A stretch of DNA of 64,000 nucleotides, from the NCBI GenBank assembly GCA_021775525.1, contig JAJFHQ010000075.1:62001-126000 (forward strand), written 5' to 3'. The DNA is from Hyphomicrobiales bacterium. GTDB taxonomy: Bacteria > Pseudomonadota > Alphaproteobacteria > Rhizobiales > Methyloligellaceae. The position numbers and the translations under genes were made by a program. The notes beneath the pieces are model-generated. The model had not been told where the DNA came from. It worked only from the letters and a program-made list of their open reading frames with translations, and ran no database searches. Shown piece after piece: positions 1 through 64,000 of the stretch. Positions within the stretch are counted from its first letter, which is position 1. Every line of letters begins with the position of its first letter.

Positions 1-522
1 GCCAAGTTGAACATCAGAAGTCGGTTCGGCGCCGACCTCGATAACGTTTGTGACGCGGTCGCCCACGTTGGCCTCGCGTTGGCGGTCGGCGCGCATTTCG
101 GGAGCCTCGTCATCGCAGCGAGCGCAATAGCTGCCGGCTCGATCCTTGTCCGCATTGTTACACGGCTCAATCCCAAGACAACCGAGGGAACAGGCTCTCC
201 AACGAACGAACTTATGCGCCACATGTTGTTCGTCCTGCTATTGGCTGGGCAGTTTGACTTCAACCCTGAGTACATTTTGATCGCGGGCTTCTTGATACAT
301 GCAGTCTCGATGCTGGTGCCGTACCCGATACACCATCCCATCATAGACCGGGTCAATTCAGCCGTAACGATTGGTCTTGTGAATGCCGCTTTGGTTGCTG
401 CTTGGCTTGTTCCCATAGTTACGCCGGTGATTACGGCAGCATTCCTTACCGCTTATTTGTACTCCCTCATTGTTGGATTGGGTGGCTGGAGGAGCACACA
501 AGGCGTAAAATCTCTTCCGTAG
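1..522 (+). CDS. CDP-alcohol phosphatidyltransferase family protein, 5' end outside window
   Basis: The reading frame is open from the first base to a TAG at 520-522, so the gene starts upstream of the window. The first residues read AKLNIRSRFGADLDNVCD. This fits the C-terminal half of the CDP-alcohol phosphotransferase signature, where G-x3-D-x3-D holds the metal-binding aspartates. The rest is hydrophobic with about four membrane segments, as in PgsA/PssA-like enzymes that join a CDP-activated lipid to an alcohol in the inner membrane. The TTG at position 7 is only an in-frame codon, not a credible start. Substrate cannot be told from this fragment. The segment looks AT-richer than the housekeeping genes further right. 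Confidence 0.6.
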   Translation, partial: AKLNIRSRFGADLDNVCDAVAHVGLALAVGAHFGSLVIAASAIAAGSILVRIVTRLNPKTTEGTGSPTNELMRHMLFVLLLAGQFDFNPEYILIAGFLIHAVSMLVPYPIHHPIIDRVNSAVTIGLVNAALVAAWLVPIVTPVITAAFLTAYLYSLIVGLGGWRSTQGVKSLP

Positions 523-630
523 AAATTCATCCGGCACAGTTTCTGGACTTCCAGATATGGCGAGGTCCCAATAGGAACGTCCCGAGGCCATTCATGACCG
601 ATTACACAGCGCCGGTCTGCCCGAGAGCTA

Positions 631-704
631 ATGTTCGCTTATGGCACTAAGCAGACATTTGATGTCGTGTGGAAATAGGTCTGCTTTCGGGACTAAAGCG
701 GACC
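631..704. repeat. Dispersed repeat, copy A
   Basis: This stretch and 1332-1407 share the same order of short blocks: TCCGCT or TTCGCT, then ATGGCACT-TAAGC/TTAGC, then ATTTGATG, then TCTGCTTTCGGG or TCCGCTCTTGGG, then TAAAGCGGAC. The repeated TCCGCT/AGCGGA words can pair. Similar repeats are common in Bradyrhizobium and relatives, where they produce spurious short ORFs. That last point is from memory. Confidence 0.6.
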
Positions 705-1292
705 TTATTCTGTCAGGTAGCCGTCGCACTAGATCCGGTAAGCGATCTGTATGTGATGGGGACAATAACTTTCCTTGGCGTCGGTCTTGGCACCGCAGAG
801 ATAAAAGCCGCTTGTTTGCGGATCCCCGATCGGCCAACGGCAATGCGATTGCCCAACCGTGATGATTGTTTGACGTTGCGAAATCGGAATGTGCTGGTTG
901 TCTGGCTGATGGTCAGACGCGGCAATTGTTCCAAAATCAGGCTGTCGATGCCCTCTCAACAGCTTCGAGCTGTTACGATTCGTTATCAAATTCAATGCCA
1001 TGATTCTTAAACCAGCTTGTCGGGGCGGACAGGAGAGAGGCAGAAACCACTTTTGCAAGCGCTTCGTCTTGCACCTGTCGAGCATTCCCAATTGTTTGGA
1101 AGCGGGATCATTGCCGTCGCGCCATTTGATTAAGGATCAATTTTATGGCGCAAGACTCCAGAGGTGGAAGTGAGCTTACGCTCAATCCAGTTGAATGTAT
1201 AGAATGAAGAGTTGACCTGTGGGCACCCTCAGCAATGGGCCTGCCACCGGAATTGCCATGTTCCGTTGCCGTTGACGAGCAGCGAACTTCTC

Positions 1293-1407
1293 CTTTTGGC
1301 ACTTAGCAAACATTTCGCGTCACCGACTTTAATGTCCGCTAATGGCACTTAGCCGATATTTGATGCAGCGCGGAACAATGTCCGCTCTTGGGGGTAAAGC
1401 GGACATG
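1293..1407. repeat. Dispersed repeat, copy B with a partial copy in front
   Basis: 1332-1407 is the second full copy of the repeat seen at 631-704. The preceding 1293-1315 (CTTTTGGCACTTAGCAAACATTT) repeats only its first blocks, so this is a partial tandem. The TGTCCGCT at the start and AGCGGACA at the end are complementary and could close a stem. Confidence 0.6.
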
Positions 1408-1449
1408 TGTCTCAAAGATATAGCTGACGTACCTGAATGCGTGAATGAC

Positions 1450-3042
1450 CTAAGGCTGTTCAGTAAAATCGCTGGCTTTGAGTGTCCGGTTGATGCCGGG
1501 CGCAGTCGCAACCAGACGTTTGCCATCCGCAGTTACAATCGTAACCTGCTTGAGAACCTTGGCATCTCCCAACCCAAAAAATAGCTTAGAAGTCTGGTCG
1601 CTCATGAGGCCGATACTGCCCATGACCTGGCGCGTATAGAGGACGCCCTTGTCTGTTTCCACACTCACATTGGCCCCGAGAAAACGCTGCGTGTCAGGCA
1701 CCGCAATGGTGAGGAAATTACGCTTCGAGGTATTCAGGAACGCGCGCAGGGGTCCGTCCATATTGAGCCACAGCATATCGGGTCGTCCATCGGAGTCGAG
1801 ATCGGCAATGAGCGGCGTTTGGGCGAAATGGCGGTTATCGAGCCCAAGAGCGTCATCGTGGTAAAAACCCGGCTTGCCATTTTCTGACTGCTGCAGGAAC
1901 GCCTTGGAGCCGAGCGGGGCGATCTTGTGCAGCGGCCACTTGATGTAATTCTGCGCCACCATCAGATCGAGCCGGCCATCAAGATTCAAATCCTCAAACA
2001 CCGCGCCCCATGAAAAGCCGTAGCCGGTGAGACCGTATGCGGCCGTTACATCGGTAAATTTGAAACCGCCATCATTGCGAAATAGCAGCCATTCGGGCGC
2101 GTGGCGCTGGTCGTCCTTGAGATCCCCCCTGGTCAGGAAGCTCGGGATCGAAACGCCGAGATTTGAGAAAAACAAATCCTGATCGCCGTCACCATCCACA
2201 TCACCAACGCCGAGCCCCATCCAGAAGCCGTAACCCGACGATGTCGGCCTGGCCTCGAACCGCCCATCGCCCAGATTTCGGAACAGTTCAATCTCGCCCG
2301 TGTTCTGGGAAACAATCAGGTCCTGCTGCCCATCACCGTCAAGATCGGCGAAGGCGGACGTAAAGGTGTTCTGCTTCGAGGCCGTGCCCGAGGATGCCGT
2401 GATATCGGTAAAAGTCAGATTGCCGTTGTTGAGCAGCAGACGATTTTTCTTGGCATGTTCACCGTCGTTGAAAGTGGCGCTTTTGAAGGCGGGGAAAGTA
2501 ATAAACACGGAAACATAAAGATCCGCATGCCCATCGCCATTGACGTCGCTCACCGCAACGGACAGGGGCACTTCGTCCTTGCCGAAAATGATCGGCACCT
2601 TATGCGAGGTGAAATTGCCACCCTCATTGAGATGCAAATAAACGCCGTCATTTCGCGCAACGGCCAGATCGACGTCACCGTCATTGTCGAGATCGAGGGC
2701 CGTTGCCCCGTGACTTGCCTGCTTGGAGGCAGCGCCAAAGCTTGTCCCGGAATCCACCAGCATGCCGTCGCGAAAGGCCAACAGCACATCGTCCTGCCCC
2801 TCACCGCCTGCAACGAAGATTTCAGGTGCGCCATCGCCATCCGCATCGATGACAGCCGCGCCGGAGAAAGGATGAGTGGTCTTGCTCCAGCGATGCTCAA
2901 AACTGACGGGGATTTCCTTAAATGCCCTCACGTCGAGAGCTGATGGCCCAGGGCGAATCGTCTCATTCAGAGTTGAGAGACCAAGAAATATCGCAACGCC
3001 GAACAGTATCAGGATGATCCCGAGGATACGGATGAGTTTCAT
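1450..3042 (-). CDS. FG-GAP/VCBS repeat protein with C-terminal ASPIC/UnbV-like domain
   Basis: A 530-residue exported or membrane-anchored protein. Residues 4-24 are a hydrophobic anchor with little after it that looks like a cleavage site. From about residue 60 to 440 there are repeated calcium-loop motifs of the form D-x-[DN]-x-D-G-x-x-D (for example DADGDGAPE, DLDNDGDVD, DVNGDGHAD, DVDGDGDQD, DLDSDGRPD), which mark a seven-bladed FG-GAP propeller. The last 80 residues (GANVSVETDKGVLYTRQ...) resemble the ASPIC/UnbV domain that often ends such proteins. Function is unknown. It starts 3 nt after the transglycosylase stop, with a GGAGG lying inside that gene's last codons, so it is translated as part of that operon. 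Confidence 0.8.
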   Translation of the reverse strand: MKLIRILGIILILFGVAIFLGLSTLNETIRPGPSALDVRAFKEIPVSFEHRWSKTTHPFSGAAVIDADGDGAPEIFVAGGEGQDDVLLAFRDGMLVDSGTSFGAASKQASHGATALDLDNDGDVDLAVARNDGVYLHLNEGGNFTSHKVPIIFGKDEVPLSVAVSDVNGDGHADLYVSVFITFPAFKSATFNDGEHAKKNRLLLNNGNLTFTDITASSGTASKQNTFTSAFADLDGDGQQDLIVSQNTGEIELFRNLGDGRFEARPTSSGYGFWMGLGVGDVDGDGDQDLFFSNLGVSIPSFLTRGDLKDDQRHAPEWLLFRNDGGFKFTDVTAAYGLTGYGFSWGAVFEDLNLDGRLDLMVAQNYIKWPLHKIAPLGSKAFLQQSENGKPGFYHDDALGLDNRHFAQTPLIADLDSDGRPDMLWLNMDGPLRAFLNTSKRNFLTIAVPDTQRFLGANVSVETDKGVLYTRQVMGSIGLMSDQTSKLFFGLGDAKVLKQVTIVTADGKRLVATAPGINRTLKASDFTEQP

Positions 3043-3045
3043 GTC

Positions 3046-4278
3046 TTAGCCTCCGCTCTGATCGTCGGCTTTCAGGAGTTCCAATATCTTCGGCGTCGGG
3101 AAACCGTCCACCTTCAGTCCCTTCTCTTTTTGCAGCTTGCGGATGGCGGCGCGGGTTTTTGATCCCAGCACGCCGTCGATGTCGCCGATCTTGTTGCCGC
3201 GCGCGATCAACAGGCGTTGTATTTCGAAGCGCTCTTCTTCCGAGAGCGCACGCACGCCACCGGGCCAGGGCGTGGTGAAGGCGGGGGCACCGCTTATGCG
3301 CGAGGCAAGGTGGGCCACCGACAGCGCATAAGTGTGGGCCGCGTTGTAACGCATGATGACGCGAAAATTGTTGAGCAGAAGGAACGCAGGACCTTTCGTG
3401 CCTTCCGGCAGGTAGAGATAGGCGCGGTCGGCGGGACGCGGATAGTCTTTGCCGTCAGCCCGTTTCACGCCAAGCTTGGTCCATTTCGCCAGCGAACGGG
3501 ACCGGCGCCGCCCCGCATAACCCTTGCCGACCTTGCCGGGCAGCTTCACTTCGTAGCCCCAGGTGTGGCCCGGCTTCCAGTTTTGCTTTCCGAGGAAATT
3601 CGCGGTCGACGCCAGCGCTTCAATAGGTGTGTTCCAGATGTCGCGTTTTCCATCGCCGTTATAGTCCACTGCGAATTTGAGATAGTTCGTGGGGATGAGC
3701 TGAGTATGGCCCATGGCGCCTGCCCATGACCCCAGCATCGGCCCCTCGGGCACGACGCCGCGCTCCATCATGCGCAGGGCTGCAATCAATTCACCCCGTC
3801 CAAACTTCGCCCTCCGGCCCTTGTAGGCGAGCGTGGAGAGCGAGCGGATGACATTCATCTTGCCCTTGAAGTTGCCGAAATTGGTTTCCATGCCCCAGAT
3901 CGCGAGCAGGACGTGACGGTCAACGCCGTAACGCTTTTCTATCTCGTCAAGCTCGGCCTTGTACTTGACCAGCATCTCCTTGCCGACCCGGATGCGGGTA
4001 TCGGTGACCGCGAGGATGACATAATGGGCCGGGGGGATTTTGAACTCTGGCTGGTAAGCGTTCTTCTCAACAACCACCGGGTCCGGCTTCAGCCCAGCAA
4101 AGGCCCTGTCATAGACCTCGCGTGATACCCCGGCCTTCTTCGCCGACGCCCAGAAGGTCCGAACAAAGCGCTCGTACCGGGTCTCGGCATGCGCTTGCTC
4201 AACATTAAGCGCGCCACATATAACCAACGTCAGAAAAGCAAGCCATGCCAGCCTTCCGACCCTCATTCCGCTTCTCAT
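3046..4278 (-). CDS. Lytic murein transglycosylase, MltB-like, with C-terminal peptidoglycan-binding domain
   Basis: A periplasmic enzyme that cleaves the MurNAc-GlcNAc bond of peptidoglycan with 1,6-anhydro product formation. I choose the ATG at 4278: GAAGGG stands 7 nt before it, it follows the upstream stop (TAG) by 4 nt, and it yields a clean signal peptide ending AHA-E near residue 31. A start at 4323 would overlap the hydrolase gene by 41 bp. The catalytic glutamate is in WGMETNFG (E131). The SLT_2-type core runs from about 35 to 335 and ends with the AHTYALSVAHLA stretch. Residues 345-405 form a PG_binding_1 domain (IQRLLIARGNKIGDIDGVLG). Length 410 aa is normal for the family. Confidence 0.9.
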   Translation of the reverse strand: MRSGMRVGRLAWLAFLTLVICGALNVEQAHAETRYERFVRTFWASAKKAGVSREVYDRAFAGLKPDPVVVEKNAYQPEFKIPPAHYVILAVTDTRIRVGKEMLVKYKAELDEIEKRYGVDRHVLLAIWGMETNFGNFKGKMNVIRSLSTLAYKGRRAKFGRGELIAALRMMERGVVPEGPMLGSWAGAMGHTQLIPTNYLKFAVDYNGDGKRDIWNTPIEALASTANFLGKQNWKPGHTWGYEVKLPGKVGKGYAGRRRSRSLAKWTKLGVKRADGKDYPRPADRAYLYLPEGTKGPAFLLLNNFRVIMRYNAAHTYALSVAHLASRISGAPAFTTPWPGGVRALSEEERFEIQRLLIARGNKIGDIDGVLGSKTRAAIRKLQKEKGLKVDGFPTPKILELLKADDQSGG

Positions 4279-4282
4279 CCGG

Positions 4283-5113
4283 CTACCCTTCATATGTTTC
4301 AATCGAGGAGACAAGGCGTTCAAACAAGTCTTCGCCGGGGGTTGAGACAGCGTTGACGATGGTAAAATGATTGCAGTCCGGGACCTCGAAATAGTCTGTC
4401 ACGATACCCGCCTTGTTCCAGACCTCAGTGAGGCGGCGGGACTGTTCCTGGAACACGCTGCTCTCCTGAGCCCCAACGGCGGCCGTGAATTTCAGCCCAT
4501 CACGTGGCGCGGACCAGAACACAGGGCTTGCTGCCCTGGCGCTCTGCTCATCCAGCCTGACGTCCTTGTTGACGTCGGTCTTGAGCAGCGGAAGCAGGTC
4601 ATAAAGCCCGCTGACAGCAAAGCCACTGGTAACGAGATCACCCGGCGCGCCATCGACGCGCGTCCAGTCCGTTGCCACCATGGCGGCGGTCAAATGTCCG
4701 CCCGCCGAGTGCCCGGCCATGAAGGGCTTCCTGCTCGTGTTCTCCCAAAGCCGGACAAGAAAAGCGCGTATCTGCTCTACGATCATCATGAGGGGCACAT
4801 TCGGCACAAGATCGTAAGAAGGAATTGCGACGGAAATGCCGCGCGCGTTCAAACCCTTCGCCATGTGAGAGAATGTCTTGCGATCTCTTGAGCGCCAGTA
4901 ACCGCCATGAATATAGGCGCAAACGGGAGAGTCCGGATCGGCGGGGAAAAAGTCGTATTGCTCGCGCTCGCCCGGCCCGTAGGCGATGTCGCGTTCCGCG
5001 TTCGCCTCTTGGCGATAGTCTTGTGCGGCGACATCCCAGAGCGCGGATATTTCCTCGTGGTTTAGCACGGTCAGCCGTGCGTTATAGGCTTTGTTCAGAT
5101 CAGGCTCACTCAT
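4283..5113 (-). CDS. Alpha/beta hydrolase, arylformamidase-like
   Basis: A cytoplasmic serine hydrolase of the esterase/lipase group. The oxyanion motif HGGYW (about residue 69) and the nucleophile elbow GHSAGG (serine near 136) are intact. A late DCNHF supplies the probable catalytic histidine. HGGYW plus GHSAGG is the pairing found in kynurenine formamidase-type enzymes, but no other tryptophan-degradation gene lies nearby, so the substrate is open. An in-frame GTG at 5122 would add three residues, and neither start has a clear ribosome-binding site. First gene of a three-gene operon with the lytic transglycosylase and FG-GAP protein. Confidence 0.75.
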   Translation of the reverse strand: MSEPDLNKAYNARLTVLNHEEISALWDVAAQDYRQEANAERDIAYGPGEREQYDFFPADPDSPVCAYIHGGYWRSRDRKTFSHMAKGLNARGISVAIPSYDLVPNVPLMMIVEQIRAFLVRLWENTSRKPFMAGHSAGGHLTAAMVATDWTRVDGAPGDLVTSGFAVSGLYDLLPLLKTDVNKDVRLDEQSARAASPVFWSAPRDGLKFTAAVGAQESSVFQEQSRRLTEVWNKAGIVTDYFEVPDCNHFTIVNAVSTPGEDLFERLVSSIETYEG

Positions 5114-5173
5114 GCGCCGCACTGTATCGCGGTTGGCGGTGGTGGCAATAACTGATCTGCAGCTATCCCGACC

Positions 5174-5248
5174 CTAAAATGATGCGGTGAATATACCGGC
5201 GAAATATCCGGCAAGTATGAGACTTGCAACCAGCGGCTTGATGACCAT
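5174..5248 (-). CDS. Very small hydrophobic peptide (copy 2 of a tandem pair)
   Basis: Predicted 24-residue peptide MVIKPLVASLILAGYFAGIF plus four residues: one membrane-spanning or signal-like helix and almost nothing else. AAAGGA sits 8 nt before the ATG. An ATG at 5290 with an AGGAGG would give 38 residues, but that Shine-Dalgarno would fall at the expected transcript start. DNA around the start and the FAGI core aligns with the gene at 5337-5486, and both lie behind a TGAACC-N16-CGACTAA element. No family is recognised. Confidence 0.4.
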   Translation of the reverse strand: MVIKPLVASLILAGYFAGIFTASF

Positions 5249-5310
5249 GACATGTATCCTTTTGAAATCCTGTTCCATCGTTAAAACCATGACTTTGCGC
5301 CTCCTGTCCG

Positions 5311-5339
5311 TTAGTCGCGACGGGGTGCAAAAAGGTTCA
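5311..5339 (-). promoter_or_regulatory. Putative ECF-type promoter of small peptide 2
   Basis: On the minus strand TGAACC (5339-5334), 16 nt, CGACTAA (5317-5311). The same two blocks with the same 16-nt gap precede the neighbouring small gene. The pattern resembles promoters of extracytoplasmic-function sigma factors. The TGA of TGAACC doubles as the stop codon of the upstream small gene. No sigma factor gene lies in the window, so assignment is inferred. Confidence 0.5.
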
Positions 5340-5486
5340 ATGCGATGCGGGGTGAATAGGGTTATAGGTCTGATATAATTGAGTATTTACTTGCATATTT
5401 GTCGGCCAACTTTCGCTGGCGGCAGACAATATACCGGCAAAAATGCTGGCGGTCACGAGCGCCACAAGCAGGAGTTTCATATGCAT
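5337..5486 (-). CDS. Small secreted or membrane peptide (copy 1 of a tandem pair)
   Basis: Predicted 49-residue peptide beginning MHMKLLLVALVTASIFAGIL: a signal-like helix with a possible cleavage after SAAS, then a short polar tail with several Asn, Thr and Tyr. AAGGAT lies 8 nt before the ATG at 5486. A longer frame from 5525 is unlikely because the promoter-like CGACTAA at 5530-5536 would put the transcript start at or after it. Similar to the 24-aa peptide downstream in the TTYGCCGGTATATT core. Function unknown. Confidence 0.5.
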   Translation of the reverse strand: MHMKLLLVALVTASIFAGILSAASESWPTNMQVNTQLYQTYNPIHPASH

Positions 5487-5529
5487 GGTTTTGATCCTTT
5501 CTTCGATTCCTGCCCGTGGGTCCAACGCG

Positions 5530-5558
5530 TTAGTCGCGGCAGCGGGAAGAAAGGTTCA
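5530..5558 (-). promoter_or_regulatory. Putative ECF-type promoter of small peptide 1
   Basis: On the minus strand TGAACC (5558-5553), 16 nt, CGACTAA (5536-5530), about 44 nt before the ATG at 5486. Spacing and both blocks are identical to the element at 5311-5339, while the spacer sequence differs. That is what selection on two boxes would leave. Confidence 0.5.
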
Positions 5559-5579
5559 GATGATTTTCGGCTGTAAGTT

Positions 5580-6407
5580 CTAGCTGCCAATCACGAGCGG
5601 GCTTGTGAGACGTTGCAGCGCGGCGATAACGCTGAGGGCGGTGATTCTGCCCGTGCGAGGGTTCTCAGTCGTGGGCACGTTGGCGATGGACATGGAGAAG
5701 TCGGCGTTCTGCGACGTCACGGTGACGCTCTGGCTGTTGCGCGTGGCTTCCGGGTCTGCCCAGACCTCTATCCGGGTCTCATCGGGCCCAGTTCCCGCCA
5801 AGGCAAGCGCCGCACCGACATTGAGGCTTGCCGGAAAACCCTTGGCAGCTTCACGTGCCGTGCCTGCAAACAGCCTCTTGGGTTCCGTGAGCCCCTCAAG
5901 CGAAATTCCGTTTTCCGCCACATACGGCGCATCGGCCAGGCTGGCTGGAGGCTTACTCGTCACCAGCTTTGCCGAGGTGATGCCTCCCAAAGCCGCGGCG
6001 CGGACGGCATCGAGGCCGATGAGCGCACCGGTGGGCACGATGATGCGCCCCCCCGTCTCGCGCGCCAGATCAACCAGCTCCATATGGTCGAGCAGAACGC
6101 CCACGGAAAGCGGCATGAATATCTTGCCATTTTCAAGTGCCGGTAGCGCCACCTCCATGAAATGGGCGGCAGGTACGCATTCCACGATCACATCCGCTGC
6201 TGCGCCCAGTTGTTTCAGCGACAAAAGCAGGGGTGGTGAGGTGAACTCAGCAAGGCGCTTTTTTGCCTTGACCTGGTCTCGTGCGGAAACGGCGGCGAGC
6301 GCCATGCCCTCAATACCCCCAGCATCGACACTGCGCGCGACCTTCAGGCCGATGGCGCCAAGCCCGGCTATGGCAAGCGCCAGGGGTTTGCCTGCATTGA
6401 TGCTCAT
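5580..6407 (-). CDS. Aspartate dehydrogenase-like oxidoreductase (DUF108/NadX family)
   Basis: An NAD(P)-dependent dehydrogenase of 275 aa. The N-terminal Rossmann motif GLGAIG (residues 16-21) is followed by the substrate domain with the family blocks VPTGALIGLDAVRAA and NVGAALALAGTGPDET...WADP. Family members convert L-aspartate to iminoaspartate/oxaloacetate or run in reverse. Here it is the last gene of a tctCBA-TauE operon (23 nt after the permease) rather than beside nadA/nadC. A catabolic role on an imported amino-acid-like acid is more likely than NAD synthesis. The exact substrate is not visible. Confidence 0.8.
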   Translation of the reverse strand: MSINAGKPLALAIAGLGAIGLKVARSVDAGGIEGMALAAVSARDQVKAKKRLAEFTSPPLLLSLKQLGAAADVIVECVPAAHFMEVALPALENGKIFMPLSVGVLLDHMELVDLARETGGRIIVPTGALIGLDAVRAAALGGITSAKLVTSKPPASLADAPYVAENGISLEGLTEPKRLFAGTAREAAKGFPASLNVGAALALAGTGPDETRIEVWADPEATRNSQSVTVTSQNADFSMSIANVPTTENPRTGRITALSVIAALQRLTSPLVIGS

Positions 6408-6430
6408 GTCAGCTCCTTGCTCGCGGAGTT

Positions 6431-7174
6431 TTACAAAAACGCCCGCAGTGCCATATAGGCACCTGCTGCGAGCAGTGCCCAGAAAAAGAATTTCCGGAAC
6501 ATCTCTTCAGATATTCGGTGGCGAAAACGTTGCCCCGTGAGCATCCCGATGACGGCTGGAACAAGCGTTAGTACGGAGAGAAGCCCAAGCTCTGCCGTCA
6601 GCATGGAATGTCCTAACAGGGATAGACCCAGCACTACGGTCATCAGCAGGAAGGTAATGCCGAGCGACTGTACCAGCGTGTTGCGATCGAGGCCCAGCGA
6701 CTGGAGATAGATGACGCCGGGCACCATCAGCGATCCCGTCAGCCCGTAGGCGATGCCGCTCAATGCTCCGATGAGCGGCGTAAGCCAGATCTCCCAGGAA
6801 CGGGGAGGGCTCAGTTGCGCCCCCGTCAGGCTGTATGTCGAATAGAGAACAAGCAGGACCCCGAGCAGGCCCGAGGCCAACCGGGTATCCGTGCCAGCCA
6901 GTATTTCCACTCCTAGCCAGACGAAGGCACAGGCCACAAGCAGCATGGTCCAGATGCGGGCCAGGATGACCTTGTGTGCCCCGCCAGAGACAGCCTGCCA
7001 GATATTCATGACAATGCCCGGAATAACCAGAAGGGCGATTGCCTCTTTTAAACCGAGCGTTGTGGCGAGGAGTGCCAGCGCAACGGGCGGCAGGCCGAAC
7101 CCGACAAGCCCCTTGACCAGTCCGGCGAGAAGGAATGTGAACAAAACCAGTGCGACAAGCTCTGTGCTCCACAT
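6431..7174 (-). CDS. TauE/SafE family sulfite exporter-like membrane protein
   Basis: 247 aa with about eight hydrophobic segments and the family's N-terminal block LAGLVKGLVGFGLPPVAL, a half that is repeated later (LIGALSGIAYGLTGSLMVPG). TauE/SafE proteins export small anions such as sulfite or sulfoacetate, though many have other substrates. It sits 32 nt after tctA and 23 nt before the aspartate-dehydrogenase-like gene, in one transcription unit. It may export a product of the imported substrate. Confidence 0.85.
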   Translation of the reverse strand: MWSTELVALVLFTFLLAGLVKGLVGFGLPPVALALLATTLGLKEAIALLVIPGIVMNIWQAVSGGAHKVILARIWTMLLVACAFVWLGVEILAGTDTRLASGLLGVLLVLYSTYSLTGAQLSPPRSWEIWLTPLIGALSGIAYGLTGSLMVPGVIYLQSLGLDRNTLVQSLGITFLLMTVVLGLSLLGHSMLTAELGLLSVLTLVPAVIGMLTGQRFRHRISEEMFRKFFFWALLAAGAYMALRAFL

Positions 7175-7206
7175 TACAGAGATCTACCGATTCGCGTGCC
7201 AGCCAC

Positions 7207-8898
7207 TTATTTTTCACTCAATTCCGGGCCGGCATGAGCTTCGAGGCTCCAGCCCGAACGCCAGCGTTGCGCGAGGATATAAGCTCCGCTCGTGACCACG
7301 ACAATGGCGATAATACCTCGCGGAACACTTCCATTCTGCCACGCCATCATTGCCAGCGGCAGGCATGCGGCAAAACACGCGAAGGGCAAGTATAACAGGG
7401 TCCATTTCTTACGGCCCCGTGCAGCCTGGAACCACGGAAACATGGCTGAGAACAGGGCTATAATCAGAAAGAACAGCGACCAGGGACGCGTAAAGAAGGG
7501 CGTGATGCTCTCGTCGATTGCCATGGCCCTGGCGAGATTGAGCTCGGCGATATTGCCAAGTACGACACCGAGAATCATCGGCGCAAGCGGAAAGCCGAAA
7601 TGGCGCATCAGGAAGCCAAGGATACCGAACCAGAGCAGCGTCCATAGATCGGAATCCACATTGTTGAGGGCGAACACGCCCATCCCGCAAAAGCCCAGGA
7701 TGACCGCAGCAAGAAAGTACATGCGGATACGGGTGACGAGAATGAATACGCGCAACATGCCTGACTGCAGGAACAGCATGATGAAGTTGGCTATAAAGAA
7801 GGCGATGAAGATGGAATAGGCCAGCACCGGCTCTTCCGAGATGAAGGTCGGGCTTGGCACCACGTCGTGAATGAGAAGTGCCCCGAGCATCACCGCCGTG
7901 GTGACGTCGCCGGGAATACCAAGCGCCATCATGGTAATCAACGCCCCGCCTTCCACCGCATTGTTGGAACTCTCGGGCGCGATGATACCATCGGAAATGC
8001 CGGTGCCGAATTTATCAGGATGCTTGGAGGATTTTTTCGCCTGGTCGTAAGCGAGGATGTTGGCGACCGACCCGCCCGCACCCGGCAGGATGCCTGTAAA
8101 CGTGCCAATGAAAGACGAGCGCACCACGATCACCCAGCGCCGGGCGATTTCACGGATCGCGGCACGGTGCTCGATACGCGCCTTGATTGGACCTGCATCA
8201 GACAAGGATTTTCGTGCCAGTACAGGATCGCGCACGTCATTCAGCAATTGCGAGAAAGCGAATAGGCCGATCAGCACGGCGATAAAATCAAAACCCCCAA
8301 GCAGCATTTCACTGCCAAAATCGAATCGCGCCATACCAGCGGCTTCATCCTCACCGACGGTGCGCACCAGAAGGCCGAGTGCGCCCGCCATGAGGCCCTT
8401 GACGATATTCTTGCCAGCAAGCGATGCGGTGATTGTGAGCGCGAACATGACCAGCATGAAATAGTCCCAGGGCTGGAACTCAAGACCAACGCGTGCCAGC
8501 TGCGGCGCGAGGGTGACCAGCAGCACGGCACTTATCATGCCGCCACAAAAAGACGACCAGACACCAAGGCCAAGCGCCAGCCCCGGCTTGCCCTTGCGCG
8601 CCATGGGAAAGCCATCGAAGGTTGTGGCGACAGAGGACGGCGTGCCCGGAATGCCGGTGAGAATACCAGCCATCAGCCCGCCGGAAAGACCGCCCACAAG
8701 AACGCTGACCATTGTGGCCAACCCTTGAGATGGGGGCATGGAAAAGGTGAAGGGCAGGGTGAGAACAACTGCCATTGCGATGGTGAACCCGGGAATGGCG
8801 CCTGCGATCAGGCCCCCGGCCACGCCGAGCATCATGAGTAAAAAGGTCTTGAGCGTCAGCACTTCGCCAAAGGCCAGCATGATATTTTCGAGTATCAT
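7207..8898 (-). CDS. tctA: Tripartite tricarboxylate transporter permease, large subunit TctA
   Basis: About 563 aa, the large membrane subunit of a TTT-type secondary transporter with a periplasmic binding protein. Family blocks are clear: GAIPGFTIAMAVVLTLPFTF near the N-terminus, LTGIPGTPSSVATTFDGFPM, and GILPGAGGSVANILAYDQAK. I start at the ATG at 8898 because GAGGGGG lies just upstream and the preceding 29 residues of the open frame are not TctA-like. Only 20 nt separate it from tctB. Substrates of such systems are dicarboxylates, tricarboxylates or aromatic acids. Confidence 0.92.
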   Translation of the reverse strand: MILENIMLAFGEVLTLKTFLLMMLGVAGGLIAGAIPGFTIAMAVVLTLPFTFSMPPSQGLATMVSVLVGGLSGGLMAGILTGIPGTPSSVATTFDGFPMARKGKPGLALGLGVWSSFCGGMISAVLLVTLAPQLARVGLEFQPWDYFMLVMFALTITASLAGKNIVKGLMAGALGLLVRTVGEDEAAGMARFDFGSEMLLGGFDFIAVLIGLFAFSQLLNDVRDPVLARKSLSDAGPIKARIEHRAAIREIARRWVIVVRSSFIGTFTGILPGAGGSVANILAYDQAKKSSKHPDKFGTGISDGIIAPESSNNAVEGGALITMMALGIPGDVTTAVMLGALLIHDVVPSPTFISEEPVLAYSIFIAFFIANFIMLFLQSGMLRVFILVTRIRMYFLAAVILGFCGMGVFALNNVDSDLWTLLWFGILGFLMRHFGFPLAPMILGVVLGNIAELNLARAMAIDESITPFFTRPWSLFFLIIALFSAMFPWFQAARGRKKWTLLYLPFACFAACLPLAMMAWQNGSVPRGIIAIVVVTSGAYILAQRWRSGWSLEAHAGPELSEK

Positions 8899-8918
8899 TT
8901 CTGCCCCCTCCGCGCCCG

Positions 8919-9419
8919 CTAGAGCCCGGGTACGAGAATGCCTGTTGGCAACAGGACATTCAGACCGAAGGTGAAAAGGGACCACATGCCGCCCACGGTA
9001 ACCACCGCCACGGCCGCATGTATGGCCATGTCACGCGCCGACCAGCCGCCAAGCGCACACAGCAGAACGAAAACAAATGCCATTCCGTCGAGCAACATTC
9101 CAAGCACCGGCAGCAATGCCAGATACGCGGCAAACAGCCCGAAACATATAATCGGGTTCCGCCAGTAGGCGAGGTAACCCTTCACGCTTGAGGGGCGGTC
9201 TTCCTCGCCTTCAACCGCAGCACCTGGACCGGCCCTCAGTGATTGCACCAGAAAGATTACAGACAGGAAACCAAACAGGGCCAGAATGACCCTGGGCCAA
9301 ACAGATGGTGCCAGGACGCCATAATCGGGCTCTCGAATGTCGAAACTGGCCCAGAACATGAAGCCGGTGAACAGCAGTAAAAACACCGCCAGCCAGGCGT
9401 CGCGGTTCATGTATCTCAT
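8919..9419 (-). CDS. tctB: Tripartite tricarboxylate transporter small subunit TctB
   Basis: 166 aa with four membrane helices, the usual size and hydropathy of TctB. The N-terminus MRYMNRDAWLAVFLLLFTGF and the FWASFDIREPDYG stretch are typical. Located between tctC and tctA as in the family. The start could also be the ATG at 9410 (three residues shorter). Confidence 0.85.
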   Translation of the reverse strand: MRYMNRDAWLAVFLLLFTGFMFWASFDIREPDYGVLAPSVWPRVILALFGFLSVIFLVQSLRAGPGAAVEGEEDRPSSVKGYLAYWRNPIICFGLFAAYLALLPVLGMLLDGMAFVFVLLCALGGWSARDMAIHAAVAVVTVGGMWSLFTFGLNVLLPTGILVPGL

Positions 9420-9453
9420 GAAGCCTCACGCATGATGGAACGTGCCCGGCACA

Positions 9454-9486
9454 GGCGGGTCATGACACAGATGTCCATGACCCGCC
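9454..9486 (-). promoter_or_regulatory. Stem-loop between tctC and tctB
   Basis: Perfect 11-bp inverted repeat GGCGGGTCATG (9454-9464) and CATGACCCGCC (9476-9486) with an 11-nt loop, in the 87-nt gap after the binding-protein gene. No T-run follows on the transcribed strand. It fits an RNA-stabilising or attenuating hairpin that keeps binding protein levels above permease levels better than a full terminator. Confidence 0.6.
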
Positions 9487-9506
9487 CGCACGAAGGCTCA
9501 AAATGT

Positions 9507-10475
9507 CTATTTCGGTTTGAACATGCCAATCTTGACGGCGACCTTCTTATGCTCGGCAAAGGTCTTGTCGGCCCATTTGCGATAGCCCTCCGGCCCGACC
9601 CACTGAACATCCGTGCCCTTGGCGTCCATCTGCTTTTTCAGACTCTCGTCTTCCGCAGCTTTTTTGAACACCTGCGACCAGTGCTCGATCTTGTCCTTAG
9701 GTGTACCCTTGGGGACAACGATACCGCGCTTCAGTGCGTAGACCAGATCGACGCCAAGTTCTTTCAACGTCGGCAGATTTGGCAGATGCTTGGAACGCGC
9801 ATCGGCGGCAATGGCGAACGCCTTGAGCTCCCCGCCTTCAAGGTATTTGCGCCCCGAGGCCACGTTAAGCGTGCCGAGTTTGATGGACCCGGACAGCAGC
9901 GCGGTCATGCGCTCGCGGGTTCCGTCAAACGGTACATATTTGAACTTCATGCCCGTCAGGTCTTCCATGATCAGCCACATGAACTGGCTCGTGGACCCGA
10001 ATGTCGCCCCGGCAGGGATCGTACCCGGAGCAGCCGCGGATGCTTTTTTCAGATCCGCCAGCGAATTCCAGGGAACGTCTTTTGACGCGCCAACGATATC
10101 CGGTGTCGCTGTCAGCAAGGCGACCGTATCGAAATTGTCGTAATGGAACGGGATCCGGCCATTGAGATAACTGGTGATGGCACTCTGGTGGATAGCAAAC
10201 ATTGTGCAGCCATCTGGTTTGGCCTTGGCCGCTTCCTTGGCGCCCTTGTTGCCGCCCTGGCCCGGCACGGTGACGACCTGGATACGCGGTTTGGCGCCGG
10301 ATTCGTTGATGATTTTTTCAAAGATATTGAAAATGACGGCAGTTCCCCCGCCGGGTTTCCACGGTACGATCAGTTTGGCCGTGCTGCATGTAAAATCGGC
10401 GGCAATCGCCGGAACTGACCCGAACAAGCCTATTGCTGCACTCGACAGCACTAGGGATTTCAGAATTTTCTTCAT
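9507..10475 (-). CDS. tctC: Tripartite tricarboxylate transporter substrate-binding protein TctC
   Basis: 322 aa periplasmic binding protein (Bug family). Signal peptide with two lysines at the start, cleaved after PAIA near residue 26. Family features include KLIVPWKPGGGTAVIF close to the mature N-terminus, the VVTVPGQGGNKGAKEAAKAK block and the PFDGTRERMTALLSG block. A Cys at about residue 29 pairs with nothing obvious. First gene of the operon tctC-tctB-tctA-tauE-like-aspDH. Ligand unknown. Confidence 0.9.
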   Translation of the reverse strand: MKKILKSLVLSSAAIGLFGSVPAIAADFTCSTAKLIVPWKPGGGTAVIFNIFEKIINESGAKPRIQVVTVPGQGGNKGAKEAAKAKPDGCTMFAIHQSAITSYLNGRIPFHYDNFDTVALLTATPDIVGASKDVPWNSLADLKKASAAAPGTIPAGATFGSTSQFMWLIMEDLTGMKFKYVPFDGTRERMTALLSGSIKLGTLNVASGRKYLEGGELKAFAIAADARSKHLPNLPTLKELGVDLVYALKRGIVVPKGTPKDKIEHWSQVFKKAAEDESLKKQMDAKGTDVQWVGPEGYRKWADKTFAEHKKVAVKIGMFKPK

Positions 10476-10690
10476 ACCATCCTCCCAGAAGTTATTCGAA
10501 TTTGCCGTGCCGGCATCGTTGATGCTGCACGATCTTTGTGATTTGAGAGACCGACTTTAGGGCATGGAATCGGAAATGTCGTGGAAATCTCATTATAAGC
10601 TCTTGTTCGCACAAGAAACCGGACTCCGCTTTATCGAACATTAACCTCGCCACCCTATAATAATGTTCGAGTTATTATGGGCCAAGATCA

Positions 10691-11095
10691 ATGAGTTCCT
10701 CAGATAATCGTTCTGAATATCGCAAAAAAACATGCGTGCAGGCCTTTGCAGCTGATCTGACGGATAGTCTCGATATCAAATGCATCATCCGGGATGTCAG
10801 CAATGGCGGCTGCATGATCGTTGCCAGCCAGCTTCACGAGCTTCCTGATCTTATCCAGCTGATTCCCGAAGGCTTCGACAATCCGCTCAGCGGTAAGATT
10901 GTCTGGCGCAAAGATAAGATGGCCGGCATCTCGTTTCTCGCCGAAGACAGCGGAGAGATCCTCGATCGACTGAACGAATACTACATGGACATATTCCTCA
11001 AATCGGACGCTGATGAGCCGGTATTGCTGGAGTGCCTGGCGAGACCACTTGGATATTCCGACCGTCTGGCGAAATATGAACCGCGCTCGAAATAA
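10691..11095 (+). CDS. PilZ domain protein
   Basis: 134 aa, single PilZ fold. The N-terminal NRSEYRKK supplies the arginine stretch and DVSNGGCMI the D-x-S-x-G-G loop, the two parts of the c-di-GMP binding signature, although the RxxxR spacing is not ideal. It probably responds to c-di-GMP. The GGDEF/EAL protein at 25217-27778 is the only c-di-GMP enzyme in view. Not clearly in an operon: 70 nt to the next gene. Confidence 0.75.
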   Translation: MSSSDNRSEYRKKTCVQAFAADLTDSLDIKCIIRDVSNGGCMIVASQLHELPDLIQLIPEGFDNPLSGKIVWRKDKMAGISFLAEDSGEILDRLNEYYMDIFLKSDADEPVLLECLARPLGYSDRLAKYEPRSK

Positions 11096-11165
11096 TCCCA
11101 TCTCCAAAATGCACCTGATACGTCCGGCCTGCTTGCCCTGTTAGTCAGAGCAGTTACAACACGCC

Positions 11166-11810
11166 ATGCCGGAGATTTGCCCCGTTTGCCGCGCGTCTTC
11201 ACCGCGGCACTTCATGAGTATCGATCAGCAGGACTATTGGCGTTGCGAGGTGTGCGAGGCGCGCTTTCTCGTAACGGACCAGTTGCCAGGCCGCAAGGAA
11301 GAGCAGGCCCACTACCTGCATCACGAGAATGACCCGGACGATCCGCGCTATCGCACATTCCTGTCCCGGCTCAGCAAACCACTTCTTGAAAAACTGGATC
11401 CCGGCATGTCCGGGCTGGACTATGGTTGCGGGCCAGGGCCAGCACTTGCAGCAATGTTGCTCGAGGCGGGACAGCGTGTGGCGCTATACGACCCGTTTTT
11501 CCAGCCCGATCAGGAAGTCCTTAAGCAAACATTTGATTTCATCACCTGCAGTGAAACGGCAGAGCATTTCCATCACCCGGCAGAAGAATTTGACCGTCTT
11601 GATGCCATGCTGCACTCCGGTGGCTGGCTTGGCGTAATGACCTGTTTCCAAACCGACGACGGGGCATTTGCCAACTGGCATTACCGGAAAGACCCGACCC
11701 ACGTGGTGTTTTATCGCCAGACCACTTTTTACGTGATCGCGGAGCAACGCGGCTGGTCATGCGAGATTCCAATCAAGGATGTTGTGTTGATGCAAAAGCC
11801 TGGAGAGTAA
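11166..11810 (+). CDS. Class I SAM-dependent methyltransferase with N-terminal zinc ribbon
   Basis: 214 aa. Residues 5-30 hold CPVCRA and CEVCEA, a four-cysteine zinc-ribbon-like knuckle. The SAM-binding motif is LDYGCGPGPALAAML at about residue 85. The motif II region reads FDFITCSETAEHFHHP, and a YRKDPTHVVFY block follows. This layout (CxxC knuckle then methyltransferase) is common in uncharacterised alphaproteobacterial and gammaproteobacterial proteins. Substrate unknown. Confidence 0.8.
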   Translation: MPEICPVCRASSPRHFMSIDQQDYWRCEVCEARFLVTDQLPGRKEEQAHYLHHENDPDDPRYRTFLSRLSKPLLEKLDPGMSGLDYGCGPGPALAAMLLEAGQRVALYDPFFQPDQEVLKQTFDFITCSETAEHFHHPAEEFDRLDAMLHSGGWLGVMTCFQTDDGAFANWHYRKDPTHVVFYRQTTFYVIAEQRGWSCEIPIKDVVLMQKPGE

Positions 11811-11914
11811 GCGTTTCCTCACCACACATCATGGACTCCAGACAATCGCTTGCGAATGATCGGGTCTATCTGCGATAGTTCAGCGTCGGAATTGGCAGCG
11901 GGTGGCGCGTTCAC

Positions 11915-12619
11915 ATGGATCAGGTTGACTGGAAACTGATCAAGTCAGCCCCATTGTTCGATGGCGTTCCCGATGAAGCGGTCATGCGTCTCATCGGCAA
12001 TCATGCACCGAAAAGTTTCAACAAGGGCACCGTACTGTTCCAGAAAGGCGACATTGCCAGCGCCTTCTATTTCATCCTGGATGGCTGGGTTAAAATCTAC
12101 CGCATCTCGCCAGTTGGGTCTGAGACCGTTGTTGGCCTGTTCACGCGCGGCGAGTCATTTGCCGAAGCCGCCATGTTCAACGGCGGCCAGTACCCGGTCG
12201 ATGCGGAGATCGTTTCCCCAAGCCGCATGCTGTGTATCCACGCAAATACATTCCGCACGCTCGTGCATGACGAACCTGACCTGGCACTTGCCATGCTGGC
12301 GTCTTGCTCGAAGCATCTGAAGTTTCTCGTAGAGCAGCTTGAGCAGATCAAACTGTTGTCAGCGCCGCGCAGGATTGCGGATTTTCTTGTCGGCCTTTGC
12401 CCCGCCACATCCGGACCCTGCAAGATCACCCTGCCATACGAGAAATCCCTCATCGCCAACCGGCTGGGCATGCAACCTGAGAGCTTTTCACGCGCGATCA
12501 CGAAGCTGCGCCCGCTGGGCGTGGTGGTGGAGCGCGAACATGTGGATATCGCCGATGTCACCACCCTCAAGCAGTATGCCGGGCGCCACGATGACGAGCC
12601 CGGGCACAACACCCTTTGA
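11915..12619 (+). CDS. Crp/Fnr-family regulator, Dnr/NnrR type
   Basis: 234 aa: cyclic-nucleotide-binding-like domain (about 10-125), dimer helix, then a winged helix with recognition segment MQPESFSRAITKLR. The E-S-F-S-R residues are those that read TTGA half-sites in FNR/DNR proteins. The N-terminal cysteine cluster of FNR is absent, so it is not an oxygen-sensing iron-sulfur protein. Dnr/NnrR proteins sense NO, probably through heme, and switch on nir and nor genes. It lies tail-to-tail with nirN, 14 nt apart, and its expected target TTGAY-N4-RTCAA occurs at 19664, 23742 and 36215. A fixK-like role cannot be excluded. Confidence 0.85.
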   Translation: MDQVDWKLIKSAPLFDGVPDEAVMRLIGNHAPKSFNKGTVLFQKGDIASAFYFILDGWVKIYRISPVGSETVVGLFTRGESFAEAAMFNGGQYPVDAEIVSPSRMLCIHANTFRTLVHDEPDLALAMLASCSKHLKFLVEQLEQIKLLSAPRRIADFLVGLCPATSGPCKITLPYEKSLIANRLGMQPESFSRAITKLRPLGVVVEREHVDIADVTTLKQYAGRHDDEPGHNTL

Positions 12620-12633
12620 GATATCGTCTGTCG

Positions 12634-14214
12634 CTAGTGACTGGTGCCTTCCGAGAAGGTGATCTTGTTGTAGACATTATATTTGCCTGACGGCTTCACC
12701 ATCGGCAGCCTTTTAACTTCCTTCAAAGTCCTGGCATCGTAAATTACGAGAGCGCCCTTCTTGTCCCATATGCTGACCAGCGCGTGTTTGCCCATCTTGT
12801 CAAATTCAACATGTGCAGCGGTCTTGCCGGGTTCCGGACGCAACGTCTTGACGATTTCCAGTGTCTTTTTATCGATCACGTGCATCGCGTCCTTGTTGGG
12901 TCCGAAAAACACATCCACCCAGGCGTAGGGTGAGTTTTCATGGCTGCGCATGAAGAACCCTGGTCCAAGCGTCTTGAGCCGTTTGATGGTCTTCCACGTC
13001 GCCGTATCTATGATCGTCACCTCGCCCTTTTTCAGGTTTGGTGTGGCGAGCACGGTCGTCTCTCCCCACGCCCATGTTATCCCTGACCCCAGATGAGGCA
13101 GTCCTTTCAAATCCAGATCGGCAACAGCACGCCGAACATCGAGGTTGATGACCTGACCGCGCCCATCCCGGGATGCGCCGATCAGGTGGATATACTCCTG
13201 GTCAAAAAAGAAATCGTCTAGATGCTGGTCAACCTTGATACGGCGCACCGGGAAAGGTTCAGATTTTTTCACATCTCCTGAGTCCTTACGGTAATCATGC
13301 ACCCAGCCTTGGCCAAAGCCTACCGGTGGGTCGTCGTCATACCTGATCTCCCAAACTTCAGGAATGTCTTTCAAAGCCGCGATGAAACTGTTGCGTGGAG
13401 GGGCGTTATAGACGGCGGACACGCGCGAGGAATTTCCCTCCCCGTCCTTCACCGGGATAATCTTGACCAAGCTCAGATCGGTTGCCTTCAGGATAACCAG
13501 TGTATGCGGCAGGTAGTTGCCGACGATAACGTGCCGGTTGTCACTGGACACAGCCGCGTTACGCGTATTGATGCCGGCGCGCACCTCGGCCACGGTCTCC
13601 AGCTTGTACATGTCGAACTTGGTGATCCAGCCATCGCGGGAGGCGAAATAGACAAAGCGCCCATCCGATGAATATTTCGGGCCGCCATGCAGCGCGAAGC
13701 GTGACTTGAAGCGGTGTATCGGTTCGAACCTGTCGCCATCGAGCACGGTCACATGGTGGTCGCCGGTTTCAACCACCAGGAACACGTTGAGCGGGTCCGC
13801 GTCGTAGACGGGTTTCACCGATTTAGCATCGCCTTCAACCAGGCCCGGCTTGTGAACCACATGGCTCGCCTTGACCTGTTGCGCGCCCCAGACAGGGATA
13901 TAGCCGAGCGGGGTGTAGACATAGTCAGCCAGCGCGGTGATCTGCTCCTTGGAAAGTATCTCGCCAAAGGCCGGCATCTGTGTCGCAGCGCGCCCCTTGC
14001 CGATGACGCGGAACGCGGACTTCTTCCTCAGCCGCTTGAGGTTTTGCGGAAGAAGCGCAGGGCCCTGTCCACCGAGACGGTCAGCCCCGTGACACTCGGC
14101 ACAATGCTCTTTGTAGAGCGCTTCCACGTTTTGTTCCTGGGCCAAGGCGCCAAGCGCCATCAGCATCAGAGCAAGACATGCAAGGCTAAGCTTGCACAAT
14201 ATGCTCGGCTTCAT
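12634..14214 (-). CDS. nirN: NirN, cytochrome c/d1 domain protein of heme d1 maturation
   Basis: 526 aa periplasmic protein. Signal peptide to about residue 25, then a cytochrome c domain with CAECH (38-42), then an eight-bladed d1-type propeller from about 130. The block LHGGPKYSSDGRFVYFASRDG is typical of NirN rather than NirS. NirN oxidises dihydro-heme d1 in the last synthesis step and hands the cofactor to NirS (Pseudomonas work). Start ATG at 14214 has AGAGGAAA before it and overlaps the nirJ 3' end by 29 bp, so the two are co-translated. Last gene of the cluster. Confidence 0.9.
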   Translation of the reverse strand: MKPSILCKLSLACLALMLMALGALAQEQNVEALYKEHCAECHGADRLGGQGPALLPQNLKRLRKKSAFRVIGKGRAATQMPAFGEILSKEQITALADYVYTPLGYIPVWGAQQVKASHVVHKPGLVEGDAKSVKPVYDADPLNVFLVVETGDHHVTVLDGDRFEPIHRFKSRFALHGGPKYSSDGRFVYFASRDGWITKFDMYKLETVAEVRAGINTRNAAVSSDNRHVIVGNYLPHTLVILKATDLSLVKIIPVKDGEGNSSRVSAVYNAPPRNSFIAALKDIPEVWEIRYDDDPPVGFGQGWVHDYRKDSGDVKKSEPFPVRRIKVDQHLDDFFFDQEYIHLIGASRDGRGQVINLDVRRAVADLDLKGLPHLGSGITWAWGETTVLATPNLKKGEVTIIDTATWKTIKRLKTLGPGFFMRSHENSPYAWVDVFFGPNKDAMHVIDKKTLEIVKTLRPEPGKTAAHVEFDKMGKHALVSIWDKKGALVIYDARTLKEVKRLPMVKPSGKYNVYNKITFSEGTSH

Positions 14215-15400
14215 GGCGCTTTCCTCTGAAGGGCTTCACGGTCAGGCGCTCACCGCCATCAGTAATGCCAATTTCTTCATCACTCAGATAGCAGGCCGGA
14301 TCTTCCGCCCAGGGGTCACCGGTGAGTTGCAAGGCGCGCACCCGCGTATTGCCGCCACAGATGTCAAAGTGGCGGCATTCACCGCATCGTCCGCTGATGG
14401 TGCGAGGACGTTGTTTGAGCCCGGCCATTATCGGGTCAGCCGTGTCAGGCCAGATTTCGGAGAAGGCCCGCTCTTTCACATTGCCCAGATTGTAGTGCCA
14501 CCAGAAGGTGTCCGGGTGGACGTTACCAAGATTGTCGATGTTGGCGACATTGACGCCGCTGGCGTTTCCTCCCCACTGTACCAGCTTGGCGCGGACATGC
14601 TCTGCGGCTTCAGGGAAATGCTTCTTCACCCAGAAATAAAGGAACACGCCGTCGGCATCGTTATTGCCGGTCACAAATTCCTTTTCCTCGCCCTTTTCGA
14701 CATAGCCCCATGCGCGCTCAAATAGCGTCTCCATGGTGTTGCGTGTGATTTCCCACTGGGCGTCGTCCATACGGTTCTTGTTGCCTCGCCCTGCGTAAAC
14801 CAGGTGGGAGAGGTAGAACTTGTCTACGCCTTCCGCATCCGCGAGGTCGAGAAGCTCCGGCAGTTGCACATGGTTATCCATGGTCATGGTGAAGCGCAGG
14901 CCAACCTTGATGTCGTTCTGCTTGCAAAGCCGCACACCGCCAAGCGAATCCTTGAAGCAGCCATCCTTGCCGCGAAACGCATCGTGAGTGGCGCCGATGC
15001 CGTCGAGCGAGATGCCGACATAGTCGTAACCGATCGAGGCGATTTCCTCGATATTGTGGACGTTGATGAGCGCGCCGTTGCTCGACAGCCCGGTATAGAA
15101 ACCCATGCCCTTGGCGCGACGGGAGATATCAAAAATATCGCGTCTGAGAAGCGGCTCTCCACCTGACAGGATGAGAACGGGCACGCGGAAGCCTTTCAGG
15201 TCATCCATCACTGCGAACACTTCGTCGGTCGACAGTTCGCCGGGGAAATCCACATCGCCCGAAATCGAGTAGCAATGCTTGCATTTCAGATTGCAGCGCC
15301 GGATCAGGTTCCAGATAACCACGGGCCCCGGCGGGTCGCGGCGCGGACCTGCCGGTGTGGGTGACTTGATCTCTTTCAGAAACTGGCTGAGTCGGAACAT
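14186..15400 (-). CDS. nirJ: NirJ, radical SAM enzyme of heme d1 synthesis
   Basis: 404 aa. Radical SAM motif CNLKCKHC (C36, C40, C43) and a SPASM-like second cluster site near the C-terminus (CGECRHFDICGG... then DPACYL). NirJ removes propionate chains from 12,18-didecarboxysiroheme on the way to heme d1. I start at the ATG at 15400 because AGGAG stands 6-7 nt before it. The open frame runs 28 codons further but overlaps nirH. Sits between nirH (14 nt gap) and nirN (29-bp overlap). Confidence 0.93.
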   Translation of the reverse strand: MFRLSQFLKEIKSPTPAGPRRDPPGPVVIWNLIRRCNLKCKHCYSISGDVDFPGELSTDEVFAVMDDLKGFRVPVLILSGGEPLLRRDIFDISRRAKGMGFYTGLSSNGALINVHNIEEIASIGYDYVGISLDGIGATHDAFRGKDGCFKDSLGGVRLCKQNDIKVGLRFTMTMDNHVQLPELLDLADAEGVDKFYLSHLVYAGRGNKNRMDDAQWEITRNTMETLFERAWGYVEKGEEKEFVTGNNDADGVFLYFWVKKHFPEAAEHVRAKLVQWGGNASGVNVANIDNLGNVHPDTFWWHYNLGNVKERAFSEIWPDTADPIMAGLKQRPRTISGRCGECRHFDICGGNTRVRALQLTGDPWAEDPACYLSDEEIGITDGGERLTVKPFRGKRHEAEHIVQA

Positions 15401-15414
15401 GCAATTCTCCTGGG

Positions 15415-15888
15415 TCAGGCGGCAATACGCAGCCCTGTTTTCTTCAAGATCCTTGTTGAATAAAGAATGTCTTGCGACCTGCACGCCGGTCCGAGAAGAT
15501 CGGCAATGACGCTCGCCTTCTCTTCAACTTCGTCACGGCTTTTCCCGTGTACCATTGCGAACAGGTTGTAGGGCCACACGGGCAGGCTGCGTGGGCGCAG
15601 GTAGCAATGGCTGACAAAATCAAGAGCGCCAACTTTTGCGCCCAAATCCTTCGCCAACGCATCGTCCAGGTCCCAGACCGACATGCCGTTGGCGTTGAGT
15701 CCGAGCTTGTAATGGTTCGGCACTACACCGATCCGGCGGATCACGCCCGTATCGTCCATGCTCCTGATACGCTGCATCACCTCTTCAGGCTCAAGGCCAA
15801 GTTCCTCGGCAACCTTGTGGTAAGGCTGCGCAACCAGCGGCAAACCGGCCTGCGTAGCAGCGACGATTTTACGGTCGATCTCGTCCAT
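15415..15888 (-). CDS. nirH: NirH, siroheme decarboxylase subunit (AsnC/Lrp-like)
   Basis: 157 aa of the AhbA/AhbB-NirDLGH family: winged-helix N-terminus, then the ferredoxin-like domain with YLRPRSLPVWPYNLFAMVHG, the block that distinguishes NirL/NirH-type from NirD/NirG-type subunits. Together NirDLGH decarboxylate siroheme to 12,18-didecarboxysiroheme in the cytoplasm. The ATG overlaps the nirG stop as TGATG. An in-frame GTG lies one codon earlier. Confidence 0.88.
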   Translation of the reverse strand: MDEIDRKIVAATQAGLPLVAQPYHKVAEELGLEPEEVMQRIRSMDDTGVIRRIGVVPNHYKLGLNANGMSVWDLDDALAKDLGAKVGALDFVSHCYLRPRSLPVWPYNLFAMVHGKSRDEVEEKASVIADLLGPACRSQDILYSTRILKKTGLRIAA

Positions 15889-16334
15889 CACGCATCCACC
15901 TGTAGCCGTACGAAAAATTCGTGTTCCTTTGGAAAGGCATGGACATTGAGCCCGGTCTCGGCCTCAATCTCTCCGATGACCGCATCGATACGTTGCGGGT
16001 CCTCTGTGCCCAGCACGAACCAGACATTGAGCGCATGCACACGCTCGTAATTATGCGCTACCTCTTCATGGGTGTTGACCAGCTCAACCACCTCGTCGAA
16101 ACGGTCATGCGGCACGGCCATGGCGCACAGGCAAAAAGCGCCGCCCATAGCCTCGGCGTTGTACATGGGACCGAAGCGTGAAAGCACGCCCTCTTCCCGG
16201 AGCCGGGCTATCCTTGCCACGAGATCACTTTCCTCAAGGTCCAGAGTTTTAGCGGCCTCCGCAAAGGGCCGCTCGCAAACGGGAAACCCGCCTTGTAGCC
16301 CGTTGATGATCTTGCGGTCCGTAGCATCGAGCAT
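15888..16334 (-). CDS. nirG: NirG, siroheme decarboxylase subunit (AsnC/Lrp-like)
   Basis: 148 aa. Winged helix MLDATDRKIINGLQGGFPV followed by the VAHNYERVHALNVWFVLG block shared by the NirD/NirG type. Start at 16334 is preferred: GAGGGAG is 6 nt upstream and the gene begins 11 nt after nirDL ends. The long open extension to 16535 lies inside nirDL and is not homologous. Works with NirDL and NirH on siroheme. Confidence 0.88.
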   Translation of the reverse strand: MLDATDRKIINGLQGGFPVCERPFAEAAKTLDLEESDLVARIARLREEGVLSRFGPMYNAEAMGGAFCLCAMAVPHDRFDEVVELVNTHEEVAHNYERVHALNVWFVLGTEDPQRIDAVIGEIEAETGLNVHAFPKEHEFFVRLQVDA

Positions 16335-16345
16335 GGCCATCTCCC

Positions 16346-17326
16346 TCACGCGACCGAAAGTCTGGCGCCGCGCTGTTTGAAACAGCGGCGGCTGAAAAGA
16401 ATATCCATGGAGGGATGGCCGGCGCGCGCGCTCAGTTCCTTGATCTGTTCCAGAACGGTTTCCCGGTCGCGGCCATGGATCATGCAGAAAAGATTGTACG
16501 GCCATTGCGGGCGATGCCGGGGGCGGCGATAGCAAAGTGTCACGAAGGGATATTCCGCGAACGTTTCACCAATTTCATCAACCTTGCCGTCTTCGATATC
16601 CCAAACCACCATGGCATTTGCGGTGTAACCAAGCTCGCGGTGGCGCACGACCAGCCCGAGGCGCTTGATAACCCCGCGCTCGACCAGCGCTTGAAGGCGT
16701 CTGATTACCATCTCCTCGGACATCCCGGCACGAACAGCAATTTCCGCATAGGGCCGCGGCCCGATGGGCAGTCCATTTTCAAGCGCACTCAGAAGTGCCA
16801 GATCTTCTCTGCAAATCTCTCCGCATCCATTGGTCCCGTTGCCGTTCGTTTTGCGGGCGCGTTTGGCAATTTCACCATCGCCGAGAGGAAAGCCCAAATC
16901 GATGTGATAGGCAGTGCGCAACGGCAAATCCAGAATCCCCAGGCCCGTCTTGCTCTCAATCCGCTCAATCGCATCATCAAGAGCCCTCCTGTCCTGGCCC
17001 GTCACCACGAACCAGAGATTGAAGTGGTGCTCGCGTTCGTAATTGTGATTGACGCCCGGCTCAAGATTGATGTGCTGCGCGACATCTTCCAGCCTCTCTG
17101 GGGGCACGGCCATCGCGGCAAGCGTGCTGGCGCCGGCCGTATTGGGGGCCACCACCGCGCCGACACGAGACAGGATACCGCTGCGCGAGAGTTCTGACAG
17201 CATGCCCAGAACCGTCAATTCGGACACACCCAGCCCCATGGCAATCCGGGCATAGGGCGAGGGGTCGAGAGGGAAGTCCCGTTGCCAGCCATCGATCAGC
17301 CGAGTTTGTGTCTCGCTCAACATCAT
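16346..17326 (-). CDS. nirD: NirDL fusion, siroheme decarboxylase
   Basis: 326 aa made of two AsnC-like halves. The first (1-150) has NHNYEREHHFNLWFVVTG of the NirD/G type. The second (about 170-326) has CYRRPRHRPQWPYNLFCMIHG of the NirL/H type. A charged linker (KRARKTNGNGTNGCGE) joins them. In Paracoccus the two are also fused (NirD-L), while in Pseudomonas they are separate. Starts 4 nt after nirF. Either of two adjacent ATGs may be used. Confidence 0.9.
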   Translation of the reverse strand: MMLSETQTRLIDGWQRDFPLDPSPYARIAMGLGVSELTVLGMLSELSRSGILSRVGAVVAPNTAGASTLAAMAVPPERLEDVAQHINLEPGVNHNYEREHHFNLWFVVTGQDRRALDDAIERIESKTGLGILDLPLRTAYHIDLGFPLGDGEIAKRARKTNGNGTNGCGEICREDLALLSALENGLPIGPRPYAEIAVRAGMSEEMVIRRLQALVERGVIKRLGLVVRHRELGYTANAMVVWDIEDGKVDEIGETFAEYPFVTLCYRRPRHRPQWPYNLFCMIHGRDRETVLEQIKELSARAGHPSMDILFSRRCFKQRGARLSVA

Positions 17327-17330
17327 CGCG

Positions 17331-18524
17331 CTACAGCCCTATCCTGTGAGCGCGCGCGGTCATGAATATTCCGCTCGGGCTTTGTGCCTTCAGCACCGCC
17401 AGTTTCCTGAACGAGCTGGTGTCGTAGACGTGCACTTCGTTGCTGTCCCGAACTGACAGCCAAACCTCATGTCCGCGCGGTGAAAATTCCATATGCAGCG
17501 CTGCAGGACCCGGCTTGAACTCATGTATGATCTTGAGCGAGGGAATGTCGACAACCTGGATGGTGTCATTGAGTGGATGGGCAAAATTCACCCATGCCTG
17601 GCGTCCATCGGGACGCGCCACTGCAAAAACCGGCTGTCCATGCACAGCTATTCGGCCTGCCTCCTTGAAAGTGCCGGCATCCATTACCAGCAATTCATGA
17701 CGCCCGACTGCGGGTAGCAGGAAATGTCCGCCACCCTCCGCCCAGCCTTCCAGATGCGGCATCTTGTAGACGGGAAGTTTTTTCTCACCCCTGCCATAGC
17801 CTGAAAGGATGCGTCTGGGCGCGGGCTCATCTGCCCACAAGTCAATATGGGTCAGCCCGTCTTCTCCAAACAGCCCGGCGATATAGTGTCGCCCATCACC
17901 CGTAATCAGGGCGTCATATGGCAGATCGCCAATATCCATGAAACGGGTGAGTTGAGGCTTTGAACCTGATGAGAAATCGGCAATCCAGATTTCACCCGCA
18001 TCATAGAGCGTGAAAATGAACCGGCGGCCGGGAGCGTCAACCAGCCCGACGGTTTTTGAGCGCTTGTCATTCTCAAAGGTTGCCGGGATGTCAGCCACAG
18101 GTTCCAAGGTATTTGCATCGAACACGCGGACACCGCCCGGCTTGTAGTTCGATACGGCTACCAGCTTTCCATCGTCGGAGATGGCGCCGCCAATGGCGTT
18201 GCCAGCCTGCAGGATGCGCTTGGTGATGACCCCCTCAAGTATATCTAGCTTGGTCAACCCGCCATCCCGTCCGAAGATATAAGCGTAGCGTTCATCCCGG
18301 GAATAGACGGCAGACGCGTGGGAGAGGTCTCCAAATCCCTCGACCCGGTGTAAAGTTTCGTGCGCAGTGGTATCGACGATCATTACCGAACCGCTTGCAC
18401 GTTCGATAATGACCGCTAGATCTCCAGTTCCGCGCAGCTCTCCCGGGCAGGCCGCGGCCGGCGATACCAAAGCGGCAGCAGCCGTTCCGAGGGCGGAAGC
18501 TTTCAGGAATTCGCGGCGTTTCAT
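17331..18524 (-). CDS. nirF: NirF, heme d1 biosynthesis protein with Tat signal
   Basis: 397 aa d1-type propeller without a cytochrome c domain. The ATG at 18524 overlaps the nirC stop (ATGA) and begins MKRREFLKASALG, a twin-arginine signal. The signal ends SPAAAC, so a lipidated cysteine is possible, as reported for NirF in Pseudomonas, though the lipobox is weak. NirF acts in the periplasm between NirJ and NirN in heme d1 formation. The extra 68 codons open upstream lie within nirC and are not real. Confidence 0.9.
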   Translation of the reverse strand: MKRREFLKASALGTAAAALVSPAAACPGELRGTGDLAVIIERASGSVMIVDTTAHETLHRVEGFGDLSHASAVYSRDERYAYIFGRDGGLTKLDILEGVITKRILQAGNAIGGAISDDGKLVAVSNYKPGGVRVFDANTLEPVADIPATFENDKRSKTVGLVDAPGRRFIFTLYDAGEIWIADFSSGSKPQLTRFMDIGDLPYDALITGDGRHYIAGLFGEDGLTHIDLWADEPAPRRILSGYGRGEKKLPVYKMPHLEGWAEGGGHFLLPAVGRHELLVMDAGTFKEAGRIAVHGQPVFAVARPDGRQAWVNFAHPLNDTIQVVDIPSLKIIHEFKPGPAALHMEFSPRGHEVWLSVRDSNEVHVYDTSSFRKLAVLKAQSPSGIFMTARAHRIGL

Positions 18525-18856
18525 TGCGGAAAACCCTTCTTGAGTTTGTCTGCAATCCACAGGGCCTCTTCCTTGCTCAGTTGGCCCTGCCAGGGCGGCA
18601 TGGGTTTGCCCGGTACGCCGTCGAGAATGATCGAAGCAATACTCTCGCTTTCGAACTCCTTGAGATCCTTCGGGAGGAGTGGCCCGCCAAGACCACCCTT
18701 GAGCGTCATGCCGTGGCACGAGCCACAATCCTGGCGCACCAGATGCGTCAGCCTGCGTTCAGCTGATTCGTCGAGCGCGAGTGCGGATGTCATGGTCACG
18801 ATGCAGGCGCCCATCAGGCTACTCAGCAGCAACCATATGATCGAAGGGCATTGCAT
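18521..18856 (-). CDS. nirC: NirC, small periplasmic cytochrome c
   Basis: 111 aa: signal peptide (MQCPSIIWLLLSSLMGACIV, cleavage near ALA-L), one CGSCH heme site (44-48), distal methionine in PGKPMPPWQG. Monoheme c-type cytochromes at this place in nir clusters donate electrons to NirS or serve d1 maturation. It overlaps the nirE 3' end by 38 bp and shares ATGA with nirF. A shorter start at 18814 would remove the overlap but also most of the signal peptide. Confidence 0.85.
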   Translation of the reverse strand: MQCPSIIWLLLSSLMGACIVTMTSALALDESAERRLTHLVRQDCGSCHGMTLKGGLGGPLLPKDLKEFESESIASIILDGVPGKPMPPWQGQLSKEEALWIADKLKKGFPQ

Positions 18857-19595
18857 CTGATAGAGTTCCCAATTGATTAGAGAGCGAGACGACTTCGCCG
18901 ATGATGAACAGAACGGGGCTTTGCATCCGGGCGACTTCCACCGCCTGCGTGATGGACCCCAGCATTGCAAAAATCCGCCGCTCATCTGAGCGCGTGGCCT
19001 TGGACACGGCCATCACCGGCGTACATGCGGCCCTGCCGTGATTGAGAAGCTGGGTGGAAATTTCATTGATATTGGCAAGACCCATGTAGACCACCAGCGT
19101 GGTGCCGGGATCGGTCAGGCCTTCCCAGTCGAAATCGAGATCTGCATCGGCGCGGCAATGGCCTGTGAGATAGCGAACAGAACTGGCAACGCCGCGATGG
19201 GTGAGCGGAACCATGGAAGCTGCCGCCGTACCCTGTGCCGCGGTGATGCCGGGAATCACTTCGAAAGGAATGCCGGCTGACTGCAAGGAGAGCGCTTCCT
19301 CGCCGCCACGGCCGAACATCAGCGGATCACCTCCCTTGAGCCGGACGACGACACGTCCAGCTCTTGCCAGCGATATCAGAAGTTCATTGATCTCTTCCTG
19401 GGGGACCGGGTGATTGTCGGGCTGTTTCCCAACGTCGATCCGCGTGACTCCGGGGGGAACCAGTTCAAGGATCTCGTCAGACACCAGCCGGTCATAAACC
19501 AGTGCGTCGCCGGAGCTCAGCAGCGTATGGGCTTTGAGCGTGAGCAGTCCCGGATCACCCGGACCGGCACCAACCAGATAAACTCGTCCGCTCAT
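18819..19595 (-). CDS. nirE: NirE, uroporphyrinogen-III C-methyltransferase
   Basis: 258 aa. SAM-dependent methyltransferase making precorrin-2 for siroheme and heme d1. Motifs: YLVGAGPGDPGLLTLKA at the N-terminus, VRLKGGDPLMFGRGGEE, and VIPGITAA, all typical of CobA/SumT/NirE. ATG at 19595 chosen: AAAGGGG lies 9 nt upstream, and the protein begins at the family's usual position. A Dnr-type palindrome is centred 75 nt upstream, so nirECFDLGHJN can be transcribed apart from nirS. Confidence 0.92.
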   Translation of the reverse strand: MSGRVYLVGAGPGDPGLLTLKAHTLLSSGDALVYDRLVSDEILELVPPGVTRIDVGKQPDNHPVPQEEINELLISLARAGRVVVRLKGGDPLMFGRGGEEALSLQSAGIPFEVIPGITAAQGTAAASMVPLTHRGVASSVRYLTGHCRADADLDFDWEGLTDPGTTLVVYMGLANINEISTQLLNHGRAACTPVMAVSKATRSDERRIFAMLGSITQAVEVARMQSPVLFIIGEVVSLSNQLGTLSDAMPFDHMVAAE

Positions 19596-19663
19596 AGTTG
19601 CCATCCCCTTTGCCAACGGCTGTGTATTGATGAAAAATCTAGGGGAATTGGTCTCTTGGAGCA

Positions 19664-19677
19664 TTGACCGAGGTCAA
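19664..19677 (-). promoter_or_regulatory. Dnr/NnrR box upstream of nirE
   Basis: TTGACCGAGGTCAA, a perfect TTGAC-N4-GTCAA palindrome, centred 75 nt before the nirE ATG and inside the 104-nt gap after the cupredoxin gene. Same spacing to the start codon as the boxes at 23742 and 36215. Confidence 0.8.
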
Positions 19678-19699
19678 ACAGACAAGCTCTATAAGCACG

Positions 19700-20131
19700 T
19701 TACTCGATGATGATAATCCGGGCGCGCATATCTTCTTTTTCATAATGTGGGCCACAGATATACCCCAGGTCGCCTGGCGGGAAATCCAGCTTGATTTCCA
19801 CATTTTCTTCTGAGAAGAGGCGATCAGATTCAGTCTTGCCCTGATCCTTGAGCCAGACGCTGTGACTGGTGCGCTTGTCGACATTGACCCAGCGCACAGT
19901 GGTGCCCTGCTTTACCTTCAGGACGGTGGGGCAGAAGGTGTATTTGTACATCTTCACGATCGTGACCGGCTCGTCCTTGGAGGGTTTGCCGAAAAGCTCC
20001 TGGTAGCGCTCCTCTGCTTCCTTGCAGATTTTAGCGCGCTTCTCCTCGCTCTGTGCCGCGCGCGAAGCTGACCCCACTGCTTGCAGCGCGGCAAGTGAGA
20101 GAATGACTGCAATTATCAGCCGGATACGCAT
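19700..20131 (-). CDS. Periplasmic cupredoxin (type I copper protein)
   Basis: 143 aa with a signal peptide to about residue 26. A type I copper site is complete: H90 in TSHSVW, then C126, H129 and M135 in CGPHYEKEDM. The order H...C-x2-H-x5-M is that of plastocyanin/pseudoazurin-like carriers. Set between the NirT-like fusion (27 nt after it) and nirE, it probably carries electrons to or from NirS. An N-terminal segment CKEAEERYQELFGKP is unusual and may be a helix for docking. No close named relative is recognised. Confidence 0.8.
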   Translation of the reverse strand: MRIRLIIAVILSLAALQAVGSASRAAQSEEKRAKICKEAEERYQELFGKPSKDEPVTIVKMYKYTFCPTVLKVKQGTTVRWVNVDKRTSHSVWLKDQGKTESDRLFSEENVEIKLDFPPGDLGYICGPHYEKEDMRARIIIIE

Positions 20132-20158
20132 TTCTTCTTCTCCTGTGCTTCCTGCGCC

Positions 20159-21916
20159 TTATTTTTTTACGACGTTAAATTCGGCCTCCGCGTTATCGAG
20201 GCCAAGCATGTATTCCAGTGACACATGATGGAAACGCGCGGATGTATGGTCATCGTGAATGGCAATGCCGATGGTGTAGAGCTTGCCAGCTTCGATATCG
20301 ATGTCACCGGGTTTGCCCGGTTTGAGCGGCCGGCTCATGATGACCGTCCAGGTGTCACCAGACAGCACGCCTTCTGCCGTGGCTTTGGCACCACCGGTCA
20401 TGACGCGCTGCTCAAGCACCGAGCCATTCTCCACCGCATCACCTGAGCGGAAGCGGATCAGATCCATGAATGTGCCTGCCTTGGCCAGGGCTGCGATCTC
20501 ATCCTTCTCCTTGAGCTTGTCCCAGCCTCCGCGTTTGGCTCCACGCCGTCCGCGAATTTCCATCTCGGTCCGGCTCTCGGCTAGGTATTTCGTCATGCCC
20601 GCGGTCATATCCAGCCGTCCCGCAGCATCGGCGGCAGCCGCAATGTCCTCCTTTTTGGGATGATCCGGCATGTAGCGGGAATCGCCATGACAGCTGACCC
20701 AGCAACCAGCCAGCTCGGTATTCTCAATATCCTTGCCCGCGATCATCACAGCCAGCTTGGCCTGGTTTGTCGTATCCATCCTGCCCCCGTCCACAAACGG
20801 CACGGGTGTATGGGCCGCGTTCTTCCAGGTAAAGCGGAAATAGAGATTTTCGCCATCATGGGCCGCCTGGGTGGAGACGTCGATATGACCGCGCTTCCCG
20901 GGGATTGGTGTGGGTTCCACCTTCTCGCCGGAGACAATCTTTGCGCCCATGTCTTTCAGTTCCTTTGCATGGCAGAAGGAACAACGATCACCGGTCTTGA
21001 AGGCTCTCGCGCCACCATGATCCTTGCCCGTCTGCACCCACTCAAATGAAGCCTGCCCAGGATAGAACAGGGTCACGGTCTTGGCCTCGACACCGCTCCA
21101 GTCGATGGGAGAGGCGGGTCCGCCGCCTGCAGGTGCGGCTTGGGCTGGCGCTGCGCTCGCAACTTCCTGCAATGCCTTGACCTCTGCCGCTTCCTTTTTC
21201 TCGGCGCGCTTCATGCCATCGAGAAAGGATTGCGGAATATGCCTTATGGCCAATGGATTGGGTTTTTCGAGCTGCTCCAGTTCCGCTTCATCAAGCAGTG
21301 AGCGAACATTCTTGTGGGCGATACCCTTGTGGCAATCGATGCAGGTCTGCCCGGCCTTGAAAGCATTCAGATGCTGTTTGCGTGCGCGGGGGCGCTGGAA
21401 TTCAGGATTCATGGACTGGAAATTATGGCAGTTGCGGCACTCTCTCGAGTCCGTCTTTTTCATTGATTTCCAAACCCGCTTGGCGAGTGTCAGGCGTTTT
21501 TTCTCAAATTTTTCCGGGGTGTCGATACTCCCCATGGCCTTGTGAAACAGCTCTCGTGAGGCCTCAATCTTGCGCACCACCTTGTGCACCCAAGGGTCTG
21601 GCACGTGGCAATCGGAACAGGTGGCGCGCACACCGGTGCGATTCTGGTAGTGAATGGTGGACTTGTATTCCTGGTAGACGGTGTTTTCCATCTCGTGACA
21701 AGAGATGCAGAAGCCGAGGGTATTTGTGGCCTCCATGGCTGTATTAAAGCCGCCCCAGAAAATGATACCGGCTGCGAACAACACGGCTGATCCGACCAAC
21801 GGCAATCCCAGCAGCCTCCAGCGGCGCCAGTCCTGCCACCATTTCTTCTCAGATTTGCTGGATTTTCCTGGACCCTGCTGGGCTGAGCCCTTGCTTGCAG
21901 ATTTGGCAGCCATCAC
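20159..21916 (-). CDS. NapC/NirT-like tetraheme cytochrome fused to an ethylbenzene-dehydrogenase-type heme domain
   Basis: 585 aa. One membrane helix (about 35-56) anchors a periplasmic NapC/NirT module with four CXXCH sites (C70, C100, C160, C192), the type that oxidises quinol and passes electrons to periplasmic reductases. An Ala/Pro linker (255-270) leads to a second part with a fifth CSFCH (C312) and a wider CWVSCH (C405 to H410, CX3CH), then a beta-rich domain like the heme-binding gamma subunit of ethylbenzene dehydrogenase (blocks DGENLYFRFTW and SRPLKPGKPGDIDI). It follows nirS after a stable hairpin. Likely electron donor route quinol to NirS, with the cupredoxin as possible shuttle. 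Confidence 0.85.
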   Translation of the reverse strand: MMAAKSASKGSAQQGPGKSSKSEKKWWQDWRRWRLLGLPLVGSAVLFAAGIIFWGGFNTAMEATNTLGFCISCHEMENTVYQEYKSTIHYQNRTGVRATCSDCHVPDPWVHKVVRKIEASRELFHKAMGSIDTPEKFEKKRLTLAKRVWKSMKKTDSRECRNCHNFQSMNPEFQRPRARKQHLNAFKAGQTCIDCHKGIAHKNVRSLLDEAELEQLEKPNPLAIRHIPQSFLDGMKRAEKKEAAEVKALQEVASAAPAQAAPAGGGPASPIDWSGVEAKTVTLFYPGQASFEWVQTGKDHGGARAFKTGDRCSFCHAKELKDMGAKIVSGEKVEPTPIPGKRGHIDVSTQAAHDGENLYFRFTWKNAAHTPVPFVDGGRMDTTNQAKLAVMIAGKDIENTELAGCWVSCHGDSRYMPDHPKKEDIAAAADAAGRLDMTAGMTKYLAESRTEMEIRGRRGAKRGGWDKLKEKDEIAALAKAGTFMDLIRFRSGDAVENGSVLEQRVMTGGAKATAEGVLSGDTWTVIMSRPLKPGKPGDIDIEAGKLYTIGIAIHDDHTSARFHHVSLEYMLGLDNAEAEFNVVKK

Positions 21917-22000
21917 TTCCCTCCAACCCCCGTGGCGGATGCGATCCGCTTTGGTCGCTCGTCATCACCCCGATAAAATGAGGCGCTAGTGAATGGAAAA

Positions 22001-22028
22001 GGAGTGGGCAACACGTGTTGCCCACTCC
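22001..22028 (-). terminator. Strong hairpin after nirS (terminator or attenuator)
   Basis: Perfect palindrome with 14-nt arms GGAGTGGGCAACAC / GTGTTGCCCACTCC, followed on the transcribed strand by TTTTCC. It lies 14 nt after the nirS stop and 84 nt before the next start. It should end or stabilise most nirS transcripts, so NirS would be made in excess over downstream proteins. Confidence 0.75.
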
Positions 22029-22042
22029 ATGTCTGTATCTGA

Positions 22043-23674
22043 TCAGGTGATGTGATCTATCCGGATCGTGACATTGAATTTGCCCGTTGGAGCGAAGAAA
22101 CCCTTGATGCGTTTCTTCTCCTTCAGGGTCTTGGTGTCATAGACCACGATCTCGCCGTTAGGCTTCAGGCTATCCTTGCGGTTCCAGACAGAAACCCAGA
22201 ATTCGCTGCCGCTTGCATTGAATTCAATGTGCAGGGCAACCTTGCCTTTTTCCTTGGTCACCCGGATCGTTTTGGCGATTTCGCCGGTCTTTTTGGATAT
22301 GACCTGGATCGACTGCTGGATATCGGGTTCAGGATGCTTGATCTGATCCGCCATCACATAGGGTGAATTTGGATGGGTGCGAATGAACAGACCAGCTCCA
22401 TCGGTTTCGATCTTCTTGCAGATCTTCCAGGCCTGATCAGGATGCCCCTTGGGATCATTGCCCCAGGACGTCACAAGGCCTTCACCAATATGCGTCGTTC
22501 CACCGACAGGCCCGCATTTCGGATCGACCCAGTTGGCGCCCGGTCCCGGATGCGGTTTTTTGCCTGTCTCAATTGAGGCGACCGCAGTAGCAGTTTCCGA
22601 GTCGACGACTTCCATGCGGTTAGACGCATTTGCGGCGATCTGGAAATAGCGGCCGGTCGGATCGAAGAAGCCATCATGCAGAAACTTGTGAGTATCCATC
22701 TGCACGATTTTCAGATTGTCCAGGTCCTTGTAGTAGACCTGCCACATCTGACCCAGTTCCTTGGTGGAAACAAGGAAGGAAGACTCCTTGGGTGTCGTAT
22801 AGACCGCAGCAACACGTGATTCATTCACATACTCACCGTCGACATTCACACCGCGCGTGGAGATGACCTTCAACGGCTGCATGGTGGCGGAGTCTACAAT
22901 CGCGAAATGCGGAGGCCAATAGCCGCCGCCAATGACATATTTGCCGTCACCGGAAATTGCCACATCGCGGGCGTCATATGCGATCTGAACCTCGGAAACA
23001 CGCATCTTGTCTGGCGTCTGCCAAAGATCAATCTTGGTCAGCTTGCCGTCGCGGCCCATGGTGAACCAAAAGCGGCCAATATTATCGACCTTCTCTTTTG
23101 CATGATGCTCCGCTGTCTTGAGCACATGCACCGCATAGCCGGTTTGAACGTGGGCGACGATTTCATGCTTGTCGCCATCAACAACAGCCACCTTGCCTGC
23201 ATCACGCTCGATGACCAGGAAGAAATTCTTCCAGTTACGATTATGCATCGGCTTTGTGGGGTAATCTTTCTCTTCCACAAAGATTTTGACGCTTTTCTTC
23301 ATTTCCGCCATCGACAGTTCAGCAGGAACCGGCGGCTCCATCTGAATGTAGGTGGACAGATCGGCAATCTGTTCCTTGGAGAAAATGTCGTCGAAATTGT
23401 TCATGCCACCTTCGGTACCGATGGTGATGATCTTCTCAAGACGCTTCTGTCCGAGCTTGCGCGTTTCCTTGGGCAACAGGCTTTTACCGGTCGCCCCCTT
23501 GCGCAGGACGCCATGGCAACCCGCGCAGCGCTGGAAATAGAGTGTCTTGGATTTTTCAAAAGCTTCTGGTGAAAGCTTCGGATCCTGGGCCTGAGCTCCG
23601 GTTGTCACCGCTCCAAACAGAGAGGCGCTAACCGCCAAACCCAGTACGAATCCTTTCCGTCCTGGCGTCTTCAT
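22043..23674 (-). CDS. nirS: NirS, cytochrome cd1 nitrite reductase (variant active site)
   Basis: 543 aa periplasmic enzyme reducing nitrite to NO. Signal peptide ends AQA near residue 29. Heme c site CAGCH (50-54). The d1 proximal histidine is H183 in TGYAVH. Of the two catalytic histidines known from Pseudomonas (His327, His369), the second is present as H375 in KKPHPGPGANW. The region aligned with the first reads RVAAVYTTPKESSF (287-300) and has no histidine; the alignment is from memory. An extra segment TAEHHAKEKVDNIGRF follows the proximal histidine. The ATG at 23674 has AGGGGA 6 nt upstream; an ATG at 23692 has none. A Dnr box is centred 75 nt upstream. Confidence 0.88.
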   Translation of the reverse strand: MKTPGRKGFVLGLAVSASLFGAVTTGAQAQDPKLSPEAFEKSKTLYFQRCAGCHGVLRKGATGKSLLPKETRKLGQKRLEKIITIGTEGGMNNFDDIFSKEQIADLSTYIQMEPPVPAELSMAEMKKSVKIFVEEKDYPTKPMHNRNWKNFFLVIERDAGKVAVVDGDKHEIVAHVQTGYAVHVLKTAEHHAKEKVDNIGRFWFTMGRDGKLTKIDLWQTPDKMRVSEVQIAYDARDVAISGDGKYVIGGGYWPPHFAIVDSATMQPLKVISTRGVNVDGEYVNESRVAAVYTTPKESSFLVSTKELGQMWQVYYKDLDNLKIVQMDTHKFLHDGFFDPTGRYFQIAANASNRMEVVDSETATAVASIETGKKPHPGPGANWVDPKCGPVGGTTHIGEGLVTSWGNDPKGHPDQAWKICKKIETDGAGLFIRTHPNSPYVMADQIKHPEPDIQQSIQVISKKTGEIAKTIRVTKEKGKVALHIEFNASGSEFWVSVWNRKDSLKPNGEIVVYDTKTLKEKKRIKGFFAPTGKFNVTIRIDHIT

Positions 23675-23741
23675 ATCGAATCCCCTAATCATTTCGTCTG
23701 TTGACGATACCGAACTCTAGGCACGCGGACCGGGGCAGTCC

Positions 23742-23755
23742 TTGACCCTGATCAA
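23742..23755. promoter_or_regulatory. Dnr/NnrR box between nirS and nnrS
   Basis: TTGACCCTGATCAA, i.e. TTGAT-N4-GTCAA on the nirS strand. Centre is 75 nt from the nirS ATG and about 82 nt from the nnrS GTG, so one palindrome could serve both divergent genes. Confidence 0.85.
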
Positions 23756-23830
23756 GTCGCTCATGGATCAAAAGCACTATTTAGGATTCTAGGAATTGGT
23801 GTTCCAATATCTGCTGGCAAGCAGGAATCA

Positions 23831-25087
23831 GTGGCGATTATTGTGAATCACACGCGGGCGCAAACAGGGCGCGGTTTATCAGAACCACCCAGTCGGGTAG
23901 CGACTTTTTTCTCCCATGCCTTCCGGCCATTCTTTCTTGCGGCCGGCATCTACGCGGCTCTCGCACTATCTGCATGGATTGCCTGGATTTCCATCCATGC
24001 CATGGGGGCAATGCCCGCTTTCATGACCGTCGCCGAGCCCCTGCATCTGTGGCACGCCCACGAAATGGTTTTCGGATTTGGCGTCGCGGCTGTTGGCGGT
24101 TTTCTCCTCACCGCCATCCCCAACTGGACAGGGGCTGAGCACAGCAGGGGCTTGGGGTTGGGCCTCATGTTTGCCCTGTGGTGCGCAGGACGCATGGCCA
24201 TGTGGTTCACGGCATTGGTGCCTCCCGCCCTGCCGATGTTTCTCGATCTTGCCTTTCTGCCCGTTCTCGGCTTCGCCGCCGGCCGGCAACTTGCCGTTCA
24301 ACCCGCCATTCGGAATGTGATCTTTTTCGCCCTGGTCTTCGCGCTGATTGTCGGGAATTTCCTTTTTCATATGGGAAGGCTGGAAGTGATCGATGACGGG
24401 ATGCGCCTCGGGGTCCTGCTCGGGCTGGGCACGCTTATGGTGATGATCGTCGTGATTGGCGGGCGCGTCATTCCCGCGTTCACCACCAATGCCCTGCGGC
24501 GCCAGGGGGTCGAAGAGACCCGGCTGCCAAAACGACGTGCTCCCGTGGATGTGGCCGCTCTTGTTTTCTCAGCAACCGTGTTCATCCTCCAGGCATTGGG
24601 CTTCGGTGATTCCATCATCGGCGTAGCAGCATTGTGTGCCGCACTCGCCAACGCGGTGCGCCTGTCAGGCTGGCGCGGGCTGGCTACGCTGAAACACCCG
24701 ATCGTCTGGGTGCTGCATCTGGGCTATATGTGGATTGTTATCGGCTTTGCTCTGCTTGCAGCCGCATACCTCACTGATTGGGTCAGCGATGTATCTGCCC
24801 TCCACGCCTTCGGGACAGGGGCGGCGGGAACCATGATCCTCGCCATTATGACGCGGGCATCCCTTGGGCATACAGGCCGTGCGCTAGAGCCTTCCCGCGC
24901 TATCGTTGCTGCGTATGTCCTTGTGTCCGTGGCGGCCATATTGAGATGTTTCGGCCCCTCAGCCGTCCCGCAATTTTACAACGAGATCATGATTGCCGCA
25001 GGCCTTGCGTGGATCACGTCTTTCACGCTGTTCACGATTGAGTTCGCGCCGATACTTCTCGGGCCTCGCGTTCAATCCGGAAGCTAA
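23831..25087 (+). CDS. nnrS: NnrS family membrane protein
   Basis: 418 aa, about twelve hydrophobic segments. NnrS marks: FFSHAFRPFFLAAGIY at the N-terminus, LWHAHEMVFGFG, IGGRVIPAFTTNALR, and MTRASLGHTGR near the C-terminus. NnrS is a heme- and copper-containing protein that protects cells from NO stress by limiting iron-dinitrosyl formation (Vibrio work). Starts with GTG. Divergent from nirS with a shared Dnr box. Its last 58 bp plus 36 bp downstream are copied at 28211-28304. Confidence 0.92.
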   Translation: MAIIVNHTRAQTGRGLSEPPSRVATFFSHAFRPFFLAAGIYAALALSAWIAWISIHAMGAMPAFMTVAEPLHLWHAHEMVFGFGVAAVGGFLLTAIPNWTGAEHSRGLGLGLMFALWCAGRMAMWFTALVPPALPMFLDLAFLPVLGFAAGRQLAVQPAIRNVIFFALVFALIVGNFLFHMGRLEVIDDGMRLGVLLGLGTLMVMIVVIGGRVIPAFTTNALRRQGVEETRLPKRRAPVDVAALVFSATVFILQALGFGDSIIGVAALCAALANAVRLSGWRGLATLKHPIVWVLHLGYMWIVIGFALLAAAYLTDWVSDVSALHAFGTGAAGTMILAIMTRASLGHTGRALEPSRAIVAAYVLVSVAAILRCFGPSAVPQFYNEIMIAAGLAWITSFTLFTIEFAPILLGPRVQSGS

Positions 25088-25123
25088 GTCGAGTGTCGGC
25101 ACGACCGCTGCGAGGAAAGTTCG
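25030..25123. repeat. 94-bp direct repeat, copy 1 (nnrS 3' end)
   Basis: Covers the last codons of nnrS, its stop, and 36 bp after it. Matches 28211-28304 in the same orientation at 93 of 94 positions (G at 25070, A at 28251). The two copies bracket 3,087 bp containing the GGDEF/EAL gene. Confidence 0.9.
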
Positions 25124-25216
25124 CCTTGTGCCTTAAGCAGACATGTAATCGAAGTTGCTAGAGCAACTGCAGATGGCCAAAAGTGGACACGCTCAAAATT
25201 CTAATTTTAATCTCAT
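25124..25216. repeat. Divergent copy of the dispersed repeat, between nnrS and the GGDEF/EAL gene
   Basis: TGTGCCTTAAGCAGACATGTAAT at 25128 recalls ATGGCACTAAGCAGACATTTGAT at 641, and CAAAAGTGGACA near 25178 recalls the AAAGCGGAC end of that repeat. No gene is visible in this 93-nt stretch. Confidence 0.4.
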
Positions 25217-27778
25217 CTATGCTGACAGAGACTGTTGCTGAAGATCTATCTTCAGTTTTTTGATATGATCCAGCACCTCAACGAGACACTTTTGTAAGTT
25301 GGCAAACTGCACAGTTAATTCGCGGATCTGCCCTGCTCTCGCTTCGAATTCCAGAAGGTCGCACGCCTTCTCCACTCTCCTGGCGCCAATTTCCTGGCAC
25401 AAGGCCTTCAGCGTCTGAGCGGCGTCCACTATGTCGTCTGGCTCCTGATGGGTTGCTGTCTCTGCAAGTTTGAGCAACTCACGTGGCGCTTGTGCCTGGA
25501 AATGTGAGAGACAACGTAAAGTTTTCTCTGAATTGCTTACGCCCTCGTGATCTGCAAACGAGCCAAGAGCTTGCCAATCGATTATGGGAAGCTCATCATT
25601 CATGCTTCCTGAGCCTTTGACCAAATTGTCGGCGTTTGTCTCAGCAAGTTGACCAGCTTTTTCGGAGGATGAGAGTTCCAACGACTCGCGAGGTGAAACG
25701 TTCTGCGAGCTTGCTAAAACTCTCTCGGACGACAGTGCATCCCTGTTTGAACGCATCATGTGGGAGATATTTTCGAAATTCACCGGTTTCGAAAACAGGA
25801 ACCCCTGGCCTATGCGACACCCCATTTCTAGGAGCATTTCTGCTTGCTCGTTTGTCTCGATACCTTCAGCCACCAATTTTAAATCCAGGCTATTGGAAAG
25901 CTCAATTAGAGATTGGACAATGGCCCTGTCCTCAGGATCATCAAGTATATCGCGGACAAAACTACGATCGATTTTGAATTCGTCGACCGGCAAATTCTTT
26001 AGATGAGTCAATGAAGCATAACCTGTTCCAAAATCATCCAATGACAATTCTATACCCGCGGATTTAATCGCAGAAATTGCAAGCATGATATCGTCGTTGC
26101 CGCGACCAATTATGCAGTCTTCCGTGATCTCAAAAACCAGCAATTCAGCTAGTTTCCTGTCCATGGATACTTTCTCTACGAATCCGAAGAAACTTTCTTG
26201 ATCACAGATGTAATCGCGATGCAGATTTATTGCGACAGGCGGAACCGGAAGGCCCTTGTCCATCCATCGGTTCAGATCGGTGACAACCTGGTTGGAAACA
26301 AAGTTCGAAATTTTTGGAATGAGCCCATGATCTTCGGCAAAGGGAAAGATTGAATCGGGCATCAAGAAACCACGTTCAGGGTGGTTCCATCGGAGCAACG
26401 CTTCTAAACCAAGAATTTTTCCCGAGCGGATGTCAAATTTTGGCTGATAAAACAATTCAAACTGGTCAAATTCCAGGGCATCGCGGATCTGGTCCAGCAT
26501 CTCAGCACCATGGCGAATTTCCTGGCGGATTTTTTCGTCAAATACCAGATACCTGCCGCGCCCCATTTTCTTGGCTTCAAGGAGCGCTATATCTGCCTCT
26601 GTTAGAAGGTCAATTTCAGTTGTTGCACCGCCCGAATAAAAAGTTATCCCGAGGCTGGAGCCCGTATAGACCTTTCCCCGCTCAGTGCTGTATGGGGCGC
26701 TCAGTTCCTCTACAACTCTCAGTGCAAGGCTCTCCACCTCATCTTTCGAAACAAAATGATCAACGAGTATTGCAAATTCATCACCGCCAAAACGCGCAAT
26801 GATCTTGAATTTCTCGGATATATCGGAAAGCCGGGCAGCTACTTCCTGCAGGACTGCATCGCCGATATTATGTCCATGGACATCATTGATATTTTTAAAA
26901 TGATCAAGGTCGATAACGATCACAGCAAATGTTTCATCACCCTGTTTTATGCGATCATTCAGTGATGTGAGAAAATATCTACGGTTGAATTGACCGGTCA
27001 ATGAGTCCCTCATCGCCAAATCTTCAATTTTCTCCTTGGCAAAGTTGAGTTGACTGTTCCTGGTCAAAAGGAGCCAAAGGCCGCAGACGAACGCAACAAA
27101 TAATATGGCCAAGCCTCCAATCAATAAGATCGTATTCCGCCCCATTCGGCCCTGTGACCAAATCGCGGTCGTATTGAGTGGCATCGTAACGGCCTGGATA
27201 CCGCGTAATTCTCCAACCTTCCAATCTGTACGGGGGCTATTCGGATGGCTGTTATGGCAGCCCAAGCACTGTTCACCCATACGTACTGGCAGGGCGTATC
27301 TCAGACTGGTTGTTCCACCGGATGATACGACCTCTGAAACTTCCAATTTCTTCGAATCGGAATTAAACACGTTCCAGGCTCGCTCTTCGAACTTGTCGGC
27401 GAACCCACTGTCATCGCGCTCAAAAAAGGGATAGGGGCTGAAGAATCTAAAATCGAGATTTTTTTCTTTCAAGCTCAGTTCGCGAACCAGACCATGCATG
27501 AAGGTGGCAGGGAACGGAATCGAGTTAGATTTATTTTCGAAATCCTTGGCAATTGAAACGCCATTTTTTTTTGCATTCGCAACAATATTGGAGGAGTAAA
27601 AACTTTGCGTTTTGCGGAGAATATCAAGATATGAGTGAGCTCGGCCTGTCGCCAAATGCTGTTCAACGGATTGAGCAACGCTTGTGATCAGGAGATACAC
27701 AAGAGCGATAAAGACAAGTCCGCTAACCGCCGAAATTGCAAAAATCCGGCGAAAAGTATGCGACGTGGTACGCATCAC
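25217..27778 (-). CDS. Heme-c sensor (DUF3365-like) GGDEF/EAL protein with degenerate Hpt tail
   Basis: 853 aa inner-membrane c-di-GMP enzyme. Helix at 11-33, then a periplasmic DUF3365-like domain with CLGCHNSHP (171-175) for covalent heme, a second helix (214-238), GGDEF domain with intact RFGGDEF (329-335), EAL domain with intact EALLRW (459-464) and DDFGTGYASL. Both enzymatic activities look possible; no inhibitory RxxD is seen before GGDEF. The last 90 residues resemble an Hpt four-helix domain, but the phospho-accepting histidine position reads AAQTLKALCQEIGA (Q788). The coding DNA is much AT-richer than nnrS or the reductase operon. It probably tunes c-di-GMP to redox state or NO. Confidence 0.9.
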   Translation of the reverse strand: MMRTTSHTFRRIFAISAVSGLVFIALVYLLITSVAQSVEQHLATGRAHSYLDILRKTQSFYSSNIVANAKKNGVSIAKDFENKSNSIPFPATFMHGLVRELSLKEKNLDFRFFSPYPFFERDDSGFADKFEERAWNVFNSDSKKLEVSEVVSSGGTTSLRYALPVRMGEQCLGCHNSHPNSPRTDWKVGELRGIQAVTMPLNTTAIWSQGRMGRNTILLIGGLAILFVAFVCGLWLLLTRNSQLNFAKEKIEDLAMRDSLTGQFNRRYFLTSLNDRIKQGDETFAVIVIDLDHFKNINDVHGHNIGDAVLQEVAARLSDISEKFKIIARFGGDEFAILVDHFVSKDEVESLALRVVEELSAPYSTERGKVYTGSSLGITFYSGGATTEIDLLTEADIALLEAKKMGRGRYLVFDEKIRQEIRHGAEMLDQIRDALEFDQFELFYQPKFDIRSGKILGLEALLRWNHPERGFLMPDSIFPFAEDHGLIPKISNFVSNQVVTDLNRWMDKGLPVPPVAINLHRDYICDQESFFGFVEKVSMDRKLAELLVFEITEDCIIGRGNDDIMLAISAIKSAGIELSLDDFGTGYASLTHLKNLPVDEFKIDRSFVRDILDDPEDRAIVQSLIELSNSLDLKLVAEGIETNEQAEMLLEMGCRIGQGFLFSKPVNFENISHMMRSNRDALSSERVLASSQNVSPRESLELSSSEKAGQLAETNADNLVKGSGSMNDELPIIDWQALGSFADHEGVSNSEKTLRCLSHFQAQAPRELLKLAETATHQEPDDIVDAAQTLKALCQEIGARRVEKACDLLEFEARAGQIRELTVQFANLQKCLVEVLDHIKKLKIDLQQQSLSA

Positions 27779-28166
27779 ACCCCCCCATCGGATGCAACAG
27801 ATTACCGCTGAAACTGATTACAGCGAGTAACCGGAAAACCGGACAATATTGTCCGCTTGGCACCTAGCGCGGACATCCCCCCTAATTCTATACTAGGCCA
27901 GGTCTCAGTTGCTGTAATCGAGATGAAATTCGGGAGTATCGCTTGATGAACCCCCCTCAATACAGAAGGCTATTTTAGAGCATCAGTTGTAAATAAATCG
28001 AAAACAACCCGTGCTAGAAATCTGAATCTTAGATTGACCGACTTGCGTCATGAGAGGACATCAAGCACGCACCCTCGCGATGTCAGCATAACCCCCGAAA
28101 GCTGACATTTAGTAACGGTTTAGCTGTTGCTCTTTTATGAGCTTTTTTCCTTGGGTAACGCGTTCG

Positions 28167-28216
28167 CACACCGAGCTCTTGTGCAGCCGGGCATCCTCAT
28201 TCTTGAAATGGTTCAC
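28167..28216 (-). pseudogene. Remnant of a bacteriohemerythrin gene (3' end only)
   Basis: Read on the minus strand it gives VNHFKNEDARLHK, against VNHFKTKDARLHK at the C-terminus of the intact hemerythrin gene (30366-30404); 33 of 39 bases agree. After a one-base deletion the remaining bases follow the final codons QLGV as well. Everything upstream is missing: the remnant runs straight into the copied nnrS tail, sharing GTTCAC/GTTGAC at the joint. Confidence 0.75.
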
Positions 28217-28304
28217 GATTGAGTTCGCGCCGATACTTCTCGGGCCTCGCATTCAATCCGGAAGCTAAGTCGAGTGTCGGCACGACCGCTGCGAGGAAAG
28301 TTCG
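28211..28304. repeat. 94-bp direct repeat, copy 2 (nnrS 3' end duplicate)
   Basis: Second copy of 25030-25123, one mismatch. Here it has no nnrS gene in front; its first bases abut the hemerythrin remnant. Confidence 0.9.
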
Positions 28305-28393
28305 TTTTCCCCAAAAGCAGGCAGTGCACGGCATAGGCTGAAACGACTGACAAGTTCCAAGTGTGGGTTTTGGCTTTGACTTGAGATGATCTC

Positions 28394-30139
28394 TCACTGA
28401 CTCTTTTCGAGCTTGCCGAGCTTGATTTTGGCCAAAGCTACAAATGTGCCTTTGGGGAACTGGTCTAGATAGGCTTGGAACATTGCCGGATCATCAGAGT
28501 CTTTGACGCTGCTCCAGAAGCTGAGTTCCATCTCCTGAGAAGCGTTGGTTTCCGTGTTTTTTGGGTCAGCGGCTTTCCTTGGGGCAGCGCTTTCGGTCTT
28601 TTTGGATATGGCCCCTAGACGTTTCAGGCCCTTCTTGCTCTCTTCGATGGAGGGGTCCAATTCGAGCGCCTTTTGGAAATCGGCGATGGCCTTGTCCTTT
28701 TGGCCGAGAACCTCATGGATGTGCGCGCGCGTGTCATAAGCAGCGGCATTCTTCGGGTCCAGCTCAATCGCCTTGTTGGCGTCCGGCAAACCCCTGGATG
28801 CTTTGCCCCACTTGAAATACGTCCATGCGCGGCAATTGTAGCACCCGGTGTTATCCGGGTTGAGTTTTATTGATTGATTCAAATCCCGGATGGCAAATTC
28901 ATATTTGCCAATAGCAGCGTAAACCTCGCCACGATATAAATATGCATCAGCGTCTTCTGGATCAAGATCAATGCTTTTATCAAAGTCCACAATGGCATTG
29001 GCGTGATCACTCATATTAGAGTAGGCACTGCCTCGCAGCCAATAAAAGCCGGCATCTTCCGGCTCTAAGTCAATGGACTTGGTATAGTCCGCTATCGCCT
29101 CCTTGTATTTTTCCAGCATATCATATGCCGCACCACGACTGGCGAGTGCACCCGTGTCTTTTGGATCCTCTGCAAGTACGATGGTATAATCCGCAACCGC
29201 CTTTTCGTGCTCGTAGATCTCAAAATAAGATTTGCCGCGCCCATAATAGGCTATCGACTTTCCATGGCTGGACAGATCAAGGGTCATCCCCTTGCTGTAA
29301 TCAGAGATTGCCTTCTTATAATTCTCGGCCCGGCGATGGTGATTGCCCCGATTCAACCAGAATGAGGGATTCTCGGGATCAAGCTCAATTGCCTTGTTTC
29401 TGTCCTTGAGAGCTTTATCATCTTCGTCTCGTTCCTCGAAAATATCCGCTCTGTTATCATATGCCCAGGCAAGGCCGGGGTCAGTTTCAATAGCCTTCGA
29501 AAATTCGGCCAAGGCCCGGTCCTGGTCATCCTTTTCCGAGTAAACGTTCCCTCGCAAACGGTAGGACTCAGCATCTTTGGGATCGATCTCAATTGCCTTG
29601 GAAAAATCAGCCAGTGCGGGAACATAATCTTCCTTGGCGTAATGTACTTTGCCGCGTTTCTGGTAGAGGGGTGCTTTTTTTCCACGGAGCTTGATCAACC
29701 TTGTGAAGTCTTTAAGTGCAAGGTCGTAGTCACCTTTCTCCTCGTAGACATCACCCCGATACTCATAGGCATCAGAAGATTTGGGATTGATCTTTATCGC
29801 TTTGGTGAAATCGGCGATTGCAAGGTCATTTTCTTCCTTCATGTTGTAGGTTAAGCCACGGTTATTGTAGTTCAGGATCTCTTTCGGGTAGACCTTGATA
29901 CCGTTCGTGAATTCGGTGATGGCACGGTCATACTCATCATTCTGCGCATAGGCTCTGCCGCGATTGTTGTATGCCGTTGAACGATCCTTTCTCGTCTCTC
30001 TCTTGCCTCTTTTGAGAATCTGGGTGCACCCCTTGATGATTCTCTCATAATCTTCACTCTCGCACTCATCCCAAGCGTCGGCTTTCGCCAGCGTTGGGTT
30101 AAGTCCCAGTGCAATCAGAATCACCAAGGCCTTCAGCAT
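28394..30139 (-). CDS. Exported TPR repeat protein
   Basis: 581 aa. Signal peptide from the ATG at 30139 (GAGAGGTG upstream), cleaved after TLAKA near residue 20. The open frame starts 12 codons earlier, without a ribosome site. About twelve tetratricopeptide repeats (pattern A...RG..Y...G....AI.DF.KAI.LDP) fill residues 45-500. A low-complexity linker follows, then a C-terminal block FWSSVKDSDDPAMFQAYLDQFPKG... that ends many alphaproteobacterial TPR or caspase-like proteins. Probably a periplasmic scaffold; partners unknown. Like the GGDEF/EAL gene it is AT-richer than its neighbours. Confidence 0.85.
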   Translation of the reverse strand: MLKALVILIALGLNPTLAKADAWDECESEDYERIIKGCTQILKRGKRETRKDRSTAYNNRGRAYAQNDEYDRAITEFTNGIKVYPKEILNYNNRGLTYNMKEENDLAIADFTKAIKINPKSSDAYEYRGDVYEEKGDYDLALKDFTRLIKLRGKKAPLYQKRGKVHYAKEDYVPALADFSKAIEIDPKDAESYRLRGNVYSEKDDQDRALAEFSKAIETDPGLAWAYDNRADIFEERDEDDKALKDRNKAIELDPENPSFWLNRGNHHRRAENYKKAISDYSKGMTLDLSSHGKSIAYYGRGKSYFEIYEHEKAVADYTIVLAEDPKDTGALASRGAAYDMLEKYKEAIADYTKSIDLEPEDAGFYWLRGSAYSNMSDHANAIVDFDKSIDLDPEDADAYLYRGEVYAAIGKYEFAIRDLNQSIKLNPDNTGCYNCRAWTYFKWGKASRGLPDANKAIELDPKNAAAYDTRAHIHEVLGQKDKAIADFQKALELDPSIEESKKGLKRLGAISKKTESAAPRKAADPKNTETNASQEMELSFWSSVKDSDDPAMFQAYLDQFPKGTFVALAKIKLGKLEKSQ

Positions 30140-30350
30140 CGGGCACCTCTCATCGGTCATAGTCCCAAGCTGCAAGTCTATATGCAGGCAAGACGTATTG
30201 TCACGGTTTGGCCGGATGTGGAGCGCCCGCTATACCCCCGAAACGGACATCAATCCATTGGATTGTCAGCTGACGAACTCGCCTTGGCGATGCTGGAATT
30301 CAGCCCGTTTCTATATACGCTTTAATGCGTTTACATCCTGGGCTCAGGCT
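30140..30350. other. Intergenic stretch between hemerythrin and TPR genes
   Basis: 211 bp. Holds the leader of the TPR gene and the end of the NO reductase operon. I see no hairpin, repeat or Dnr box. Confidence 0.5.
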
Positions 30351-30749
30351 TCAAACGCCAAGCTGCTTGTGCAGCCGCGCATCCTTCGTCTTGAAGTGGT
30401 TGACGAACCAGTCACGCACGGCGGCAGCGAGCGCCTTTTTGTAGTCGGTGTCGGTTCCGGCGTCGAAATCGTCCATGATGTCGCGCAGATCGTCGAGCAG
30501 TTTTTCATGATCGGCCTTGTGATCTTCATACTCGTCATAGGCGTGCTTGCGCATCACTGTTTCCTCGAGTGCAAAATGGGCCGAGATCTTTGCGAACACC
30601 TCGCCAAGAAATCCGTTCACCGTTTCACGCGGTGCATTGGCGCCGATCTGGTCATGCAGCTCGTTGATAAGCTCGATCAGTTCCTGGTGCTCGTGATCCA
30701 CCTCACCCACACCGGTCTCGAATTCTTTTCGCCATTCAATCAGGGGCAT
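30351..30749 (-). CDS. Bacteriohemerythrin
   Basis: 132 aa four-helix di-iron protein. Ligand pattern: DHEHQELIELINELHDQ (first helix pair), HFALEETVMRKHAYDEYEDHKADHEKLL, and a final VRDWFVNHFKTKDARLHK, which is the complete H-x3-E, H-x4-H, H-x4-D scheme. Stand-alone bacteriohemerythrins bind O2 or NO. The ribosome site TAGGAGAG overlaps the stop of the preceding gene, so this is the last cistron of the reductase operon, suggesting NO binding or delivery. Confidence 0.92.
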   Translation of the reverse strand: MPLIEWRKEFETGVGEVDHEHQELIELINELHDQIGANAPRETVNGFLGEVFAKISAHFALEETVMRKHAYDEYEDHKADHEKLLDDLRDIMDDFDAGTDTDYKKALAAAVRDWFVNHFKTKDARLHKQLGV

Positions 30750-30758
30750 GAGTCTCTC

Positions 30759-31262
30759 CTACCGAAATATAAACCCGCCGGCATCGGCCTTGAAGTCAAT
30801 TGCCATATTTTGTCCCGCACTGAGAAAAATCTCGCGACGGGTCTCATAGTCGAAGCCTTCCGTGCTGCGACTGTCGCGCAGGCGTGCGATCACCATGTGC
30901 GTTCCCGGTTCGACCGCGAACTTACGGTAGATGCGCGCGGGGCCATCGCCGGCCAGCCCAATGGGTTTTAGTGAGATGTCAAGCAGCCGGGTTCCGTCAA
31001 CATCGAGTTGAACTTGCACGTTCACGCGCTTGCGCTCACAGGTGTTCGGCCGGCGTTCATTGGGTGGAAGCTTGGCAATCTCTTTTGAAGTCAGGCGTCG
31101 GCAGGCCTTGGTGCGATTGGCGCCATGGGCAAAACTGAGCTTGATCTGCGCTTTCCCTTCAGGAAATTGCTTGTAGACCGGTGCGGTAGCGAAATAGCCG
31201 ATCAGGCATGCGGCTGCCGCGTAGATAATGCCCTGCCCGGCAAACTGAAGAAGCCTAACCAT
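30759..31262 (-). CDS. Membrane-anchored periplasmic protein of unknown function, NO reductase operon
   Basis: 167 aa. One N-terminal helix (about 8-28), then a periplasmic beta-rich part with two cysteines (CRRLTSKEIAKLPPNERRPNTC) that could form a disulfide. Start at ATG 31262 is favoured: GGAG lies 6 nt upstream and it overlaps the preceding stop by 8 bp. The open frame to 31502 runs inside that gene. It is placed like orf1 of the norSY-senC-orf1 clusters described in Nitrosomonas, but I cannot establish homology. An assembly or FixH-like role is possible. Confidence 0.65.
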   Translation of the reverse strand: MVRLLQFAGQGIIYAAAACLIGYFATAPVYKQFPEGKAQIKLSFAHGANRTKACRRLTSKEIAKLPPNERRPNTCERKRVNVQVQLDVDGTRLLDISLKPIGLAGDGPARIYRKFAVEPGTHMVIARLRDSRSTEGFDYETRREIFLSAGQNMAIDFKADAGGFIFR

Positions 31263-32838
31263 CTGCAAGCTCCATGAGCTTTTTCCGGTCCGATGCCTTG
31301 TGGACAGGCGGTTTCTCTGCCGGGAGTGCCGAGAGATCATCGGTAAAGGCGCGCAACAGGGTATCCAGCTTGCCACGGCCGGCACGGCCAGCCCAGACAA
31401 CACGCAGTCTTTCGCGTGGGACGCGCCGGCGCAGTTGAGGGTCGCGCTCGCGTGCAATCCGGGCATCGGTCCAGCGCGTCCCGAAGCGCGCATGGCAGCC
31501 ATTCTCGGAACATCCCGTCAGGACAACCCCGTCAGCCAGCTTTTTCGACAGCACATAGTCGATGAAGGAGGGCGGAAGCTGCCCGATACAACGCATCGAT
31601 ACGGTGCGCACATTGTCCTGTTTAAGGCCCGACATGGATACGCCGTGATTGCAGCCGAACATCAGGATGCGGTTCTTTCCCTTAAATGGCTGGCAAATTT
31701 TCTCGACCTCCTGGCGCAGGTCTGCAACCGTGCCATCGGGCAGGTCGATGCCGGCCACGAGATCTGACGCGCGGCGGAAGGGTGTCGCCGTTGGGCAGGC
31801 CCCGACGCAAATCCCACACGACACGCACATGGAGGGGTCGACTACCGCTTCACTCTCGAAGGGCAATCCGTCACTTCTCACGCGCATGGAAATGGCGTTG
31901 TAAGGACAATCGTTGGCGCAGCGGGTGCAGCCATTACAATTTTCGAGATTAACCTCCGCCACCTGTGTCTTGCGCATGGGTGGGAGCCAGGGAATGGAGC
32001 AGAAGAGAACCAAGATGACGCCGGCACCGCTCCAGGTCACCGGCCCGGGCCAGTTTTCCAATATCGGGTAAAGCGGCAGGTAGAACCAGTCGAGACCGAT
32101 TGAGCCCGGCACTTTCGCCAGGTCCGCCGGGCCCTGAGAAAGCGCGGGATGGACGAGTGACAAAACCAGCAAAGACGCCATGACGCCGATCGCCAGTCCA
32201 CGGGGCGGGTTAATGCGGGGCTTGGACACCCTCTGCAAATGCATCCACAGCAGAATGAGGGCAATCAGCGGAATGGCGATATGCATGAACACCATCAGCG
32301 AGAAGAACCGGCTCTCAAGCGCATCTGGCGAGAGGAAGTTTCGCGCAATCGGCTCCCCGAAGATCGGCAGATGGTCGAGCCATTCGGTGGTGACGATCGC
32401 CACATATTGCGCAAGCCGGTCCCAAACCAGCCAGTAACCGGTTATGCCGGCCACGTAGACCATGATCAGCACCGGCACGCCGGTTATCCAGCTGAACCAG
32501 CGCACGCCGCGATAGCGGTCGAGCGCGAATTCACGGATGAAATGCAGCAGCATGACGACGATCAAACCATCGGACGCATAGCGGTGCAGGGAGCGCATGA
32601 CACCTGCGGCGTACCATTGGTCACGGGTCATATATTCGATGGAGTCATAGGCCTGCGTCACGCCGGTATCAAAAAAGGCATACACGTAAATGCCGCTGGC
32701 CGTGATGATCCAGTAGAAGAAGAACCCGAGCGCGCCGAGATTAAGCAGCGGGTTCCATTCCGGCGGGAACACGAGGGCAAGGCCTCGCTCGGCCCGGTCA
32801 AATACGAACCGCAAAGGCGTACGAATGAAATCCATCAT
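31255..32838 (-). CDS. Cytochrome b / double [4Fe-4S] ferredoxin / MvhD-type fusion protein
   Basis: 527 aa. Residues 20-225: cytochrome b N-terminal fold with four heme histidines in two helices (LHRYASDGLIVVMLLHF and the later FMHIAIPLIALILLWMHL), i.e. two b hemes. Two further helices (about 230-300). Residues 310-370: two [4Fe-4S] motifs, CNGCTRCANDCP and CVSCGICVGACP. Residues 405-510: MvhD/FlpD-like module with GCNHG, MRCIGQ and GCSENGCH, known from electron transfer to heterodisulfide reductases. Starts ATGATG overlap the senC stop. Likely a membrane electron conduit between a quinone pool or soluble donor and the reductase; direction unknown. No heterodisulfide reductase gene is near. 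Confidence 0.85.
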   Translation of the reverse strand: MMDFIRTPLRFVFDRAERGLALVFPPEWNPLLNLGALGFFFYWIITASGIYVYAFFDTGVTQAYDSIEYMTRDQWYAAGVMRSLHRYASDGLIVVMLLHFIREFALDRYRGVRWFSWITGVPVLIMVYVAGITGYWLVWDRLAQYVAIVTTEWLDHLPIFGEPIARNFLSPDALESRFFSLMVFMHIAIPLIALILLWMHLQRVSKPRINPPRGLAIGVMASLLVLSLVHPALSQGPADLAKVPGSIGLDWFYLPLYPILENWPGPVTWSGAGVILVLFCSIPWLPPMRKTQVAEVNLENCNGCTRCANDCPYNAISMRVRSDGLPFESEAVVDPSMCVSCGICVGACPTATPFRRASDLVAGIDLPDGTVADLRQEVEKICQPFKGKNRILMFGCNHGVSMSGLKQDNVRTVSMRCIGQLPPSFIDYVLSKKLADGVVLTGCSENGCHARFGTRWTDARIARERDPQLRRRVPRERLRVVWAGRAGRGKLDTLLRAFTDDLSALPAEKPPVHKASDRKKLMELADG

Positions 32839-33632
32839 ACACGCCCGGTCGGAGATGGCGGCGGACGGCGCCATTCACGTATAAGGAAGGTGAGAATGAG
32901 GCTCAGGCACAGCAGTCCGATGGCAATCCCCACGAACAGCGAATAGTCAAAAATATATCGGCCCGTGTTGGGATCATACACCGTGCAGAACAGCTTGATC
33001 CTGTCGATGACGTTTTGAACAGACGACACGGGGGAGAAGCGGCCGAAGACGAGATCCTTTAACGGCTCGATGATAACCGGAGGCTCGAAAATGGCGCCGT
33101 AAACCTGCTGATAGAGCTTGCCGTCCTTGTCGACGATACTGACTTGAGCCAGATGGTCGTATCCGCCCGCGCGGCTGTAAAAGGCAAAGCCGACAGCGCT
33201 AGCCAGCGCGTCGAGATTTTGCTGGTCCGCGGAAAGGAAACGCCAGTTTGGGAGATCTATTCCGCGCTCACGCGCCAGGAGGCGCATACGTTCGGGCGTA
33301 TCAGCCCTGACATCGAACCCCACCGTGACTACGTTGAAGCTGTCTGGCCCAAGCGCTGACTGGGCTTCCTCTACGGCCGGGTAAAGCGACTCGATGAGCG
33401 TCGGGCAGACATCGGCGCAACTGGTATAGACAAGCGTCACCAGCAGTGGCTTTCCGCGGAACCCATTGATCGGTACGGACTCCCCCTCGGGGCTGGTCAG
33501 AACCACATCGGGAAGCGGCGTGCCAAGTGCCGCCTGTGACGTCTTGAGGGCCTGTTTTGCCTTGTCACTTTCCTGGGCCGGTGCAGCGATGAAGCTGACA
33601 ACCAGCATGACAAGGGCCAACATTGCTCTCAT
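32835..33632 (-). CDS. senC: SCO1/SenC-type copper chaperone
   Basis: 265 aa. Signal or anchor helix at the N-terminus (MRAMLALVMLVVSFIAAPAQ), thioredoxin-like domain with the copper motif CADVCP, and a C-terminal membrane helix (FVGIAIGLLCLSLILTFLI), which is less usual for SCO proteins. SCO proteins load the CuA site of subunit II, which fits the CuA-bearing subunit encoded two genes upstream. ATG at 33632 has GGGGAAGG before it; the upstream extension has no support. Confidence 0.88.
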   Translation of the reverse strand: MRAMLALVMLVVSFIAAPAQESDKAKQALKTSQAALGTPLPDVVLTSPEGESVPINGFRGKPLLVTLVYTSCADVCPTLIESLYPAVEEAQSALGPDSFNVVTVGFDVRADTPERMRLLARERGIDLPNWRFLSADQQNLDALASAVGFAFYSRAGGYDHLAQVSIVDKDGKLYQQVYGAIFEPPVIIEPLKDLVFGRFSPVSSVQNVIDRIKLFCTVYDPNTGRYIFDYSLFVGIAIGLLCLSLILTFLIREWRRPPPSPTGRV

Positions 33633-33652
33633 GTGAAATGCCTTCCCCGCCC

Positions 33653-35389
33653 CTAACCCAGTGGCCAGATTTCGGACAGGTACTTCCAGTTCACGAAATA
33701 GTAGAGCACAAACGAGACGAAGAAGACCGAAACCAGGATGTAGGTGCCGGGCAAATTCCATGTGCCCGCGCTGCCATATTCCTTGATCGCAGAGCTGACC
33801 TGGCGTTGAGGCATTGGCCCGAGCGCAGCGACGATATTCTTGCTGTCGACCTTCTTGCCGAACAACACGGTGCCAACCGTGATGAGGATATAGAGCGCAC
33901 CGCCGAGCGAGGCGACGACCGCGAAGACGCCATTGAGACCCATCATCAGGAACGCTGTTGCGGGATAGTCGAAGCTCACGGCGGCATCGGAGAAGGTGAT
34001 GTCCCAGTGACGGCGCGACACACCGAGCGTACCCGCCCCCATCATGAACAGCGAGATACCGGCGGCGCCCAGCCCGAACAGGTAGGGCTGTATTTTAGCC
34101 AGCTTCGGCCAGATTACTTCGCGCTGGAAGATCAGCGGCAGGACCAGGTAAGTCATTGCCATGAAAGCCAGCGTCGTCCCGCACACAACAGTCGCGTGGA
34201 AGTGGCCAGGCACGTAAATCGTATTGTGCAGCATCAGGTTGATCTGCTCGGTGCCAAGCACGACACCCGAGATGCCGCCGAGGAACCCGAACAGGGTCAG
34301 CGACAGGAACATGCCGGAAAATGCCGGGTTGCCCCATGGTGCCTTGCGCAGCCATTCAAACACGCCGTTCATATAACCGTTTCTGCGTTGTGCTGCTTCA
34401 ATCGCTCCAGGCAAGGTCATGCCGTGGATCATGCTGCCCAGAACCGCGAGATAAAGCGCGTAGGACGTATTGAAAATACGCCATTCCGCGCTCAATCCCG
34501 GCTCCACCAGCAAGTGATGCGCGCTGGCAAGTTGGAGGAACAGGATGTAGAGGAAAAAGGCCGTACGGCTGACCTTTTCGGACAACGGCTTGGCCCCGAC
34601 CGTGATGGCGGCAATCGCATACCAGATCGAGACCTGTGCAGCCATGTTGATCTGCTGCGAGGAATGTCCCATGCCCCACCAGATCACCTTGTACATCACA
34701 GAATCGATGTGGGAGATGTAGCCAACAGACCACAGGAATGTCGGGACCAGTATGATCGCGCCGCTGGCAAGAGTGAAAACAGCGATGATCGCCGCGACAA
34801 TAGCGCCGAAGGTCACCAGCGGAACGGACCCCTCATAGGTTTGCTCCTCCTTGGCGATCACCAGCGTCCCGAAGAACACAATAGTGCCCAACAGCGCACC
34901 GACAGCGAACAGGATCAGGCCCAGATAGAAATGCGGTTCCGCCTTCATTGGCACGTAGCTGGTGAACATGACGGAGCTATCGCCCTGAAGCACGGCCACA
35001 TTTGTCATTAGACCGCCAAAAAGCATCAGCCCAAAGGCAGCCCATGCCACCTTGGGCGCGGCAAGCCTGCAGTTCAGTAGCACCGAGGATGCAAAATAGA
35101 GCACCGCCATTTCAAAAAAGATGATCCATAGCAACAGCACATCAAGCCCGTGGGCCGTCAGGACAAGATAGAACCAGTCACTGGGGAGCAGATGCACGGC
35201 CGGCCAGCGCGTGAGCGCCACCATGAGCCCGAAAACTCCACCAACAAGCAGGAATACCACGGCCGCCACAGCATTGGCCTTGATGAGGCTTTGCGCAGCA
35301 AGGTCAACTTTCAGGCCGGTGGCCGGACATGTACGGAATTTCGCGGCGATACCGCCCATAATCCCGGTTTCAGCTGTCGCGATAGACAT
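33653..35389 (-). CDS. Heme-copper oxidase superfamily subunit I, putative sNOR-type nitric oxide reductase (NorS-like)
   Basis: 578 aa, about twelve to fourteen helices. All metal histidines are present: H80 (low-spin heme, TAHGLDVL), H242 (CuB, GMGHSSQQ), H291-H292 (CuB), H396 and H398 (YVPGHFHA; high-spin and low-spin hemes). In oxygen reductases the CuB helix reads HPEVY. Here it is H242-SSQQ, so glutamine 246 replaces the cross-linked tyrosine needed for O2 cleavage. That loss, plus a Dnr box and SenC/CuA neighbours in norSY-senC order, points to NO reduction. Calling it an O2 reductase is unlikely; eNOR-like or another NOR class remains possible. Confidence 0.75.
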   Translation of the reverse strand: MSIATAETGIMGGIAAKFRTCPATGLKVDLAAQSLIKANAVAAVVFLLVGGVFGLMVALTRWPAVHLLPSDWFYLVLTAHGLDVLLLWIIFFEMAVLYFASSVLLNCRLAAPKVAWAAFGLMLFGGLMTNVAVLQGDSSVMFTSYVPMKAEPHFYLGLILFAVGALLGTIVFFGTLVIAKEEQTYEGSVPLVTFGAIVAAIIAVFTLASGAIILVPTFLWSVGYISHIDSVMYKVIWWGMGHSSQQINMAAQVSIWYAIAAITVGAKPLSEKVSRTAFFLYILFLQLASAHHLLVEPGLSAEWRIFNTSYALYLAVLGSMIHGMTLPGAIEAAQRRNGYMNGVFEWLRKAPWGNPAFSGMFLSLTLFGFLGGISGVVLGTEQINLMLHNTIYVPGHFHATVVCGTTLAFMAMTYLVLPLIFQREVIWPKLAKIQPYLFGLGAAGISLFMMGAGTLGVSRRHWDITFSDAAVSFDYPATAFLMMGLNGVFAVVASLGGALYILITVGTVLFGKKVDSKNIVAALGPMPQRQVSSAIKEYGSAGTWNLPGTYILVSVFFVSFVLYYFVNWKYLSEIWPLG

Positions 35390-35407
35390 TATCTTGCCCT
35401 TTCCCCG

Positions 35408-35962
35408 TTACTGGCTTTTGCCAGGTTCGACGACATTTATGCGGCCCACCATCTGGTGGTGGCCCTGACCGCAAAATTCATTGCAGATCACACCAAATGT
35501 TCCGCTCTGGGTCGGTGTGAGTGTGACGACATGTTCAATCCCCGGATGGACCTGCAGGTTGATCCCGATCGGCTGGAGAGAAAACCCGTGCTGCCAGTCG
35601 AGCGACGACAGGTGCAGCCGGTAGGTCTGACCCTTCTCCAGCTCCAGCATCGGCCACCATTCCCAAAGGCGGGCGAGCATGTAGACATCACCACCCGCGG
35701 GCGGCTTTGCCACCGGATAGCCGGTATTTTCGTCCTCGCGCACGGTAAATTTTTTCGTGAACTCCTCGGTGCGCTGCTCAAAGACTTTCGGGCTGATGCG
35801 GTAGGCCTCGTTTGAGAAATTCTGATTCCCCTCGATATGCCAGTAGACCATCATGGAAAACATGATGATCCCCCAACAGAAGGCGATGGCGATCCAGATT
35901 AGTTCCCCGCGCTCAATTCGCTCGTTCCACCAGATTCGCTCTTCAGGAGAAGTTATTGCCAT
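35408..35962 (-). CDS. CuA-containing subunit II of the heme-copper reductase (NorY-like)
   Basis: 184 aa. One N-terminal membrane helix (about 22-42), then a cupredoxin domain with a complete CuA site: H in DWQHGF and the loop CNEFCGQGHHQM (C-x3-C-x3-H-x2-M). It takes electrons from a periplasmic cytochrome c or cupredoxin and passes them to subunit I. Only 18 nt precede the subunit I start. Short for a subunit II because it has only one helix. Confidence 0.88.
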   Translation of the reverse strand: MAITSPEERIWWNERIERGELIWIAIAFCWGIIMFSMMVYWHIEGNQNFSNEAYRISPKVFEQRTEEFTKKFTVREDENTGYPVAKPPAGGDVYMLARLWEWWPMLELEKGQTYRLHLSSLDWQHGFSLQPIGINLQVHPGIEHVVTLTPTQSGTFGVICNEFCGQGHHQMVGRINVVEPGKSQ

Positions 35963-35974
35963 TGGAGTATCTCC

Positions 35975-36148
35975 CTAGTTGGCGATAGGTATCTGGGTGA
36001 GCTCGATCACACCCCACAGGATGTAAAAGACCGTGGGGAATACGACCCCTAGGAAAAGCAGCAAAAACGGGTTGTCGAGCACCCTCTGCATGAACGGAAT
36101 TCTGACCGAAGTCGTTGTGCTGACCTCTGTATTTGAACTTTTTGCCAT
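35975..36148 (-). CDS. 57-residue single-helix membrane protein, first gene of NO reductase operon
   Basis: Starts MAKSSNTEVSTTTSVRIPFM, followed by a hydrophobic helix (about 30-50: FLLLFLGVVFPTVFYILW) and ends QIPIAN. AGGA lies upstream of the ATG at 36148, and the stop TAG is part of the next gene's ribosome site. Short single-helix subunits often accompany heme-copper oxidases (CcoQ- or subunit IV-like). Its place first in the operon suggests an accessory subunit. No named family recognised. Confidence 0.7.
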   Translation of the reverse strand: MAKSSNTEVSTTTSVRIPFMQRVLDNPFLLLFLGVVFPTVFYILWGVIELTQIPIAN

Positions 36149-36214
36149 GACGTTCCTGCCCCTTTTGGAAGTGTGGCTGTCGGGGCAATTTATCGGCGTG
36201 CAGAACTGGACGCC

Positions 36215-36228
36215 TTGATCGAGGTCAA
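36215..36228 (-). promoter_or_regulatory. Dnr/NnrR box upstream of the NO reductase operon
   Basis: TTGATCGAGGTCAA (TTGAT-N4-GTCAA), centred 73 nt before the ATG of the 57-aa protein. Its N4 and right half are the same as at the nirE box. Confidence 0.85.
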
Positions 36229-36281
36229 GGCCCGGTCATGGCCGGACGGAATTTATTTCAAGGAGGGATGGCGGTGGGAAA

Positions 36282-36357
36282 TGGTGCCGCTAGGGTGACT
36301 CGAACACCCGACCCCATCATTACGAATGATGTGCTCTACCAACTGAGCTATAGCGGC
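36282..36357 (-). tRNA. tRNA-Thr (anticodon CGT)
   Basis: Full cloverleaf on the minus strand: acceptor GCCGCTA pairing TAGCGGC, D-arm with AGCTCAGTTGGTAGAGC, anticodon stem CATCA/TGATG with loop TTCGTAA (anticodon CGT), T-arm GGGTG-TTCGAGT-CACCC, discriminator A and encoded CCA. 76 nt with CCA. Confidence 0.95.
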
Positions 36358-36458
36358 ACACGTTCACAAGAACAAAACTGGCATAGCTCCAGTGGCAACC
36401 GAAAGCAAGATACACGTCGGACGTTGCTGTGCTTGTAAAAAATTGAATGGTGAAAGGT

Positions 36459-38009
36459 TCAACCGGCCGGCGCGGGGAATTTCCTCTCGGCCTGCCGTTC
36501 CTCCTCAACCGTATCCGCCTCCGGGCCCGGATCATCGGGAGCGCGGGGGGGGATAAAGATTTCCGGGTCCGCATCATCTGCCTCGATGATTTCATCTGGT
36601 TGCGGGGCCGGGGTTTCAGGCGCGGGGGGCACTTCAACGCTTGCCGCAGCAGTCTCGATTACAGGGGCCGGGTCAGGAACAGGTTGCGGATCCGCATCCT
36701 CGATCACAAGCGGATCATGATTGCCCAGGAGCTCGACCGGAGCCTTCCACTCAAACGCATCAAGCGCACCGGTTATCGGAGAGATCGGCGCCCACCGGTC
36801 AGAAATATATCCATCCGCGGTCCATGCCGGATCGCGCGGCGCATGAACGGCGCGCGCGAGCCATTCGCGCACCCGCCCCTGATCGCCGGTCTCACCCCCC
36901 TCGATACGCGCCATCAACGCGCAAATCCGCGAGGTAGCAACATTACCGATATAGGGTTTGAGCACCGCGCGAGCCTCGTCCCAGGCCCGCGCCTCGACCG
37001 CCGCACTGGCGACGGCGATGGCGCCTTCCAGATGATCAGGAACCCACTGGGCCAGGAAATTCACGCGCTTCAGGCGCTCGCGCGGGCTCTCCCCCGGGCG
37101 CGCATGCGCATAGGCCAGGGCGAGGTCGGGATGGGGGTTGATTTCCCATGTCTTGGCGATGATCCGGGCAGCGCGGGTTGCATCCCCCTGGGAGGCCATC
37201 ACCCGGCCGGCAATTTCAGCCGCCGGCACAAGATCTGGGGCGAGCTTGTGAGCTTCGAGCGCGAGCTGCCTGGCCGTGTTCATGTCGCGCTCTTCCGCAT
37301 CCATCGCCTGTGCCGTCAGCAGCACCGCGCGGCGGCGCGCTGCGACAGGTTTTTCAATCTGCTTCTGCCGCTGCGCCACATCGAGCGTCCTCAGTGCACC
37401 TGTCCAATCGCCCGCCTTGCATTGCAGCTCGAACAGCGCATTGACACTCCATGCGAGATCGGGATTGCGCTCCATGGCACGCTCGGCGAATTGCCGCGCC
37501 GCCTCGCTTTCATTCTCGCGCCGGGCTTCGAGGAAAAGCCCGCGCAAACCAAGCATCTCCGTCTCGGGCGCCTCGGCCATGGTTTCGAAAATTTTTCGCG
37601 CCGCCGCCCTGTCGCCATGCAACTGAGCCGATTGCGAGCGCAGCAACCCGGTGAGAGGCTCCGCGGGCAGCAACTTCCGGGCCTGACCGGCAAATTTGCG
37701 GGCTTCTTCCTTGTCGCCTGCCCCGACCGCGATGAGACCGCGCGACAAGGCATCAAGACCTCGCTGTTCGCGCTTCTTTTTCATCAGTTCAGACAGGACG
37801 GCAGGGCGGGACAGGAGATAGCGCAATGCTGACCAGAGCGCCAAAATCACCAGCATCATCGCGCCGAGCATCAACCCGGCGATAAAAACCGAGGTCTCGA
37901 GTTCGTAGCCGAGCCACTCGACGCTCAGCGTCCCGGGTTTGTCGGCAACCCATGCAAGCCCGACCGCCGCCGCGCCGACCACCAGAACGAAAAGGATAAG
38001 CCTCAGCAT
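36459..38009 (-). CDS. hemY: HemY-type TPR membrane protein
   Basis: 516 aa. Two N-terminal helices with VADKPGTLSVEWLGYELETS between them, the HemY_N signature, followed by TPR-like helices and an acidic proline-rich tail (residues 440-510). This HemY is the protoheme-operon protein of proteobacteria, not protoporphyrinogen oxidase; its role in tetrapyrrole metabolism is unclear. ATG at 38009 with GTAGG, 7 nt after the mitofilin stop. Last gene of hemC-hemD-mitofilin-hemY. Confidence 0.88.
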   Translation of the reverse strand: MLRLILFVLVVGAAAVGLAWVADKPGTLSVEWLGYELETSVFIAGLMLGAMMLVILALWSALRYLLSRPAVLSELMKKKREQRGLDALSRGLIAVGAGDKEEARKFAGQARKLLPAEPLTGLLRSQSAQLHGDRAAARKIFETMAEAPETEMLGLRGLFLEARRENESEAARQFAERAMERNPDLAWSVNALFELQCKAGDWTGALRTLDVAQRQKQIEKPVAARRRAVLLTAQAMDAEERDMNTARQLALEAHKLAPDLVPAAEIAGRVMASQGDATRAARIIAKTWEINPHPDLALAYAHARPGESPRERLKRVNFLAQWVPDHLEGAIAVASAAVEARAWDEARAVLKPYIGNVATSRICALMARIEGGETGDQGRVREWLARAVHAPRDPAWTADGYISDRWAPISPITGALDAFEWKAPVELLGNHDPLVIEDADPQPVPDPAPVIETAAASVEVPPAPETPAPQPDEIIEADDADPEIFIPPRAPDDPGPEADTVEEERQAERKFPAPAG

Positions 38010-38016
38010 GCAATGC

Positions 38017-39426
38017 CTACCTTTGCGCTTTCGCGTCGGGCTTGAGGCTTTCAAGCAGGCTTGTTTCAAGAGCTTTCAGCGCACTCCGGCTCGCACTGTG
38101 AGCCATCGCCCTGTCCAGCCAGGGCTGCAAGCTCTTCAAGACCGGGCCGTCCAGGCCCTTCGCCTCGCGCAAAATCTCCGCAAGTCCGCCTGATTTCATA
38201 TGGGCCTCCATGCGCGCCAGCACCGAACCGGAACTTTCACCCTCGGCCGGGCCAATACGGCGCACCCGCACGACCGACTGGGCATTCGAGACCAGCCGAT
38301 CAAAAAACGTGTCGTCATCCGGTTTGGCCGCCGCGATGCGTGCTTCACGTAATATGGGAGGCAGGGCTCGCAACAGGGCACGCTCGGTTTCGACACCGCT
38401 ATCGGCGGTCTTTTTGAGTTTGCCAAGATCAAGACCCTCGGGCGCAAGCTTGGCCAGCGCCTCAAGCTGCGATGTATAAGCCTCACCGCTTACCACGGTG
38501 CGTCGAAGGCTTTCAAACGCGAGCGCCATGGCTGCGCCTTCGCTGCCTGCCCCCTGCACGACGGGCACTTGCACTGATGCTGTTGCAGGTCGGGCGGCAA
38601 GGGATGAAATTTTTTCCTCCAGGCCATCGAGCCGCGCCGTAAGTGCCTTTTCGGCCCCTTCATTGCGAGGGGATTGAGGTGTTCCAAGCGCCGCTACTGA
38701 ATTTTTCAGCTCGGACAATTCTTCCTTGAGCGCGCCTGAGCGCTTCTCAAGGTCCGAGGATACGCCGTCTATCTTCGCCGTGAGAGCAGCCGATACCTCC
38801 ACTCCGGATGCACCGTCTTCACCTGCGGCAGAGCCTAGGGTTTTCAGAGTATCTTCGAGTTTGTCCAAACGATCCGAGATTGCCCGAGGAACGGCGGGCA
38901 CCACGACCGGCTTATTCTCAAGACCTGCAAGACGCTTTTCCAGCGAGCCGAGCTTGTCCGGGCTGGCCGCGCCCTCGAGTGCCTTCGACAGATCGGCCAG
39001 TTTTTTATCGAACGCGTTCAACCGCTGCTCAATCCCGCTGATCTGTTCAGGCGCTTCACTTTTGCCCAGGAGACCGGACAGCGGGAGTTTTTCAAGTCCA
39101 ACACCGGCCCCGACGACACCGACAAGCCCGCCAATCAGCCCTGCTGCAAGATGGGTTACGAAACCTTTGACCTCGGATGGTTTGGTGCGCTGTGGAGGGC
39201 GCTTGGGCCGAGTTCCGGTTTTGTCAGGCGAATCCGTTGTCCCGGCATCTTCATCGCCAGACTCATTGCCGTCAGCGTCGCCGGCCTGAACCTCCCGGTC
39301 CGGATTGACCTCGATTTCGACCTCTTCCGCTTCAAGCTCGATCACCCTGGAAGGCCGCTTTGATGATCCGGTTGCATCGTCCCCGCCGGACGCTGCGCTC
39401 GGTTTATCTTTCTTGTCACTCGTCAT
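38017..39426 (-). CDS. Mitofilin/Mic60 family inner-membrane protein
   Basis: 469 aa. Acidic disordered N-terminus (1-80), one membrane helix (about 88-110, THLAAGLIGGLVGVVGAGVG), long coiled coil (130-280), and a C-terminal mitofilin-like domain. Alphaproteobacterial mitofilins shape intracytoplasmic membranes and are typically encoded between hemD and hemY, exactly as here. Confidence 0.88.
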   Translation of the reverse strand: MTSDKKDKPSAASGGDDATGSSKRPSRVIELEAEEVEIEVNPDREVQAGDADGNESGDEDAGTTDSPDKTGTRPKRPPQRTKPSEVKGFVTHLAAGLIGGLVGVVGAGVGLEKLPLSGLLGKSEAPEQISGIEQRLNAFDKKLADLSKALEGAASPDKLGSLEKRLAGLENKPVVVPAVPRAISDRLDKLEDTLKTLGSAAGEDGASGVEVSAALTAKIDGVSSDLEKRSGALKEELSELKNSVAALGTPQSPRNEGAEKALTARLDGLEEKISSLAARPATASVQVPVVQGAGSEGAAMALAFESLRRTVVSGEAYTSQLEALAKLAPEGLDLGKLKKTADSGVETERALLRALPPILREARIAAAKPDDDTFFDRLVSNAQSVVRVRRIGPAEGESSGSVLARMEAHMKSGGLAEILREAKGLDGPVLKSLQPWLDRAMAHSASRSALKALETSLLESLKPDAKAQR

Positions 39427-39466
39427 TACTATTGGTGGCCCTTATGCCTCAGCCGCCTGACTACAA

Positions 39467-40195
39467 TTACCAGTTTGCCGCTTCGTGGCCAATCAACGCA
39501 AGTAGATCATCTTCCGTGGGATTGGCTGGAATGAGGACACGCGCGTCCTGAAGCGTCTTGAGGGGTTCGGCAACATTGCGCGACAGACAGAAAAAAGTAA
39601 GTTTTTCCGCGAGCGCCTGCAAATCAGGTTCGGAGACCAGTGCCATGTAAGTTTGCGCCGTTGCCGGTGACATCAGGATGACGCCGTCGAGCGCGCCACT
39701 CCCGTGAGCCTTGTGCGCTGCCTCGGCAAAACTGTCAGCCATGTTGATCCGGTACAGGACCGGTTGCACCACATCAAAGCCTTCATTTTCCAGCGCGCTT
39801 TTAATATCAAACGCCATCCGCTCACCGGCCAGATGTATGAGAGTACCCGCACCGGGGCTGCATCCGGCCTGTACAAGCGGAAGCAATTCCTCAGCCGTTC
39901 CCGGCCCCTCGTGAATTTTTTTAAACCCAAGCGCATGCGCCAGTTTTGCCGTTGCCGAACCTACCGTGAAAAGCGGCATGACGAGCGTGGGCTCCAGCTG
40001 GCCGCTGGCTTCCAGAGCGCGCAGGGCGTTGCGGCTGGTAGCGATCAGCGCCTGCGCGCCAGTCAGGGGCAGGGCTGCAAAATCGAGGAATTCCACGTCT
40101 AGCAATGGCGCAACGCTCACCTCATGGCCGAGCAGTTTGAGTTTTTCAGCCTGCGCATCGGCGTCGGGCTGTGGACGGGTGACGAGCAGTCGCAT
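39467..40195 (-). CDS. hemD: Uroporphyrinogen-III synthase
   Basis: 242 aa. Cyclises hydroxymethylbilane to uroporphyrinogen III. N-terminal MRLLVTRPQPDADAQAEKL and the mid-protein ALIATSRNALRAL, LPLFTVGSATAKLA and VILMSPATAQTY blocks are family hallmarks despite generally low conservation. The ATG overlaps the hemC stop (TAATG). Its product is the substrate of NirE. Confidence 0.92.
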   Translation of the reverse strand: MRLLVTRPQPDADAQAEKLKLLGHEVSVAPLLDVEFLDFAALPLTGAQALIATSRNALRALEASGQLEPTLVMPLFTVGSATAKLAHALGFKKIHEGPGTAEELLPLVQAGCSPGAGTLIHLAGERMAFDIKSALENEGFDVVQPVLYRINMADSFAEAAHKAHGSGALDGVILMSPATAQTYMALVSEPDLQALAEKLTFFCLSRNVAEPLKTLQDARVLIPANPTEDDLLALIGHEAANW

Positions 40196-41124
40196 TAGTC
40201 AGGTGCCTTGAAGAAGTCATCACCGCCGCGGGAAAGCAATTCACGCGCGGCATCAAGACCCATCTCTTCACCATCGCTTGCCGGGCCGTTGCGTTCCGTG
40301 TCGTGGCTCACGGTTCCATCGGGGGTGAGGATTTGACCGCGAAAACGCAAGGTGTCGCCATCCAGTTCTGCCAGCCCGGCAATCGGCGTGCGGCACGACC
40401 CGTCAAGTTCGCGCAAGAATGCGCGCTCTGTTGCTACGCACAGCGCGGTCTCTTCATGGTGCAGCGCCTTGAGCAATTCACGCGTTGAGGCATCATCTGA
40501 ACGGATTTCGATGCAGATAGCCCCTTGCGCCACGGCAGGCAGCATTTCTTCCGGCTCGATAACGGCCGCGATATGCTCCTCCTTGCCCAGCCGCTTCAGC
40601 CCGGCGACCGCGAGAAGGGTCGCATCTGCGACGCCATCGGAGAGTTTGCGCAGCCGTGTCTGCACATTGCCGCGAAACTCCACCACTTTCAGGTCGGGGC
40701 GCCTGCGCCGCACCTGCGCCTGACGCCGCAGTGAGGACGTGCCCACGACGGCACCGTCGGGCAACTCCCCGAGACTGGAGGCTTTGCCGGACAAAAATGC
40801 ATCGCGCACATCTTCGCGTTTCAGGACGCAGGCGATCTCAAGACCATCGGGGAGAACCGTCGGCATGTCCTTCATGGAATGAACGGCCAGCGCGATCCCG
40901 CCCGTGGCCAGCGCCTCCTCGATTTCCAGAGTGAATAATCCCTTGCCGCCAAACTCGCTCAACGACTGGTCCTGGATTTTATCGCCGGAGGTTTTGAACG
41001 TGCAAACCTCTACATACTCCTCATCCATCCCATGGGCCGCGATCAACCGGTCGCGCACCTCGTTGGCCTGCCAGAGGGCCAACGGGGAACCTCTGGTGCC
41101 GATTTTCAGGGGATGAGATTGCAA
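40195..41124 (-). CDS. hemC: Hydroxymethylbilane synthase
   Basis: 309 aa. Polymerises porphobilinogen. Clear blocks: KIGTRGSPLALWQA at the start, VHSMKDMPTVLPDGL, GTSSLRRQAQ, and the dipyrromethane-binding cysteine in LDGSCRTPIAG. I take TTG at 41124 as start, since GGGAGA precedes it and the family begins there. The 26 residues before it in the open frame would overlap tsaD's leader. Confidence 0.93.
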   Translation of the reverse strand: MQSHPLKIGTRGSPLALWQANEVRDRLIAAHGMDEEYVEVCTFKTSGDKIQDQSLSEFGGKGLFTLEIEEALATGGIALAVHSMKDMPTVLPDGLEIACVLKREDVRDAFLSGKASSLGELPDGAVVGTSSLRRQAQVRRRRPDLKVVEFRGNVQTRLRKLSDGVADATLLAVAGLKRLGKEEHIAAVIEPEEMLPAVAQGAICIEIRSDDASTRELLKALHHEETALCVATERAFLRELDGSCRTPIAGLAELDGDTLRFRGQILTPDGTVSHDTERNGPASDGEEMGLDAARELLSRGGDDFFKAPD

Positions 41125-41223
41125 AGGGTTTTCTCCCGGTGCTAACTCACTTCGGAGTAATGTTAAAATACCGCGCCATGTATGCCCGGCATCGGCGTGC
41201 AACGCAATCAGGCAGCATGTCTA

Positions 41224-42321
41224 ATGACCACAATCGATAGCAGCCGCGACGTCCGCATACTCGGCATCGAGACGAGTTGCGACGAGACCGCCGCAGGCGT
41301 CGTGCTGCGGCGCGGGCCGGGGCGCGGCGAAATCCTTTCAAACCTGGTGCGCACACAACTTGACGATCACGCGGCCTTTGGCGGCGTCGTGCCCGAGATC
41401 GCTGCGCGCGCTCATGTCGAGGTGCTGGACGTTCTCATCAGACAGGCAATGGATGAAGCAGGCGTCGGCTGGGAGGATCTCGACGGCGTCGCGGCTACCG
41501 CGGGGCCGGGGCTGCTCGGCGGTGTGCTGGTCGGCCTGATGACGGGCAAGGCAATTGCGGCGGCGCGCAACCTTCCGCTCATAGCGGTCAATCATCTCGA
41601 GGCCCATGCCCTCACGGTCGGGTTGACTGACGGGCTTGAACCGCCCTACCTGCTGCTGCTGGTTTCAGGCGGTCATACACAGCTTCTCATCGTGCGCGAT
41701 GTAGGCGCGTTTGAGCGTCTCGGCACCACGCTTGACGATGCGCTGGGAGAAGCCTTTGACAAGACCGCGAAGCTTCTGGGTCTACCCTATCCCGGGGGCC
41801 CGGAGGTGGAGAAACATGCGAGCGAAGGCGATGAAACCCGGTTTGATCTGCCCCGGCCCATGGTTGGGCGCGAAGAGGCGCATTTCTCTTTTGCCGGCCT
41901 GAAAACTGCATTGAGACGGCGCGCGGAGAAAACCGCCCCCCTTTCAGACAAAGACATTGCCGATTTATGTGCGTCGTTCCAGCGCGCGGTGTGCGATGTC
42001 ATAATCGACAGAACCGCCACGGCAATGTCACTCTATGAAGCTTCATTGGGGAAGGACGTGGAACGCCGGCTGGTGGTTGCCGGAGGCGTTGCCGCAAACC
42101 AGGCAATCGGGGCAAGCCTGGAGCAATTGTGCGCTGACAAAAGCTACACGCTCCATGTTCCGCCAGCAGCGCTGTGCACGGACAATGGAGTGATGATCGC
42201 ATGGGCGGGTGCGGAGCGGCTGGTCCGGGGACTGGTTGATGATTTCACAGTCCCGGCGCGGGCGCGCTGGCCATTGGACACGGGAGCCGCTCCTGCAATC
42301 GGCGCCGGGGTCAAGGCGTAA
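41224..42321 (+). CDS. tsaD: tRNA N6-threonylcarbamoyladenosine transferase TsaD
   Basis: 365 aa. Transfers threonylcarbamoyl to A37 of ANN-reading tRNAs, including the tRNA-Thr in this window. Motifs [16 protein letters not shown] at the N-terminus, metal-binding [16 protein letters not shown], and [10 protein letters not shown] at 41224 is taken; one at 41182 would add 14 residues. Divergent from hemC. Confidence 0.95.
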
Positions 42322-42339
42322 AGACAAGAAGGAAACGCG

Positions 42340-43338
42340 ATGGCCTTTCAGAAAATCGGAATTGTCGGCGGCGGAGCCTGGGGCACGGCACTGGCCCAGG
42401 CGGTCATCAAGTCCGGTCGTGATGCGTTGCTTTGGGCCCATGAAAGCCAGACCGTGCGCGGTATCAACGAGACCCATGCCAACAATGATTTCCTGCCCGG
42501 CATCCCCCTCGACCCCGCCTTGCGCGCCACTTCCGATCTGGCGGAGATCGCCACTTGCGACGCCATATTGATGGTCGCCCCCGCGCAGCACACGAGAACC
42601 ATAGCCGGGCAACTGTCAAAGGACCTGCCAGAGGGCCGCCCCGTCATCATGTGCTCAAAAGGTATCGAGCAGTCGACACGCAAGCTCATGAGCCAGGTGC
42701 TGAGCGAAGCCCTGCCGCAGGCGGTCCCGGCCATATTGTCGGGCCCAAGCTTTGCTGCGGAAGTCGCACACGGGCTGCCCGCCGCCCTGACGCTCGCCTG
42801 CGATGACGAGGAGTTGGGCGAAGCACTGGCGCTGGCGCTCGGCCACCCCACCTTCCGGCCCTACTGGAGCGGTGATCTTATCGGCGCGCAAATTGGCGGT
42901 GCGATGAAGAATGTACTCGCCATCGCTGCCGGTATCGTCAGGGGTAAAAAACTCGGCTCTAACGCGCACGCGGCAATCACCACGCGCGGCTACGGGGAAA
43001 TGGTGCGCTTTGGCACAGCACTCGGGGCGCAAGCCGACACCATGACCGGGCTCAGTGGTCTGGGAGACCTCATACTCACCTGTGGCAGCCCGCAATCGCG
43101 CAACATGTCTCTCGGGATTGCGCTTGGCGAAGGCAAGACGCTGGAGGAGGTTCTGGGCGCGCGCAACTCCGTATCCGAAGGCGTGTATACCGCCTCTGCG
43201 GTAGTTGAAATTGCCGAGGTGTCCGGGCTTGATCTTCCCATATGCGCCGCCGTCCAGTCGGTCGTGTCGGGCGAGGAGACGGTAGACGAGGCCATCGCAG
43301 AGTTGCTGGCAAGGCCTCTGCGCGCCGAGCTTATGTGA
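42340..43338 (+). CDS. gpsA: Glycerol-3-phosphate dehydrogenase [NAD(P)+]
   Basis: 332 aa. Makes sn-glycerol-3-phosphate for phospholipid synthesis. Nucleotide motif IVGGGAWGTALAQ (8-20), catalytic lysine region KNVLAIAAGIVRGKKLGSNA, and TMTGLSGLGDLILTC. AAGGA before the ATG; 18 nt after tsaD, likely one transcript. Confidence 0.95.
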   Translation: MAFQKIGIVGGGAWGTALAQAVIKSGRDALLWAHESQTVRGINETHANNDFLPGIPLDPALRATSDLAEIATCDAILMVAPAQHTRTIAGQLSKDLPEGRPVIMCSKGIEQSTRKLMSQVLSEALPQAVPAILSGPSFAAEVAHGLPAALTLACDDEELGEALALALGHPTFRPYWSGDLIGAQIGGAMKNVLAIAAGIVRGKKLGSNAHAAITTRGYGEMVRFGTALGAQADTMTGLSGLGDLILTCGSPQSRNMSLGIALGEGKTLEEVLGARNSVSEGVYTASAVVEIAEVSGLDLPICAAVQSVVSGEETVDEAIAELLARPLRAELM

Positions 43339-43407
43339 TGTGGGGCATCGCGCCATCTGGATATTGCTGATGAGTCGCGTAATAATCCGCGTAGGGAGGA
43401 CATTGCC

Positions 43408-44253
43408 ATGGCAATAAAAATAGAACCCCTCGACGGCCCCATGGGCGCGCTGGTGTTTGGACTCGATTCGTCCGAACCGCCCAGTGATGACGATTTCGCG
43501 ACTGTTGAGCAGGCACTTTACGATCACGTCGCCATTGTCGCGCCCGAGCTGGAAGAGAATGTTCCATGGATGAGGGATTTCACGGCACGCTACGGGCCGC
43601 TGGTGCCGCATGTCCTCGACCAGTATCACCACCCCGAAGGCTTCGAGGTCTCGATCATTGCCCGCAATACCGGCACATCAGAATCGCGCAGCACCGCGAA
43701 ACCGGCCGGCGCTTTCTGGCATTCGGACCTGAGCTACGAGAAGAACCCCTCCGACGCCATCTTCCTCTACTCGACGCAAATTCCGAGCGAGGGCGGAGAT
43801 ACGCTCGCGGCCAATATGTACCTGGCCTATGACGGGTTGCCTGATAAAACCAAGCGCCGTATCGAAAATCTCTCTGCCACTCACCGCTGGGGCTGGAATA
43901 CGGGTGGCGCCACGCCAACCCTCACCCAGGAGCAACTGGATACGCACCCTGACGTGGTGCACCCGGTTGTGCGGCATCACCCCAAAACAGGGCGTAAAAT
44001 CCTCTACGTCAATCCGGGCTACGTGATGCGCATTAATAATGTGAGCCAGCAGGAAAGCGATGAACTGCTGGAGGAGTTGTTCGAACACGCGCTGAGACCG
44101 GAGTATCAGTACCGGCACAAATGGGGGCTGAACATGCTGCTCGGCATCGATAACCGGGCCTCCATGCACGCGGCCGTGGATGACTATACCGAGCCGCGAC
44201 GCATGTTGAGGATGATCGTCGGCTGCACGGAAAAAATGGTCATTGCCGCCTGA
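43408..44253 (+). CDS. TauD/TfdA family 2-oxoglutarate dioxygenase
   Basis: 281 aa non-heme iron oxygenase. The facial triad is visible: HSD in FWHSDLSY (about 107-109) and the distal histidine in NRASMHAAVDDY, with the 2-oxoglutarate arginine in EPRRMLR. Typical TauD/TfdA length. The substrate (taurine, alkyl sulfate, aromatic ether or other) cannot be read from sequence. GGGAGG precedes the ATG. Confidence 0.88.
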   Translation: MAIKIEPLDGPMGALVFGLDSSEPPSDDDFATVEQALYDHVAIVAPELEENVPWMRDFTARYGPLVPHVLDQYHHPEGFEVSIIARNTGTSESRSTAKPAGAFWHSDLSYEKNPSDAIFLYSTQIPSEGGDTLAANMYLAYDGLPDKTKRRIENLSATHRWGWNTGGATPTLTQEQLDTHPDVVHPVVRHHPKTGRKILYVNPGYVMRINNVSQQESDELLEELFEHALRPEYQYRHKWGLNMLLGIDNRASMHAAVDDYTEPRRMLRMIVGCTEKMVIAA

Positions 44254-44334
44254 GCCGCTCCAATCACGTCAAGGTTGCTGGACATGATTGCCTGTCCTGC
44301 ATAGATTCCCTCAATACATCATCAGGGGAAATTC

Positions 44335-44625
44335 ATGTTCTATGCGCTTATCTGCACCGACAAGCCGGACAGCCAGCAGCTTCGTCTCGATACAAGGCCA
44401 ACGCACCGAGAGCATTTGAAAGCTCTCGGAGACACGCTCAAGCTGGCCGGGCCATTCACCAATGAGGACGCCTCGGAAATGAACGGCTCACTGCTGATCG
44501 TGGAGGCGGGAACTGCTGATGAAGCACGTGCCATTGCCGAGCGCGACCCCTACTTCAAGGAAGGATTGTTCGCAGAGGTTCAGGTCCGTCCCTGGAACTG
44601 GACGATCGGCAACCCGAATAATTAG
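44335..44625 (+). CDS. YciI-like protein
   Basis: 96 aa alpha-beta barrel dimer type. MFYALICTDKPDS... and THREHLKAL, with the D-H pair thought to be the putative active site, then AIAERDPYFKEGLFAEVQVRPW, the family's DPF/DPY block. Function of the family is unknown. AGGGGA before the ATG. Confidence 0.9.
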   Translation: MFYALICTDKPDSQQLRLDTRPTHREHLKALGDTLKLAGPFTNEDASEMNGSLLIVEAGTADEARAIAERDPYFKEGLFAEVQVRPWNWTIGNPNN

Positions 44626-44664
44626 GCTCACAAACATTTTCAGCAAACACGAGGCAAGACACAC

Positions 44665-45078
44665 ATGGCGTACTGGCTGTTCAAATCCGAACCCGGCAAC
44701 TGGTCCTGGGAGGACCACAAGAAAACCGGCAACAAAGGCCATCCGGTGAAACGCAGCCGGAACTACCAGGCCAACAACAATATGAAAGAGATGAAAAAGG
44801 GCGACAAAGGCTTCTTTTATCACTCGGTCAAGGAGAAGCGGGTTGTCGGGCTCGTGGAAGTTGTGAAGGAATTTTACCCCGATGAAACCGATCCCACGGG
44901 CCGCTTTGGCGTGGTCGATGTCATACCCGTCGATGACATGCCCAATCCCGTGGAGCTAAAAGAAATCAAGGCCGAGCCCAAATGCAACGACATGGTGCTG
45001 GTGAACAATTCACGCCTTTCCATACAGCCTGTCAGCGAAAAGGAATGGAAGACCGTGTGCAAGATGGGCGGGCTTTAA
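44665..45078 (+). CDS. EVE domain protein
   Basis: 137 aa, PUA-like fold that binds modified bases in nucleic acids (thymocyte nuclear protein 1 family). AYWLFKSEPGNWSWEDH at the start, MKKGDKGFFYHS, VVGLVEVVKEFYPD and LKEIKAEPKCNDMVLVNNSRLS are all family blocks. Confidence 0.92.
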   Translation: MAYWLFKSEPGNWSWEDHKKTGNKGHPVKRSRNYQANNNMKEMKKGDKGFFYHSVKEKRVVGLVEVVKEFYPDETDPTGRFGVVDVIPVDDMPNPVELKEIKAEPKCNDMVLVNNSRLSIQPVSEKEWKTVCKMGGL

Positions 45079-45100
45079 AACCAGCCCCGGGAGCAGACCA

Positions 45101-45511
45101 ATGGACTTTGCAGGTGTAAATTATCTCGCTGTTCTGGTAGCAGCCATCGCAAGCTTCTTTGTCGGCTGGCCGTGGTACATGACCTTCGGCAAGCCTTGGG
45201 CGCGCGCGGTTGGCAAGGACCCTGACAATCCGCCCAAGCCGGAGCCCAAACCCTTTATCGTTCTGGGCATCAGCTTGCTGTTCATGGCCTTTGTCCTGGC
45301 CGGTGTCATCGGCCATCTCGGCAAGGGGCATGTAACTCCGATGAACGGTATCCTGTCGGGGATTTTTGTCTGGGCCGGGTTTGTCGTCACCACCATGGGC
45401 GTCAACTACACCTTCCAGGGCCGTCCCTTGTCTCTCACGCTCATCGATGGGGGCCATTTTCTGCTCGTGCTTATCGTCATGGGTGCGATTATCGGCTGGT
45501 TTGGCGTTTAG
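45101..45511 (+). CDS. DUF1761 membrane protein
   Basis: 136 aa with four membrane helices. FAGVNYLAVLVAAIASFFVG and the WYMTFGKPWARAVGKDP loop match DUF1761. Function unknown. Starts 22 nt after the EVE gene and ends 6 nt before the Rieske gene. Confidence 0.85.
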   Translation: MDFAGVNYLAVLVAAIASFFVGWPWYMTFGKPWARAVGKDPDNPPKPEPKPFIVLGISLLFMAFVLAGVIGHLGKGHVTPMNGILSGIFVWAGFVVTTMGVNYTFQGRPLSLTLIDGGHFLLVLIVMGAIIGWFGV

Positions 45512-45517
45512 CTTCGC

Positions 45518-45853
45518 ATGCATAAGGATATTCCCCTTTGCCGGCTGGAAGATATTTCTGACGGCGGCGCCAAGGGGATTGAGCTGGATCGGGGAGAGGG
45601 GTTTCTCGATCTGATCCTGCTGCGGCGTGGGATGCAAGTTTATGCCTATACGAACCGGTGCCCGCACAAGGGCACGCCGCTGGAGACCTTTCCCGACAAA
45701 TTTCTCGACCAGACTGGCGAGTTGCTCATTTGCTCCACCCACGGGGCTCGGTTTCGGGTCAAGGACGGCTTTTGCGTGGAAGGACCATGTGAAGGCGCCT
45801 TTCTCGAGCAGGTGCCTATTCGTGTCAGTGGCGGAACAGTCACGCTTGTCTGA
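45518..45853 (+). CDS. Rieske [2Fe-2S] ferredoxin-like protein
   Basis: 111 aa soluble Rieske protein. Cluster ligands C-P-H (NRCPHKGTPLE) and C-x2-H (CSTHGARF). Small Rieske ferredoxins serve oxygenases. The TauD-like gene upstream does not need one, so the partner is unknown. Confidence 0.88.
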   Translation: MHKDIPLCRLEDISDGGAKGIELDRGEGFLDLILLRRGMQVYAYTNRCPHKGTPLETFPDKFLDQTGELLICSTHGARFRVKDGFCVEGPCEGAFLEQVPIRVSGGTVTLV

Positions 45854-46006
45854 GCTGAATTTCCCATGAATCCGGCAAAAAATGCCTCTTGATCTGCGTC
45901 ATGGCATCTACGACGAAAATTGTGCGACGAACGAGGTGCTTGATGGGCGCTTGCTGCCTCTTCATAATGCGATGCAGCACAGTTTTTTAGTTGGGGGAGG
46001 AAAATT

Positions 46007-47959
<1,953 letters not shown>

Positions 47960-47982
47960 TTCAGCACACATCAACGGACAAA

Positions 47983-48011
47983 GGGCGCGAGAGGCAAAAC
48001 CTCTCGCGCCC
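47983..48011. terminator. Hairpin between convergent acs and TadG-like gene
   Basis: Perfect 12-bp arms GGGCGCGAGAGG (47983-47994) and CCTCTCGCGCCC (48000-48011), 5-nt loop. TTTGTCC follows on the minus-strand side. Likely a bidirectional terminator, weak in U-run. Confidence 0.75.
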
Positions 48012-48038
48012 TGATGGCGTCTTGATTGACGCTCTCCC

Positions 48039-49319
48039 TTATTTCACGATCCGCAACTGTGTGAGCTTTATAGCGATGTCACGATAGGCGCGGCGCAGTT
48101 CCTCTTCGTTTTCAGCGCGGAAGAAGTAATCCTCATTGGTGGCACAATCAGACAAGGCCTCCCGCGCATCCCGTTCACGCAAATCAAACGCCACGGAAAA
48201 GACGATCACGCCCTCATCCTTGATATTGCGGCACAACTCCTCGGCATGGTCATAGGATTCCCGCGTCATGGCGCCCTTGCCGGGGCGGCCGGTATAGGCG
48301 GTGTTGAACTCACCATCGGTCATCAGCACAACGGCCTTGATGAGATTGGCCTGGCCGTAAGGATGGGGACGGCTGCTTCCGGGCCAGATGCCGGTCCAGC
48401 GCGGCGAAATCAGATTCCAGGCCCATTGGATGCCCAGATGACCGGCGGTCCACCCGTCGGCCCGGTAGTTGTCAACGGTATTGACCAGCCGGCGCTTGTT
48501 GCTGGTGAGAGGCAGAACTTCCGCATCCGGGCAGCGTCCACGGTCATAGCGGTGCTCGTCATTGGGCGTCACCACGTGAAACCTGGCGCCGCGACCCGGT
48601 GCGGTGTCGCGATTCATCTCGGGGCCACGGCGTTCGACAACGCAACCAGACCGGTTGCGCGCATCGCTCACGCCATCGGCAAAACGGCCCATATTGACCT
48701 GCTCTGAGTAGGGCGCCAGGGCAATACGCACGCGATTCCCCTTGTGACCTTCGGGGACGATTGCATCAATCAAATCCTTGGTTGCGTTCTTCAGCGCCCG
48801 GAGCTTGCCGTTCCGGTTCATGGAACCGGTCACGTCCAGCATCAGGCCCAGTTCGATATCGTTGAGACCCGCGGCCACCGTTGATTCACGGTACAGGCTG
48901 AACTTGTCGATATGGGCAATGCTGGAGAAGGTGGTGGACACGTCGGTATTGACGCCAACCGTGACCTCGTTGCGGGCGCGATTGGTGGTCACTTCAAGGC
49001 CGGAATAGGTGGAATATCCTATCTTGCCCTTGCCGACGACATTGGCCTGGAAATAATCACTGGCAACTTTATTCACTTCGGCATCGCTCAAACCGCCCTC
49101 GGTCATGGCCCTTGCCGCTGCCAGGGCTGCCGCATCAAGTGCATCCGCCGTTGTCTCGGCCGCGTTGAGCGCGCGCAGCCCATCGATGGCGAGACCCATG
49201 AGCATGATGACCGGGACCAGAAACAGCGCGAACAGGATCGCGATATTACCGCTCTCATCGCCCGCAAAGGTCTTTCTGTTTCGCCGTGAAACCCCGTTCT
49301 CGGTGATGTGGTACGCCAT
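48039..49319 (-). CDS. TadG-like protein with von Willebrand A domain
   Basis: 426 aa. Pilin-like N-terminus FAGDESGNIAILFALFLVPVIMLMGLAIDG (TadE/TadG type, prepilin-like helix), then a vWA domain beginning at IELGLMLDVTGSM, where D-x-T-G-S holds the MIDAS metal, with TDGEFN further on. TadG proteins belong to Flp/Tad pilus systems, but no other tad gene is in view. ATG at 49319 is chosen; the 33-codon extension is not homologous. Confidence 0.85.
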   Translation of the reverse strand: MAYHITENGVSRRNRKTFAGDESGNIAILFALFLVPVIMLMGLAIDGLRALNAAETTADALDAAALAAARAMTEGGLSDAEVNKVASDYFQANVVGKGKIGYSTYSGLEVTTNRARNEVTVGVNTDVSTTFSSIAHIDKFSLYRESTVAAGLNDIELGLMLDVTGSMNRNGKLRALKNATKDLIDAIVPEGHKGNRVRIALAPYSEQVNMGRFADGVSDARNRSGCVVERRGPEMNRDTAPGRGARFHVVTPNDEHRYDRGRCPDAEVLPLTSNKRRLVNTVDNYRADGWTAGHLGIQWAWNLISPRWTGIWPGSSRPHPYGQANLIKAVVLMTDGEFNTAYTGRPGKGAMTRESYDHAEELCRNIKDEGVIVFSVAFDLRERDAREALSDCATNEDYFFRAENEEELRRAYRDIAIKLTQLRIVK

Positions 49320-49612
49320 AACCCTGTCTCTCCCTGATACGCGTGAGATGTCGATACAGGGAGTGTTGCAAGGGGCGTGCTCATAGAGCTTGCGGGCTGC
49401 AAACAGGCCGATTGCCAACTTTAAATGATGAACGAGGTGTTAAATTATCGGCGTATGGAGTAGAAATTTTTGCAGATTTGCTCGCCTTTTAGCCGTGGAA
49501 GGCGCCTTGGCAAAGTGCGATACAAAACTCGGTGCGACGCCCACGAACGGTGTGCCCACTTCAGGGAGTGTTCCATTGCAGGACACTCGGTCATGAGGCG
49601 GTTCTTTGGGGA
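49320..49612. other. Intergenic stretch between globin and TadG-like genes
   Basis: 293 bp; AT-rich near 49420-49470, consistent with the TadG-like gene's promoter area. No repeat, hairpin or known site is seen. Confidence 0.4.
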
Positions 49613-50080
49613 TTATTCGGAAGACGTCATGATTTCGGCGATGAGCGTACACATGGCCGTCCACGCGTCTTCGCAATCGGCTGACCAGTGGGCCCCCAGA
49701 CTTTGCCTCAGGGTCCACAACAACGCCTCACCGACAGCGCCATAGTGGAACTCGGTCACGCCCATGGAGCGGTATTTCACACCGAGAAGCTTTAACGCGG
49801 GTACGATGTCGTCAAACCGGTCGAGTGCTGCGACCGCCAGCCCGAGTGAAATCAGCAACTGCTTGCGCTGTTCCGCCTCGTCACCCTCCAGCATTGGCTG
49901 CAGTTCGGGTGCAATTTCCTTCAGGCGGTGAAAAAACAACGTTGCGACCAGATCGGAGGCAGGCTCTACCAGCCGGTAGCTGCCTTGCAGAAGCTGGGAA
50001 TGCCCAGGCGAAATATGGTGTGTCAGCTGCGCGGATGACTCCGCATCGTCGAGAGTTTCGGCATATGCCACGTTCGCCAT
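49613..50080 (-). CDS. Single-domain globin (flavohemoglobin-type globin fold)
   Basis: 155 aa. All helices of a globin without a reductase domain. Proximal histidine in VTEFHYGAVGEALLWTL, the F8 region of flavohemoglobin and single-domain hemoglobins. ATG at 50080; the longer frame has no support. Such globins bind O2 or NO, relevant in a denitrifier, though no Dnr box is found upstream. Confidence 0.8.
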   Translation of the reverse strand: MANVAYAETLDDAESSAQLTHHISPGHSQLLQGSYRLVEPASDLVATLFFHRLKEIAPELQPMLEGDEAEQRKQLLISLGLAVAALDRFDDIVPALKLLGVKYRSMGVTEFHYGAVGEALLWTLRQSLGAHWSADCEDAWTAMCTLIAEIMTSSE

Positions 50081-50154
50081 TGTTCTTAGCCCCTGATTCG
50101 CACCCGCACGCACCAATAGAATCGACTCACGTTTGCACGTCAATATTGCACTGT

Positions 50155-50373
50155 CTAAAAATCCGATATGGTCCCGTCTTTTTCCCAATCTCCATAGCGG
50201 ACAGGGTCAGGGCCATCGACACCGCCAACTTCCTTATCCCCACCTGAGTGATCAGGCTTGTGCGCGTTACGGCGCTCCTCGGCCTCGGCCAGTGCGCGTC
50301 GGGCTGCGGGATTGAGTCGAGATTTGGTGCGGGAAGCTGAATTTACAGTCTTGTCTTCAGGTTTTTTACCCAT
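50155..50373 (-). CDS. DUF1674/SdhAF4-like succinate dehydrogenase assembly factor
   Basis: 72 aa. Lysine/arginine-rich helix (SRLNPAARRALAEAEERR) then the C-terminal signature GGVDGPDPVRYGDWEKDGTISDF found in Sdh8/SdhAF4 proteins, which bind flavinylated SdhA during assembly. Alphaproteobacterial members often stand alone near rsmB and htpX, as here. Confidence 0.85.
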   Translation of the reverse strand: MGKKPEDKTVNSASRTKSRLNPAARRALAEAEERRNAHKPDHSGGDKEVGGVDGPDPVRYGDWEKDGTISDF

Positions 50374-50485
50374 GCGTGCCTCCCAATCCTTGCCAAGTTG
50401 TCATCTTGCGGTGGCGCATCATAATCCCCATTTTAGAGGTGGAACAACGCGCCGCCAGGCCATTTCACACTCTTAGAGGAAACAT

Positions 50486-51406
50486 ATGAACTATTTTCGT
50501 ACCGCCATCCTGCTCGCCGCCATGACAGCCTTGTTCATGTCCGTGGGTGCCATGATAGGCGGACAGACCGGCATGATGATCGCGTTCTTCATGGCGCTGG
50601 CCATGAATGCCTTCAGCTACTGGAACTCAGACAAGATGGTGCTGCGCATGCACGGTGCGCGCGAGGTCGATGAGAGTTCAGCGCCCGGCTACTACAATAT
50701 GATGCGTGATCTTGCCGCAAATGCAGACCTGCCCATGCCGCGCGTCTACATCATGGAGAATGATCAGCCCAACGCGTTTGCCACGGGGCGCAACCCGGAA
50801 AACGCTGCCGTTGCGGCCACGTCCGGTTTGCTGAACGCGCTCAGCAAAGATGAGATCGCAGGTGTGATGGCTCACGAGTTAGCGCATATCAAGAACCGCG
50901 ACACGCTGACCATGACCATCACCGCCACTATTGCCGGCGCCATCTCAATGCTTGCCAATTTCGGCATGTTCTTTGGCGGTAACCGCGACAGCAACAACCC
51001 GATCGGGTTCATCGGCACGATCGCTATCATGCTGCTCGCACCCATCGCTGCAGCGCTCGTACAAATGGCGATCTCTCGCTCGCGCGAATATGAAGCCGAC
51101 AAACTCGGCGCTCAGATTTCCCGAAATCCCCTGTGGCTGGCCTCTGCCCTCGAGCGGATGTCGGAAATCACAAAGCAGGTTCCGAACATGGCGGCAGAAC
51201 GAAATCCGGCAACGGCACACATGTTTATCGTCAACCCGCTGTCGGGCGCACGCATGGACAATCTGTTCTCCACCCACCCCAATACCGAAAACCGCATTGC
51301 GCGGCTCAGACAGATGGCGCAAGACTTCACCGGAACATCACGTGTCGCCTCCAGTGCGGCCGGGTCCGTACCCGTGAGCGGCGGATCACGCGGCCCCTGG
51401 GGATAG
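50486..51406 (+). CDS. htpX: Protease HtpX
   Basis: 306 aa inner-membrane zinc protease of membrane protein quality control. N-terminal helices, zinc motif [10 protein letters not shown], further helices and [14 protein letters not shown] with the third ligand glutamate. AGAGGAAA before the ATG. Confidence 0.95.
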
Positions 51407-51436
51407 AGTTGGGATAGAGGCGGGTTAGAAAATCTA

Positions 51437-52816
51437 TTGACGGAAAATCAAGCGTCCCAGCAAAATCGCGATGCCCGACTGGCGCGTGAACATGGCGTTG
51501 GCCTGCCCGCCAGGCGTGCTGCCGTATCGCTTCTCAGGGCGGTGCTGCATGATCGCCAGCCGCTGGACGATGCGCTCACCAACTCCCCTGCAGCTCGTGA
51601 AATGGTGTCTATGGCCGACCGCGACCGCGGCCTCGCTCGTGCCATCGCCTCCACGGTGCTGCGCCACAAGGGCCAGCTTGACGCAGTGCTGGACAGTTTT
51701 CTCGACAAGGCACTCCCCAAACGCTCGGGTATTGTGCGTGAGATCCTGCTGTCAGCCGCATGCCAACTGCTGTTTTTGAACATTCCCGCCCATGCGGCCA
51801 TCGACCTGGCCGTGCGCCAGTGCAAGACGGACAAGAATGCGCGCCACTTCGACCGGCTGGCGAACGCAGTGCTGCGCCGCATGGCGGAAAAAGGGCCGGG
51901 CATCGTTAAGATGCAGGATGCGGCGCTGGTTAACACGCCGGTTTGGCTGTGGACGCGATGGGTTAAAAACTTTGGTGAGGAAACCACTCGCCGCATCGCA
52001 GATGCGCATATGCAGGGCGCCGCCCTCGACCTCACCGTAAAACAGAACCCGCAGGACTGGGCTCAGCGGCTGGGCGGCATCGCGCTGGATACAGGCAGCG
52101 TGCGCCTTCAAGCTACTGGCCGCATAGAAAACCTGGACGGGTTCGAGGATGGTGCCTGGTGGGTACAGGATGCTGCCGCAGCACTCCCCGTCCGCCTGCT
52201 CGGGGACATCTCGGGAAAACGCGTGGCGGATTTATGCGCGGCCCCCGGCGGCAAGAGCGCGCAACTGGCCCATGCCGGAGCCCTGGTGACGTGCGTCGAC
52301 AGCTCGAAGCACCGACTTGAGCGGCTCAGTCAAAACATGACGCGGCTTGGCCTTGAGATGACCAGTGTCACCGGCGACGCCACCAAGTGGATGCCTGATC
52401 ATCCTTACGATGCCGTGCTACTGGATGCGCCCTGCACCGGCACCGGAACGCTCAGGCGTCACCCGGACATCGCCCATCTGAAAGGCGCGAAGGACCTGAA
52501 GGAGCTCACAAACCTCCAGGCCAGATTGCTGCATAATGCAGTAAAGCTGGTCCGGCCGGGAGGCACGCTTGTCTATTGCACCTGTTCGCTGGAGCCCGAA
52601 GAGGGCGTGGATCAGATCGCGAAGCTGATCGATGAAATGCCGGGCATCCAGGCCGATCCGATTCGTTTGGAGGAAATCTCCGGCCATGACAGCTGGCTGA
52701 GCAGCCATGGCCAATTACGTACATTGCCGTTCTATCTGGAAGCGGGCACGGGGAAAATGGCGGGAATGGACGGTTTTTTTGCCGCCCGGCTCATTATCGG
52801 GGGCAATGGGAAGTGA
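51437..52816 (+). CDS. rsmB: 16S rRNA (cytosine-967 C5) methyltransferase RsmB
   Basis: 459 aa. NusB-like RNA-binding N-terminus (residues 20-150) and SAM-dependent methylase with DLCAAPGGKSAQLA, and the two cysteines in LDAPCTGTGTLRRHPD and LVYCTCSLEPEEG. The start is a TTG at 51437, 30 nt after htpX; no ATG is nearby. Confidence 0.93.
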   Translation: MTENQASQQNRDARLAREHGVGLPARRAAVSLLRAVLHDRQPLDDALTNSPAAREMVSMADRDRGLARAIASTVLRHKGQLDAVLDSFLDKALPKRSGIVREILLSAACQLLFLNIPAHAAIDLAVRQCKTDKNARHFDRLANAVLRRMAEKGPGIVKMQDAALVNTPVWLWTRWVKNFGEETTRRIADAHMQGAALDLTVKQNPQDWAQRLGGIALDTGSVRLQATGRIENLDGFEDGAWWVQDAAAALPVRLLGDISGKRVADLCAAPGGKSAQLAHAGALVTCVDSSKHRLERLSQNMTRLGLEMTSVTGDATKWMPDHPYDAVLLDAPCTGTGTLRRHPDIAHLKGAKDLKELTNLQARLLHNAVKLVRPGGTLVYCTCSLEPEEGVDQIAKLIDEMPGIQADPIRLEEISGHDSWLSSHGQLRTLPFYLEAGTGKMAGMDGFFAARLIIGGNGK

Positions 52817-52936
52817 TGCCTCACGCCAGCCCCTTGATCACGGAAGCCGCACGCTCAACAATACCTGGACCCGGATCGGAAACCACCTGCATCCCTGTAT
52901 TCACGCCGGCCCGAGAGAATTGGTTTGGGGCGACCC

Positions 52937-54718
52937 ATGATCGTTGAAACCATCTCCACCCGCGCGCGCCTGACCACGTCGGCAACCCGGAATGCAAGCC
53001 GTCACGCCTGGCGGTGGCTGCTGCGATCTCCTCTCCTGCGCTGGCGCTATCGCGGGCATCCGATCGATCATCTCCTGATCATGCCGCAGGATTTGCGCAC
53101 TGGTGATCCGAGCTTTGCCAGTGAAATCTACAGCGGGCATCTGGGGCTGGCCGGCGAGGTTGCCTTGCTGGGCACGGACTCTCCTTTTACCGTTCCTCCT
53201 CCGAGCGATGGATGGGAGCGCGAACTGCATGGCTTCGGGTGGCTGCGCCATCTGCGAGCCGCCCATGACGAAATTTCCCGCGAACACGCCCGGACGCTGG
53301 TGCGCGACTGGATTTCGTTGCACAGGGATCCAAGCGGCCTCGCCTGGGAACCTGAGATTACCGCGCGGCGGATTATCTCCTGGCTGTCTCATGCTGCCAT
53401 CTTCGTCGAGGGGGCAGACGAGACCTTTTACGACCAGGCGATGCGTTCCTTGGCGATGCAGTTCCGGTATCTGCGTTCCTCATACAAGGATACGCCTGAC
53501 GGCGTACCCCGGCTCACTTCGCTCATCGCCCTTTCCCTGGCAGGACTGTGCGCGGATGAAAAACACCCTTCCTCATTTGCCCGCCCCAAGGCGCTCATTG
53601 AAGAGTTAAAACGGCAAATTCTCGCCGATGGCGGGCATATCAGCCGCAATCCGTGTGCCCTGATCGAGCTTCTGCTCGATCTGCTTCCGCTGCGCCAATG
53701 CTATATTGCCCGCGACCAGAATCCGCCGCCAGAGCTGTTTAGTGCCATTGACCGGATGATGCCCATGCTTCGCTTCTTCCAGATCGGCGACCAGGGCTTT
53801 GCCCACTTCAACGGCATGGGGCCCACTCCCATGGAATCCCTCGCAGCATTGATGGTCCATGACGACGTTCGCGGCAAACCGGTATCTCATGCGGACAAGT
53901 CCGGATATTGCCGGATGAAATCCGGCAACAGCATTCTCATCATCGATACCGGGCACGCGCCACCCATTTCGCTCAGTGGCGAGGCACATGCCGGGGCCTT
54001 GTCATTCGAGATGAGCAGTGGCAACCACCCGCTTATCGTCAATTGCGGCGTACCCATGCGCGATGAACCGGAGTGGCGCTCGGTCGCTCGTGCCACCGCG
54101 GCGCACTCTACGCTCGTATTTAGCGATAGCTCTTCATCACTTCTGGTGGGCGGTGGACCACCGGCCACAACCGGCGACACGCCGCGCCTGTCTGGTCCGG
54201 CAAATGTGCAGGCGGAGCTGAGATCAGAGAAAGGCACCGCGGAGCTACGCGCCTCCCATGACGGCTATGACCAGCGATACGGCGTCACCCATGTGCGCCG
54301 CCTGAGGATGGCTGCGAATGGTGAGTTGCTGATGGGTATAGATCAACTCATCGCCCCCCAAGGGCTGAAAGGCGCGGCGCGTGACAATGGCGGTGAGTTC
54401 GCCATCCGCTTTCACCTGCACCCATCGACGCGCGCGGAGATCTCCCAGGACGGGCAGAGCGTACTCATTTCACTTCCCGATCACGAAGGCTGGCGGATGT
54501 CCTCAAAAGAGGGCACCCTCCTGATCGAGGAAAGCGTTTTCCTCGCCGATGTTAAGGGACCGCGCCGCTCCTCCCAGATAGTGATCTACGGTTCCATGGG
54601 GGCCGCAAACGAGGTCAAGTTAAACTGGAGCCTGGAGCAACTTTCACTGGCAGCCGGGAAACCCTCGGCGGAGACCGAAATCCGTGAGGAAAACTCCGAA
54701 TTGCCGCTTGAAGATTGA
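52937..54718 (+). CDS. Heparinase II/III family protein
   Basis: 593 aa. N-terminal alpha-toroid (blocks [44 protein letters not shown]) and C-terminal beta-sandwich Heparinase_II_III domain ([38 protein letters not shown]). Alphaproteobacterial members commonly lie between rsmB and purH; the natural polysaccharide is unknown. ATG at 52937 with GGGG upstream. Confidence 0.88.
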
Positions 54719-54798
54719 GCCTGTATGGGCGCAATTTGCCGTATTTCACCATTGCGCCATTCATGCTAACCCGGCAGCTAATCAGGCCTGAGGATCAG

Positions 54799-56391
54799 AT
54801 GTCTCCAACCAATGTGAAAATCGAACGGGCACTGATTTCGGTTTCCGATAAAACGGGAATCGCGGACCTGGCGCGCCAGCTTGACGATGCTGGCGTCGAA
54901 CTTGTCTCGACGGGCGGGACCGCAGCCCTGCTCCGGGATGAGGGTCTCGCCGTCAAGGATGTCTCGGAGATCACCGGCTTCCCGGAAATGATGGACGGGC
55001 GGATCAAAACGCTGCACCCGAAAGTCCACGGCGGCTTGCTCGCCATACGCGGCAACAAGGATCATGCGGGAGCCCAGGCCGAGCACGCAATCGCCAATAT
55101 CGACCTGCTGATAGTGAACCTCTACCCGTTCGAGGAGACAGTCGCCAAAGGCGCGGACTTCGATACCTGCATCGAGAATATCGACATTGGCGGCCCGGCC
55201 ATGATCCGCGCGGCGGCTAAAAACCATTCCGGTGTCGCCGTAGTCGTGGACTCTTCCGATTATGAAAAACTTGTTGGCGATATGGCGCAGCATGACGGTG
55301 CAACCTGCCCGAAATTCCGCCGCAAGCTTGCAGCCAAGGCCTATGCCCGTACCGCAGCTTACGATGCTGCCATTGCAACATGGTTCGCGGACCAGCTGGA
55401 CATCGATACGCCAGACACCCGCGTCTTTTCAGGCAAGCTTTCCCAGACGCTTCGTTACGGCGAGAACCCGCATCAAAATGCCGCCTTCTATACCACTGGA
55501 GACGTCAGGCCCGGTGTCGCCACCGCACGGCAAGTACAGGGCAAGGAACTCAGCTACAACAATCTGAACGACACGGATGCAGCCTACGAGCTTGTGGCGG
55601 AATTTGATCCGGACAAAAGCGCCGCCGTCGCAATCATCAAGCACGCCAACCCGTGCGGAGCGGCAACCGCCACTTCACAGCGCGAGGCTTATGAGCTGGC
55701 GCTACGTTGCGACCCGACAAGCGCGTTTGGCGGCATCGTCGCCCTCAACCGGACGCTCGATGGGGAAGCGGCGGAAGCCATCTCGCAAATTTTTACCGAG
55801 GTCATTATTGCCCCCGACGCATCGGGGGATGCACTCAAAATTCTGGCCGCCAAGAAGAACCTGCGCGTCCTGCTGGCCGGTGATCTGCCCGACGCCGGCT
55901 CTCAAGGGATCACCATGAAAATGCTCGCCGGTGGTTTTCTTGTGCAGAGCCGTGACAATGGCAGAGCGGGTACACTTGAGCTTAAGACCGTGACGAAGCG
56001 GGCGCCAAGCGATCGGGAACTGGCCGATCTGAAATTCGCTTTTACAGTTGCCAAGCACGTCAAATCGAATGCCATTATCTATGTCAAAGACGGTGCGACG
56101 GTCGGCATTGGCGCGGGGCAAATGAGCCGTATCGACTCATCCCGCATTGCCGCATCGAAAGCCAGGGACGCCTCAAATGAAGCCGGTTTGAAAGAAACCC
56201 TGACCAGGGGCTCGGTAGTCGCTTCAGATGCATTCTTTCCCTTCGCCGACGGGCTGGTCACAGCCATCGAGGCGGGCGCCACCGCCGTCATCCAACCGGG
56301 CGGTTCCATGCGAGATGACGAGGTGATCGCGGCTGCGGATAACGCCGGCATCGCCATGGTCTTCACAGGCATGCGGCATTTCCGGCACTAA
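54799..56391 (+). CDS. purH: Bifunctional AICAR formyltransferase/IMP cyclohydrolase
   Basis: 530 aa. Last two steps of IMP synthesis. N-terminal MGS-like cyclohydrolase domain ([32 protein letters not shown]), then the formyltransferase with KHANPCGAA and the C-terminal [30 protein letters not shown] at 54799 preceded by GAGG; the frame upstream overlaps the heparinase gene. Confidence 0.96.
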
Positions 56392-56395
56392 GCCC

Positions 56396-56438
56396 AATCC
56401 GAAAAGCGGGAACTGGTTTTCGAATAAATTGTGCGATA
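56396..56438. repeat. Short palindromic Rhizobiales-type repeat
   Basis: AATCCGAAAAGCGGGAACTG then GTTTTCGAATAAATTGTGCG. CGAAAA and TTTTCG can pair around GCGGGAACTGG. This sequence recalls an intergenic repeat found many times in Mesorhizobium/Rhizobium-type genomes (from memory). It lies between convergent purH and MFS genes and may also act as terminator. Confidence 0.6.
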
Positions 56439-56446
56439 GGAAATGA

Positions 56447-57820
56447 CTAGCGCTCTTCTTTCACGCTCAGCAGAAGACCCAACCCCAACATCAGGTAAAT
56501 CGCGATGCTGGCGATGCCGAGGCGCTGGTCTCCTGTCATCGCTGTAACGAGCGAAACCGTCAGGGGCGCCGCAAAAGCCGTCACCTTGCCCGAAAACGCA
56601 AACAAGCCAAAAAATTCAGTCGCCATGTCGGGCGGTGTGATCCGCGCCAGCAGTGATCTGGAGGACGCCTGAATTGGTCCCGAGACAAGGCCGATACCGG
56701 CGGCAAAGGCCATATACACTTTCTCGCCAACGCTCGAAAACACGCCGTCGGCGGCAGAGGCGGGCGCAACCCCCACCACATAGAAAATGGACGTGGCATC
56801 CACTGACAGCACGCCAGCACAGGCCGCCATGAGACCGACCAGACCCCAGATGATGACCGTGCGCGCCCCGAAGCGGTCATCGAGCGGGCCGCCGATGAAA
56901 GCCCCGATTGCGGCTGTGACGGTAATGACAATTCCGAACAGGCCAAGTTCCGCCGCCGTCCAGTTAAAAAGCGAAGCGGCATAGAGCCCCCCGAAAACAA
57001 AGATCGCGCCAAGTCCGTCGGCATAGAGCATGCGCGCTGTCAGGAATCGCACGATGTTTCCATAGTGGCGCACATGGAGGAGCGTATCGCGCAACTGCCT
57101 GAGGCCACGTCTGACAGCACTTCCCGGTCCATTGACGCTTTTGCCGGACCCGATATCGGGTGTGAACAGAAACAATGGCAGCACGAATATCGCGTACCAG
57201 AGCGCGGAAAGCGGGCCGATCAACCGTTCGCCCTCATGGTCGAGTGAATTCAGCGGCAGGACCGGCTCCAGCCCCATCATTGTCTTGCCGGTCTCGCCGT
57301 CGGCCACGATCAGGCCGGCGGCCAGCACCAGCGACACCAGCCCGCCGGCATAGCCCACCGCCCAGCCGGTCCCGCTCAAACGCCCCAGCCTGTCCGGCGG
57401 AACGAGACCCGGCATCATGGCATTGGTGAACACGGTGGCGATTTCCGCCGCTACGCTGGCAACGATAATCCCGGCGATCACGGGCAAAAGCTGGGAGGAT
57501 TGTCCAGGAGCCGCCAGCCAAAGCGAGCAAAGCCCGGCAATGAGCGCGAGCGAGGAGATGGCAATCCATGGCTTGCGCTTGCCCGATGCGTCGGCGATGG
57601 CGCCAAGGACCGGGGAGAGCAGCGCCACAAAGACACCGGCTGCCGCAGTGGTGTAGCCCCATAACTCCTGGCCCCAAGCCGCGTCCCCGATAAAGGTGGA
57701 GGCAAAATAAGGGGCAAAAAGAAAGGTCAGGACGAGAGTGTAGAAGGGCTGCGCCGCCCAGTCGAACATGACCCACCCGGCCAGCGCGCGCGGGGGTACG
57801 AATTGCATTTTACTCGCCAT
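56447..57820 (-). CDS. MFS transporter, UMF1/ATG22-like
   Basis: 457 aa, twelve helices. FDWAAQPFYTLVLTFLFAPYF near the start and LSPVLGAIADASGKRKPWI in the loop after helix 2 are hallmarks of the UMF1 family related to vacuolar Atg22 amino-acid effluxers. Substrate unknown. Confidence 0.88.
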   Translation of the reverse strand: MASKMQFVPPRALAGWVMFDWAAQPFYTLVLTFLFAPYFASTFIGDAAWGQELWGYTTAAAGVFVALLSPVLGAIADASGKRKPWIAISSLALIAGLCSLWLAAPGQSSQLLPVIAGIIVASVAAEIATVFTNAMMPGLVPPDRLGRLSGTGWAVGYAGGLVSLVLAAGLIVADGETGKTMMGLEPVLPLNSLDHEGERLIGPLSALWYAIFVLPLFLFTPDIGSGKSVNGPGSAVRRGLRQLRDTLLHVRHYGNIVRFLTARMLYADGLGAIFVFGGLYAASLFNWTAAELGLFGIVITVTAAIGAFIGGPLDDRFGARTVIIWGLVGLMAACAGVLSVDATSIFYVVGVAPASAADGVFSSVGEKVYMAFAAGIGLVSGPIQASSRSLLARITPPDMATEFFGLFAFSGKVTAFAAPLTVSLVTAMTGDQRLGIASIAIYLMLGLGLLLSVKEER

Positions 57821-57847
57821 TGTTCAGTGATTACGCCCGTTATGGTC

Positions 57848-60800
57848 TCACGAGGGACTGATATCTCGCAAATGCCCGACGGCAACCATCAGCCGTGACA
57901 GGCTGGATTCTTCACCATCGAGGATTTCATCCAGCGCGCGCTTGGTCCGGTCCGCCTGTAAGGCGTTGGCCTTATACCATTTCTGGAAATCCGCTTTTTT
58001 GCCCGAAGCGGAACGCACCACCTCCTGCGCGATCGACCGCTGGGCATCCGCCATGGCACTCATCGCGGAATTGATCGCCAGCCGGTCGAAATAATCGGTC
58101 AGAAGCAGTCGCTGGCCAATGTCCTTCAATTCTTCAAGCCTGAAAAATGAGGCCAAATCAAAATGTACCGATGCAATTTCAAGGACAGGCCGCTTCACGG
58201 CATGGGCAACCAGCACCATGTCCGGGGCGTCATCCATGAAACGCAGTTCGGCCAGCTTGCGTGCAAGCGGGGCCGGCAGGCCCGCTTCCTTCATTGTATC
58301 CATATCCTGCTTCACAGACTCTTTATGTGAGTCGGCGAGGAGGGAGTTCAGGCTCTTTGAAAGCTGGCCCAACCCCTTGCGGAAGGTTTCGATTTCTCCG
58401 GTCAAACCTTTTTTCAGCGGAACATGACGCAGGAACCAGGCGGTCTGCATGCGGACAAGATCCTGAACCCTGAGATAAAGATCGAGCTGCATCTCGCCGG
58501 GGATCTTGTTGTCCAGTTGGTCGATGTCTGAAAACAGTTCTTCCAGCCCGAAGATCGCTTGCGCCGCGGTAAATGCCAGCACCACCTCGTCCGCGCCGCG
58601 CCCGGTTTCCTCCCTAAGCCGCACAGGCATGCTCGCGCCGCCGCGATTGATGACGGCATTGGTGAGTTGCGTGGCAATGATCTCGCGCCGTAGCCTGTGC
58701 GAGGCGATCTCTTCAGGATAATTCTTCAGCAGGGTTTTCGGGAAATAGCTTTCCAGATCGCGCTCGAAATAGGGATCGTCTGGAACCTTCGACGCAACCA
58801 GCGCGTCGTAAAGATCAATTTTGGCATAGGCAAGCAGCACGGAGAGCTCGGGACGGGTGAGGGAGAGATTCTGCTGCTGGAGTTCGGCAATCTCCATGTC
58901 GTCTGGCAGGAACTCGAGTTCCCGGTTCAGAAGACCGGTTTTTTCCAGATCCCTCATCAGTCGCTGCTGGAAGCTCAAATCGGAAGCGCCCCTGCGCTCT
59001 GCGAGCGAAATGGCAAGGGTCTGAAGATAGTTGTTCTCAAGGCAGGCCTCGGCCACCTCCTCGGTCATTTTCGGGAGGAAGGCGTTGCGTTCTTTCAGGG
59101 TCAGCTTGCCCGCGGCAACCGCTGCGCCCATGGCAATCTTGATATTGACCTCCTGGTCGGAGGAATTCACGCCGGCGGAATTGTCAATCGCGTCCGTGTT
59201 CACGCGCCCGCCCGCACGGGCGAACTCAATCCGCGCGTCCTGCGTCATGCCAAGGTTGGCGCCTTCGCCAATGGCTTTCACATTCAGCTCATGGGCTTTC
59301 ACGCGGATGGCATCATTGGCGCGGTCACCGATCTGCTCATCACTTTCAATAGCTCCACCCACATAGGTGCCGATGCCGCCGAACCAGAGCAGGTCGAAGG
59401 AGGATTTGAGCAGCGCTCGAATGAGTTCATTCGGTGTCACGTCGTTGGCCTCGATCCCAGTGATCTGCTTGATCTGCGGGTTCAGCCGGATGGACTTTGC
59501 CGAGCGGGAAAACACACCGCCGCCATTGGATATGAGCTTCTTGTTATAATCCTGCCAGCTCGAGCGGCTCTTTTTAAACAGTCGGTTGCGCTCCTTCCAG
59601 CTTGAAGCGGGATCTGGATCAGGATCGATAAAGATATCGCGATGATCGAAGGCAACGACCAGCTCGATCGCCTTTGACAGAAGCATTCCGTTGCCGAACA
59701 CGTCACCCGACATGTCACCGACGCCGATGACGCGGAATGGCGTCGTCTGGATATCCCAGTCGATTTCCCGGAAATGCCGTTTGACAGACTCCCAGCCACC
59801 ACGCGCGGTGATTCCCATTTTCTTGTGGTCATAGCCAACCGACCCGCCGGATGCAAAAGCATCCCCCAGCCAGAAGCCGTGATTGACCGAAATCTCGTTG
59901 GCGAAATCTGAGAATGTTGCCGTTCCCTTGTCGGCGGCAACGACCAGGTAAGGGTCATCGCCATCGAAGCGCACGGTATCTTTCGGCGGAATGACCTTTT
60001 TACCGTCGAGATTATCGGTAAGCAACAGCAGGTTCTTGATGAACTTCTGATAGGCAGAAATGCCGATTTTCATGAATTCATCGCGGTTGAGGGCCTGCCA
60101 GAGATATTTCGGCACAAACCCGCCTTTTGAGCCGGCAGGCACGATGACGACATTCTTGACCTGCTGAGCCTTGGCGAGACCAAGCACCTCGGTGCGGAAA
60201 TCCTGGGCACGGTCCGACCAGCGCAAGCCACCACGGGCAATCCGGCCACCACGCAGATGCAGACCTTCAACTTCCGTGGAGAATACGAAAATTTCGGCAA
60301 TTGGCCTTGGGTGAGGCGCGCCATCCACATTCTTGCTGTCAAACTTGAAGGAGATAGCTGATTGCGGTCCGCCGTCTTGACCACGCTGGTAGAAATTGGT
60401 GCGCAGGGTTGACTGGACAAGGTTCAGATGGTGGCGGATGATCCGGTCTTCATCAAGGGACGGGATCTCGTTCAGGGCCGTTTCAATGGCCGTCTCGAGG
60501 GGTTTGGTCGCCTTGGCCCGCGCCTCGATTGACTTACCGTTTGCCGGGTCGAACCGGATGCGGAACATCTCCATCAGCTTGCGGGTGATTTCCGCGTGCC
60601 GGAGCATCGTACCCGCCAGGTAGGCTTGGCCAAACGGTGCACCGATCTGGCGCAAATAGGAGCCGTAAGCCCGGATGACGCCTGCTTCGCGCCAGTCGAG
60701 GCCGGCATTCATGACCAGCTTGTTGAACGTATCCGAGCCCGCAAGGCCGCGCCAGACCGCGAGAAAACACTGCTCAACGCGCGCGCCGCAATCAGTCAGG

Positions 60801-62683
60801 TCAATTGCCTTTCCATCCGGGTGCTCCAGGACCATGTCATGATGGGACATCGCCTGCGCATTACTTAAGCCTGCCGGCGTAACCCGGTAGGAGCGCTCAT
60901 CGATAACGGAGAAGCCCATATTCTCAAGAACCGGCACACGTCTGCTCAGGGGGATTGGACCATGCAGGTGGTACAGCGCGATTCGCACGCGCTCTGGCCT
61001 GTCATTCTCCTCACGGTAAAATTCGACTGCCACTGGATTTTCACTATCAAGCGCCTCGAACTGCGAGATGTCGCGCACGGCGCGCCCGGCATCGAAGGCT
61101 GCCTGGTAGGCGGCTGTGAAGGCGTTGTTGTATTTTTGCGCCAGAGATGCGCCAATCCGGCTGCCTGAACTGTTCAGTTCCTCGTCAAGCCGGTCTTCCC
61201 AGGAGAGAACGATCTGCTCGATATTCTCATCGAGAAAGGCCTGGCTGCGCACCGGAGTTTTTCCACCAGTGCGTCCGACAATGAAATGGATGCGAACCAG
61301 CGGGCCTTCAGGAAAGAAGGGATAGTAGGCCGACAGCCGTCCATGGAATGTTTCTGCCAGAAACTCGCCAATATTGATGCGCACACCTGTTGAGAACCGG
61401 TCCCGTGGCACGTAGACGATAGCGGACACAAAGCGATCGAATTCATCGACCCGGGCAAAGGCGCGCGCACGCGGCCTCAGATCGAGAGACTGAATTCCAA
61501 TGGCGGTTTGATACAGCTGATCGACACCGATCTGGAACAACTCGTCACGGGGGAAGGTTTCAAGCACATTTTGCAGGGCCTTGCCGGTGTGCGAGTTTGC
61601 CGAATGACCGGATCGGTTGAGCACCACCTCAACCTTCTGGCGCAGAAACGGGATATTCTTCGTCGAGCGCGTATAAGCGGTTGAGGTAAAAAGCCCAACG
61701 ATCCGCAACTCGCCAGATATCTCGCCCTTGTCGCCATAAATCTTGACGCCGATATAGTCCATGTATGCGCGCCGGTGAACGCGCGAGCGCACATTGGCCT
61801 TGGTCACGATCAGTGGGGCCGGTGCAAAAAAGAATTTCCTGATTTCCGGCGTCATGTGCATGGATTCATCGCCACGTTTCAGCACGTAAACTTTCGGATC
61901 CCGTAATATTCCCAGGCCCGAACCGGCGACCGGCTTGAGACGGCCCGACTTGCGTCCCCCGACAAAAGAAAACGCCCGCATGCCGAGCAGAGTGAAATTA
62001 TTGTCCAGCAGCCATTTCAGGAACTGGATGGACTCCGCAAGGTCGGCTACAGGCACCGATGGCGGTGCCGTCGTGTAAGCCTCCACCGCGCCATCAAGCC
62101 GTTGCAGCATGGGACGCCAGTCTTCGACGACGATCCTGACATCATTCAGAATCCCTTCCAGCGTCTTCTTGATATCCTTGCGCTCTGCCGCGTCCGAAAT
62201 CCGACCCACATGGACGTGGATGTAGCTTTCCTTGATTGCATTTTCCGATGCAGGGTCGCCGCTATTGGTCAACGACTTGAACTTGTGCTGCTGGTCCCTG
62301 GTGATTTTCAGCACAGGGTGCAATACGAGCTGAACTCGCAAACCGCGCTCCTGTATTTCCCCTATAACGGAGTCCACCAGGAACGGCATATCTTCGTTCA
62401 GGACTTCGATGATCGTGACATCACCAAGCCGGCCGCCATCATCGTCAGGATTGTAAATATTGAGAATGTGGTTGCCAGGTTTGCGCTTGACCGCGAACTC
62501 CCAGGCAGAGCGTACCAGCTGTCCTACTTCGACCTGCGAGAACCCGTCGAAATCGCCATCATGGGAGCCGCGCAGAACGCCTTCCGCAAAGGCTGTCCGG
62601 CCCTTGCTTGCGCCCGCTCCTGCGAGCGACTTTAGCACTGAATTGATGAATGGACCTGGTTTTGACCGCGCCGTCCCTGCCAT
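57848..62683 (-). CDS. NAD-specific glutamate dehydrogenase, large type
   Basis: 1,611 aa, the 180-kDa class of NAD-GDH known from Streptomyces, Pseudomonas and Caulobacter. It interconverts glutamate and 2-oxoglutarate plus ammonia, mainly catabolic. ACT-like regulatory part in the first 700 residues; catalytic core around 800-1250 with RGGLRWSDRAQDFRTEVLGLAKAQ (in two blocks), VPAGSKGGFVPK and the nucleotide fold; long C-terminal helical part. A full-length, unbroken frame. Confidence 0.95.
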   Translation of the reverse strand: MAGTARSKPGPFINSVLKSLAGAGASKGRTAFAEGVLRGSHDGDFDGFSQVEVGQLVRSAWEFAVKRKPGNHILNIYNPDDDGGRLGDVTIIEVLNEDMPFLVDSVIGEIQERGLRVQLVLHPVLKITRDQQHKFKSLTNSGDPASENAIKESYIHVHVGRISDAAERKDIKKTLEGILNDVRIVVEDWRPMLQRLDGAVEAYTTAPPSVPVADLAESIQFLKWLLDNNFTLLGMRAFSFVGGRKSGRLKPVAGSGLGILRDPKVYVLKRGDESMHMTPEIRKFFFAPAPLIVTKANVRSRVHRRAYMDYIGVKIYGDKGEISGELRIVGLFTSTAYTRSTKNIPFLRQKVEVVLNRSGHSANSHTGKALQNVLETFPRDELFQIGVDQLYQTAIGIQSLDLRPRARAFARVDEFDRFVSAIVYVPRDRFSTGVRINIGEFLAETFHGRLSAYYPFFPEGPLVRIHFIVGRTGGKTPVRSQAFLDENIEQIVLSWEDRLDEELNSSGSRIGASLAQKYNNAFTAAYQAAFDAGRAVRDISQFEALDSENPVAVEFYREENDRPERVRIALYHLHGPIPLSRRVPVLENMGFSVIDERSYRVTPAGLSNAQAMSHHDMVLEHPDGKAIDLTDCGARVEQCFLAVWRGLAGSDTFNKLVMNAGLDWREAGVIRAYGSYLRQIGAPFGQAYLAGTMLRHAEITRKLMEMFRIRFDPANGKSIEARAKATKPLETAIETALNEIPSLDEDRIIRHHLNLVQSTLRTNFYQRGQDGGPQSAISFKFDSKNVDGAPHPRPIAEIFVFSTEVEGLHLRGGRIARGGLRWSDRAQDFRTEVLGLAKAQQVKNVVIVPAGSKGGFVPKYLWQALNRDEFMKIGISAYQKFIKNLLLLTDNLDGKKVIPPKDTVRFDGDDPYLVVAADKGTATFSDFANEISVNHGFWLGDAFASGGSVGYDHKKMGITARGGWESVKRHFREIDWDIQTTPFRVIGVGDMSGDVFGNGMLLSKAIELVVAFDHRDIFIDPDPDPASSWKERNRLFKKSRSSWQDYNKKLISNGGGVFSRSAKSIRLNPQIKQITGIEANDVTPNELIRALLKSSFDLLWFGGIGTYVGGAIESDEQIGDRANDAIRVKAHELNVKAIGEGANLGMTQDARIEFARAGGRVNTDAIDNSAGVNSSDQEVNIKIAMGAAVAAGKLTLKERNAFLPKMTEEVAEACLENNYLQTLAISLAERRGASDLSFQQRLMRDLEKTGLLNRELEFLPDDMEIAELQQQNLSLTRPELSVLLAYAKIDLYDALVASKVPDDPYFERDLESYFPKTLLKNYPEEIASHRLRREIIATQLTNAVINRGGASMPVRLREETGRGADEVVLAFTAAQAIFGLEELFSDIDQLDNKIPGEMQLDLYLRVQDLVRMQTAWFLRHVPLKKGLTGEIETFRKGLGQLSKSLNSLLADSHKESVKQDMDTMKEAGLPAPLARKLAELRFMDDAPDMVLVAHAVKRPVLEIASVHFDLASFFRLEELKDIGQRLLLTDYFDRLAINSAMSAMADAQRSIAQEVVRSASGKKADFQKWYKANALQADRTKRALDEILDGEESSLSRLMVAVGHLRDISPS

Positions 62684-62900
62684 GAAGTCGCCCCGTTATC
62701 TGTTACTGATGAGACGCATTACATTGTCGCACGAAAGTGACAAAGCTCACATCGCGAGACATGTTGACAGTGAACCGGAGACCCCCGGTTTACAAGCGAA
62801 AATGACGTGCAAATTTGTTACAGATGCAACCGGCACGGGCAACCTCGGATCAAAGCGCTGATCGGTCGTGCAGATGAAAGCAAACGTCAAAGCGTAAGGC
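62684..62900. other. Leader of the NAD-GDH gene
   Basis: 217 bp with no coding potential seen and no clear regulatory palindrome. Confidence 0.4.
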
Positions 62901-63185
62901 CTAGTCCGCTTTGTTATAAAGCGCGGCATCCTCGGCCTTTTTCACAATCGCCAGCGCCTTGTCGAACTCGGCCGTGGCCACGTCCTTCTTGCCACCCTCA
63001 AGTGCTGCGCGCCCTGCGGCGATTGCCGCGTCCAGATCGGTTTTTTGCTGTGATGTGAAGGGAAGCTTTTCCGTCATCGCTTCCTCAATGGCGACCAGTT
63101 GCTCCTCAGGCGTGCCTGGCCCCAGGCAGCCTGCCAGGAATAGACTTGCTGCGAGAGCTATTGCGCGAAGCGGTGTGGCGATCAT
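62901..63185 (-). CDS. Small predicted lipoprotein
   Basis: 94 aa. Signal ending LAGC, a good lipobox, at about residue 20; mature part helical and alanine/lysine-rich (TDLDAAIAAGRAALEGGKKDVATAEFDKAL), like a short TPR pair. ATG at 63185 or 63200. No function known. Confidence 0.75.
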   Translation of the reverse strand: MIATPLRAIALAASLFLAGCLGPGTPEEQLVAIEEAMTEKLPFTSQQKTDLDAAIAAGRAALEGGKKDVATAEFDKALAIVKKAEDAALYNKAD

Positions 63186-63267
63186 CGGAATTCCTTTCAT
63201 AAATACATATAAGTGAGTGAATAGAGATTATCCCCCACTCTGGCCAGTTGGCTTTGGTCTAAGCGCT

Positions 63268-63885
63268 TCACTCCAGAACAATCAAATGATTGGGCAGTTC
63301 ATTCCTGTTGCGGGAACTGGGTGGAAAATGTTTCGCCAGCACACTTCCGCACACTTCAATGGCGCCGACGAATCCGTCCGCCACCTTGCCGCGTGCGATA
63401 TCAGCTGTCAGTCCAGTAACGGCTTCATCCCAGACTTCAGGTGAAACTTTCTTGTAGATACCCTCATCGGCGATAACTTCTGCGAAGTGCTCCGCCTCGG
63501 AAACAAAGATGAGCACGCCGGTGCGGCCCTTGGTGGTGTGGAGATTGTGCGCCAGGAACTGCTCCATGGCATGGCGATGGGCGCGGGCGCGCTTAACGGC
63601 CCCGGGAACCAGAGCCATGCGTAGCGGCCACCATTGCACCACAAGGGCAAGCACTGCGAAGACGGCAAGTTGCAGGGCATAAACATGCGCGGCAGGCCAG
63701 GTGACAAAGAACAGGAAAATCAGGGGCACGCCCAGCGCCACAAGTGCGGCCCACATGATGGGCAGGAACACATAATCGTCGCTCGACGCTGCCACCACGG
63801 CCAGGATCTCGCCGCTGGTTTTCTTTTCTGCCGACGATATCGCGCGGGCAATACGTGTGCGGTCCTTTGTCGAAATAAAGTCCAT
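63268..63885 (-). CDS. TPM-domain membrane protein
   Basis: 205 aa. Begins MDFISTKDRTRIARAISSAEKKTSGEI, two membrane helices (about 45-90), then the TPM domain (HNLHTTKGRTGVLIFVSEAEHFAEVIADEGI). Such proteins follow LemA and a first TPM protein (YgcG) in many alphaproteobacteria, and the tail of that first TPM gene ends 5 nt upstream. Role in envelope protein turnover is presumed. Confidence 0.85.
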   Translation of the reverse strand: MDFISTKDRTRIARAISSAEKKTSGEILAVVAASSDDYVFLPIMWAALVALGVPLIFLFFVTWPAAHVYALQLAVFAVLALVVQWWPLRMALVPGAVKRARAHRHAMEQFLAHNLHTTKGRTGVLIFVSEAEHFAEVIADEGIYKKVSPEVWDEAVTGLTADIARGKVADGFVGAIEVCGSVLAKHFPPSSRNRNELPNHLIVLE

Positions 63886-63889
63886 ACCC

Positions 63890-64000
63890 TTACCAGCCTC
63901 CCGACGAGCCGCCGCCGCCAAATCCACCGCCACCGCCGGAAAAACCGCCGCCGCCCGATGAACCACCCGAGCCCCAGGTCCAGTCATTCGACCCCTTTTT
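63890..64000 (-). CDS. C-terminal tail of a TPM-domain (YgcG-like) protein, continues beyond window
   Basis: Open to the window edge with stop TAA at 63892-63890. The visible 36 residues are a glycine/serine-rich tail ending GGGGSSGGW, typical of the first TPM protein behind LemA. The 5' part lies to the right of the window. Confidence 0.7.
   Translation of the reverse strand, partial: KKGSNDWTWGSGGSSGGGGFSGGGGGFGGGGSSGGW

Follow-up and report, generated by a model that had tools for sequence, protein, structure and literature searches.

Gene organization of the operon

Analysis of the reading frames of the 64-kb window (the whole stretch of DNA under study) revealed a minus-strand operon of seven packed genes at 36148–30351, in which neighbours overlapped by no more than 8 nt or were separated by gaps of no more than 20 nt (Table 1). 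The first-pass annotation had described a seven-gene operon behind a TTGAT-N4-GTCAA box, and this was borne out at the positions listed. The start codons of SenC, the cytochrome b protein, and the anchored protein were chosen in this analysis. Locus counts refer to near relatives with enough sequence at the place of the gene, among the Pseudomonadota examined.

Table 1. Features of the operon and of the neighbouring nirS island (positions in the window).
Feature	Position	Strand	Basis
57-aa single-helix membrane protein, probable small enzyme subunit	35975-36148	-	homologue in 79/79 loci; one hydrophobic stretch
Subunit II, CuA domain and N-terminal anchor	35408-35962	-	COX2 PF00116; 80/80 loci
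Subunit I, predicted eNOR-type heme-copper NO reductase	33653-35389	-	COX1 PF00115 E 1e-63; Gln-type clade 100/98
Q246 codon CAG, replaces active-site tyrosine	34652-34654	-	read from sequence
SenC/SCO copper chaperone	32835-33632	-	PF02630; 77/77 loci
Cytochrome b + 2x[4Fe-4S] ferredoxin + FlpD/MvhD fusion	31255-32838	-	PF00033, Fer4, PF02662; 76/76 loci
Anchored beta-sandwich protein	30759-31262	-	AF2 model; 70/70 loci
Bacteriohemerythrin	30351-30749	-	NF033749 109.5 bits (cut-off 84); 68/69 loci
FNR/DNR-type box TTGATCGAGGTCAA	36215-36228	.	exact; 66 nt upstream of first ATG
NirS, cytochrome cd1 nitrite reductase	22043-23692	-	PDB NirS 424 bits vs 6rtd 195 bits; box 23742-23755
NirN	12634-14214	-	PDB chain 6rtd 585 bits vs NirS 114
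Heme d1 synthesis: NirJ, siroheme-decarboxylase-like (AhbA/AhbB) genes, NirF-like	14186-18728	-	
NnrS	23831-25087	+	PF05940 E 3.7e-105
CRP/FNR-family regulator, candidate DNR	11915-12619	+	PF00027 + PF13545

Residues H125, C160, E162, C164, H168, and M171 of subunit II, which we take to be the CuA ligands, were near-invariant across 81 rows. The same was true of the CxxxC motif and one His of SenC (78 rows) and of the His/Glu/Asp residues of the bacteriohemerythrin that are typical of its family (69 rows). The 57-aa membrane protein was recognizable in Thermus and Thermomicrobium too (39 and 46% identical). Around the copies examined from these two genera, the annotation out to 9 kb showed none of the last four genes of the operon. 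Judged by the locus counts, SenC, the fusion protein, the anchored protein, and hemerythrin are a conserved part of this family's operon in the Pseudomonadota examined and not peculiar to this genome. Cultivated relatives that carry it include Defluviimonas sp. SAOS-178 and Hyphomicrobium sp. CS1BSMeth3. The earlier remark that the extra genes exceed the published cluster holds with respect to norSY-senC-orf1 but not as a peculiarity, since they are conserved in pseudomonadotal relatives. No description of this operon was present among the literature matches listed, a scope outside which Murali et al. 2024 lies; its sole trace in the parts of the sources consulted was a table row, RME88945.1.

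A heme O synthase gene (CtaB) was located between subunit I and SenC in 64 of the 78 related operons. The window has no such gene, and the only heme O synthase of the genome over the family cut-off adjoins its aa3 oxidase. The presence of this gene in the operons of most near relatives points to a putative modified heme at the active site, although the enzyme of the window, without CtaB, may use either heme b or heme o/a.

Active site and class of subunit I

All six metal-ligand histidines were found in subunit I (H80, H242, H291, H292, H396, and H398). In helix VI, the His+4 position, a Tyr in oxygen reductases of the A and B types, is taken by Q246, just as the first-pass annotation had read it. 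This residue was Gln in 24/24 eNOR-type rows and Tyr in 24/24 B-type rows. In C-type O2 reductases, the presumed active-site Tyr lies on helix VII, six positions ahead of the HH pair. This C-type position is L285 in subunit I and Tyr in the cbb3 oxidase of the same genome.

The predicted model of subunit I had a mean pLDDT of 58 (<50 over residues 261–400). Its best structural matches were heme-copper oxidases (Z 31.1, rmsd 3.3, 457 aligned), a comparison that concerns the fold only, with the side chains unplaced. Y257, S319, and H322 were invariant at the places of ba3 Y248/S309/T312, the numbering and proton-channel roles of which we assume here; the model at these places is the one with pLDDT 58. 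H322 stands at the place of the A-type Lys, and E20 of subunit II was near-invariant.

In a tree built of Gln-type and Tyr-type B-family rows, with no sNOR, bNOR, cNOR, or R. marinus eNOR row, 24 Gln-type rows from Pseudomonadota, Thermus, and Thermomicrobium formed a single clade (100/98), separate from the 24 Tyr-type rows; the rows had been sorted beforehand by the His+4 residue, and a branch of the tree then divided the two groups. Among named relatives, the nearest to subunit I came from Defluviimonas, Thermus, and Thermomicrobium, all of them Gln-type, and the Thermus copy lies on the same stretch of a plasmid as a gene annotated as nitrite reductase. A search for Asn-type references covered 19 of 59 plasmid-match records, of which three were Gln-type, 15 were Tyr-type, and one (Azospirillum, L158) had no readable B-type motif. 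Weak matches from two genome samples (3 + 12 examined, partial and lower-scoring matches of the second sample being left out) included no Asn-type sequence, 15/15 being Tyr-type. All references with a readable motif were thus Gln- or Tyr-type, hence the tree without sNOR and bNOR.

Hemp and Gennis in 2008 and Murali et al. in 2024 are said to have dealt with the eNOR family. Both works are cited in PMC8756737 and PMC11388526, and a published eNOR tree includes a Thermus protein. According to the active-site table in PMC8756737, eNOR has Gln, sNOR and CuANOR have Asn, and oxygen reductases have Tyr. The operon enzyme resembles eNOR in the Gln at the tyrosine position, the six His, the CuA subunit II encoded upstream, and the occurrence in Pseudomonadota and Chloroflexota, whereas the operon differs in its additional genes for SenC, cytochrome b/Fe-S/FlpD, the anchored protein, and hemerythrin. 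By its Gln residue and its place in the Gln-type clade of a tree with no sNOR row, the operon is one that encodes a predicted eNOR. The histidine set, Q246, and the clade likewise support the earlier view of an atypical heme-copper NO reductase.

The name sNOR, given in the first-pass annotation, was rejected on Q246, which matches eNOR, sNOR carrying Asn (PMC8756737). The norSY-senC-orf1 cluster shares CuA and, as had been pointed out, the order subunit II–subunit I–senC; the cluster as listed names no cytochrome b/FlpD gene, orf1 standing outside the comparison. The order is indeed present but not diagnostic, because it is common to sNOR and the Bacillus CuANOR clusters. The bNOR/CuANOR of Bacillus azotoformans has the small membrane protein, CuA subunit II, subunit I, and senC, with ctaB besides in B. 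bataviensis, but Asn at the active site, where the present enzyme has Gln.

Association with nirS and regulation

The nirS cluster is 6.7 kb from the operon. NirS keeps the histidine stretches known from its P. aeruginosa counterpart, whose roles we take as given; chain 6rtd, cytochrome c by its record, we take to be NirN. Four PF00115 proteins are encoded in the genome (aa3, bo3-type, cbb3, and subunit I of the operon), with no second heme-copper NOR candidate among them. Cytochrome-d1 proteins were found in 27/31 eNOR genomes (Fisher 8e-23, uncorrected for relatedness; the 31 genomes fall in 12 families, one of which holds 13). The four with no cytochrome-d1 match are drafts (74, 75, 83, and 88% complete). 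The proposed pairing with NirS is supported by this co-occurrence and by the distance to nirS. NO reduction by the enzyme is well supported, as a prediction from sequence and genome context.

The second exact copy of the box in the window is upstream of nirS, and there is no third. With up to one mismatch, 9 matches were obtained vs. 3.8 expected, and 5/100 shuffles reached 9, which makes the box alone weak evidence. Strong evidence comes from its conservation: TTGA[CT]N4[GA]TCAA was present in 54/79 orthologous upstream regions with a length of 300 nt or more, the window included (shuffle mean 0.11, maximum 1 in 200). The 25/79 regions without a box count against the explanation preferred below. 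The cysteines of the CRP/FNR-family regulator are at positions 107, 131, 162, and 169 only; by the cysteine rule that we assume, it therefore has no FNR-like N-terminal cluster. Of the Dnr control put forward in the first-pass annotation, a conserved FNR/DNR-type box remains, but not Dnr specifically, since similar boxes serve FNR, DNR, and HcpR (PMC1274295).

Accessory proteins

In the fusion protein, the heme-b histidine pairs H84/H98/H185/H199 align with H99/H113/H204/H218 of the bc1 complex of the same genome. At the place of PEWY, a Qo-region motif, it has DWF for EWY, and DW[FLY] was present in 16/16 aligned rows (13 F, 2 L, 1 Y; preceded by Pro in one). Eight ferredoxin and four FlpD cysteines are kept as well, and the C-terminal half resembles HdrA2 (model E 1.4e-20), with matches to MvhD chains as well. 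PF00032 reached E 0.05 only, a point against our preferred explanation. Searches with Pfam and NCBIfam gave no Rieske match in the operon proteins, cytochrome c1 was lacking there, and CxxCH, the c-type heme motif, was absent from the six larger ones. Selenocysteine in the FlpD part was considered for one TGA in seven matches and rejected, the two loci checked (L109 and L117) having a true stop that the profile overran.

Two bis-His heme-b sites and a motif at the PEWY place are thus shared with cytochrome bc1/b6f, whereas the operon has neither Rieske protein nor cytochrome c1, and ferredoxin plus FlpD replace the last helices. The C-terminal region is shared with HdrA2, MvhD, and Qmo-type complexes, but here its partner is a bc-type diheme cytochrome b in place of flavin or hydrogenase subunits. 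A published table lists the same domains joined to a cytochrome c domain (ORF RME88945.1).

The fusion co-occurred with eNOR in 30/31 genomes (Fisher 1e-39, uncorrected for relatedness). Four genomes had the cytochrome b protein with no eNOR match (G121, G278, G137, and G145); a contig break inside SenC, where eNOR would follow, accounts for G121 and G278 only. In G069, eNOR was found with no cytochrome b gene, and the contig ends just behind SenC, so this gap is probably an assembly edge. In seven loci, the cytochrome b protein was 0.7–1.4 kb from nirS, and in five it was fused to the anchored protein.

The anchored protein was modelled as a helix (residues 2–26) followed by eight strands (AF2, mean pLDDT 94.9), and its H46, C54, and C75 were invariant across 70 rows. 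It had no consistent Pfam match, no Foldseek match at E <= 0.001, and nothing below E 1.4 when its sequence profile was compared with the PDB. The best VIA-align rows were 8jkv ("membrane proteins") and human HGSNAT 8vly (Z 8.9, rmsd 2.5–2.7, 93–94 aligned), while AlgF domains scored 8.3 and 7.3; on the model, these matches tell no function. That the protein belongs to no recognized redox family counts against the explanation that follows.

Proposed function and alternatives

We consider it likely that the operon encodes an eNOR that reduces the NO made by NirS, together with SenC maturation and cytochrome b electron-input accessories. The CuA-containing heme-copper enzyme would convert NO from the neighbouring NirS to N2O, SenC would load copper, and hemerythrin is probably a cytoplasmic binding protein for NO or O2. 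From anatomy, co-occurrence, and fusions, we read the cytochrome b/ferredoxin/FlpD protein and the anchored protein as a bc1-derived, Rieske-free complex that would oxidize quinol at a Qo-like site and supply NirS and eNOR with electrons on the periplasmic side. Its cytoplasmic Fe-S/FlpD arm would exchange electrons with a cytoplasmic carrier. Besides the points already named, several observations speak against this explanation: the absent c-type heme motif, the altered Qo motif, the missing CtaB, the four eNOR genomes with no cytochrome-d1 match, the four with the cytochrome b protein but no eNOR match, and the use of such boxes by FNR, DNR, and HcpR alike.

A possible but clearly less probable variant keeps eNOR and gives the cytochrome b/anchored pair another task, either assembly or repair of NirS/eNOR or the sending of cytoplasmic electrons to the quinone pool. 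Maturation genes (SenC, CtaB) abound in this operon family, and by the predicted topology the Fe-S/FlpD arm is probably cytoplasmic, whereas NirS and the NO site are not; FlpD homologues with solved structures belong to hydrogenase/heterodisulfide complexes, which we take to be cytoplasmic. Yet catalysis is a better fit than assembly for a protein that keeps both heme-b ligand pairs complete and has a conserved motif where PEWY would stand. It is rather unlikely that the enzyme detoxifies NO instead of conserving energy. Hemerythrin in the operon, NnrS nearby, and the lack of a clade I NosZ match in the genome (clade I model only) would fit detoxification, but the full nirS/d1 island and the polar residues at K-channel places (Y257, S319, and H322) point to respiration. 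One role does not preclude the other.

The preferred reading of the fusion as a quinol-oxidizing complex could be extended, quite speculatively and with little confidence on our part, to an electron-splitting quinol dehydrogenase. One electron would go out to NirS/eNOR; the other would move inward through both hemes b, two [4Fe-4S] clusters, and the FlpD cluster and end on a low-potential carrier in the cytoplasm. If true, the reduction of nitrite and NO, with its large driving force, would pay for reduced ferredoxin or NAD(P)H.

We regard a high-affinity O2 reductase as very improbable. The sequence is ba3-like with a full CuB-type His set, and FNR-type boxes serve microoxic genes too; sNOR of Nitrosomonas itself has been argued to be such a reductase (PMC6967387). 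However, Tyr is missing at both the A/B position (Q246) and the C-type position (L285), and the linkage and co-occurrence with nirS speak against it. That the enzyme is the sNOR (norSY-senC) of ammonia oxidizers is scarcely credible, for all its B-type-like sequence and norSY-senC-orf1 gene order, with Gln rather than Asn in the active site and an order common to the Bacillus CuANOR cluster.

In the records examined, eNOR subunit I bears the name of a cytochrome c oxidase, either cbb3-type or b(o/a)3-type; therefore, NO-reducing capacity in nirS genomes without cNOR/qNOR can be missed, and the present genome appears to be one of these. The accessory genes, conserved as a set, offer a concrete candidate for the electron route to eNOR and NirS, and a Rieske-free derivative of cytochrome bc would be of interest to bioenergetics.

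Organization of the operon

Seven tightly packed genes form the eNOR operon, preceded by an exact TTGATCGAGGTCAA box. Its coordinates and composition agreed with the first-pass annotation, with likelier starts for SenC and the anchored protein. When 79 orthologous upstream regions were compared, 54 had an FNR-type box vs. 0.11 expected; the box for which Dnr control had been proposed is conserved, and its type cannot separate DNR from FNR or HcpR.

Features of the eNOR operon and the nir island in the window
Feature	Position	Strand	Remarks
NirN	12634-14214
NirJ and siroheme-decarboxylase-like genes			nir island
NirF			nir island
Uroporphyrinogen methyltransferase			nir island
NnrS			nir island
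CRP/FNR regulator			nir island
NapC/NirT-family cytochrome fused to ethylbenzene-dehydrogenase-like domain (PF09459)	20159-21916	-	in nir island
NirS	22043-23692		own exact box
Seven-gene operon	36148 to 30351	-
Exact box	36215-36228		ahead of operon
57-aa protein		-	no family match
Subunit II		-	COX2
Subunit I		-	COX1
SenC		-	SCO1-SenC; likelier start 33632
Fusion protein		-	cytochrome b + Fer4 + FlpD
Anchored protein		-	no family match; likelier start 31262
Hemerythrin		-	bacteriohemerythrin

Family assignment of subunit I

Subunit I retained all metal histidines (H80, H242, H291, H292, H396, and H398) and carried Q246 at the tyrosine position of A- and B-type oxygen reductases, as had been read from the sequence alone. 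PMC8756737 gives the active-site residue as Tyr in oxygen reductases, Glu in cNOR and qNOR, Asn in sNOR and CuANOR, Gln in eNOR, and Asp in gNOR; therefore, the window enzyme has the residue of eNOR. The earlier name, sNOR, referred to the wrong family and is not supported, given the active-site Gln. According to PMC8756737, numerous members of the Alpha-, Beta-, Gamma-, and Deltaproteobacteria carry putative eNOR, and eNOR is biochemically characterised according to PMC11388526.

In a 51-row subunit I alignment, the diagnostic position was Gln in 24/24 eNOR-type rows and Tyr in 24/24 B-type rows. Both A-type enzymes of the same genome had Tyr; its cbb3 had Gly and carries the Tyr on helix VII, at the place of L285 in the window subunit I. 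The phylogeny proposed earlier set the Gln-type rows on one side of a branch (100/98) in a tree from which sNOR, bNOR, and cNOR rows were absent; deep branching order is unreliable because the cbb3 branch is long. The nearest relatives from plasmid records, Defluviimonas sp. SAOS-178 (70%), Thermus thermophilus (46%), and Thermomicrobium roseum (44%), all carried Gln; the remaining plasmid matches, one Thermus fragment excepted, were at ~23–32%. The Thermus eNOR gene and an annotated nitrite reductase lie on one stretch.

Denitrification context

The nirS island lies within the same window as the operon. At 15415-17326 (-), siroheme-decarboxylase-like (AhbA/AhbB) reading frames lie side by side, three in all, of which one is double. 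The genome encodes two NirS-type proteins, the window one (378 bits to PF02239) and another on a different contig (G000:C74:41196-42383, loci L107 and L132; 506 bits); in the 16 kb surrounding the second one, queries with the window NirN, NirF, and NirJ found no further gene. Since the four PF00115 proteins of this genome (85.9% complete) were aa3, bo3-type, cbb3, and the window eNOR, no cNOR or qNOR was seen among them; clade I NosZ was not found in the genome at this completeness.

Among 398 Pseudomonadota genomes, 34 matches minus three weak, Tyr-type ones left 31 eNOR genomes, spread over 12 families (13 genomes in one family). Cytochrome-d1 proteins (E <= 1e-40) were present in 27/31 of them vs. 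27/367 others (Fisher 8e-23, ignoring kinship).

Conservation in relatives

Counts were made on sufficiently long contigs from the best 80 of at least 585 confirmed relatives, i.e., near relatives (72–97% identical). The loci contained the small membrane protein (79/79), subunit II (80/80), SenC (77/77), the cytochrome b/Fe-S/FlpD gene (76/76), the anchored protein (70/70), and hemerythrin (68/69). Hemerythrin was mostly not found in more distant fetched Pseudomonadota loci (L152 was the sole exception) and is thus the least constant part. The small membrane protein was recognisable in Thermus and Thermomicrobium and therefore probably belongs to the ancestral enzyme; no SenC-to-hemerythrin tail was annotated within 9 kb of these copies. 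The operon is thus real and conserved and belongs to a known NO reductase family, presumably active on NO.

A heme O synthase gene stood between subunit I and SenC in 64/78 near-relative loci (the one tested was above the TIGR01473 cut-off), so most near relatives probably build a farnesylated heme into their enzyme. It is absent from this place in the window operon, and the only CtaB above cut-off in the genome adjoins the aa3 oxidase gene. In Thermomicrobium roseum, the annotated heme o synthase after eNOR subunit I (L087:10868-12670) runs to about 600 codons and may be fused to a region resembling heme A synthase.

A Saprospiraceae-binned contig (L024) carried an eNOR 79% identical to that of the window, by either misbinning or transfer. 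Near five eNOR operons, a second subunit I-like protein was encoded (L153:12893-14413(+), L122:3127-4650(-), L066:2254-3642(+), L030:3212-4993(+), L017:612-2042(+)). It has 'GGGHxLQF' and 'PAHYHG' stretches and no CuB HH pair, which makes it a relative in fold whose CuB site is incomplete; the genome of the window has none among its four PF00115 proteins.

Cytochrome b/FlpD and anchored proteins

H84, H98, H185, and H199 of the cytochrome b/FlpD protein matched the full set of four heme-ligand histidines in the bc1 cytochrome b of this genome, and DW[FLY] stood where bc1 has PEWY in 16/16 aligned rows; the Pfam C-terminal cytochrome b model matched only marginally there (E 0.05). Hydropathy revealed five strong hydrophobic segments; by homology to bc1, a sixth helix would carry the first histidine pair, and the C-terminal part would be cytoplasmic. 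The ferredoxin/FlpD part resembles HdrA2 and MvhD, with eight ferredoxin and four FlpD cysteines near-invariant in 77 rows.

The protein occurred in 34 of the 398 genomes, including 30/31 with eNOR; in the remaining eNOR genome, the locus was cut at a contig end. The four genomes without eNOR were all drafts, two broken inside SenC. In several genomes the gene was away from eNOR yet near nirS (0.7–1.4 kb in seven fetched loci, 6.2 kb in one more); thus, the protein tracks denitrification, not eNOR alone. Two copies were close together in L120, L121, L122, and L124; in L122, one was a partial match, with an anchored-protein match between the copies.

An anchored-protein match went with the cytochrome b/FlpD gene at every fetched locus that extends far enough past it, and the two were fused in L042, L049, L058, L069, and L080. 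The anchored protein was modelled as a membrane helix and a beta sandwich (mean pLDDT 94.9); the Pfam search gave no consistent match, and the fold search with the model no informative one.

Proposed electron flow

In the best reading, the cytochrome b complex would oxidise quinol and supply a periplasmic carrier serving both NirS and eNOR, with electrons entering eNOR at CuA for NO reduction; a cytoplasmic branch would lead toward some partner. Behind it stand directly observed ligand residues, motifs, linkage, co-occurrence, and fusions; the direction of electron flow, the partners, and NO activity we infer. The absence of a c-type heme motif from the operon and of a redox family for the anchored protein count against this mechanism. 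The main competing readings are that the accessory set serves assembly or that it disposes of cytoplasmic electrons.

No description of the accessory complex that goes with this known NO reductase family was found in the literature searched, apart from the listing in PMC8756737 of ORF RME88945.1, which joins cytochrome b6, an iron-sulphur domain, FlpD, and a cytochrome c domain. The complex would be of higher interest if electron splitting were true.
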